In this document: positions 1-36,476 of the stretch, one piece after another
Layout of the letters: each line of letters opens with the position of its first letter
How positions within the stretch are numbered: position 1 is the first letter of the stretch
NCBI GenBank assembly: GCA_030446765.1
Contig: JAUJMR010000023.1
Location: 1 to 36,476, forward strand
Direction: 5' to 3'
DNA: 36,476 bases
Source: Chloroflexia bacterium
GTDB lineage: Bacteria > Chloroflexota > Chloroflexia > Thermobaculales > Thermobaculaceae
Notes under the pieces: model-generated
Seen by the model: only the letters and a program-made list of their open reading frames with translations
Told to the model about the DNA's origin: nothing
The model's database searches: none
Program-made: the position numbers and the translations under genes

Positions 1-342
1 TCGCCAGCATCACTCCTGGTGTGATATATCGGCCGCCACACCAGGTCCTCGTGCGCATGGTTCTGCTGTTGATGTCTCTTATTCCGGCGCACACGGGGCA
101 AGTGTTTCGCGCATCCGGGGCTCCACGCCCACCAGGGTAATCAGAGCGAAGCCGCCATCTGTCGTCAGTCTGTAAGCGTAGAAGGTGACTTGACACGCTA
201 GCTCTGCCAATGTGTCGGTCCCGGTCGACCCATTGGAACAAGTACTCATAGGAGGGCGTCCTGCTGTAGCTGGGTCTTTGCACGACGGGCCTTAACGGGT
301 ACGGCTCCCTTACCTGACAGCACGCCCGATGAATGCTCCGAG
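1..342. other. no recognisable gene; left edge
   Basis: This stretch lies 3' of the leftward dinG gene and runs to the window edge. I see no convincing coding region. The best candidate is a minus-strand frame of 56 codons (ATG at 249, stop at 79-81) with no Shine-Dalgarno sequence and no recognisable similarity. I see no clear terminator hairpin with a T-run behind dinG. It may hold the remains of a gene or only intergenic sequence. Confidence 0.3.
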
Positions 343-3243
343 CTATGCCATGCGCTGTCCAATGGAAAGATGGTCGTCGGTTACTTCCCGCAGCTGCGAC
401 CCTCCATCCAGCCACCGCTCGACTTCACGCGGTAGCAGCCGGGACGGACCCTTACGGAAAGTCGCGCCGGGCAGTGAGCGCAGGAAAGTGGGGCCGTAGT
501 TCTTCGTGATCAGGCGCCGATCCAGCGCGACGACAACGCCTCGGTCACTCTTACTGCGAATCAGCCGGCCGAAGCCCTGCTTCAGACGCAGAATGGCCTG
601 CGGGATCGCGTACTGCTGGAACGAATCCTCGAAGCTCTCGCTCCGCGCGACGAACACGGGATCGGTCGGGACCTCGAACGGGATCTTCGCGATGATCAGC
701 AGGCTCAGCGCCTCACCGACCACGTCCACCCCTTCCCAGAACGAGCGGGTGCCGAGGAGCACCGTACGCGGGTTCGACCGGAACTGCTGCAGCAGCCGGT
801 GCCGCGGTCCGTCGCCGTGGGCAAGCACCAGGATGTCGTGCTCCGCGAGCGGCCGCTGAATGCCCTTGAGCGTCGCCTGCACGGCACTGTGTGAGGTGAA
901 GAGCACCAGTGTCCTGCCCTTCGCGGCGAGGACCAGATCCACAATCACCGCTTCGATCGCCCTCTGGTAGCCGGGCGAGTTCGGCTCCGGTACGTCGCTG
1001 GCCACGAGCAGGAGCGCAGCTGCCCGATAGTCGAAGGGGGAGCCGACCAGCAGCTCTCTAGGCCCTGGCAGACCCAGGCGCTCTTTGACGTACGCGAAGC
1101 TGCGGTCGGTGGACAGGGTGGCGGACGTGAGCACCACGGCCTTCTTCTGACGATACAACCCCTCATGCAGCAACGGGCCAACGTGCAGAGGTGCCTGGTG
1201 CAGCGAGACGCCACCCGTCCGTGCGGAGATGTTCAGCCAGTACACGTCCTGGTGGCGCGGGCGGGCGATGATGGCGTCCATCGCACTCGTAAGCTCGGCG
1301 TTGCTGGACTGCAGGGACTGCAGTTCCGCCAAGAGTTCGTCATACTCCAGAACGTTCATCCCCTCAAGCTCCTCGAAGACCACGTTCGCCTCATCAAGCG
1401 CGGCTTGCAGGTCGGTGAGGTTGAACTTCACGTTGTCCCAGGTCGTCTTCACAAAGTCCCAGGCTTGCTGATCGCGGATGGCATTCGTGAGCCGGAGCTT
1501 CTGGTCGTATGTGGCGCTACCTTGCATGCCCATCAGGATCGGTCCCAGCGCAAGAAAGAAATCATCCACGCGGGACCGCACGCGCGCCGTGCTCTCCGCG
1601 AGCCGCTGGGAAAGCGAGACCACCTGATCGTGGACCTGGTTCGAGGCGCGGCTCCCGCGCAGGTGCACCGGCAGGGTGCTCGCCAGCCCCTCCGGCCGCT
1701 CGGTCGAGGCGCCCCTGCTCACGCGGTCGAGGTGATCGCCGAGCGCGCGAGCGTCAACGGAGAAGCCTAGCTGGTCGGTCGCGGTACTCTCCAGCTTGTG
1801 CGCCTCATCGATCACGAGATAGCCATACTCTGGCAGAACCGTATTGCCCGCCGCGATATCGGAGAGCATTAGCGCATGGTTGACGACGATGAGATGCGAG
1901 CCCTCCGCCTCCTGACGAGCCCGATACAGGAAACACTGCTTGCCGCCGCCAAACTGGCACCGCCTGCCCGTACACGTTTCCTGTGTCGCGCACACCTTGA
2001 GCCAGTGGACGCGTTCCTCGGCGGTCAGCGGCAGTTCCGCGACATCGCCGGTGAGCGTGTTGGGCAACCAGAGCAGTACCTTGATGAGGAAGCGCGTCTC
2101 ATCCAGCGTGAACTGGCCGCTGCGCCGGTACTGCTCCCAGCGCTTCAGGCACAGATAGTTGCCACGCCCCTTGACCAAGGTTGCCTTGAGCTCTCGTCCC
2201 CGCGCCCCCAGCGCGCTGCGTATGTCTGGGATGTCCTTGCTGTGCAACTGGTCCTGGAGGTTGATGGTATCGGTGGAGATTACCACCCGCTCGCCGTTCT
2301 GCAGCGCCCAAGTGGCAGCGGGCAACAAGTAAGCCAAGGACTTACCCGTCCCTGTCCCCGCCTCCACGATCAGGGTGCCGTCCTCATTGAACACTTCGGC
2401 GACGGCCTGCATCATCTCGACTTGCTGCGGTCGTTCTTCGTACCCATCAAACGTCCGCGCCAGACCACCCCGTAGGCTGAATGCTTCCCCGAGATCTGCA
2501 ATGTCGAGCGGCTCCGGTTCGGCGACGGGCTCGAGCGGCTGCACCCGAGCGGGTGGCGCAAGCAAGGAGCGCGTCAGTTCCGCCTCGCTAACTCCTTTCG
2601 CGAGCAGTTGCGCCTTGATACTCCCCGGCGCCGCAACCTGCGGTGCGGTGAGCGGAGATCTGTCATGGACCGTGGCGAACAGTGGGTGCAGCGACCAGTC
2701 CGTTCCGGTCGTCAGGTCCACGACCTCGCCTATAAGCTCCGCAGGGAGCTCACGGAGCTTCTTCAGGAGCGCGAGGAACACCCCGCGCGAGACCTCCGCG
2801 TCCGCAATCGCATCGTGCGCCCGCTGCGGGGGCACGCCCAGCGCCGCCGCAACGCCCTCGAGGTTGTACGCCGCGAGGGAGGGGATCAACAGCGTCGCGA
2901 GCTCCCACGTGTCGTACTCCGGACTCGCGACGGGTAACCCTTTCTTGCGCAGAAAGCGGATGTCGTGGCCGACGCTATGTCCAACGAGCGGGTGATGACC
3001 GATGAACTCGCCGAGCTTCTGTCGCACCTCTTCGAACCGGGGTGCACTTTTTAGATCCCGGCCGCGGATTCCCGTAAGCCGGCTGATGCGATACGGCACG
3101 GGCACGCTGGGACGTACAAGTGCGTGCCAGCGATCGAGGACACGCCGCTCATTGAACTTCACGGCGCCTATCTGGATGATGTCATCACGGTCATAATCCT
3201 GCCCGGTCATCTCCAGATCAAGCGCGACGAAAGTGCTCTCCAA
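343..3243 (-). CDS. dinG: DinG-type ATP-dependent DNA helicase with N-terminal 3'-5' exonuclease domain
   Basis: A 966-residue exonuclease-helicase. The N-terminal ~180 residues are a DnaQ/epsilon-like DEDD exonuclease, with motif I DLEMTG (Asp9, Glu11). The rest is an XPD/DinG-like SF2 helicase: Walker A EAGTGTGKS near residue 300, a DEAH box, and C-terminal motifs including GTRSFWEGVDV and QGFGRLIRS. Four cysteines between Walker A and the DEAH box (C-x5-C-x4-C-x7-C) fit the 4Fe-4S site of XPD/DinG helicases; Bacillus DinG proteins with the same exonuclease fusion often lack it. The start is TTG at 3243, chosen because AGGAG lies about 8 nt upstream and the exonuclease motif begins at once. 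The gene diverges from lexA with an SOS box between them, so DNA-damage induction is likely. Expected role: unwinding of damaged or structured DNA. Confidence 0.93.
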   Translation of the reverse strand: MESTFVALDLEMTGQDYDRDDIIQIGAVKFNERRVLDRWHALVRPSVPVPYRISRLTGIRGRDLKSAPRFEEVRQKLGEFIGHHPLVGHSVGHDIRFLRKKGLPVASPEYDTWELATLLIPSLAAYNLEGVAAALGVPPQRAHDAIADAEVSRGVFLALLKKLRELPAELIGEVVDLTTGTDWSLHPLFATVHDRSPLTAPQVAAPGSIKAQLLAKGVSEAELTRSLLAPPARVQPLEPVAEPEPLDIADLGEAFSLRGGLARTFDGYEERPQQVEMMQAVAEVFNEDGTLIVEAGTGTGKSLAYLLPAATWALQNGERVVISTDTINLQDQLHSKDIPDIRSALGARGRELKATLVKGRGNYLCLKRWEQYRRSGQFTLDETRFLIKVLLWLPNTLTGDVAELPLTAEERVHWLKVCATQETCTGRRCQFGGGKQCFLYRARQEAEGSHLIVVNHALMLSDIAAGNTVLPEYGYLVIDEAHKLESTATDQLGFSVDARALGDHLDRVSRGASTERPEGLASTLPVHLRGSRASNQVHDQVVSLSQRLAESTARVRSRVDDFFLALGPILMGMQGSATYDQKLRLTNAIRDQQAWDFVKTTWDNVKFNLTDLQAALDEANVVFEELEGMNVLEYDELLAELQSLQSSNAELTSAMDAIIARPRHQDVYWLNISARTGGVSLHQAPLHVGPLLHEGLYRQKKAVVLTSATLSTDRSFAYVKERLGLPGPRELLVGSPFDYRAAALLLVASDVPEPNSPGYQRAIEAVIVDLVLAAKGRTLVLFTSHSAVQATLKGIQRPLAEHDILVLAHGDGPRHRLLQQFRSNPRTVLLGTRSFWEGVDVVGEALSLLIIAKIPFEVPTDPVFVARSESFEDSFQQYAIPQAILRLKQGFGRLIRSKSDRGVVVALDRRLITKNYGPTFLRSLPGATFRKGPSRLLPREVERWLDGGSQLREVTDDHLSIGQRMA

Positions 3244-3322
3244 CGTGTACTGCTCCTGCCAATTTGCGTATACGTATTCGCCGTCAATGATACCGTAATC
3301 TCCGGCATAGCACCGGAAGGCA

Positions 3323-3352
3323 TTGACACGAACATACGTTCGTATTTATAAT
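3323..3352 (+). promoter_or_regulatory. lexA promoter
   Basis: TTGACA (3323-3328) and TATAAT (3347-3352) are separated by 18 nt, a full-consensus housekeeping promoter. The SOS box fills most of the spacer, so bound LexA would block RNA polymerase directly. The lexA GTG start is 22 nt downstream of the -10. Confidence 0.85.
3329..3342. promoter_or_regulatory. LexA operator (SOS box), Bacillus type
   Basis: The 14-mer CGAACATACGTTCG matches the Gram-positive SOS-box consensus CGAACRNRYGTTYG at every position. It lies in the spacer of the lexA promoter, 86 nt upstream of the divergent dinG start. It should give lexA autorepression and probably co-regulates dinG. Confidence 0.9.
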
Positions 3353-3374
3353 CGGGTAAACGAAATCTATAGCA

Positions 3375-4034
3375 GTGAGGCTCCAATTGAAAACGTCGCT
3401 CAGCACACGTCAACGTGACATGATGCAGTACATCCGCCGGTTCGCACAGGAGAATAACCGGACGCCGACCCTGCGCGAGATCATGGATGGGCTGCACATC
3501 TCCTCGACTTCGGTAGTCGATTACAACCTGAAGCAGCTCGTCGCGAAGGGAGAGCTGCGGCGTAATCCAAAGATCAGCCGCGGTATCGAGCTCACTGATG
3601 CCAGGCCCATCAGAGATGATCGGATATCCATTCCCATCATGGGCACAATCGCCGCCGGTGCGCCGATCGAGGTGCCGGAAAGCATTCCGGATCCACAGAC
3701 GTGGGGCGACACAGTGGAGTTGAACCCGACGATGATGGACCTCCGAAACGAGGGCCTGTTTGCACTACGGGTTAAAGGGTATTCGATGGTGGATGCCCTG
3801 ATCGCGGACGGCGATATCGTGCTTATGCGCCATCAGCAAACAGCCGAGAACGGCGAAACGGTGGCCGTGTGGCTCGATCACGAGAAGACAACAACGCTCA
3901 AGAAGTTCTACCACGAAGGAACACGCGTGCGCCTTCAGCCGGCCAACGTCACCATGCAGCCGATCTACGCCGCACCGGACGAGGTAGCGATCCAGGGCAA
4001 ACTGATGGGAGTAATCCGCCAGGTCGCTCGCTAA
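3375..4034 (+). CDS. lexA: LexA SOS repressor
   Basis: A 219-residue SOS transcriptional repressor with self-cleaving protease activity (S24 family). The N-terminal winged helix-turn-helix spans about residues 6-70 (TPTLREIMDGLHISSTSVVD). The cleavage site is Ala94-Gly95 in IAAGAP, and the catalytic dyad is Ser137 (VKGYSMVDALI) with Lys176 (TTLKKF); all are present, so RecA-stimulated autocleavage should work. The GTG start at 3375 sits just below the promoter and gives a normal family length. Expression is expected to be autoregulated through the SOS box at 3329-3342. A short gap of about 150 nt separates it from the next gene, which has its own promoter. Confidence 0.97.
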   Translation: MRLQLKTSLSTRQRDMMQYIRRFAQENNRTPTLREIMDGLHISSTSVVDYNLKQLVAKGELRRNPKISRGIELTDARPIRDDRISIPIMGTIAAGAPIEVPESIPDPQTWGDTVELNPTMMDLRNEGLFALRVKGYSMVDALIADGDIVLMRHQQTAENGETVAVWLDHEKTTTLKKFYHEGTRVRLQPANVTMQPIYAAPDEVAIQGKLMGVIRQVAR

Positions 4035-4098
4035 TCGCGCCGTTCAATCTAGCTTTTCCACCTCAAGAGCTTGCGGGCCGGTCGTAATGACCCGCCCT

Positions 4099-4131
4099 TT
4101 CCGTGCCGCGCCGACGATTGCAGGCACGGAA
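4099..4131. repeat. 9-bp perfect inverted repeat downstream of lexA
   Basis: TTCCGTGCC (4099-4107) and GGCACGGAA (4123-4131) are perfect complements separated by 15 nt. No T-run follows, so it is a poor intrinsic terminator. The right arm overlaps the -35 of the next promoter, so it could be an operator. Function not determined. Confidence 0.5.
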
Positions 4132-4147
4132 TGAAGCGCAGTATAAT
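4118..4147 (+). promoter_or_regulatory. predicted promoter for the DUF4126/phosphodiesterase operon
   Basis: TTGCAG (4118-4123), an 18-nt spacer, then a perfect TATAAT (4142-4147). It lies 42 nt upstream of the DUF4126 ATG. The -35 matches only in part. Confidence 0.55.
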
Positions 4148-4188
4148 CCACTGTCCGGACAACGCTCGTTTGTCTGACGGAGGAAGAG

Positions 4189-4776
4189 ATGGACCCGTTC
4201 ACACAGATTCTCACCAGCCTAGGAGTGGCCGCGCCTGCTGGCTTCAACGCCTACCTGGCCCTGCTGTTGGTTGGCTTGGGCGGACGCATCGGCTGGATCG
4301 AGCTAGCGTCGCCTTACGACGCCCTCCAGGGTACCGCCGCGCTCGCACTACTGGCGGTCCTGCTCACTGTTGAGGTCATTGCGGACAAGGTTCCCTCGCT
4401 TGACAGTCTGAACGACGTCGTGGGCACTGTCGTGCGCCCCATCGCCGGCGCCGTGCTGTTCGCCGGTGGCAACCAGGTGATTACGGAGCCGATGCCATGG
4501 CTGTCGCTCCTGCTCGGCGCAGGCGCAGCGGGCGGGTTGCACGCCTTCAAGGCGGGCACGCGTCCGGTGTGGACGCTGAGCACCGGTGGACTCGCAAACC
4601 CCGTGGTGAGCGTGTTCGAAGACCTGGTGGCTGGTGCGACGGTAATACTTGCTATGCTCGTGCCGGTGCTCGCGGTCGTGGTACTTCTCATCGCGCTGGG
4701 CCTCGCAGTCATGCTGCTGATCCGGCTCAGGCGGAGCATACGCCGTTCGGGTGGACGGGTGAAGGTGTTCCGATGA
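4189..4776 (+). CDS. DUF4126 family integral membrane protein
   Basis: A 195-residue, strongly hydrophobic protein with about four to five membrane segments. It begins with the DUF4126-like region MDPFTQILTSLGVAAPAGFN and includes a central motif LTVEVIADKVPSLDSLND. It ends in a long hydrophobic helix (about residues 150-178) and a basic tail rich in Arg. The biochemical role of DUF4126 proteins is unknown. A GGAGGA ribosome site precedes the ATG at 4189. The stop overlaps the next gene's start as ATGA (4773-4776), so the two are translationally coupled and probably act together at the membrane. Confidence 0.8.
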   Translation: MDPFTQILTSLGVAAPAGFNAYLALLLVGLGGRIGWIELASPYDALQGTAALALLAVLLTVEVIADKVPSLDSLNDVVGTVVRPIAGAVLFAGGNQVITEPMPWLSLLLGAGAAGGLHAFKAGTRPVWTLSTGGLANPVVSVFEDLVAGATVILAMLVPVLAVVVLLIALGLAVMLLIRLRRSIRRSGGRVKVFR

Positions 4777-6536
4777 GCCTGTTCCGGTATGGGCTCGATC
4801 TCCTCCACCAGCGCATGCATGAAACATTCATGCTGATCACCGACAAGTTCTATCGCACGAAGTACGGAGCTGTCAGCCAGCAACTCGGGCTCGAGCAAAA
4901 TGAGCCCCCCCGTGATCGCGGCTTCGTCGTCGTACAGATCGACTCGCTCGCGTACGAGCACCTGCTCTCGGCAATCGACCAGGGATACGCGCCGTACCTG
5001 CAGCGCATGATGGAACGTGGGCACAAGCTGCGTATGTACACTTGCGGTCTACCGAGCAGTACCGCGGCGTGCCAGAGCGCGATCATGTACGGCAACTCGT
5101 ATAACGTGCCTGCGTTCCGCTGGTACGACAAGCGGGCCGGCCGTACGGTGAGCTACAAGCTGCCCGGCAACAACACCGCGCTGGAACGCGAGGTGGGAGA
5201 GGGCCGCCGCGGCATCCTCGACGGTGGGAGCTCATACTCCAACCTGATTAGTGGTGGTGCGAGCCGCAGTCTCTTCACGATGAGCACGTTCGGTCAAGGT
5301 TCATTGCTCGACGGGATAAAGGGTTTGGGCTTTTTCATCCTCTTCGCTCTGAGTCCCGTGCGCAGTGTTCGTGTCATCGTGCTGTCCCTGTCTGAAGCAC
5401 TCTATGCCTTCGCGGAACGCACGGCCTCCTACTGGCAGGCGGAGCGGCGTGTTCGTTTCGAGGGCGTCTTCCCACTGGTGCGGGTTCTCGCGCACGTCTT
5501 CGTCAAGGAGATGCAGACCTTCGCGGTGATGGTGGACATGTATCGCGGCATCCCGAACATCTACACGACGTACAATACGTACGACAATATGGCACATCAC
5601 TACGGCCCGACAACACGCCCTGCGCTGCGGGCGGTGCAGACGGTTGACCGGCAGATCCGCCAGATCGACCGGATGCGCCGCCACTCTGCCACAACATACG
5701 ACCTCTACATTCTTTCGGATCACGGCCAGACCCCGGCGGTGCCGTTTCGGCAGTTGCACGGTGAATCCTTCGGGCGATACGTCGCACGACTGGTGGATGA
5801 CCTTACCCTAGCCGAACACGTCGAAGCCGAGGTCGAGGCCCGAAGCCATGTCGCGTTCCTCGCCGATGAACTGCGCACCGCACAACAGGGGCTACCCTCG
5901 AAGCCGGCGCGCGCGGTGGGACGGCTGCGCCGCTATGTCGAAGAGGCGGACCGGCCAGTGCACGCGCCAGAAATCACCGCGTCCGGCGCTACGGATGTGG
6001 TCGTCACCGGCTGCAGCGCCACGGCAGGCATCTACTTCAATCAGACAAAAGATCCGATGGATCTAACGGCCATCGAGCTGTCCTATCCCGGCCTGATCGA
6101 CCAGATCGTCGAGCATCCCAGCGTCGGCCTGGTGATCGGGCGTGAAGGCCACCGCATCTGCGTCCTCGGCAAGGACGGACGCCTGATTTGGGACGGCTCC
6201 GCGCGCGTCGTGGATGCCAATCCACTTGATTCACTCGACAGCGCGCCCTGGACGCTCCCAGAGATTTTGCGGCTTGCCTCCTACCCACGCAGTGCGGATC
6301 TGATCGTCTTCGGGAGCGTCGTGAACGGTATGGGGGTGGCATTCGAGGAACAGATGGGTGTGCACGGAGCGTTTGGTGGGGCGCAGGCATACCCCTTCAT
6401 TCTCTACCCAGGCTCCGCCGAAGAACGCATTCAGCGACTACGTACCGCCCACGATCTCTATAGCATCTTCAGCAGCTACCTGCCGCAAACGACTATTTCC
6501 TTCCATAGCCGCGAGCCAGCCGCGATACAAGGTTGA
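4773..6536 (+). CDS. alkaline phosphatase superfamily protein (type I phosphodiesterase/nucleotide pyrophosphatase-like)
   Basis: A 587-residue metal-dependent phospho- or sulfo-hydrolase of the alkaline phosphatase fold. Visible metal-site and catalytic elements are Asp57 in VVVQIDSLAY, the nucleophile region LPSSTAACQS (probably Thr97), the Asp/His pair in TYDNMAHHYGP, SDHGQ, and a C-terminal His in MGVHGAFGG. A hydrophobic stretch around residues 175-205 (GLGFFILFALSPV onward) could anchor it in the membrane. The ATG at 4773 is chosen because it overlaps the DUF4126 stop (ATGA) and matches the start of the conserved fold. The substrate cannot be read from sequence. The last codons lie inside a terminator-like hairpin. 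Confidence 0.82.
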   Translation: MSLFRYGLDLLHQRMHETFMLITDKFYRTKYGAVSQQLGLEQNEPPRDRGFVVVQIDSLAYEHLLSAIDQGYAPYLQRMMERGHKLRMYTCGLPSSTAACQSAIMYGNSYNVPAFRWYDKRAGRTVSYKLPGNNTALEREVGEGRRGILDGGSSYSNLISGGASRSLFTMSTFGQGSLLDGIKGLGFFILFALSPVRSVRVIVLSLSEALYAFAERTASYWQAERRVRFEGVFPLVRVLAHVFVKEMQTFAVMVDMYRGIPNIYTTYNTYDNMAHHYGPTTRPALRAVQTVDRQIRQIDRMRRHSATTYDLYILSDHGQTPAVPFRQLHGESFGRYVARLVDDLTLAEHVEAEVEARSHVAFLADELRTAQQGLPSKPARAVGRLRRYVEEADRPVHAPEITASGATDVVVTGCSATAGIYFNQTKDPMDLTAIELSYPGLIDQIVEHPSVGLVIGREGHRICVLGKDGRLIWDGSARVVDANPLDSLDSAPWTLPEILRLASYPRSADLIVFGSVVNGMGVAFEEQMGVHGAFGGAQAYPFILYPGSAEERIQRLRTAHDLYSIFSSYLPQTTISFHSREPAAIQG

Positions 6537-6560
6537 CAGAAGCCGACTCAACCTTGTATC
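6524..6560 (+). terminator. hairpin terminator closing the DUF4126/phosphodiesterase operon
   Basis: A perfect 13-bp inverted repeat (6524-6536 with 6548-6560, 11-nt loop) followed a few bases later by CTTTT. The stop codon TGA (6534-6536) forms the end of the left arm. The T-tract is short, so termination may be incomplete. Confidence 0.65.
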
Positions 6561-6776
6561 GTATCTTTTGGTGGTCCTGTCACCAACCTGCAGAGAGCAT
6601 AGGCACCCGCCGATCGGCGCCAGAGCAAGCCATCGTTCGCGCAGTGCCGTACACTCCGACGCAGTATCTGAAGGATACGGCCGTCCATCGAAGCGTTGTA
6701 ACCAGGACCCGCGCGCCGCGTCTGGCGATCCGTTCGGCGTTTGGACTGCACGAGAGAACACATAGGCGATACACGA

Positions 6777-7826
6777 ATGGAATACAAGGACTACTACCAG
6801 ATTCTTGGTGTTGATCGGAACACCTCCGAGGGAGATATTCGCTCCGCGTACCGCAAGTTGGCTCGGAAGTTTCATCCGGACGTGAATCCGGGCAACCCGG
6901 ACGCGGAGACACGCTTCAAAGAGCTCAACGAGGCGTACCAGGTGCTCAGTGACGCCGAGAAGCGTAAGAAGTACGACCAGTTCGGCAAAGACTGGGAGCG
7001 CTACCAGCAGACGACGCGGACAACGCGTGGCCGTCAGGAGCCCGATTTCGCGCGCTGGTATACCGGCTCATCCGGTGGCTTTACAACTGAAAACGTCGCG
7101 GATGACGGTGGTGCGTTCTCCGACTTCTTCCGCACGCTGTTCGGCAACGCCGGTGGCCGCCGTACCGCCACGACGTCCGAAGCCCGTGTGCGCATGGAGC
7201 GGGGCATGGACTTGGAGCAGGAAGTAGAGATCACGCTGGAGGAGGCATTCCACGGGACGACACGCGTGCTGCAGATGCAAAACGAGGTGCCTTGCCCCGA
7301 ATGTGGCGGCGTGGGTATCCGGCAGAGTCAGCTCTGCGACACGTGTCGCGGCCGGGGCACGAGCTTGGACGATCGCCGCCTTGAGGTGAAGATCCCAGCT
7401 GGCGTATCTGATGGCAGTCGCGTGCGCATCTCTGCTAAGGGCGGGCCAGGAACCGGTGGCGCCGCGGCCGGCGACCTCTATCTGCGAGTGCGGATCAAGC
7501 CACACCGACAGTTCCGACTTGAGGGCGCGAGCGTTCGCGTCGATATCCCCGTGGACCTCTACACGTGCATCCTCGGCGGTGAGGTTGCGGTGCCGACGCC
7601 GAGCGGACGCACGCTCGCCCTGACTATCCCACCCGGCACGCAGAACCAAAAAGCTTTCCGGCTGCGGGGGCAGGGGATGCCGTCGCTCCAGAGCCCATCG
7701 CGGCGCGGTGATCTGTACGCAACGGTAGTTGTGCAGCTCCCCGTTCAGATCAGCGAGCAGCAGCGTGCGCTCTTCGAGCAGCTGCGGGATCTGGAAAGCC
7801 CAGGCACCACCGCGGGAGCGGCGTAG
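6777..7826 (+). CDS. dnaJ: DnaJ/CbpA-type co-chaperone with a half zinc finger
   Basis: A 349-residue Hsp40 that delivers clients to DnaK and stimulates its ATPase. The J domain is residues 1-70, with His33-Pro34-Asp35. A linker rich in Thr, Gly and Phe follows, then DnaJ C-terminal substrate-binding domains (about 150-340). Around residues 172-198 there are only two CxxC motifs (CPECGG and CDTCRG), against four in classical DnaJ and none in CbpA, so one zinc site could form. The ATG at 6777 is chosen because the J domain starts there; the ribosome site is weak. hspR follows after 1 nt, an arrangement known from dnaK operons. No CIRCE or HAIR element was seen in the 216 nt upstream, and no dnaK or grpE is present in this window. 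Confidence 0.9.
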
Positions 7827-7827
7827 G

Positions 7828-8223
7828 ATGGCGGGCATACCAAACCGTCAGCCAAAGTACATCATCAGCGTTGCCGCTAGCATGGCGAGTTGCCACCCCC
7901 AGACGCTTCGCCACTATGAGCGTCTGGGGTTGGTCACACCCCAGCGTTCCCGCGGCAAGGTCCGACTCTACACCGATGAGGATATCGCACAACTGCAGCG
8001 GATCCAGCGCCTTATGGACGACCTCGGCGTAAACCTGGCTGCGGTAGAGACGATCCTGCACATGCGCGACCAGATACTGGCCTTGCAAGCCGAGGTGCAG
8101 TCGCTCAACGCACAGCTCAATCTCCACCGAGCGACACGCCCCCAGCAAGGCGTACAGCCAGAGTTCGCAGATACTTCGCCACTGCAAGCATCGCCGTACC
8201 ATCATCCCGCACCCGGGGATTAA
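7828..8223 (+). CDS. hspR: HspR-like MerR-family heat-shock regulator
   Basis: A 131-residue MerR-family DNA-binding protein. The N-terminal winged helix-turn-helix (about residues 8-75) includes YIISVAASMASCHPQTLRHY and ERLGLVTPQRS, the form typical of HspR rather than metal-sensing MerR proteins. A coiled coil (about 80-110, ILALQAEVQSLNAQL) should mediate dimerisation. HspR represses dnaK/clpB-type heat-shock genes, with DnaK as co-repressor in Actinobacteria. The ATG at 7828 begins 1 nt after the dnaJ stop, so translation is coupled. The tail after residue 110 is low complexity and not conserved. Confidence 0.87.
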   Translation: MAGIPNRQPKYIISVAASMASCHPQTLRHYERLGLVTPQRSRGKVRLYTDEDIAQLQRIQRLMDDLGVNLAAVETILHMRDQILALQAEVQSLNAQLNLHRATRPQQGVQPEFADTSPLQASPYHHPAPGD

Positions 8224-8654
8224 GCCAGACAGAATCGGCGGAATAGCGAGCGACCACATCGCGGTGCTGGGCTCATCAACGCGCCTGGCTCGCTTTATCC
8301 AGCACTCATTGATCCGCCGCGAGCTCGAGAGGGCGGACCTTCCACATAGTGCGGGCCCCCAATCCCGCCTGCGCACACTCGACCGACAGCGGACACGTAC
8401 CGGAGCGGCTGCTCCCACCCCTGCGCGAGGCCACCCACATACTGGTGAAGTTTCGCTTCATCGGGTGTGGAGCGCCACGTAGCGCGCGGACTCGACACTT
8501 GTTGAGTGAGATGGACTCCGGCTGATCGGTGTGGCATGTGTCATTCCGAGCGTACGAGGAATCCGTATTACGAGCTACGGATCCCTCACTGCGTTCGGGA
8601 TGACATGCATCATCATTCAGCGGGAGTCCTTATAACACCCTGCAGGGTGCCGCC
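8224..8654. other. intergenic region between convergent hspR and rel
   Basis: No gene recognised in 431 nt between the convergent hspR and rel genes. The only structured element I see is the imperfect palindromic repeat at 8540-8604, described separately. Short open frames here lack ribosome sites and similarity. Confidence 0.5.
8540..8604. repeat. interspersed imperfect palindrome, copy 1
   Basis: About 65 bp. The left arm starts GTCATTCCGAGCG and ends GAGGAATCC; the right arm runs GGATCCCTCACTG to CGGGATGAC. The arms are imperfect complements, so the element can fold into a long hairpin. Related copies lie at 16099-16165 (same orientation) and 25617-25681 (inverted). It behaves like a small REP- or MITE-like repeat. 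Extra complementarity (CATGT/ACATG) extends a few bases outward. Confidence 0.75.
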
Positions 8655-10844
8655 TCAAGAGATCTTCGACACCGCCAGACCACCGGACGCGCGCCGACGA
8701 ACCTCGATCACATCGCGAAGACGCTCCAGCTTCAGCAAGAGCCGGCTTACCACCTCAGCGTCGGCAACATCGACGGTGAACTGCATCGTCACCGTCTGGT
8801 CCTTGTGGTCGAAGGTCTGCACATCGCGCATATTCACGCGCTCATTGGAGATCACCGTGCTCACATCCCGCAGCACGCCCACTCGATCTACGGTGACAAC
8901 CTGAAGCACGACGGAGTACAGTTGCGTCCCGGCGCCGTTCCACGATACGGGAATCAGCCGGGCGGCATCCGCACTGCCGAGGTTCGAGCAATCTCTGCGG
9001 TGGATATTCACCCCGCGCCCTCGCGTCACAAATCCGACGATATCGTCCCCGATCATCGGTGTGCAGCAGCGGGCGAGCGTGGTCAGCAGGTCGCCAACAC
9101 CCATAACCTGCACGTCCGACACCGTGGCGGCGGGCCGTACATGGGTCGGCTCTGAAAGGATATCTTTCTGTTCCTGAGCGACAAGTTTCCCGGCTATCTG
9201 AGATGTCGTGACCGCACCATACCCGACTCCCGCCAAAAAATCGTCCAGCTTCTGATAGATCGGGAACTGCGCGGCGACATCTTCCAGCTTCAGATGATCG
9301 AGGCCAAGGCGCTTCAACTCGCGCTCCAGCATATCTCGCCCGTGCGCGATGTTCTCGGTCCGCTCCTGCTTGCGGAACCACTGCCGGATCTTCTCGCGCG
9401 CGGACGCCGTCCGCACGTAGCCGTGTGCCGAGTTGAGCCAGTCGCGGCTCGGTCCCTGCTTCGCCTTGCTGGTGCGGATCTTCACCACGTCGCCGCTCTG
9501 CAACGCGTAGTCGAGCGGTACGAGCCGCTCGTTCACGGTCGCGCCGACGCAGTGATGGCCAACATCCGAGTGTATGCGATACGCGAAGTCGACAACAGTC
9601 GCCCCACGCGGCATCTCGATAACATCGCCGGTCGGCGTGAACACATAGATGTGCTCCTGGAGCACATCGTTCTTCATCGACTCGACGAACTCCGAGGCGT
9701 CGGCGACGTCGTCGCGCCACTCCAAGAGCTGGCGAAGCCACGCGACCCGGAACTCCGCGGTTGAATCGCGCTTGCTGCGGTCCTTATACCGCCAGTGGGC
9801 GGCGATCCCGTGCTCCGCGACCTCGTGCATGTCGCTCGTGCGTATCTGAATCTCCAGCGGCCGGCCATCGAGCGCGAGCACGGCGGTATGCAGCGAGCGG
9901 TACATGCTTTCCTTCGGCATGGCGATGTAATCATCGAATTCGCCGGGAATGGGGCGCCAGATGCCGTGCACGACCCCAAGCGCCGCGTAGCACTCCATGA
10001 CCTCTTTGGTGACGATCCGAATACCCACCACATCGAAGATCTGGTCGAACGGGCGCTTTTTTTTGTGCATCTTGTTGTAGATGCTGTACAGCCGCTTCTG
10101 CCGCCCGGAGATCTGCGCCTCGATACCTTCCTCGTGCAGGGCCCGCTGGAGGGTGCGGATGATCCGGTCGATGTACTTCTGCCTGCCACCGCCGGACTTG
10201 GTGATCATAGCCGCAAGCTCGCGGCTCTTCTCCGGTTGAAGGACTCGGAAGCTCAGATCCTCCAGCTCACCCTTGAACTCGTGGATTCCCAGGCGGCTCG
10301 CAAGGGGAGCGTAGATCTCCAGCGTCTCGCGCGCTTTCTCGACCTGCTTCTCGCGCGGAACCGCGGAAATTGTTCGCATGTTGTGCAACCGATCCGCGAG
10401 CTTGATGAGCACGACGCGAGGATCCTCAACCATCGCGAGGAACATTTTGCGCAGGTTCTCCGCCTGCGCCTCCTGTTCCCTCCGGCCCCTGTCCTCATCA
10501 GGCGCCAGCCGGATCTTTCCAAGCTTCGTCAGCCCATCCACAAGGCGGCAGACATCGGGCCCGAATCGAGCCTCGATCGCGCCCAGGTCAAGACTGGTAT
10601 CCTCCACCGTATCGTGCAGCAGCGCGGCAACGAGTGCTTGGGCATCCAGCTTGAGATCCGCGAGGATCAGCGCGACCTGGATCGGATGGACGACGAATGG
10701 CTCGCCTGACTGCCGCAGGACGCCCTCGTGCGCCTCGGCAGCCACCGCATACGCGGACGATATCGTTTCGAGCTCGGGATCCGACAGGTAAGTGCCTGCG
10801 GTCTCGAGCAATCTCTCAAGGTCCACGTGTGTTGCCCTTGGCAT
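8655..10844 (-). CDS. rel: bifunctional (p)ppGpp synthetase/hydrolase (RelA/SpoT family)
   Basis: A 729-residue stringent-response enzyme that makes and degrades (p)ppGpp. Domains in order: HD hydrolase (about 25-185, with AALLHDTVEDT and LIKLADRLHNMRT), the RelA/SpoT synthetase domain (about 235-350, with YSIYNKMHKK and FDVVGIRIV), TGS (about 390-450, VFTPTGDVIEMPRGAT), a helical/zinc-finger region around ARCCTPMIGDDIVGF, and a C-terminal ACT domain. The intact HD motif supports hydrolase activity, so this is the bifunctional Rel type. The ATG at 10844 is chosen because family similarity begins at MPRATHVDLERLLETA; upstream codons in the same frame look non-coding and overlap the predicted promoter. 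It is the only stringent-response gene here and is convergent with hspR. Confidence 0.96.
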   Translation of the reverse strand: MPRATHVDLERLLETAGTYLSDPELETISSAYAVAAEAHEGVLRQSGEPFVVHPIQVALILADLKLDAQALVAALLHDTVEDTSLDLGAIEARFGPDVCRLVDGLTKLGKIRLAPDEDRGRREQEAQAENLRKMFLAMVEDPRVVLIKLADRLHNMRTISAVPREKQVEKARETLEIYAPLASRLGIHEFKGELEDLSFRVLQPEKSRELAAMITKSGGGRQKYIDRIIRTLQRALHEEGIEAQISGRQKRLYSIYNKMHKKKRPFDQIFDVVGIRIVTKEVMECYAALGVVHGIWRPIPGEFDDYIAMPKESMYRSLHTAVLALDGRPLEIQIRTSDMHEVAEHGIAAHWRYKDRSKRDSTAEFRVAWLRQLLEWRDDVADASEFVESMKNDVLQEHIYVFTPTGDVIEMPRGATVVDFAYRIHSDVGHHCVGATVNERLVPLDYALQSGDVVKIRTSKAKQGPSRDWLNSAHGYVRTASAREKIRQWFRKQERTENIAHGRDMLERELKRLGLDHLKLEDVAAQFPIYQKLDDFLAGVGYGAVTTSQIAGKLVAQEQKDILSEPTHVRPAATVSDVQVMGVGDLLTTLARCCTPMIGDDIVGFVTRGRGVNIHRRDCSNLGSADAARLIPVSWNGAGTQLYSVVLQVVTVDRVGVLRDVSTVISNERVNMRDVQTFDHKDQTVTMQFTVDVADAEVVSRLLLKLERLRDVIEVRRRASGGLAVSKIS

Positions 10845-10889
10845 ACGGAGCGCTTCGCCGTGCGCATGGTCGAATATTATGGTAGCACC

Positions 10890-10919
10890 ATTATTCGTCA
10901 CTCTTCGGAGCGCTGTCAA
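10890..10919 (-). promoter_or_regulatory. predicted rel promoter with dyad near the start site
   Basis: Read on the minus strand: TTGACA (10919-10914), an 18-nt spacer, and AATAAT (10895-10890), one mismatch from consensus. A small dyad ATGGT-AGC-ACCAT (10879-10891) overlaps the edge of the -10 and the expected start site and could be an operator. The rel ATG is about 45 nt downstream. Confidence 0.55.
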
Positions 10920-11067
10920 CCAAAGCGATGCTACCTTTGGCTTCCTGCCGTGCAGTCTCCGGTTAATGTGGACCTGGCAGGCCAAAAGCCCTCCACCCTA
11001 GAGCAGAGGGAAGTCTACGTATGGCAAGTCGTGGCAGGCGCTGACATGTATCGGTTCGACAACGGCA

Positions 11068-11161
11068 ATGGGCGACGTTGAAGAGGGTCAACGTGGCACG
11101 GACGGTGTGGCCGTGATGGGCACGTTGAAGCCGAGAGTCGTGGCACGGACGGTGTGGCCGT
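11068..11161. repeat. two tandem 47-bp imperfect repeat units
   Basis: Units 11068-11114 and 11115-11161. Each carries an ACGTTGAAG element and ends in an identical 23-bp block (11092-11114 and 11139-11161) that begins CGTGGCACGGACGG. Only two units are present, so it is not a CRISPR array. It lies in the intergenic region upstream of the GNAT gene. Confidence 0.7.
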
Positions 11162-11334
11162 CGATTCAAGGGAGAGGGCGCGACGACTCAGTGGTGTGAC
11201 GCTGCACGGACGCGGCTGGCAGGACCGTTCCGGGATTGACCAAGGCACACATGTGGCCCGCGGACGTGTGCTGATCGGACTTTGACATGACCCTGCGTTG
11301 AAGCCGGTCGGTAGAACAAGAAGAATGTCCTGGC

Positions 11335-11340
11335 TATAAT
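11335..11340 (+). promoter_or_regulatory. -10 element of the GNAT gene
   Basis: A perfect TATAAT about 38 nt upstream of the GTG start. No good -35 lies at 16-19 nt; a TTGACA at 11282-11287 is too far upstream to pair with it. Promoter identity is therefore tentative. Confidence 0.4.
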
Positions 11341-11377
11341 GGGCGGCGGGTTCGAATACCGATTCGGGAGGTTGGCC

Positions 11378-11908
11378 GTGGACACGCTGCGCCTACGTGA
11401 CGCCCGCGAGCTGGACCTGCCGGAGATCGTCGAGATCTATAACTCTACTATCCCGAGCCGCATCGTTTCGGCAGACACCGAGCCGGTCACCGTCGAGCAG
11501 AGAACTGGATGGTTTCGCGAGCATGACCCACGCCGCCGCCCACTCTGGGTGGCCGAGCTGGATGGAAGGGTGGTCGGGTGGCTTTCGCTGGGCGACTTCT
11601 GGGACCGCCGGCCGGCCTACAACGCCACCGCGGAGGTCGGTATCTACGTCAAGGCCGGTCACCGTGGCCGTGGCATCGGCCGAAGACTGATCCAAGAGGC
11701 CATCGAAGGCGCGCCAGCGCTCGGGATCGAGACATTGACCGCCGGAGCCTTCGCCCACAACGAGGCGAGTCTCGCGCTGTTCGAGCGCTTTGGCTTCGAA
11801 AAATGGGCGCACTTCCCGGAGGTAGCAGAACTGGACGGGGTCAATCGCGACCTGGTAGTGCTAGGTTTAAGGGTGGGCGGGCCGGACAGGGCCGCGAGAG
11901 ACCGCTAA
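11378..11908 (+). CDS. GNAT N-acetyltransferase, phosphinothricin acetyltransferase-like
   Basis: A 176-residue GNAT-fold acetyltransferase. It begins LRLRDARELDLPEIVEIYN, a form typical of the PAT/MnaT subgroup (phosphinothricin or methionine-sulfone N-acetylation). The acetyl-CoA pyrophosphate loop is visible as VKAGHRGRGIGRRLI near residues 92-106, followed by AHNEASLALFERFGFE. The GTG at 11378 is chosen over an upstream ATG at 11339 because GGGAGG lies 6 nt before it and the family similarity starts there. The natural substrate cannot be assigned; members acetylate small amines and amino-acid analogues. It stands alone upstream of the rpmH operon. Confidence 0.85.
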   Translation: MDTLRLRDARELDLPEIVEIYNSTIPSRIVSADTEPVTVEQRTGWFREHDPRRRPLWVAELDGRVVGWLSLGDFWDRRPAYNATAEVGIYVKAGHRGRGIGRRLIQEAIEGAPALGIETLTAGAFAHNEASLALFERFGFEKWAHFPEVAELDGVNRDLVVLGLRVGGPDRAARDR

Positions 11909-12252
11909 CGAGACAGTTTCCCAGGCTCCATGCTCCGGACTCAGACTCTCCAGGCATCCGGTATCTTCCGGTTTCCGACGATCCACCGTTCACCGGCCGG
12001 AGTCCACCATCACTCATCCAGACCACCCCTTGCGGCCACACGGACTGAACTATGGTGACCAATGAAGCTGGTTCGAGTGCCGCCGCCTCCAGTTTGCTCG
12101 AACGCGTGCTGCCGGTCCCTGCAGTGCCGCAGCGGGACGCGGTCTGCAGCAAGAACACTAACCAACAGACACCACGCGGCCGTTTGACACGCCTGCGAAA
12201 AGGCAAGTATAATCCCGTAACATAACACCCTATTTCAGAGGAAAGATGGCAA
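11909..12252. other. intergenic region upstream of rpmH
   Basis: No gene recognised in 344 nt. The right part contains the rpmH promoter at 12184-12213. I looked for DnaA boxes and a replication origin, as rpmH often lies next to dnaA, and saw none. Confidence 0.5.
12184..12213 (+). promoter_or_regulatory. rpmH operon promoter
   Basis: Perfect TTGACA (12184-12189) and TATAAT (12208-12213) separated by 18 nt, about 40 nt upstream of the rpmH ATG. This is the strongest promoter match in the window along with that of lexA, and fits a ribosomal-protein operon. Confidence 0.88.
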
Positions 12253-12396
12253 ATGCCAAAGCGGACTTATCAACCAAAGAAGCGGCCCCGCCTGCGCGAG
12301 CATGGCTTTCTGGCACGCATGAAGACCCGTAGTGGTCGCGCGGTTATCAGCGCCCGCAGACGCAAGGGTCGCAAGCGCCTCTCGGTGAGCGACTGA
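12253..12396 (+). CDS. rpmH: 50S ribosomal protein L34
   Basis: A 47-residue, very basic ribosomal protein of the large subunit. The sequence starts [19 protein letters not shown] and continues with the family signature [27 protein letters not shown] lies at 12238-12245 ahead of the ATG at 12253. An ATG at 12246 is out of frame and is not the start. It heads the conserved rpmH-rnpA-yidD-yidC-jag order found near the replication origin in many bacteria. Confidence 0.97.
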
Positions 12397-12411
12397 TAAC
12401 GCGCCCGCGCG

Positions 12412-12759
12412 GTGTTCCCTCGAGAATTGCGCCTGCATGAAGCAGCCGCCTGGCGGCACGTTCGGCGTCGAGGCCGGTGCGCGCGGGGGCGGCACATCGT
12501 AATATGCGTCGCACGCTCCGACCGGGAAAGCTACGGCTTCTCGACAACTAAGGGCTTCGGCAGCGCGATTCGCCGTAACAAGGCAAGGCGCAGGTTGCGG
12601 GAGGCCTTTCGCTGTGTCTATGGCGTCCAGCCCCACCCCTTGGCAGTGACGGGAACGGCTTATCCAACGTCGCTTGATTTGGACTTCGCGGCGTTGTGCG
12701 CGATCGTTCAGGCTCAATTGGAAGAACTCGGGCTGACAGTCCGAGCCGTGCAGGAGTAG
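12412..12759 (+). CDS. rnpA: ribonuclease P protein component
   Basis: A 115-residue basic protein that assists the RNase P RNA in cleaving tRNA 5' leaders. It has the family start FPRELRLHEAAAWRHVRRRG and the RNR-type signature as FGSAIRRNKARRRLREAFR, a slightly divergent form. The GTG at 12412 lies 15 nt after the rpmH stop and gives the family's usual N-terminus. It overlaps nothing, and yidD starts 8 nt after its stop. No rnpB RNA was recognised in this window. Confidence 0.95.
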   Translation: MFPRELRLHEAAAWRHVRRRGRCARGRHIVICVARSDRESYGFSTTKGFGSAIRRNKARRRLREAFRCVYGVQPHPLAVTGTAYPTSLDLDFAALCAIVQAQLEELGLTVRAVQE

Positions 12760-12767
12760 GCGAGCAG

Positions 12768-12977
12768 ATGCGATACGCCGCGATGGGTTTGATCCGCGTC
12801 TACCAGTTGACGCTGTCGAAAATGCTGCCGCCGTCCTGTCGCTTCTACCCAAGCTGCTCTCAATATGGATATGAAGCCTTTCAGAAGTATGGTATCTTCA
12901 AGGGTGGATGGCTTACCGCATGGCGCATCCTCCGCTGCAACCCGTGGACGCAGGGTGGCCACGATCCCATACCATGA
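12768..12977 (+). CDS. yidD: membrane protein insertion efficiency factor YidD
   Basis: A 69-residue protein of the YidD family. It shows the hallmark segment PPSCRFYPSCSQYGYEAF, the KYGIFKGGWLTAWRILRCNPW region and the terminal GGHDPIP. An amphipathic N-terminus (LIRVYQLTLSKML) should associate with the inner face of the membrane. YidD aids YidC-dependent insertion in a way not fully understood. The ATG at 12768 is chosen because the family similarity begins there; GGAG lies upstream, inside the end of rnpA. Confidence 0.95.
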   Translation: MRYAAMGLIRVYQLTLSKMLPPSCRFYPSCSQYGYEAFQKYGIFKGGWLTAWRILRCNPWTQGGHDPIP

Positions 12978-13002
12978 TGAATAGGTGTATTAGGAGACGT
13001 AC

Positions 13003-14124
13003 TTGACAGTTCTCGCGTGGGCTTTTCCGGGCTGGAACCAGCTCGTCGGCGTTATTAGCGAAGGTCTGCTCTTCCTCTATGGGTTGACAGGCAACGGTGG
13101 TATCGCGATCATCCTGTTCACCATTCTGGTGAAAACGCTCTTTATCCCGCTCACGCTGCCCGCCCTGCGCAATTCTCGTCGCCAGCAGGAGCTTGCGCCG
13201 CAGGTCAAGGAGATCATGCGAAAGCACGGCAAGGATCGTGCAGCCGCGAGCGCGGAGCAGATGGCGCTCTACCGGCAGTACGGCTTTAACCCTCTTGCCG
13301 GCTGCCTCCCGACGCTCGTCCAGATCCCGGTCTTCTTCGCGCTGTACACGGCGATCCGTAGGCTGGAAGCCTCCGAAATGGGACTCGACAGCTTTCTGTG
13401 GATACCCCGTATCGCCGACAACGACCCGTACTTCCTGATCCCAGTTATCGCCGCTGTCGCCCAGTTCTTCCAGACGCGTATGGCGATGCAAACCCGGGAC
13501 AAGGTCATCGACGCGCAGCAGAAGCAGATGAACATGATGATGCAGTTCATGCCCCTGATGGTCATCGTGTTCGGCATCAACTTCCCCGCAGGGGCGGTGC
13601 TGTACTGGGCGGTTTCCAGCCTCTTCAGCGCCGTGCAGCAGTTCTTCATTACCGGCTGGGGCTCGCTGAGCGACCTCTTCCCGTTCCTCCCGCGGAAGCA
13701 AACGAAAAGCTTCCTGCCGCCCCCAAAAGCCGCGCATGAGGTGTCCACAAAGCCTGGTTTCATGCAACGGATGCAGGAGCGCATGATGGAGGCGCAACAA
13801 CAACAGCAGGAGAAACAGCAGCAAAGCGAGGGTGCAGGCAAGCAAGCACTCGTAAATCAGGAGGCTGCCCCTAAACTCGCCGCCCCTGCGGAGACCGTGC
13901 CCGAGGTGACCGTGCCGCAGGGCAATAAGTACACCGAGGATGCCTGGCAACTGCCGGGCGCGGCGGGCACCATCGGCAGAACGGTCGCAACCTTCAACGC
14001 GAACGGCAACGGGAGTCGTGCGGTGGCGGTGAATGGAACCGCAACCAAACCGGCCCGCCGGCAGAGTCAGAGACAGGTAAACCGAAACGGCAGCAAGAAG
14101 AAGCCGCGGTCCGGACGGCAGTAG
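13003..14124 (+). CDS. yidC: membrane protein insertase YidC (short, Gram-positive type)
   Basis: A 373-residue Oxa1/YidC/Alb3 insertase. It has no large periplasmic domain, so it is the short form. Predicted membrane segments are at about residues 15-28, 33-52, 105-122, 144-160 and 182-210. The conserved positive residue of the first core helix is Lys44 (ILFTILVKTLFIPLTL) where most homologues have Arg. The helical cytoplasmic hairpin follows (RRQQELAPQVKEIMRK). The C-terminus is long, with a Gln-rich run (residues ~265-275) and a basic tail ending KKKPRSGRQ, likely for ribosome contact. The TTG at 13003 is chosen for its AGGAG 6 nt upstream. No signal peptide lipobox is seen. Confidence 0.96.
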   Translation: MTVLAWAFPGWNQLVGVISEGLLFLYGLTGNGGIAIILFTILVKTLFIPLTLPALRNSRRQQELAPQVKEIMRKHGKDRAAASAEQMALYRQYGFNPLAGCLPTLVQIPVFFALYTAIRRLEASEMGLDSFLWIPRIADNDPYFLIPVIAAVAQFFQTRMAMQTRDKVIDAQQKQMNMMMQFMPLMVIVFGINFPAGAVLYWAVSSLFSAVQQFFITGWGSLSDLFPFLPRKQTKSFLPPPKAAHEVSTKPGFMQRMQERMMEAQQQQQEKQQQSEGAGKQALVNQEAAPKLAAPAETVPEVTVPQGNKYTEDAWQLPGAAGTIGRTVATFNANGNGSRAVAVNGTATKPARRQSQRQVNRNGSKKKPRSGRQ

Positions 14125-14142
14125 AGCGAACCGAGGTCTGCT

Positions 14143-14877
14143 TTGAACAGTATTCGGAGCGTGGAAATATCGGCGACCACCGTCGATGAAGCCATCGATC
14201 TTGCCCTGGACCAGTTGGGGCTCAGCATCGATGACGTTGAGGTCGAGGTGCTACGGCAGCCGGACGAGCCGGATGAGCACGGCTTCGTCACCGACGAAGC
14301 TCTCATATCGGTAAGTGCGCGTTCTGCCCCGGCACTGCAACGACCCGCACGTGTACGCGGGGCGCAGCGCTCCAGCAGCCGGCGGGAACTCACCCCTGGC
14401 GAGCGCATGCACATCTCGCAGGTCGGCCAGGAGGCGCTCAGCGATCTGCTCCACCACCTCGGCCTGATCGCGAGCAGTCGCGTCGATCCGGCTAGCGTGA
14501 ACACCGCACAGGCCGATGCACCGGTCGTGCTAGAGGTCGAAGGGGAGGATCTCGGGGTACTGATCGGCAAGCGCGGCGAGAACCTCGACGCGCTGCAGTA
14601 CATCCTCAACCTGATGGTGCAGAAATGGGTCGGCACATGGCCGAATGTCAGCGTTGATGTCGCCGGCTATCGCGCCCGGCGTGAAGAAGTGTTGGATCAG
14701 CTCGCGAAGCGCATGGTTCGCCGTGTCGTGGAAACCCAGCAGCCGTTCACCTTCGAGCCAATGCCGCCGCGCGAACGCCGAATCGTCCACCTTGCCATCC
14801 AGGACGACGATCGGGTCGTGACCGAGAGTCTGGGAGAAGGCGATGAGCGCCGGGTGGTGATCTACCCTGCCGAGTGA
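14143..14877 (+). CDS. jag: Jag (KhpB/EloR)-type RNA-binding protein
   Basis: A 244-residue protein with three domains: Jag-N (about residues 5-38, VEISATTVDEAIDLAL), a KH domain (about 125-175) with the RNA-contacting loop IGKRGENLDALQ, and an R3H domain (about 180-240) with PMPPRERRIVHLAIQ. Family members bind RNA and affect cell-wall synthesis and cell elongation in Firmicutes. The linker (residues ~60-90) is rich in Arg and Ser. It starts with TTG at 14143, 18 nt after yidC, with a modest GAGG site upstream, consistent with the same operon. Confidence 0.94.
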   Translation: MNSIRSVEISATTVDEAIDLALDQLGLSIDDVEVEVLRQPDEPDEHGFVTDEALISVSARSAPALQRPARVRGAQRSSSRRELTPGERMHISQVGQEALSDLLHHLGLIASSRVDPASVNTAQADAPVVLEVEGEDLGVLIGKRGENLDALQYILNLMVQKWVGTWPNVSVDVAGYRARREEVLDQLAKRMVRRVVETQQPFTFEPMPPRERRIVHLAIQDDDRVVTESLGEGDERRVVIYPAE

Positions 14878-14893
14878 CGAGTCTCGCGCCGGT

Positions 14894-15748
14894 GTGCCCG
14901 ACCTGCTCGTTGTCGGCCATGTGAGCAAGGACCTCCACGAGGGGGGAACGTATAGCTTAGGTGGGACCGCGACCTATGCGGGACTGCTGGGGGCGCGACT
15001 CGACCTGCGGACCGCGATTGTCACCAGTTACGGCCCGGACCTTGATGCCCTGCCTGCGCTTGACGGCATCAGTATCGCCTCAAAGACCTCACCGACCTCA
15101 ACCACCTTTCGCAATCTGTACAGCGGCGCGGTGCGTACGCAAATCATCTCCGGCGTTGCCGCGCCACTAACCATCGTCGACGTAACCATCGTCGACGTTC
15201 CCGAGGAGTGGCGTGAGAGCCGCGTCGTGCTCCTGGGTCCGGTCGCGGGTGAGATTACGAACGACCTCTTTCACGCGTTCGGCACGTCACTTCTAGGGGT
15301 GACACCACAGGGCATGATGCGAGCCTGGAACGAGGCGGGAGAGGTCCACGCCGTACCCTGGGAACCAGATGAGAACCTCCTCCGACAGGTAGATGTGCTG
15401 GTGTTGAGCGAGGATGACCTATCGACGCACGACGCGTTAGAACGGTACATTAGGACGGTACACATCGTCGCGCTCACGCACGAAGCACGTGGTGCCACGG
15501 TGTATATCGATGGCAAGCCTCGCACGTTTCCCGCGTACGCCTGCGCCCCGGTGGAGCCGACCGGTGCTGGCGATACCTTCGCAGCCGCGTTTCTCGTCGA
15601 GCTCGAGGCAACGAACGATATCGAGCGTGCGGCGTACTTCGCCAACAGCGCCGCGTCGCTGGTCATCGAGGGGGCAGGCACATCCACCGTACCAACGCGC
15701 GCACAGATCGAGCAACGCGTCGGCACGAGGCAGTTCCTTACGCAGTAG
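14894..15748 (+). CDS. PfkB-family carbohydrate kinase-like protein
   Basis: A 284-residue ribokinase-like protein. It starts PDLLVVGHVSKDLHEGGTYS with the GGTATYAG di-glycine region, and ends with the phosphotransfer motif PTGAGDTFAAAF (catalytic Asp in GAGD). It is shorter than sugar kinases such as ribokinase (about 300-310), and the central lid region looks reduced. The substrate is unknown; a sugar or nucleoside is expected. The GTG at 14894 starts 16 nt after jag, so it probably belongs to the same transcript. DUF167 follows after 5 nt. Confidence 0.83.
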   Translation: MPDLLVVGHVSKDLHEGGTYSLGGTATYAGLLGARLDLRTAIVTSYGPDLDALPALDGISIASKTSPTSTTFRNLYSGAVRTQIISGVAAPLTIVDVTIVDVPEEWRESRVVLLGPVAGEITNDLFHAFGTSLLGVTPQGMMRAWNEAGEVHAVPWEPDENLLRQVDVLVLSEDDLSTHDALERYIRTVHIVALTHEARGATVYIDGKPRTFPAYACAPVEPTGAGDTFAAAFLVELEATNDIERAAYFANSAASLVIEGAGTSTVPTRAQIEQRVGTRQFLTQ

Positions 15749-15753
15749 ACACG

Positions 15754-16164
15754 GTGGGCTCCAGCTTCTACCTGCTCAATCCCGACGAGTTGGTCTTACG
15801 GGTGCGCGTACAGCCCGGCGCGAAACAGCCGCGAATCGAACGCAGTAACGGTGAGCTGTACGTACGGCTTCGGGCCAAGCCGGTAGAGGGCGCTGCGAAC
15901 ACCGCGTTGATTGCATTGCTCGCCACGATGACCGGCGTGCCAAAGAGCCGGATCACCATCCTGCGCGGGGATACGGCCCGCCGAAAGCTGTTGCGGGTGA
16001 GCACTCCCGCCCCAGAAGACGCCCTGGCCAAGCTGGAGCGCTCGCTAGCACCCCTCAACGCGACTGATACGGACCTCCGGCTGAACCCTAGGGCATCTGT
16101 CATTCCGAGCGTGCGAGGAATCCGTGGTCAAGGGGCACGGTTTCCCTCACCGCGTTCGGGATGA
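15754..16164 (+). CDS. DUF167 (YggU) family protein with repeat-encoded C-terminus
   Basis: A 136-residue protein. Residues ~8-92 are the DUF167/YggU fold, with LRVRVQPGAKQPRIE, LRAKPVEGAANTALI and ILRGDTARRKLLRV. The function of the family is unknown. DUF167 proteins are usually near 100 residues. The excess is explained here: the last ~22 residues (from SVIPSVRGIRGQG) are read from the palindromic repeat at 16099-16165, and the stop codon is the TGA inside its GATGAC end. So the repeat appears to have been inserted at, and replaced, the original end of the gene. The start is GTG at 15754, 5 nt after the kinase stop. Confidence 0.85.
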   Translation: MGSSFYLLNPDELVLRVRVQPGAKQPRIERSNGELYVRLRAKPVEGAANTALIALLATMTGVPKSRITILRGDTARRKLLRVSTPAPEDALAKLERSLAPLNATDTDLRLNPRASVIPSVRGIRGQGARFPSPRSG

Positions 16165-16165
16165 C
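16099..16165. repeat. interspersed imperfect palindrome, copy 2
   Basis: About 67 bp, same orientation as copy 1 at 8540. The left arm GTCATTCCGAGCG through GAGGAATCC and right arm TTTCCCTCACCGCG to CGGGATGAC are imperfect complements. The copy lies inside the 3' end of the DUF167 gene and supplies its stop codon. The following 194 nt up to 16359 hold nothing I can recognise. Confidence 0.75.
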
Positions 16166-16359
16166 ACCGCACTCTGGTTGAAGCGGATTGCGCATCAGTG
16201 ATTCAACCAGGAGACCGTGTACGCCGACACGGGCAGACTCCAGCAGATAAGGTCGTCCTGACAGGGTTGCTGCCTGTGCGTGGCCACCTCGCACGCTCGC
16301 CATATCGCACCATCGCCACGGACGGCGGCCCATCGGCACGGCTACGAGTGCGCTAGTCC

Positions 16360-17796
16360 TTACCGGTCGAGTGCGCCTATCACCTTCGTGGCCACATCCT
16401 CCGACGGGACGAGCGCATACGACACGCGCGTACCCTCTTGCCGGATCGCCGCGACTTGTCCATCCGCAGAGAGGGTGAGCGTCCCATTGAGATCCTCAAA
16501 GGACGCATCGAACCGCGCCTCGTCGTAGTCGCGCAGGGCATCAGTGAACTGCTCCGCATCTTCCTCGGAGTCCCATACCGTCTGCCAGACGACTACGTCC
16601 TCTTCGCCTTTGCCCCACAAGACGAACTGATCACCGTCCCACCCCTCCGCAGCGTCACGCGCAACGGCGTCATCGAGTTGACCCTCCAGAAGCACGCGCG
16701 TCTGAAACTCGCCAAACAGGTTCGTCTCCAGCTTCGCCCAGCCGTCACCCAGCACGGCGCCGAGGTCGGGCACGGTCACAGAAGTTGGGGCGTCCCGATT
16801 GGTGTACTTCTCCGGATGCAGTATCTGCTCCGTGCTCTTCGGCGGATCCTTGTACGCCGCATCAACAGTGCGCCAGGCCCCGTTGCGGCGCAGCGACGTG
16901 ACGAAGCGCGCGCCGGCGTCGTACGGGAACAGCAAGGATTCGGAGATGATCGGCGGAGCGTTCCCCAGCTTCTCGCTGCTGACCTGCTCCTCCTCGAACG
17001 CATCCTGGATTCTCCCGATCAACGCCGGCTTGGAGATCAGGTACTCGTTCTGCAGGGCCACGGCGTCACCTTCGATAAGTGCCGTGATCGCGAGCAGCGT
17101 ATCGTCGTTCTTGTTCTCGTACGGCTTGCTGAGGCGATCCAGATCGTAGTGCTGGTCCTGCAGGGCGTGTGTCACCTCGTGCGCGTACGTCAGCTCGCCA
17201 AGTGCGTTCAGCCGCTTGCCCGTGCTGATGACGTACATGTCTTCAGTCTCGGTGTCGTAGAATCCCGCGATCTGCTCAGTATAGAGATCGAGGTACAATG
17301 CCCTGAGATCCAGGTCCGTCGGGATCAGACCAAATGCGGATAACACCCGCTGGTCGGCCATGGCGTCCGCTGGCTTGTATTCCTCGTCAAGTTGCTTACG
17401 CAGTCGCTCGCGCAATTGCTCGCGCGTTAGATAGTCCTCGCGGATATCTTCGCGGATCTCCAACCCTCGGATCTTGGCGGCGTCTTGCGCTATCCGGTCG
17501 AACTCCGTCCTGGGTGCCGCTCTCGTTGCGGTCGCCTGGGGCCGCGGCTCGTCGGCTGGCTTGCTGGTCGCGGCGGTTGCAGTCACTTCGACAGGGATTG
17601 TCGTGCCCTCCCGGCGTGCTGTGCGCGTTGCCTCCTTGGTCGGTACCGCCGCCTGCTGGACCTCCGGGCTCGCTTGAGGCCGAGCGGTCGCCGGATCGGC
17701 CACCGGTGTAGGGGTATTCTCGTTTCCGGCGCCGGTGCTGCACGCGACGAAAAGCAGCGTCACCAGGGCAAAGAAAGTGGGCACGGCGCGATGCAT
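16360..17796 (-). CDS. HExxH zinc-protease-like lipoprotein
   Basis: A 478-residue secreted lipoprotein. A hydrophobic signal (FFALVTLLFVAC) ends in a lipobox with Cys19. A linker rich in Thr, Pro and Ala follows (about residues 20-110), then a globular domain. This carries the zinc-metalloprotease signature HEVTH near residue 206 in the context LTYAHEVTHALQDQHYDL, and ALIEGDAVALQNEY further on, where the Glu may be a third zinc ligand. This resembles an uncharacterised family of large extracellular proteins common in Chloroflexota. The target is unknown. The ATG at 17796 is preferred over an upstream in-frame start because AAGGAG lies close by and the signal peptide begins there. It reads in the same direction as the aminotransferase upstream, 123 nt away. 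Confidence 0.75.
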   Translation of the reverse strand: MHRAVPTFFALVTLLFVACSTGAGNENTPTPVADPATARPQASPEVQQAAVPTKEATRTARREGTTIPVEVTATAATSKPADEPRPQATATRAAPRTEFDRIAQDAAKIRGLEIREDIREDYLTREQLRERLRKQLDEEYKPADAMADQRVLSAFGLIPTDLDLRALYLDLYTEQIAGFYDTETEDMYVISTGKRLNALGELTYAHEVTHALQDQHYDLDRLSKPYENKNDDTLLAITALIEGDAVALQNEYLISKPALIGRIQDAFEEEQVSSEKLGNAPPIISESLLFPYDAGARFVTSLRRNGAWRTVDAAYKDPPKSTEQILHPEKYTNRDAPTSVTVPDLGAVLGDGWAKLETNLFGEFQTRVLLEGQLDDAVARDAAEGWDGDQFVLWGKGEEDVVVWQTVWDSEEDAEQFTDALRDYDEARFDASFEDLNGTLTLSADGQVAAIRQEGTRVSYALVPSEDVATKVIGALDR

Positions 17797-17919
17797 GCAG
17801 GCTCCTTGATTCCCTCTCATCCTAGCAGCCGTCTTCGGGGCGCGCAAACGCCCAGAGAGGGCGCAACGTCGTAGTCAATCCGAGGGAGCACGCAGTGCAA
17901 TGGAACGGAAGCTCCGGCG

Positions 17920-18900
17920 TCACCAGGGCACGCGGTTAGCGGACTGAGCTGCCCGGAGCTGCTGGCCCGCCAGCCCGACGGGCGTCCGCCACTCCGGAAA
18001 GCGCGGGTCTGTGCCTCGCACGAGCCCGTGATACGCGTCTCGGAGTTGTTGGGTCACGGTGCCGAGGACCCCTCCACGAAGCTCGTGGTGATCGATCGCG
18101 GCAATAGGCGTGATCTCGGCAGCCGTCCCACAATAAAACGCCTCGTCTGCGAGGTACGCTTCCGTGCGGTCCACGGTGCGCTCTTCCACCCGCAGTCCCA
18201 ACAACTCGCGGGCGATACGCAGCACGCTATCACGGGTGATACTCTCCAGAATCCCGCTAGACAGATCCGGCGTGAATAGGGTCCCACCGCGCACGAAGAA
18301 CACGCAGCTTCCCGGCCCTTCCGTGACCTTCCCCTGGGCGTTGAGCATCAGCGCGGAATCATGGCCGGCCAGGACGGCCTCCGACGCTGCGAGCTGGCTA
18401 TTGCGGTAATTGGCCACCGCCTTGACGCGCGGTGGCATCGAGCTCTCGTCGATCCGCCGCCATGAGCTGAACCCGGCTCGCAGGCTGTGCGCCTCACCGA
18501 GAGACGAAGTGGTCGGTCGGGACGTGATGAACATGTTCGTGACACGCTCACCCACGCTGCCGAAGGAGCGCCCTCCGGTGGAGTACGCCAGGGGCATGAC
18601 ATACACATCGCCCGCGTGCGCATTCGCCCGGATCAGGCCGCAGACTGCCTCCTGCACCATCTCGGGCGGAAAGCTATTGTCCATACGAACCAGCCGCATC
18701 GAGCCTGCGAGCCGCTCCAGATGCGCATCCAGCCGAAAGACGTACGTCTCGCCGTCCGTACCGTTCCAGTAGCCCCGAATCCCTTCGAAGACTGCCCCCA
18801 CCGATGCCCACCAGTGATCCGTCAGGTGAGCAGTCGCGTCCTCCCAACGGACGAGCCGGTGGTTATGCCACAGGTACGGGGGATGCTCGGCGTTGCTCAC
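17920..18900 (-). CDS. ilvE: branched-chain amino acid aminotransferase (class IV PLP enzyme)
   Basis: A 326-residue fold-type IV pyridoxal-phosphate aminotransferase. Typical elements: VFEGIRGY near the N-terminus, the catalytic Lys in PPRVKAVANYRNS (near residue 160), EGPGSCVFFVRGG, SGILESITRDSV, and the C-terminal CGTAAEITPIAAID. It should catalyse the last step of valine, leucine and isoleucine synthesis; D-amino-acid aminotransferases and aminodeoxychorismate lyase share the fold but match less well at the VFEGIRGY and GTAAE motifs. The GTG at 18900 has AGGAG about 9 nt upstream. No other branched-chain synthesis gene is in the window. Confidence 0.9.
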   Translation of the reverse strand: MSNAEHPPYLWHNHRLVRWEDATAHLTDHWWASVGAVFEGIRGYWNGTDGETYVFRLDAHLERLAGSMRLVRMDNSFPPEMVQEAVCGLIRANAHAGDVYVMPLAYSTGGRSFGSVGERVTNMFITSRPTTSSLGEAHSLRAGFSSWRRIDESSMPPRVKAVANYRNSQLAASEAVLAGHDSALMLNAQGKVTEGPGSCVFFVRGGTLFTPDLSSGILESITRDSVLRIARELLGLRVEERTVDRTEAYLADEAFYCGTAAEITPIAAIDHHELRGGVLGTVTQQLRDAYHGLVRGTDPRFPEWRTPVGLAGQQLRAAQSANRVPW

Positions 18901-18989
18901 GGGCGATCTCCTGGTTTAGTTGGGCCTGCCGGAAGCGCAATTGTACCGGCAGGCGCCAGAAAGCCGCAACGAGATTTGGCACCGACGTC

Positions 18990-19024
18990 AAAAGGGATCC
19001 ACGGCGGGTGCCCGTGGATCCCTT
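18990..19024 (-). terminator. rho-independent terminator of the PpiC lipoprotein gene
   Basis: A perfect 13-bp stem (AAGGGATCCACGG at 18992-19004 pairing with 19012-19024) with a 7-nt loop. Read on the minus strand it ends in CCCTTTT, a T-tract. It lies 26 nt downstream of the foldase stop at 19050, so it should terminate that transcript before ilvE. Confidence 0.88.
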
Positions 19025-19049
19025 GAATCGTCCAGAAAGGCGCCGTGGC

Positions 19050-20270
19050 CTATCCCTGCGGCGTGCCTTCCGGTGCTGGCTCGTTTGGTACCGGCTGCTC
19101 TTCCGGTGCTCCCGCCGGTGGCTGGGCCTCGGGAAGCTTGAACTGGCTTTCGATCTTCGCGTTCGCCCGGAGCTCGCCGAGGAAGCCCTGAACGCGCTCG
19201 CTTATGCCGGCTTGACGCACGCCCTGCTCGACCTGGACCCGAACCTCCGTCAAGGGCTTTGCCTGACCGCCCCTCCGCGCCACCATCTTCAGCACCGAGA
19301 ATCCGCCGTCCTGCGTCGGTGCCGGATCGGACACCTGCCCAGGGCGGAGGTTGGCCACAGCCATGGCGACATCCGGCGGCAACTGCTGCACCTGCGCGAA
19401 ACCCAGATCGGCACTCTGCTCCGCAAGGTTTGGCTTCTTGCTGCCGTACTTCTTTATCACGGCGTCCAACTTCGCCCCGCCAGTGAGTTCCTTCGCGGCT
19501 GCCGTCGCCTTCGTCTGGTCATCCGTCACAACGCGCCAGACGTGCAACTCTTCCGGTGTCGAGAACTGTTGCTTGTTCTCTTTGTAGTAATCCTGAACCG
19601 TCTTGTCGGTCACCTGAACCTGCGGTCCGAGAATCTTCTGCACGTACAGGTTGAGACGCAGTTGTTCGCGGAATGCCTCAAGCGATCCGAACTGCTGGGC
19701 GATCACCTGATCCAGGTTCTGACCCTGCGCCTGCGTGCTCTGACGTGCCCTGGCCAGTTCGGCGTCGATCTCCGCATCGGTCGCGGTCACCTTTCGCTTC
19801 TCGGCCTCTTGTCGGACCAGTGCCTCCACGATAAGGCGATCCATCTCCTGCGCGCCGTAGCGCTGCTCCAACTGCGAATCGAGCTCCTCGAAGGTGATCT
19901 CCTCGCCGTTGACGACAGCGGCGGGCTTGGACCGGTCGACCTGCGTCGTGGCCTCTGGCGTCGCCCCTGTGGGCGCCTGCGCGGATTCAGTCGGTACCTG
20001 CGCCGATTCAGTGGTCGCGGCAGTCTGCGGGACGGTCTCCGTCGCCGTGCCGGATTGCGCGTCTGCCTCGGTCGGTTCACCAGCGTCAGCAACGGTCCCC
20101 GCGACAGGCGCGGTAGCTCCGGCGTTGGATTCGGTCACCTCGGTAGGCTCTGCGCCGCCGCCACCGCACGCCGCCAGCAGCAAGCCGGTGAGTAGGAGAC
20201 TAATGAGCGAGAGACGACCCCGGCCGAGTGCCCGCGCTGTGAGGGCGCTCAGGCCCCGGGTAAAAGACAC
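19050..20270 (-). CDS. PpiC-type peptidyl-prolyl isomerase lipoprotein (PrsA/SurA-like foldase)
   Basis: A 406-residue extracytoplasmic foldase. The N-terminal signal ends in the lipobox LLLAAC (Cys35). A low-complexity linker rich in Thr, Glu and Ala covers about residues 40-115. A SurA-N-like helical region follows (VNGEEITFEELDSQLEQRYG), then a parvulin domain (about 255-350, EELHVWRVVTDDQ to QDGGFSVLKMVARR). It ends in a Pro/Glu-rich tail. Its role would be folding of exported proteins on the outside of the membrane. The GTG at 20270 is preferred over upstream codons because AAGGAGGAG lies about 9 nt before it. A clear terminator follows at 18990-19024. Confidence 0.9.
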   Translation of the reverse strand: MSFTRGLSALTARALGRGRLSLISLLLTGLLLAACGGGGAEPTEVTESNAGATAPVAGTVADAGEPTEADAQSGTATETVPQTAATTESAQVPTESAQAPTGATPEATTQVDRSKPAAVVNGEEITFEELDSQLEQRYGAQEMDRLIVEALVRQEAEKRKVTATDAEIDAELARARQSTQAQGQNLDQVIAQQFGSLEAFREQLRLNLYVQKILGPQVQVTDKTVQDYYKENKQQFSTPEELHVWRVVTDDQTKATAAAKELTGGAKLDAVIKKYGSKKPNLAEQSADLGFAQVQQLPPDVAMAVANLRPGQVSDPAPTQDGGFSVLKMVARRGGQAKPLTEVRVQVEQGVRQAGISERVQGFLGELRANAKIESQFKLPEAQPPAGAPEEQPVPNEPAPEGTPQG

Positions 20271-20418
20271 GAAAAGACTCCTCCTTGGAATACTCAATCC
20301 TGCGTTCGTGTGGACCCGGTCATGATAGCCATCGCTCGAAAGGGCTGTCAAACGCACGAGCAGGGGCCCAAGGGGGTCGGAGCCTCACGAGCCGCCATGA
20401 GCGCGATTCTGCAAGCGT

Positions 20419-21222
20419 CTAGCGCACAGGGACCACCGTTGGAGTGGCACTCGCACCGCCGAGGCGCGCTGCCTCCACGCGTGCAACCTTCCAGTCCGCC
20501 GCAACTCGCTCGAAACTGAACCGCACTCGCACCAGAGTCCCAAGCCGCGAGATATCCACGTACCCCGCTGCTCGGTCATCATCGACCATCGTCAGCGCCA
20601 GCGTCTTTCTGTCCGTTCCCGTCCGCGGCCGCCCGCTGCCGAGCTTCAGGACGGTGCCGTCACCATCGACTACCCGGCGAAAGTCCGCGAGTCCAGCTTG
20701 GTAGCGGGGTGCCAAGTATGAACGGGCCCGGGCTATGCTCGCCCCGCCCTGGCTCTTGGTTCCCTGCGGTTGCATGGTTTGGTTTGCAGCTGCCACAAAC
20801 CCCGCCGCGACCTGTCGAATCTGTGCCTCCTCTGCCGCGCGATTCTCGCTGGGTGCGCCGCTGCCAAAACGCAGGCCAGGAACAATGGACACCATGGCGA
20901 CCAAGGCTGCGGTGAGGACCAGTGCTACCGCGCCACGCCCGATGGGAGTGGCCGCGCTAATGAACCGCAGGGGCGAAAATCGAGATCGCCGCCGCTGTAT
21001 TCGCGGCAGCACTTGCGCATCGATTTGCGCAAGCCGGGGCTGCATCTCCCGCGGGACGACAGGCCACGCGCCGACGAGTGCGTCGGCGCGCCGCAGATAG
21101 TTGAGGGTCGCGACACAGTCGGGACAGCGGTCGAGGTGCTCCTCAATCTGGCGCTCCTCGACTTCAGACGCGTCTCCATCCACGTACAGCGGCAGTAGAT
21201 CTTCCAACTGCTCGCAGGTCAT
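20419..21222 (-). CDS. zinc-binding anti-sigma factor with one membrane segment
   Basis: A 267-residue anti-sigma factor. The N-terminal zinc-finger anti-sigma domain (residues 1-45) carries Cys3, His29, Cys33 and Cys36 in the H-x3-C-x2-C pattern (HLDRCPDC). A membrane helix at about residues 94-117 (GRGAVALVLTAALVAMV) is followed by an extracytoplasmic domain of about 150 residues with no recognised family. It should hold the ECF sigma factor at the membrane. The ATG at 21222 overlaps the sigma stop as ATGA, so the two are translationally coupled. GAGGAGAG precedes the start. The region downstream to 20271 has no other gene. Confidence 0.88.
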   Translation of the reverse strand: MTCEQLEDLLPLYVDGDASEVEERQIEEHLDRCPDCVATLNYLRRADALVGAWPVVPREMQPRLAQIDAQVLPRIQRRRSRFSPLRFISAATPIGRGAVALVLTAALVAMVSIVPGLRFGSGAPSENRAAEEAQIRQVAAGFVAAANQTMQPQGTKSQGGASIARARSYLAPRYQAGLADFRRVVDGDGTVLKLGSGRPRTGTDRKTLALTMVDDDRAAGYVDISRLGTLVRVRFSFERVAADWKVARVEAARLGGASATPTVVPVR

Positions 21223-21758
21223 CCGTCGCTCTCCTCGCTTGCCCGCAGGCTTCGGGCAAGTGCCAACCGCGCCCGGTACGTCCGCGTCTTCACCGCTCCC
21301 TCCGAGATGCCGAGCATCGACGCTATCTCCTGGTACGAGAAACCGTCGCGCACTGATAGCAGGATGCAGGCAGCCTGCTCGGGAGGTAGGGCTCGCAGGG
21401 CCGTGCCTAACTCCTCCCGGTTCACCATCTGTTCTTCCAGCCCCAAAGCGGTCGCGTCGTTGCCGCTGGGGTCGAGAGGCGACCACTGCACGATCTTCCG
21501 GCGGCGGTGATATGACAGGGCGGCGTTCGACGCGATAGTGTACAACCACCCACGGAGGTTCAGACCTGGCTGCGTGCGGCCTATCGACCGGTACGCATTC
21601 ACAAACACATCCTGCGTCAGATCAGCCGCGATGTCCGGGTCGCCCACCATCCGGTAGAGATACCCGGCGATCTGCGATTGATATTCGCGATAAATCGCCT
21701 CGAAGGCCGAGGCATCGCCCTGTCGTGCCTGCTCGACCATTGACAGGTCGACGGGCAT
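21219..21758 (-). CDS. ECF (sigma-24/RpoE-type) RNA polymerase sigma factor
   Basis: A 179-residue extracytoplasmic-function sigma factor. Region 2 (about residues 10-80) includes YREYQSQIAGYLYRMVGD and DLTQDVFVNAYRSI; region 4 (about 115-170) includes LPPEQAACILLSVRDGFSYQ and the HTH EIASMLGISEGAVKTRTYRA. The start is uncertain: ATG at 21758 has GAGGTGG upstream, while a TTG at 21776 adds six residues and has a weaker G-rich site. It is paired with the downstream anti-sigma factor, overlapping by 4 nt. The inducing signal is unknown. Confidence 0.92.
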   Translation of the reverse strand: MPVDLSMVEQARQGDASAFEAIYREYQSQIAGYLYRMVGDPDIAADLTQDVFVNAYRSIGRTQPGLNLRGWLYTIASNAALSYHRRRKIVQWSPLDPSGNDATALGLEEQMVNREELGTALRALPPEQAACILLSVRDGFSYQEIASMLGISEGAVKTRTYRARLALARSLRASEESDG

Positions 21759-21843
21759 GCGCACCACCTCTTCCAAGCGTCGCGCCCCCCTCTACACTCG
21801 ATAGAACGTGCGACGGGGGCGCGAGGTCACATAAGGTTCGCTG

Positions 21844-21972
21844 CTAAGAGCTGAGTTCGCCCTCCGGCCCAAGAATGCGATCTGTGATATACGTCGCAAG
21901 CCACGTCGCTACGATGCCGAAAACGAGTCCCAGTAGCCCTTTGACCAATCTCCTCCGTACGTCCTCATCCAT
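21844..21972 (-). CDS. small single-pass membrane protein (42 residues)
   Basis: An unannotated-size gene on the minus strand. AGGAGG lies 8 nt before the ATG at 21972, as good a ribosome site as any in the window. The protein starts MDEDVRRRLVKGLLG, has one hydrophobic helix at about residues 11-29 (KGLLGLVFGIVATWLATYI), and ends in a charged tail DRILGPEGELSS. The charge pattern suggests an N-in orientation. I do not recognise a family. It sits between the site-2 protease gene (184 nt upstream) and the sigma factor gene (85 nt downstream), all on the same strand, so a role with them is possible but unproven. Confidence 0.7.
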   Translation of the reverse strand: MDEDVRRRLVKGLLGLVFGIVATWLATYITDRILGPEGELSS

Positions 21973-22155
21973 CGCATATACCTCCTATGAGCTAAGCCTG
22001 CACCCGCTGTTATACCACTACCCCGCCGTGTTGGGGAATAACGACAGTCCACGACCCGAACAGGACCGGCGCGAAACCAGCTCGCTTTTCCGAGGCGTCG
22101 GAGCACATCCGGTCCTGCTTGGCAGTGCGAGACTCAGTGCCCAACCCCGATCGCC

Positions 22156-23271
22156 CTAAGCGCGCGACGGCTGTGGACGCCGCATCAGCTGCACGAGGTC
22201 GTTCCTGCTCACGATCCCGATCGTCCTACCATCCTCCACCGTTCGCAGGAGAGGAGAGCGTGCCTCCTCCAGCGTGTCGAGCGCGCTCATCGCCGACGCC
22301 GAAAGACTCACTTGCGGGATTCCAGTGATAGGTGTCATCACGGAGAGGATTGGCGTGACAGGCCAGAGATGCCGCGGAAGCCGGGTGAGCTCATACGCGT
22401 CCACCACGCCAGCGGGTTGATCTTCGTCCTCGAGGAGGTAGAACCGCCGCCCGGTGGTGCTGATGTACCCCGCGAACAACTCGTCGATGGTCAGTCGGCC
22501 GGGCACGGTGATCAGCCGCACCTGCGCCGCGGACACGGGAGTCTTCCTCAGCGTGTCGAGCACCACTGCCTGCTGGTAGCTCTGCCGCGCAAGGGAGACC
22601 AGGAACCAACCCACCAGCGCGAGCCACAACGACCCCAGGTCGTTCTGGGTGATCGCGAGATAAATCCCAAGGAAAATGAGCACGAGGCCAACGAGGCGCC
22701 CCGCTGTCGCTGCGACCCACGTTGACTTTCGGTAGTTGCCGGTGATTCCCCACACGAGAGCGCGCAGCACCCTGCCGCCATCAAGGGGAAAGCCCGGCAC
22801 GAGGTTGAAGAGCACAACGCCGATATTGAGCAGCGCGACCATCCTGAGTGCACCGGCGACTATCGGGAGCGGCCCTGCCAGCAGCTCGTAGCCGCCCCAG
22901 AACAAGGCACTGAGTACCACACTAACGGCAGGCCCCGCCACGGCGATCCAGAACTCCTCACGGGCGCGGCTCACCTCACGGCCGAGTTGCGCGACGCCAC
23001 CAAACAGGTGGAGCGTTATCGCCCGCACCGGTATCCCGTAGTGTTGAGAGGCGATGCTATGTCCCAGCTCGTGCGCCACGAGCGAGCCGAAAAACAGTAG
23101 AGCAACGAATGCAGCCAGTGGCCAGTACACCCAGCTGGAGAGATTCGGCACCCAGAGCGGGAGCTGACTCGTGGCCAGCGAGAACACGACGAATCCGAAC
23201 ACCAGGAACCAGCTCGGATTCACGAAGAACGGAATCCCGGCGAGTGTGCCGACTTTGATGCCACCGAACAT
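22156..23271 (-). CDS. site-2 protease family (M50) intramembrane metalloprotease with CBS domains
   Basis: A 371-residue multi-pass membrane protease. The zinc site is HELGHS in FGSLVAHELGHSIASQHYG and the distal ligand motif is NLVPGFPLDGGRVLRA. About six membrane segments lie in residues 15-225. Two CBS domains occupy about residues 240-365 (YELTRLPR, PILSVMTPI, GIVSRNDLVQLM) and may sense nucleotides. Rip1/SpoIVFB-like enzymes cleave membrane-bound anti-sigma factors or pro-sigma factors. The ATG at 23271 has AGGAGG upstream and starts the family's usual FGGIKVGTLAGIPFFVNPSW. Its nearness to a membrane anti-sigma factor on the same strand makes a regulatory link plausible. Confidence 0.92.
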   Translation of the reverse strand: MFGGIKVGTLAGIPFFVNPSWFLVFGFVVFSLATSQLPLWVPNLSSWVYWPLAAFVALLFFGSLVAHELGHSIASQHYGIPVRAITLHLFGGVAQLGREVSRAREEFWIAVAGPAVSVVLSALFWGGYELLAGPLPIVAGALRMVALLNIGVVLFNLVPGFPLDGGRVLRALVWGITGNYRKSTWVAATAGRLVGLVLIFLGIYLAITQNDLGSLWLALVGWFLVSLARQSYQQAVVLDTLRKTPVSAAQVRLITVPGRLTIDELFAGYISTTGRRFYLLEDEDQPAGVVDAYELTRLPRHLWPVTPILSVMTPITGIPQVSLSASAMSALDTLEEARSPLLRTVEDGRTIGIVSRNDLVQLMRRPQPSRA

Positions 23272-23358
23272 AGTAGGGCCTCCTGCAACAGTATAGCCAA
23301 GCCACCGCCGCTCCCCGCCTATGCCCTTGTGTAATAGCATCCAGCACGGATCGATGGA

Positions 23359-24234
23359 TCACACGGCCCCACCGAACATCGCCTCAGTCAGGCGCCGGAT
23401 TGGGCCGCCAAGTCCCCCGCTCTCCGATAGCTGCCGAAGCTGGCCATCGTCACGCTCCGACTGCTGCACGTCCACCCGTACATCCCGCCGCATCGGCACC
23501 ACGCGCTCCGCCGCTGCCAGGTACGCACGCGCCTCCGTCAACCGCTGCGCCAGCTTCGGTGGGTGGGCGCTCGCGTCGTCAAGCAGCGCGGCGACTGATG
23601 GATACGCCGAGATCAGGCGCGCTGCCGTCTTCGCGCCAACGCCGGGCACACCCGGCAGGCCGTCCGAGGGGTCGCCCCGCAGCATCGCGAACTCCACGTA
23701 CCGCGCAGGCGGCACGCCGTACGCCTCCTGCACGGCCGCCTCATCGAGCACCTTCAGGTCCGACACGCCCTTGACCGTGAATAGCACGCGAACCTCGGGA
23801 TCGGCGTCACGCACGAGCGCGAGGAGATCGCGGTCCCCGGTCACGATATCGATCCTGTCGCCGTCGTCTGATCCACTGCACAGCGAAGCGATGGCGTCGT
23901 CCGCCTCCCAGCCCGGCGCGGCGGCGATCTCTGCGCCCAAGGCCACCAGCGCACGATTGAGCAGATCGAACTGCGGGGGGAGAGCCTCCGGATCCGGCGG
24001 ACGTGCCGCCTTGTACTCGGGAATCGCCTGGACTCGCTCCGCCGGGCGGAAGTCGTCGTCGAGCACGTGCATCACGCGGTCCGGTGCGTACTTCGAGATC
24101 AGGCGCGCCGTCATGTCCAGGTAGCCGTGGACCGCGTTCACAGGGTTACCGGCCGCATCCGTCATCGACTGCGGAAGTGCGAAGAACGCCCGGTACATCA
24201 AGCTCGACGTGTCGAGCAGCATCACCGACCCCAT
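23359..24234 (-). CDS. stand-alone 5'-3' exonuclease (FEN/Pol I N-domain family)
   Basis: A 291-residue protein matching the N-terminal 5' nuclease domain of DNA polymerase I, without a polymerase part. Acidic metal-binding motifs are visible: LLDTSSLMYRAFFALP, DRVMHVLDDDF, WEADDAIAS and TGDRDLLAL. The helix-three-turn segment is GDPSDGLPGVPGVGAKTAA, which binds DNA. It should remove RNA primers or DNA flaps. The C-terminus (after ~250) is variable. The ATG at 24234 has AAGGAG upstream. It ends close to the site-2 protease start region; whether polA elsewhere carries its own 5' nuclease cannot be told from here. Confidence 0.9.
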   Translation of the reverse strand: MGSVMLLDTSSLMYRAFFALPQSMTDAAGNPVNAVHGYLDMTARLISKYAPDRVMHVLDDDFRPAERVQAIPEYKAARPPDPEALPPQFDLLNRALVALGAEIAAAPGWEADDAIASLCSGSDDGDRIDIVTGDRDLLALVRDADPEVRVLFTVKGVSDLKVLDEAAVQEAYGVPPARYVEFAMLRGDPSDGLPGVPGVGAKTAARLISAYPSVAALLDDASAHPPKLAQRLTEARAYLAAAERVVPMRRDVRVDVQQSERDDGQLRQLSESGGLGGPIRRLTEAMFGGAV

Positions 24235-24272
24235 GACAGCACCTGCTCCTTCTCCAGAAGTCGGAACACCAC

Positions 24273-25562
24273 CTATGCCTTGAGGAACAACTCCACCACC
24301 GGCACGGCCACATCCGGCCGCTGCACGGGGAGCTGGAGCGTGAGCAACCCTTCCTCACCGGTCATCGTCATGTTCTGCGCCTCGGCGTGCGGGTCGAGCT
24401 CAAGCATGCGCACCTCGGAGGCGTCGTTCAGGAGCTGCGCGTACTCCACCCGACCCGCGAGACCGGGCAGGTGGACGTGCTGGAAGGGCCACGCAAACAG
24501 GTGCAGGTACAGCCGGTTCCCATTCTGCGTGTACCGGCAGTCCACGGGCGGCGTGAGGTCGCTCGCCGTGCATCCGTAGATGGAACGCCCATGCAGGCGC
24601 ATCCACTCCCCGATGCCGCGCAGGCGCGCCAGCGCGCGCGGCTCGAACTCCCCGCGCCCGTTCGGCCCGACGTTGAGCAGCAAGTTCCCGCCCTTGGATA
24701 CCGAGTCCACGAGCATGCGAATCAGCAGATCGACGGGCTTCCAGTCCAAGTTATCGCGGTCGTAGCCCCACGAGCCGGTTAGCGTCTGGCACGCCTCCCA
24801 GACCACAGGCTTACCGTCGCGCATCATCCATCCGCGCGGCTGATACTGCTCCGGAGTTTGGATATCCGCGGCGCCCGGCAGGTCCAGCCGGTCGTTCAGC
24901 ACAACATCCGGCTGCAGCTCGCGCACCATCCGCGCCAGCTCCTCGGAGCCCCAGTCATCGCGCCCCTTCCCATCCCAGACGCGACCAGGGTACGAGAAGT
25001 CGAACCACATCACGTCCACCTTGCCGAACCGCGTCAGCAACTCCCGCGTCTGGCCGTGCAAGTACTCCCGGTACTTCGCGATGTCCCGGTTTTGGTTTGC
25101 GGCCTTGAACTCCTCATCGTCACGCTGCGCGTGCAGACCGTCCACGGGGAAGTCCGGGTGGTGCCAGTCGATCAGGGAATGATAGAAGCCGACCTTGAAG
25201 TCCTGCGCGCGAAATGCCTCCACCATCGTCGCCAGCACGTCCTGTCCGTACGGCGTTTTCGTTACTTTATAGTCCGTGAGCGCGGAGTCCCACAGGCAGA
25301 ACCCCTCGTGGTGCTTCGTCGTGACGACGAAGTACTTCATGCCCGCGTTCTTCGCCTCCTGCGCCCAAACGTTCGGGTCATATAGATCAGGGTAGAAATG
25401 GTCGACGTATTTCTGATACTCCTCATCACGGATCCGCTCCCGCTGCCGCACCCACTCGTGCCGTGCGGCCGGACTGTACGCACCCCAGTGGATGAACAGC
25501 CCGAAGCGGTCGTGCGTGAACCAGCTCGTGTCTCCAGTGGTCGGCTCGGGCAACGTCGGCAT
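24273..25562 (-). CDS. alpha-L-fucosidase (GH29)
   Basis: A 429-residue glycoside hydrolase of family 29 that releases alpha-linked L-fucose with retention. The N-terminal catalytic barrel shows RFGLFIHWGAYS, FVVTTKHHEGFCLWDS and GFYHSLIDWHH. The probable nucleophile is Asp188 in VDVMWFDFSYPG. The C-terminal beta domain starts near residue 340. No signal peptide is seen, so the enzyme should be cytoplasmic and act on imported oligosaccharides. The ATG at 25562 is preferred over an upstream in-frame ATG because AAGGAG lies before it. It is the last intact long gene before the frameshift-rich region and starts a sugar-use island. Confidence 0.93.
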   Translation of the reverse strand: MPTLPEPTTGDTSWFTHDRFGLFIHWGAYSPAARHEWVRQRERIRDEEYQKYVDHFYPDLYDPNVWAQEAKNAGMKYFVVTTKHHEGFCLWDSALTDYKVTKTPYGQDVLATMVEAFRAQDFKVGFYHSLIDWHHPDFPVDGLHAQRDDEEFKAANQNRDIAKYREYLHGQTRELLTRFGKVDVMWFDFSYPGRVWDGKGRDDWGSEELARMVRELQPDVVLNDRLDLPGAADIQTPEQYQPRGWMMRDGKPVVWEACQTLTGSWGYDRDNLDWKPVDLLIRMLVDSVSKGGNLLLNVGPNGRGEFEPRALARLRGIGEWMRLHGRSIYGCTASDLTPPVDCRYTQNGNRLYLHLFAWPFQHVHLPGLAGRVEYAQLLNDASEVRMLELDPHAEAQNMTMTGEEGLLTLQLPVQRPDVAVPVVELFLKA

Positions 25563-25877
25563 GGACTCTCTCCTTGGGTGTGGGCGTATTCGCAATCCGC
25601 TTGAACCATCGTGCATGTCATCCCGAACGCAGTGAGGGATCCCTAGCCCGTTCCACGGACTCCTCGCAGGCTCGCAATGAGCTATGTCCTACCGTTCAGC
25701 TGGGCTCCGTATTACACAGTCGCGGCCCATCTTAGCAGGCTCCGGTGCCCCGTACTACCACAGGCAACAGCGACGACTACGTGCGATCGCTCCGAGCCGC
25801 CGTGGTCCGCGAAATGCGCCATCCCTGTACGGCCCACACACGCAACACAACAGCGACGTAAGTAAGGGGACGTATCG
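25563..25877. other. divergent intergenic region between fucosidase and GH13 genes
   Basis: No gene recognised in 315 nt. It contains repeat copy 3 (25617-25681). No convincing promoter pair was found for either of the divergent glycosidase genes. Confidence 0.45.
25617..25681. repeat. interspersed imperfect palindrome, copy 3 (inverted)
   Basis: About 65 bp, in the opposite orientation to copies 1 and 2. It begins GTCATCCCGAACGCAGTGAG, then GGGATCC, and ends with CTCCTCGCAGGCTCGCAATGA. The distal arm is more diverged than in the other copies. It lies upstream of two divergent genes, where it could affect transcription or RNA folding. Confidence 0.65.
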
Positions 25878-27384
<1,507 letters not shown>

Positions 27385-27405
27385 AAAGCAACGGATAGCC
27401 CTGCG

Positions 27406-27431
27406 CCCCGGACGCATCGATGCGTTGGGGG
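27406..27431. repeat. palindrome between the GH13 and rhaM genes
   Basis: A perfect 14-bp palindrome ACGCATCGATGCGT (27412-27425), extended by CCCC on the left and GGGG on the right with one mismatch. It could form a stable hairpin or serve as a dimeric operator. No T-run follows, so it is not a clear terminator. Confidence 0.55.
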
Positions 27432-27495
27432 CTGGTCTCCGTGCGTAACCGACAAGTGACCGGGATGGAAGACCCCAGCGTCAAAGGAGGGCAAC

Positions 27496-27819
27496 ATGCA
27501 GCGCGTCGGACAAGTGATCGGCATCAAGCCCGCGAAGATCGAGGAGTACGAGGAGCTGCACCGCGCGGTGTGGCCGGAAGTGCTCGCGATGATCCACGCG
27601 TGCAACATCCGCAACTACTCAATCTACCGCCACGAGCACCTGCTCTTCTCCTACTTCGAGTACATGGGCGACGACTATGAGGCGGACATGGCGAAGATGG
27701 CCGCCGACCCCAAGACGCAGGAGTGGTGGGCGATCACCGCGCCGATGCAGGATGCCCTGCCCGACCGCGACCCGGATGACTGGTGGAAGCCCATCCCCGA
27801 GGTGTTCCACGCGGACTGA
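27496..27819 (+). CDS. rhaM: L-rhamnose mutarotase
   Basis: A 107-residue protein of the RhaM family (dimeric alpha/beta barrel), which interconverts the alpha and beta anomers of L-rhamnose. Family features are VGQVIGIKPAKIEEYEELH, RAVWPEVLAMIHACNIRNYS, a Tyr/Phe-rich YFEYMGDDY and a terminal DWWKPIPEVFH. AAAGGAGG lies about 8 nt before the ATG at 27496. It reads in one frame, unlike its long neighbours. Members of this family are often found with genes for deoxy-sugars, which fits the fucosidase nearby; the same fold can serve fucose. Confidence 0.92.
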   Translation: MQRVGQVIGIKPAKIEEYEELHRAVWPEVLAMIHACNIRNYSIYRHEHLLFSYFEYMGDDYEADMAKMAADPKTQEWWAITAPMQDALPDRDPDDWWKPIPEVFHAD

Positions 27820-27852
27820 CCGTGCCCATCGAACGGAGAGAAAGGAACGCTC

Positions 27853-28231
27853 ATGCACCGCAGCAGGCTGGGATCCGTCATTATCGACTGCGAGGACCTG
27901 GAGGCGTGCGTCCGGTTCTGGAGCGGCGCGCTCGGCGTCGAGCCCGAACGCGACCCTGAGGACGGTGTGTACGTCGGCCTCACCGCGCCCGGTGGCCGGC
28001 ACATCTTCCTCCAGCGCGTGCCCGAGCGCAAGACCGCCAAGACCCGCATGCACATCGACATCGAGACGACGACATCGAGGCCGAGGTCCGGCGGCTCGAA
28101 GGGTTGGGGCGACGCGAAAGGAGGACCAGAGAGAGTTCTGGGTCATGCAGGACCCGTGCGGCAACGAGTTCTGCGTGATCGTGCCGGTGACCGACAACTT
28201 CCCCGACCGGGCGCAAACCTGGGAGCCGTAG
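27853..28231 (+). pseudogene. VOC/glyoxalase-fold protein, two frameshifts as read
   Basis: Restored, this is about 126 residues of the vicinal oxygen chelate (glyoxalase/bleomycin resistance) fold. The sequence runs SVIIDCEDLEACVRFWSGAL, GRHIFLQRVPE, TRMHIDIET, then FWVMQDPCGNEFCVI and ends FPDRAQTWEP. Metal ligand positions are plausible at His in MHIDIE and Glu in GNEFCV. The substrate is unknown; close relatives include many uncharacterised glyoxalase-like proteins. The breaks are a missing G in ACGACGAC near 28,066 and a missing G in the GGGG run near 28,107. A G-rich site (GAGAGAAAGGAA) precedes the ATG at 27853. It is convergent with the kinase gene that ends 30 nt away. Confidence 0.78.
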
Positions 28232-28261
28232 CGTGCAAGGTCACCAGTACAGCGTGTATCG

Positions 28262-29247
28262 CTACCGGAACCGTGCCGCTCCCCCGCGTAGCACGGCCAG
28301 CACCTCGTCCGCCGTCACCACCGCTATGTCGCCCGCGATACCGCGCTTCAGCGCCGCGACGGCGTTCCCGAACTGCAGCGGCGTGACCGCCAGTTCCGCC
28401 CGCACCCGCGCGTAGTGCTCCCCACCGAGGTGCGCGTACAGATACCCGGCGGCAAACGCATCGCCCGAGCCGAACCGGTGCGTCCCCTCCGACGGGTACG
28501 CCGCCGCCTGGCTGAAGATCCCGCCGCGCAGCTCCGCCGACCCCTCCGCGCCGAGCGTCACCACGAGCGTCTTGTCCCGACCGAAGCGCTCGGCCAACGC
28601 TTCGAGCAGCCCTCGGGCCGCCCCTCGACACCCCACAACGCCGTCGCGTCCTCGCGCGTGCAGAAGAGGACATCCGCCATCCGGCATGCATCCTCCAGAT
28701 CTCGCCGTCGCCGCCTCCGCGCTCCATAGCTTCGCACGGTAGTTCACGTCGAGGGAGATAGGGACGCCCAGACGCGCGCGCGCGCCTCAGCAAACGCCAC
28801 CACGCCTCGCGCGGACCAGCGCCGAGTGCGGGCGTGATACCCGTCAGGTGCAGCAGGCGCGCGCCATCCAGCGCGGCAAGGTCCACCTGCTCCGGTTGAG
28901 GAGCGCGAGCGCGGAGCCGGCGCGGTCGTAGACAACCCGCGTCCCCAGCGGGGGATCGGCCTGCTCCACCCAGTACAGCCCGACCCCGCCGGACGCCTCC
29001 CCCACGCCACGTGCCGCGTTTCCACGCCGTGACCGGCCAGCGTTCGCGACACGAGCCGTCCAAGCGGGTTGTCCGGCAACGCCGACAACCAGGCGCACGA
29101 GAGTCCCAGCCGTGCCAGGCACGAGAGCGTGTTCGACTCCGTACCCGCGACGTGGACATCGAGGCGCCGCGCCTGCTCCAGCCGCTCGCCGCCGGAGGGA
29201 CCGAGCCGGAGCATCGTCTCCCCGAAGGCAATCACGTCGTATCCCAT
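28262..29247 (-). pseudogene. kdgK: 2-keto-3-deoxygluconate kinase (PfkB family), at least five frameshifts as read
   Basis: Restored, it is about 325-330 residues of the PfkB family, the KDG kinase type, which phosphorylates 2-keto-3-deoxygluconate. It starts MGYDVIAFGETMLRL and continues with GTESNTLSCLARLG, LYWVEQADPPLGTRVVYDRA, LLHLTGITPAL, SLDVNYRAKLWS, ADVLFCTRED, LLEALAERFGRDKTLVVTLG and the catalytic GSGDAFAAGYLYA. The order and spacing are those of an intact gene read in changing frames. Breaks include G or C shortages near 29,015 and 28,895. The ATG at 29247 is placed by the family start. The next gene, KDPG aldolase, diverges 58 nt away and takes the kinase product. Confidence 0.8.
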
Positions 29248-29305
29248 CCGTCCCCCGCTGGCGTGCTTCCTGCTCGCACCGCCCGACAGTGTATAGAGGC
29301 TGGGG

Positions 29306-29966
29306 ATGGAAAGGAAGGGGCTGTTGAGGCAGGACACGACGGGATACCTGCGGCGAGGCGCGCCGATAGCGATCGTGCGACTGGACGACCTATCCGAGGC
29401 GCTCGCGATCGGCCGGGCGCTGGTGGACGGCGGCATCACCGCGCTCGAGTACACGCTCACGAACCCCGAGGCGCTGGATGCTGTCGGGCGCGTGCGAGCC
29501 GAGTTGGGGAAGCAGCACTCGTCGGGGCAGGCACGGTGCTCGATGCTCGGAGCGCCCGCGACGCCATATCAGCGGGCGCGCAGTTTCTCGTGTCCCCAAC
29601 GCTCGAGCCGGAAGTGATCGCGTGCGGCATGGAGCGGGACGTGCCGGTCATCTGCGGGGCGATGACGCCGACAGAAATCCTCACCGCCCACCGCCTTGGC
29701 GCTGACATGGTGAAAGTTTTCCCCGCACGCTCCCTTGGCCCGGCGTATATCAAGGATCTGCTTGCCCCGCTCCCCGACCTTCGACTCGTGCCCACGGGGG
29801 AGTCGGGCTCGACAACTGCCGCGCGTTCATCGACGCAGGCGCCTACGCCGTCGGCCTCGGCAGCGCACTCATCGACCCGCGTCTGGTCGCGGATGGTGAC
29901 TGGCCCGCACTCACCGCCCTGGCCCGGCGCTACGTCGATGCCTGCATCGGCGACGACAACGCCTAG
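29306..29966 (+). pseudogene. eda: KDPG aldolase (2-dehydro-3-deoxy-phosphogluconate aldolase), two frameshifts as read
   Basis: Restored, this is about 220 residues of the class I aldolase that splits KDPG into pyruvate and glyceraldehyde-3-phosphate. The visible order is GAPIAIVRLDDLSEALAIG, GGITALEYTLTNPEAL, VGAGTVLDARSARDAISAG, AQFLVSPTLEPEV, GADMVKVFPARSLGPAYIKD, and GLGSALIDPRLV. The Schiff-base Lys is expected in MVKVFPA. A G is missing in a GGGG run near 29,505 and another in a run of G near 29,803. GAGG precedes the ATG at 29306. With the divergent kinase gene it forms the lower part of the Entner-Doudoroff or uronate route. Confidence 0.85.
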
Positions 29967-30192
29967 AGATCCAGTCGGCCAACTGGGGGGGCCGGGTGAG
30001 GATCCGTGCTGTTACACTGTTGCTGTTGGGCGGCCGCAAAAGGCACCTCTACTAGTAAAAAAGGAGTTGAGACGGTTCGGTTGGGCGCTTTTCGAACCCC
30101 GTTTCGATTTTGCACCCATTGCGCCCAGCGATGACGTGGTCGAACGTCCGAACAACTGGACCCAAGCCAGCAAGCAGCGAAAGATCGTCAAC

Positions 30193-30810
30193 ATGACCGA
30201 ACCGCGCAGCCGCACCGTGGGCATCCTCATCTTCGACGACGTCGAGGTGCTCGACTTCTGCGGTCCCTTCGAGGTCTTTGCCACGGCGCGTCCGGCGGGC
30301 GAGCACAGCGACGCCGCGCCGCTCTTCACCGCGATCACGATCGCCGAGGCGATGCGGACCGTCACCTGCCGGGGCGGGCTCCTTGTTCAGCCGAACGCGA
30401 CGATCGCCGACCACCCGCCGCTCGACCTGCTCGTCGTCCCAGGCGGCCAGGGCACGCGCCGCGAACGACACAACGAGCGGGTCCTCGACTGGATCGCCGC
30501 CCAAGACCAGAGCACCGAGCTGACGACGAGCGTCTGCACCGGCGCGTTCCTCCTCGCCGAGCGGGGGCTCCTCGATAATGGGCAGCGCGCCACCACGCAC
30601 TGGGGCTCCGTCGACTGGATGCGGTCCGAGTACCCTGCTGTGACCATGCTGGACGACCGGCGCGTCGTGGACGAGGGGCGCATCATCACGTCGGCCGGCG
30701 TCTCCGCCGGGATCGACATGAGTCTGCACGTCGTCGCGCGCCTCCATGGGTTGGAAACAGCCGCCTGGACCGCGCGGCGCATGGAGTACGACTGGCGACC
30801 AACGGCATAG
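30193..30810 (+). CDS. DJ-1/PfpI family protein, isonitrile-hydratase-like
   Basis: A 205-residue protein of the DJ-1/PfpI superfamily. Conserved segments are VGILIFDDVEVLDFCGPFEV, LDLLVVPGGQGTR, and the nucleophile elbow SVCTGAFLLAERGLLDNG (Cys near residue 118), then ATTHWGSVDW and ITSAGVSAGIDMSLH. This set is shared by isonitrile hydratases and by the N-terminal domain of some AraC-family regulators; no C-terminal HTH is present here. The exact reaction is uncertain. The ATG at 30193 has only a weak purine-rich site (GCGAAAGA). The frame is open some distance upstream, but that part lacks a good start and similarity. It is one of two genes in this region with no frameshift. Confidence 0.85.
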   Translation: MTEPRSRTVGILIFDDVEVLDFCGPFEVFATARPAGEHSDAAPLFTAITIAEAMRTVTCRGGLLVQPNATIADHPPLDLLVVPGGQGTRRERHNERVLDWIAAQDQSTELTTSVCTGAFLLAERGLLDNGQRATTHWGSVDWMRSEYPAVTMLDDRRVVDEGRIITSAGVSAGIDMSLHVVARLHGLETAAWTARRMEYDWRPTA

Positions 30811-30904
30811 ACGCCGTATTATGTAAGTTATCCGCCCGATACCGTGGGGGCAACCCCAGGCCACCCTCGTCACGTGTCCACGATGACCAGAGAGGAGCCC
30901 GCTC

Positions 30905-33900
30905 TTGTCCGCTCCCAACGATGGACAGCCCCGGCAGATCTCGCCCACGGATGTCGCTCAGTACATCCGTCTCGAGCAAATGCCGCCGCTACCTGCGCCT
31001 CCGCCTCGACGAGCGCGTCTACCGACGCAGCATGCTGCGCGATTACGATGTTCAGCCACAAGCACTGCCGCCGCTGCTTACCCTCTCCGGACGGACGTTC
31101 GAGGAACGCGTTCAGACAGGCAGTCAGCGCCCGACACCCTTCCCGCGACCTCCAGGCGGAGAGCGCTGCAAAGCAGCGGGAAAAGGCCGTGCGGCGGACA
31201 ACGACGCCGTGCTGGCGGAGTGTCGCGACCTGGAGCCGGGGCGGTGCGCGTCCTGTTCCAGCCACGGCTTGATGTCGTGGTCGGCGGCTGGCAACTGCGC
31301 GGTGACCTCGATATCCTGCGGCTGGAGCGGGACCACGATGGCCGCCTCAGTATCCTCATCGCCGATATGAAGAGCTCGACGAGCGCGAAGGTCGAGCACC
31401 GGCTGCAGGTCGCCTTCTACCACCAGATGGTCACCGGCCTCTTGCAGGAGCACGGCATCGAGCACGAGTCGATCCGGCTCGGCATCCTGTACCGCGGCCC
31501 GGCCGACGGTGACGAGGGACTCGACGACAAGGAGCTGAGCGCCGACAGGCGGAGCACGACGCGGCACAGCGCCTGTTCAGCGTCGACGACGCGCTGCTGG
31601 AGATTATCGAGGACCCGGACAGCTACCTGGGTGCGGTTGCCGACCTCGTGACGCGCAACGGCTCCACGGCGGAGCAGGTCGCGGAGGCGTACTTCCCGGA
31701 CGTGCCGTATCACCTGGAGCACAAGTGCGACGGCTGCCTCTACAACGAGTACTGCATGAAGTGGAGCGCGGAGGAGGACGACCTCTCGCTGCTGCCGTAC
31801 CTCACGGTCGGGGACAAGAGCGCCCTGCACGCGGCCGGCATCCGCACGACGCGGGACCTTGCCACCCTGAAGGAGCCCGTGCCTGGGGAGAAGGAGCGGC
31901 TCCTGCCCGCACCCGGCCGAACGCAGCAGGTCCGCCGCATCTCCGCGACGCGCGGCGTGGGCGCCCGGCTCGACGAGTTGGTTCACCGCGCCCGCTTGTT
32001 TCGCCGGAGCCAGCGGGACGACATCGAGGCGCTCACGTACATCCCGAGCAAGGGGTATGGCACGCTGCCCTACTCCGCCCCCGGCCACAACGCGAACCTC
32101 GTGCGGGTCTATCTCGACGCCCAGCACGACTACCTGAACGATCGCATCTACATGCTCGGCGCGCTCGTCGTCGCCTGCGAAGACGGCGCGCCGGTTCGCC
32201 GGCGGTCCATCGTCCGCCTCGCCGACGGCCCGCCCGAAACGAATGAGCGGGAGCGCGACCTGTTCGAGTCGTGGATCAACGAAACCGTTTCCGCCATTGT
32301 CGGCTCGCCGCCCCGGACGAAAACGGCGAACGGTGCGCGCCGGTCCACCTCATCTTCCACCATTCGTTTGAGCAGCGCCGCCTGCTGGAGGGGCTCGGGC
32401 GGCACCTGGACACCCTCCTCGGCGCCACGCCGCTCTACGACTTCGTCACCCAGCTCGCCGCGTTCGACTCACCCGTCGCCACCTTCCTCGACCAGGAGAT
32501 CCGCGAGCTGAAGAACTACCCATGCTCTGCCAGTCATTCCAGTCGGTCGCCCGCTACCTCCGGTTCAACTGGAACACCCCAGAGCCGTACGCCGAGATCT
32601 TCAAGGAGCGCCTGTTCGACTACCTCGGCCGGCTGGACGACGGCAGCACGGACGAAGCACTGGTACACCAGCCGCTCGCGCTTCAGCAGCCAGATCCCGC
32701 TGGAGTACGCGTGGGCGGCGTGGGGCACCATCGAACCGCAAGCGCCGGGCACGCCGGACGACTACGCGCCGTACCGCACCGCGACCCGTTCCCTTCTTGA
32801 GGGCTTCCAGGCACGCCGGCTGAAGCTATGGAGCACATCGCAGCGGACTTCCGCGGCAACAAGTACACCCTGAAGACGCCGTTCGAGCTGCCGACGCTCG
32901 GTGAGATCGACCCCAGCCGCCGGACGCTCGCCCACGCCATTCGGGAGTTCGTGACCATCGAGCGCCACGTTGTGCTCGCCGACTGGAAGCGCCGACGCCT
33001 CGCGCCCCCCGGAGCGCCGTGTCCTCTCCGGCGATGCCCTCATCGTCCGCTACCACGACGCGGACCAGGACCCCGAGACCCAGGATAACCTCCGCCGCTG
33101 GCGATTGGAGCAGGACCGCGCGGCGTACCGTCAGGAGAACCCTGAAGCCAAGAAGGTCAGTCTCTCATCCCGGAGCAGAAGGCGGCCATAAAGTGGAGCA
33201 AGGACACGCTGGACCTCCGCCTTCGGCTCGACTGTGCGGGCCTCGACTGCGACCTCGAGGAGGCGCTCGACCTCTCCACCCTGCGCGAGCGCGACAGCGT
33301 GATTGTTTACCCGCGCACCTCCGTCGATGGCCGCCTGCCCCCGGAGCAGCAGACTCCCTTCACACACCCCGAAGCAGATGCTGTACGGCCTGCGCGGCTA
33401 TATCCGAGGCGGGTCGAGCGCGAGAGTGGAGACGCGGGCCGCGCCACATCGGGCTGGGTCTCTCTGGAGATGCCGAAACCCGGTGGTGGCAAGCTCGCGG
33501 GCGGCTTCGCCTTCGCTGCGATGGGCGGGCCGGTCGTGGACGGCGAGGTCTACACCCTCGATGCGGACCCGAACGACATCTACGGCTACTGGTGCTCGAA
33601 GGTCGCGGACGGGCTCGTGGACGGTGGGCGCAACACGCTGTATGAGTACCTCACGCGCACGTCGACCACTGCCCCGACGTGGTCCGCGAAGGCCGCCGAG
33701 GGGCAGGCCCGGTTTCTTCAGGGGCTGGAAGCGCTGGATGCCGCGGGAGCGCTGCACCCGTTCGAGGCGGGCAAGCACGAGTTCATCGGGCAGCACGGTG
33801 CAGTCCCGTGCTGCTCGTCCAGGAGGCCGCCCGGCACCGGCAAGAGCTACACGACCGCGTGGGCCGTGCTCGCGCGCATCCAGGGCGCGATGGCCGCAGG

Positions 33901-35291
33901 CGTGCCGTATCGCGTGTTCCTCTCGTGCAAGACGCACGCGGCCACGGACGTGCTGATCGCGAACGTCGTCACCGTCCAGAAGAAGCTCGATGCCCTCAGG
34001 TACAGCCACACCGACATCTTCCGTGCAGTACTTCGATCGTCGGCTCCTCGACGTGCCGCTCTACCGAATGCACCACCCGCGCGAGACGGTGGAAGGCACC
34101 GTCGCGCTGTACAAGAAAGACCGGCGCAAGGACGGCGACCCCAAGCCCACCGAAGCCATCATGGCACAGCAGTGGTGCGTGCTCGCCGCGACGCCGGGTG
34201 GCATCTACGGGATGATCACGGACCGGTGGGACGCGAAAAGGCTTTTCGGCCACGACCTGTGCGACTGCCTCGTGCTCGACGAGGCGTCCCAGATGAACCT
34301 GCCGGAGGCCGCAATGGCCGCGCTCCCGCTCGCGCCCGGCGGCCGGCTGGTCGTCGTCGGCGACCCGCGCCAGATGCCGCCGATCGTGCAGCACGACTGG
34401 GTCGCGGAGCCCCGGCGCACCATCAAGGAGTACCGCACGTACGAGTCGCTGTACCTGACGCTGGAGGCGCTGAACCCGCCGCGCATCGCGTTCGAGGAGA
34501 GCTTCCGGCTGCACGCCGACATGGCCGAGTTCCTCCGGCGTGAGGTGTATCAACACGACAACATCAACTACCACTCGCGCAAAGACGAGGTGCTCGAAGC
34601 CCATCCCTACGCCGACCCCTTCGTCGCCGCCGTGCTCGCGCCCAGCACCCGCTTGTCGTGATCGTCCACGACGAAGCCATCAGCCAGACCCGCAACGAGT
34701 TCGAGCGGGATCTGATCGCGCCCGTGCTGCGCGCCCTCGCCGGCTACCCGCACGCCCTGGGCGTCGAGCACGGCCTCGGCGTCGTCGTGCCCCACCGCGA
34801 CCAGCGCGCCGCCCTGCAGGAGATCGGCGAGCTCGTCCGCCGCGACGCTGCAACAGGCGCGGTGAAGCTCTCCGCGGTGGACACCGTCGAGCGCTTCCAG
34901 GGCGGCGAGCGCGACGTCATCGTCGTCAGTGCGACGGAGAGCGACCCTGCGTACCTGCTCGCTGCCGCGGGGTTCCTGCTCGATCCTCGCCGCCTCACCG
35001 TCGCCCTCAGCCGCGCGCAAGATGATCCTCGTCGCCTCCCGGAGCGTCTTCGCGCTCTTTTCCACGGACGAGGAGACGTTCGCCCACTCCCAGCTCTGGA
35101 AGAACTTGCTCAACCGCACCTGCACGCAGCCCCTCTGGACCGGCGCCCACGACTGGCAGGGCACGCCTGTCACCGTCACGGTCTGGGAAACACCCCAGCA
35201 GCACTCAAGCCTCGGTTGTCGCGTTCCCAGAGGAGTCCGGCCCTGGCCATCAAGTAGAGGGTTGATGCATAGGGGCGTTTCGCCGCCCTGA
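30905..35291 (+). pseudogene. TM0106-like Cas4/RecB nuclease - RNase H-like - SF1 helicase fusion, about 17 frameshifts as read
   Basis: Restored, a protein of about 1,450 residues with three enzyme parts. Part 1 (nt 30,905-31,900) is a Cas4/RecB-type PD-(D/E)XK nuclease: GDLDI (31,300), IADMKSS (31,360), QVAFYHQM, and an Fe-S cysteine set of one early Cys (EQCRRYL, 30,981) with C-x2-C-x5-C (31,726-31,755). Part 2 (32,090-32,520) is an RNase H-like domain as in TM0106-family proteins, with VYLDAQHDY where DxE is usual. Part 3 (33,820-35,050) is an SF1 helicase of Upf1/DNA2 type: PPGTGKSYTT, VLDEASQMNLPE, VVVGDPRQMPPI, VERFQGGERDVIVVSATE and RRLTVALSRA. The TTG at 30905 has GAGGAG 7 nt upstream. 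Frame breaks of +1 and -1 are spread evenly, many in C or G runs (for example 33,010, 34,025, 34,640). The 3' end is uncertain, 35,257 to 35,291. Confidence 0.75.
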
Positions 35292-35379
35292 CACACCTGG
35301 CCATCCCTGATCGCGCCGATTACGGCACAGCGCGTTTGAGTGGGTAGCGCGTAGACCGCGTGAACGGAGGAGGTCCCGC

Positions 35380-36476
35380 CTGATCCAATATGATGTTGAC
35401 GGAGCGACACTTCCTTTCGGCGACGGCTCGCTCTCCACCAGGGGCCACGACCCGGCTCCAGGCTGTGCCCGCCGACCTCGCGCGCCGCTTCGCCCCCGCC
35501 ACGCACTGCCTCTATGAGTGGACATCGTACTGGCTCGACTACCCGGCGCGGATATGCTCCGTATCGGCGATCATCTCCTCCACCCGGTGAAGGGCTCCTT
35601 CTTCGAGGTCCGCTTCGAGAACCAGCTCGGTCTCTCCCAGATCCAGCCACTCGCCGGCGTGACGCCGCTCTGCCCGCCGCTGGTCGTGGAGGTGCTGTCG
35701 CCCAGTTCCCGTCGCCGCTGGCTCACCTGGAGTTCTACAGCACGCTGCTCGACGACCTGTACCTCCGGGCATCGCGCCTGCCGTTTACGTTCGCCGCGCC
35801 CACCACGCGCACCGCGCGCAGTCCTCCGCCCGCCGACACCGCTGTTCACGCTGCACTACCTGTGTGCCCACGCCCAAGAGATCAATGCGACCATCGCCAC
35901 CGTGCTCGCCCGGCCGCACCGGCAGTTGCGCGTCATCCGCAGTTCGTCCCCTCCACGAGGCCAGCGAGGCGGACGCCGACGTCTTGATCGGGATCCTCCA
36001 GTCCCCGGAGGAGTGGGTGCCGAACCGGACCTTGCCGCTCGCGCGAAGGCTCGGCGGCTACGCCCCGCGGCGGGTCTGGCAGCGCCAGCCCGAGGAGACG
36101 TTCGACACCCCGGAGGGGGGCTTCGTGCTCTCCTTCCTCGGTGCGCTCCTGGCCGCCACGGAGGCTTTGCCCAACGCCCCGTGGTGGCACAGTGTTCTGC
36201 AGGCCGCCAGCGCACCGTCCGCGATCTCACCAGCACGCTGCGGCAGACCCGACTCCACTCGATGTTCACAGAGGTCGGCCAGATGCAGCGCCTGCTCGCG
36301 TCCTCTCAGGTGGTCCTGCGCCGGGAGGGCTATCGGCAGATGCTGGAGCTTTGGCAGCAGTTCCACCGATCCCGCCGCCCGGTATTCGAGCCGCTCCAGC
36401 ACGCGATCGAAGTCCGCGATGTCGCCACGCTGTACGAGATGTGGGTGTTCTTCGCCCTCACCGAGCAGATCGGCGA
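35380..36476 (+). pseudogene. DUF2357 / PD-(D/E)XK (McrC-like) protein, frameshifted and cut by the window edge
   Basis: Restored, at least 365 residues, running off the right edge. Segments in order: QYDVDGATLPFGDGSLS, RLQAVPADLARRFAP, YEWTSYWLDYPAR, DHLLHPVKGSFFEVRFENQL, HLEFYSTLLDDLYLRAS, LHYLCAHAQEINATIA, QPEETFDTPEGGFVLSFLGA and QVVLRREGYRQMLELWQQF, then ATLYEMWVFFAL. The FDTPE element (ETPEN in homologues), the RREGYR segment and LYExW are typical of DUF2357 proteins, whose C-terminal part is a PD-(D/E)XK nuclease; that nuclease lies beyond the window. At least five frame changes occur. The start is uncertain: GGAGGAGG (35,366-35,373) is followed 6 nt later by CTG at 35380, which may be a misread ATG or GTG; an ATG at 35390 is less well placed. 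It follows the nuclease-helicase by about 90 nt in the same direction. Confidence 0.68.

What the first reader, a model, noticed from the sequence alone, without database searches (positions are those of the whole stretch)
30905..36476. Candidate two-gene DNA-processing or anti-phage system: nuclease-RNase H-helicase fusion plus DUF2357 protein
Seen: a single reading path joins a Cas4/RecB-like nuclease with Fe-S cysteines, an RNase H-like domain and an Upf1/DNA2-type SF1 helicase, and a DUF2357-type protein follows on the same strand after about 90 nt. Known: TM0106-family nucleases resemble Cas4 but have no known CRISPR link; DUF2357 proteins carry a PD-(D/E)XK nuclease and usually pair with McrB-like AAA ATPases, as in type IV restriction. 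Here the motor would be an SF1 helicase instead. Inference: a restriction-like or repair module in which a processive nuclease-helicase works with a McrC-like effector. I know of no described system with exactly this pair, but cannot search.
Basis: partly seen in the sequence, partly recalled or inferred. Interest (0 to 1): 0.78.

Follow-up and report, generated by a model that had tools for sequence, protein, structure and literature searches.

The report
Dna2-like nuclease-helicase beside McrBC restriction genes
A bacterial gene for a Dna2-like DNA-cutting motor stands directly in front of a restriction gene, mcrC, whose usual partner mcrB follows at once in a sister species, so this is likely a modified-DNA restriction pair next to a predicted DNA-end-processing enzyme, not a new two-gene system with a swapped motor.

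Summary
A frame-broken gene encodes a Cas4/RecB-like nuclease, an RNase H-like region and a UPF1/DNA2-type SF1 helicase; a DUF2357 (McrC) gene follows on the same strand and is cut by the contig end (the window is the whole contig). A same-genus genome has both without frame breaks (the helicase split over two contigs), and there McrC is followed at once by a McrB-like AAA_5 protein. So the claim that an SF1 helicase replaces McrB fails: McrB presumably lies just past the contig end. The pairing is local: of 158 class genomes, 23 carry both families, and adjacency was seen only in the window's genome and its congener; a third genome of the family keeps a McrB remnant behind the helicase. The helicase belongs to a large, uncharacterised, mostly solitary family whose best solved-structure match is DNA2. 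Its central domain is predicted to have a DEDD-exonuclease fold, probably inactive. In one side branch Mre11-like (4 of 5) and Rad50-like (3 of 5) genes follow it, pointing to DNA-end processing. Most likely: a McrBC type IV restriction pair beside a bacterial Dna2-like end-processing enzyme; a functional link is possible but unproven.

The parts
30905..35329 (+). Nuclease-helicase gene (about 1450 aa in the nearest full-length relatives); frames broken in this assembly, open in relatives
   Evidence: Ends mapped from same-genus loci L051 and L011; open frames in relatives
30932..31774 (+). Cas4/RecB/Dna2-like PD-(D/E)XK nuclease domain with four Fe-S-type cysteines
32080..32870 (+). Central domain with predicted DEDD (DnaQ/polymerase-proofreading) exonuclease fold, motif I degenerate
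33755..35023 (+). UPF1/DNA2-type SF1 helicase core
   Evidence: AAA_11 and AAA_12 in window pieces; best solved-structure match of the family profile is DNA2, E 3e-30
35351..36476 (+). mcrC-like gene, truncated by the contig end
   Evidence: Mapped from L011; 541 aa with DUF2357, PDDEXK_7 and McrBC hits in G001
35611..36352 (+). DUF2357 domain (McrC N-terminal, McrB-activating in known systems)
   Evidence: PF09823 hits in two frames of the window and over the whole domain in G001

Best explanation
The stretch holds a Dna2-like nuclease-helicase gene followed by the truncated mcrC gene of what is likely a McrBC-type (type IV) restriction pair, whose mcrB presumably lies just past the contig end. 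Inferred mechanism: the McrB-like AAA ring is predicted to read a modified base through an EVE-type domain and to drive the McrC nuclease to cut that DNA. The neighbouring protein is predicted to thread on single-stranded 5' ends, move 5' to 3' with its SF1 helicase and cut with its Fe-S nuclease, so that it would trim or degrade DNA ends; the central exonuclease-like domain would bind rather than cut DNA. The two units are most likely separable: the nuclease-helicase is a general end-processing enzyme of this lineage and sits in front of mcrBC here, where it could help destroy the cut DNA.
For: Same-genus G001: helicase C-terminus, McrC (DUF2357 5e-29, PDDEXK_7 7e-14, PD...DAK motif present) and a McrB-like AAA_5 protein lie in that order on one strand, the mechanical frames of McrC and McrB overlapping. 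Same-family G004: a McrC plus EVE-AAA_5 McrB pair (EVE 1e-15) on a contig apart from its helicase. 11 of 40 fetched DUF2357 loci have an NxD-type McrB next door; 1 of 40 (G001) has the helicase. The helicase occurs in 67 of 158 class genomes, and no neighbour family recurs in more than 5 of 33 loci. PDB best match DNA2; nuclease domain matches Cas4 and Dna2. In one branch a Mre11-like gene follows it directly in 4 of 5 members and a Rad50-like gene lies there in 3 of 5; the misses are contigs that end.
Against: No McrB was found in the window's own genome, so its presence there is inferred from G001. G003, another genus of the family, keeps a McrB C-terminal remnant directly behind its helicase, although the other neighbours differ; this hints that helicase and McrBC travel together. 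G002, same genus, has no hit for helicase, DUF2357 or McrB. The Mre11/Rad50 link is in a side branch, not in the window's clade. Pfam does not call EVE in G001's McrB. The plain Foldseek list for the nuclease half is weak (best E 7e-4).
Confidence: 0.66

Rival explanations
1. One three-gene restriction system: McrBC cuts modified DNA and the Dna2-like nuclease-helicase is its dedicated degradation arm, as UPF1-like CnuH helicases are near-constant partners of type II/III CoCoNuT McrBC systems.
For: Same strand, short gap and order helicase-mcrC-mcrB in G001; McrB remnant behind the helicase in G003 among otherwise different neighbours; no hit for any of the three in congener G002; McrB is of the NxD branch that contains CoCoNuTs; the bacterial Dna2-like enzyme Bad sits beside a methyltransferase gene in Geobacilli and was proposed as a possible restriction subunit (PMC7430649, Discussion read).
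Against: No adjacent DUF2357 seen in 65 of 67 class genomes with the helicase (broken assemblies may hide a few); in G004 the two units lie on different contigs; co-occurrence across 158 genomes is not above chance (23 both, 44 helicase only, 38 DUF2357 only, 53 neither; Fisher p 0.41, not corrected for kinship).
Confidence: 0.22
2. One reading: helicase plus DUF2357 protein act as a pair, the SF1 helicase replacing McrB as motor.
For: Adjacency in the window and in G001.
Against: A McrB-like gene directly follows mcrC in G001; the pair without McrB was seen in none of the 40 DUF2357 loci fetched outside the window.
Confidence: 0.03
3. The locus is a decaying pseudogene pair in this strain.
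For: Many frame-breaking indels in both genes; the G003 copy of McrB is a remnant with a stop.
Against: Indels also hit upstream genes and are densest in the last stretch before the contig end, while substitutions keep the third-codon-position bias of selected genes.
Confidence: 0.05

Closest known systems
Bad, bacterial DNA2-like helicase-nuclease of Geobacillus stearothermophilus (Wilkinson et al. 2020, PMC7430649; abstract, passages and Discussion read)
   Same: Same layout as described there: N-terminal iron-staple RecB nuclease, an extra central domain absent from eukaryotic DNA2, C-terminal SF1 helicase; in Geobacilli the bad gene also lies beside a DNA-modification gene.
   Different: Bad is 1245 aa, this clade about 1450 aa. 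Bad's sequence was not at hand, so homology of the central domains was not tested. Bad is described as rare and sporadic; this family is in 67 of 158 class genomes.
Eukaryotic DNA2
   Different: A central DEDD-fold domain is predicted here; most members examined have no conserved neighbours.
McrBC type IV restriction, EVE-McrB and NxD branch (PMC7641849, passages; PMC11090510, passages and section 7)
   Same: DUF2357-PD-(D/E)XK McrC next to an AAA_5 McrB with an NxD motif and, in G004, an EVE domain.
   Different: Order is mcrC then mcrB here; a nuclease-helicase gene stands in front in this genus.
CoCoNuT type II/III with CnuH helicase (PMC11090510, passages)
   Same: NxD McrB, McrC and a UPF1-like SF1 helicase together.
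   Different: In G004 the McrB carries an EVE domain; the McrC nuclease motif is intact; the helicase is a nuclease fusion and is not linked to McrBC in the other genomes searched.
TM0106-family RecB-like nuclease (TIGR03491)
   Same: Local similarity, mainly at the cysteine region.
   Different: Scores 18.6-29.3 bits in the four helicases tested against a cut-off of 97.45.

Membership tests
McrBC type IV restriction pair | McrC with DUF2357 and PD-(D/E)XK nuclease | tested here: met
   G001 protein: PF09823, PF04411 and PF10117 over cut-off, PD...DAK motif; the window holds the DUF2357 part only
McrBC type IV restriction pair | Adjacent McrB-like AAA_5 NTPase | tested here: met
   Met in G001 and G004; in the window's own genome inconclusive, contig ends and no match in the assembly
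McrBC type IV restriction pair | Modified-base reader domain on McrB | tested here: inconclusive
   EVE in G004 at 1e-15; not called by Pfam in G001, though the N-terminal part of the two aligns at 37%
McrBC type IV restriction pair | Restriction of modified DNA | not testable with these tools
   Needs a plaque or cleavage assay
CoCoNuT type II/III | NxD motif in McrB | tested here: met
   GTVNVDETTH in G001 and G004
CoCoNuT type II/III | Near-constant linkage of McrBC to a UPF1-like helicase | tested here: not met
   Tested with this helicase family's profile: 1 of 40 DUF2357 loci; adjacency seen in 2 of the 23 class genomes with both families
CoCoNuT type II/III | Coiled-coil fusion on McrB; OB/RTL domains on the helicase | not tested
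   No coiled-coil prediction was run
DNA2-like helicase-nuclease (Bad/DNA2) | Iron-staple nuclease: RecB motifs plus four spaced cysteines | tested here: met
   31 of 31 aligned rows, one Asp-to-Glu exception; Cas4 and Dna2 fold matches; an Fe-S cluster itself is predicted, not shown
DNA2-like helicase-nuclease (Bad/DNA2) | C-terminal SF1 helicase of the UPF1/DNA2 group | tested here: met
DNA2-like helicase-nuclease (Bad/DNA2) | Sequence kinship to Bad's central domain | not tested
TM0106 family (TIGR03491) | Score over the curated cut-off | tested here: not met
   Best 29.3 bits against 97.45

The most novel reading that the evidence does not exclude
The three genes form one restriction machine in which McrBC cuts modified DNA and a dedicated Dna2-like motor unwinds and shreds it from the cut. 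The same enzyme family, fused to a DEDD-fold domain, works in other Chloroflexota as a bacterial Dna2 with its own Mre11-Rad50, so that one enzyme family serves both defence and end resection.
Probability: 0.2. Interest if true: 0.72.

Novelty: new variant of a known kind. Interest (0 to 1): 0.45.

Why it matters
The cellular role of bacterial Dna2-like enzymes is open (Discussion of PMC7430649). Here a large bacterial family of that layout is found in two informative contexts: in front of a McrBC restriction pair in one genus, and directly in front of Mre11-like and Rad50-like genes in one branch. The fold prediction gives the central domain a testable identity as a DEDD-type exonuclease fold with a degenerate motif I. 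For the original claim the result is sobering: the supposed swap of motor most likely came from a contig that stops one gene too early.

Tried and rejected
Rejected: SF1 helicase in place of McrB (G001 locus). Rejected: TM0106 membership. Rejected: gene decay as the main cause of the broken frames; a caution there is that part of the last stretch (34808-36476) is the poorly conserved end of the helicase gene and the gap behind it, where real divergence may add indels. PADLOC hits of the helicase to MkoA, DpdJ, PDC-S37 and others cover mainly the SF1 part (also a weak Cas4 hit on the nuclease) and were not taken as membership. Defence-island test: of 106 open frames at positions -2 to +2 of the helicase, PADLOC matches at 1e-10 were sporadic (25 of 29 families shown: mad3 and mad8 in 5 members each, which I take to be generic ATPase matches; GlgB in 2; DrmMI, type IIG enzyme, Cas3c, WYL, HerA and PDC-M05A in 1 each); the Pfam list (25 of 91 families shown) is mostly transport, signalling and metabolism. 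That set holds mechanical open frames that may not be genes, for example the reverse-strand one upstream of the helicase in L051. NurA beside the helicase: 1 of 67 (G016). phmmer of the G001 McrC against solved structures gave nothing at E up to 1. Paper searches: DUF2357 + helicase gave 3 papers, TM0106 + nuclease + helicase none, Cas4-like nuclease + RNase H + helicase + fusion + bacteria none, Dna2 + Mre11 + Rad50 + 'bacterial operon' none, 'bacterial Dna2' and variants 25 papers, 15 listed, with Bad first; other searches are. Passages of PMC5704561 on Cas4-family nucleases describe UvrD and YprA-type helicase partners. I found no description of this three-gene locus in those searches and passages of an open-access library; that is not proof of absence from print. 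Rows dropped: in the neighbour count, three loci that duplicate contigs already held, and in the list of 106 also L071; in the tree, five duplicate loci, rows under 1000 aa and rows under 500 bits. Two of the 67 helicase genomes (G069, G087) score only 211-257 bits and may not be true members. In 20 of the 23 genomes with both families the two lie on different contigs, so assembly breaks could hide a few adjacencies. The 40 DUF2357 loci argue against many: only L011 has the helicase, though several are short and L016 has no upstream sequence. No profile comparison with Bad was run. The second structure job was not used.

Full report
What is there. The window is the whole contig G000:C102. In 30905-36476, window pieces hit AAA_11, AAA_12 and DUF2357. 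A same-genus genome, G001, matches window 30197-34597 at 92.5% on one contig and 34808-36476 at 86% on another. There the first gene is a single open frame of 1230 aa up to the contig end, its C-terminus lies on the second contig, and the second gene is an unbroken 541-aa protein. The window's frames are broken by short indels that also strike the genes upstream: 2 gaps in 5.7 kb at 19906-25580, then 13 in 2.5 kb, 20 in 4.4 kb, and 22 in 1.7 kb next to the contig end. Substitutions peak at the third codon position in 7 of 9 reference frames, both genes at issue included. Assembly error is the likelier cause; unbroken copies exist in relatives.

The missing neighbour. In G001 the DUF2357-PDDEXK_7 protein is followed on the same strand, in an overlapping frame, by an 877-aa AAA_5 protein with McrB-like motifs: GISGTGKT, a LDEMN Walker B, and the shortened GTVNVDE motif of the kind that the CoCoNuT paper calls NxD (PMC11090510 section 7; the motif assignment is my reading). 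Its only solved-structure match is the GTPase subunit in 6ut3, weak (E 0.0075). G004, another genus of the family, has the same pair with an EVE domain, on a contig apart from its helicase. In the window's genome no McrB was found, as expected if it lies past the contig end. G003, a third genus, has only a McrB C-terminal remnant, 56-58% identical, directly behind its helicase on the same strand. G002, of the window's own genus, has no hit for any of the three.

Is the pair recurrent? In 158 class genomes the nuclease-helicase is found in 67 (E <= 1e-60) and DUF2357 in 61; 23 have both. They are adjacent in G000 and G001, about 100 kb apart in G008, and on different contigs in the other 20. 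Co-occurrence is not above chance (Fisher p 0.41, kinship not corrected). In 400 phylum genomes, a draw that overlaps the class set, the counts are 24, 40 and 4, with no adjacency (stricter thresholds, which drop G000). Around 40 DUF2357 genes outside the window, 11 have an NxD McrB next door and one, G001, has the helicase. So the adjacency is, as far as searched, a trait of one genus with a trace in a second.

Where the family sits. Among 33 helicase loci no neighbour family recurs in more than 5. The tree (46 rows, quick method, midpoint root) puts G001's protein in a 29-row clade in which I found no conserved neighbours. In a 15-row group apart from it, a five-member branch (G016, G019, G195, G359, G187; support 100) has a Mre11-like gene directly downstream in 4 of 5 and a Rad50-like gene nearby in 3 of 5; in the missing cases the contig ends. 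NCBIfam names three of these Mre11-like and two of the Rad50-like proteins as Mre11 and Rad50 relatives, all below the equivalog cut-offs. In G019 a HerA gene stands on the other side, and beside G016's second copy, which is in the same 15-row group, stands a NurA gene. Eukaryotic Dna2 works with Mre11-Rad50 in end resection (established knowledge), so end processing is the best-supported role for the family; for the window's clade this is by kinship only.

How it likely works. Shown: gene order, domain content, conserved active-site residues of both nucleases in relatives, presence of McrB in sister genomes. Inferred: McrBC reads and cuts modified DNA; the nuclease-helicase processes DNA ends; here the second may clean up after the first. 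The Bad paper suggests that a bacterial Dna2-like enzyme may be part of a novel restriction enzyme, because in Geobacilli it neighbours a methyltransferase gene; the present locus is a further link of such an enzyme to restriction genes, thin because it rests on one genus and one remnant.

Verdict. The claimed two-gene system with a swapped motor is not supported. What remains of interest is the Dna2-like family, its DEDD-fold insert and its Mre11-Rad50 neighbours.

Noticed in passing
L059 (G019), L061 (G016), L188 (G195), L187 (G359): A branch of the nuclease-helicase family is directly followed by a Mre11-like gene in 4 of 5 members, with a Rad50-like gene nearby in 3; HerA flanks it in L059.
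   Followed up: yes
L013, L014, L016, L017, L019-L023, L025, L027, L030; L154-L159: Many genomes of the class have a solitary DUF2357 protein with a PD...DAK motif and no McrB beside it, while a McrB-like AAA protein lies elsewhere in the same genome: 12 of 12 such genomes fetched; NxD motif matched in 4 of the 6 McrB-like frames with a P-loop that were checked. Possibly a split McrBC.
   Followed up: partly
L060 (G016:C533) 10173-11267: A NurA gene stands directly upstream of another member of the nuclease-helicase family.
   Followed up: partly
NZ_CP128401.1 118739-122668: A member of the family lies on a 375-kb plasmid of Candidatus Chlorohelix allophototropha; in G008, whose contig C3 has the same length, an EVE-McrB/McrC pair lies about 100 kb away.
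   Followed up: no
window 27484-36476: Frame-breaking indels relative to the sister genome are frequent here, in upstream genes too, and densest in the last stretch before the contig end.
   Followed up: partly
L141 3-12728: A 4242-aa open frame, open at the record's start, in an Elusimicrobia record matches the helicase core (81 bits).
   Followed up: no
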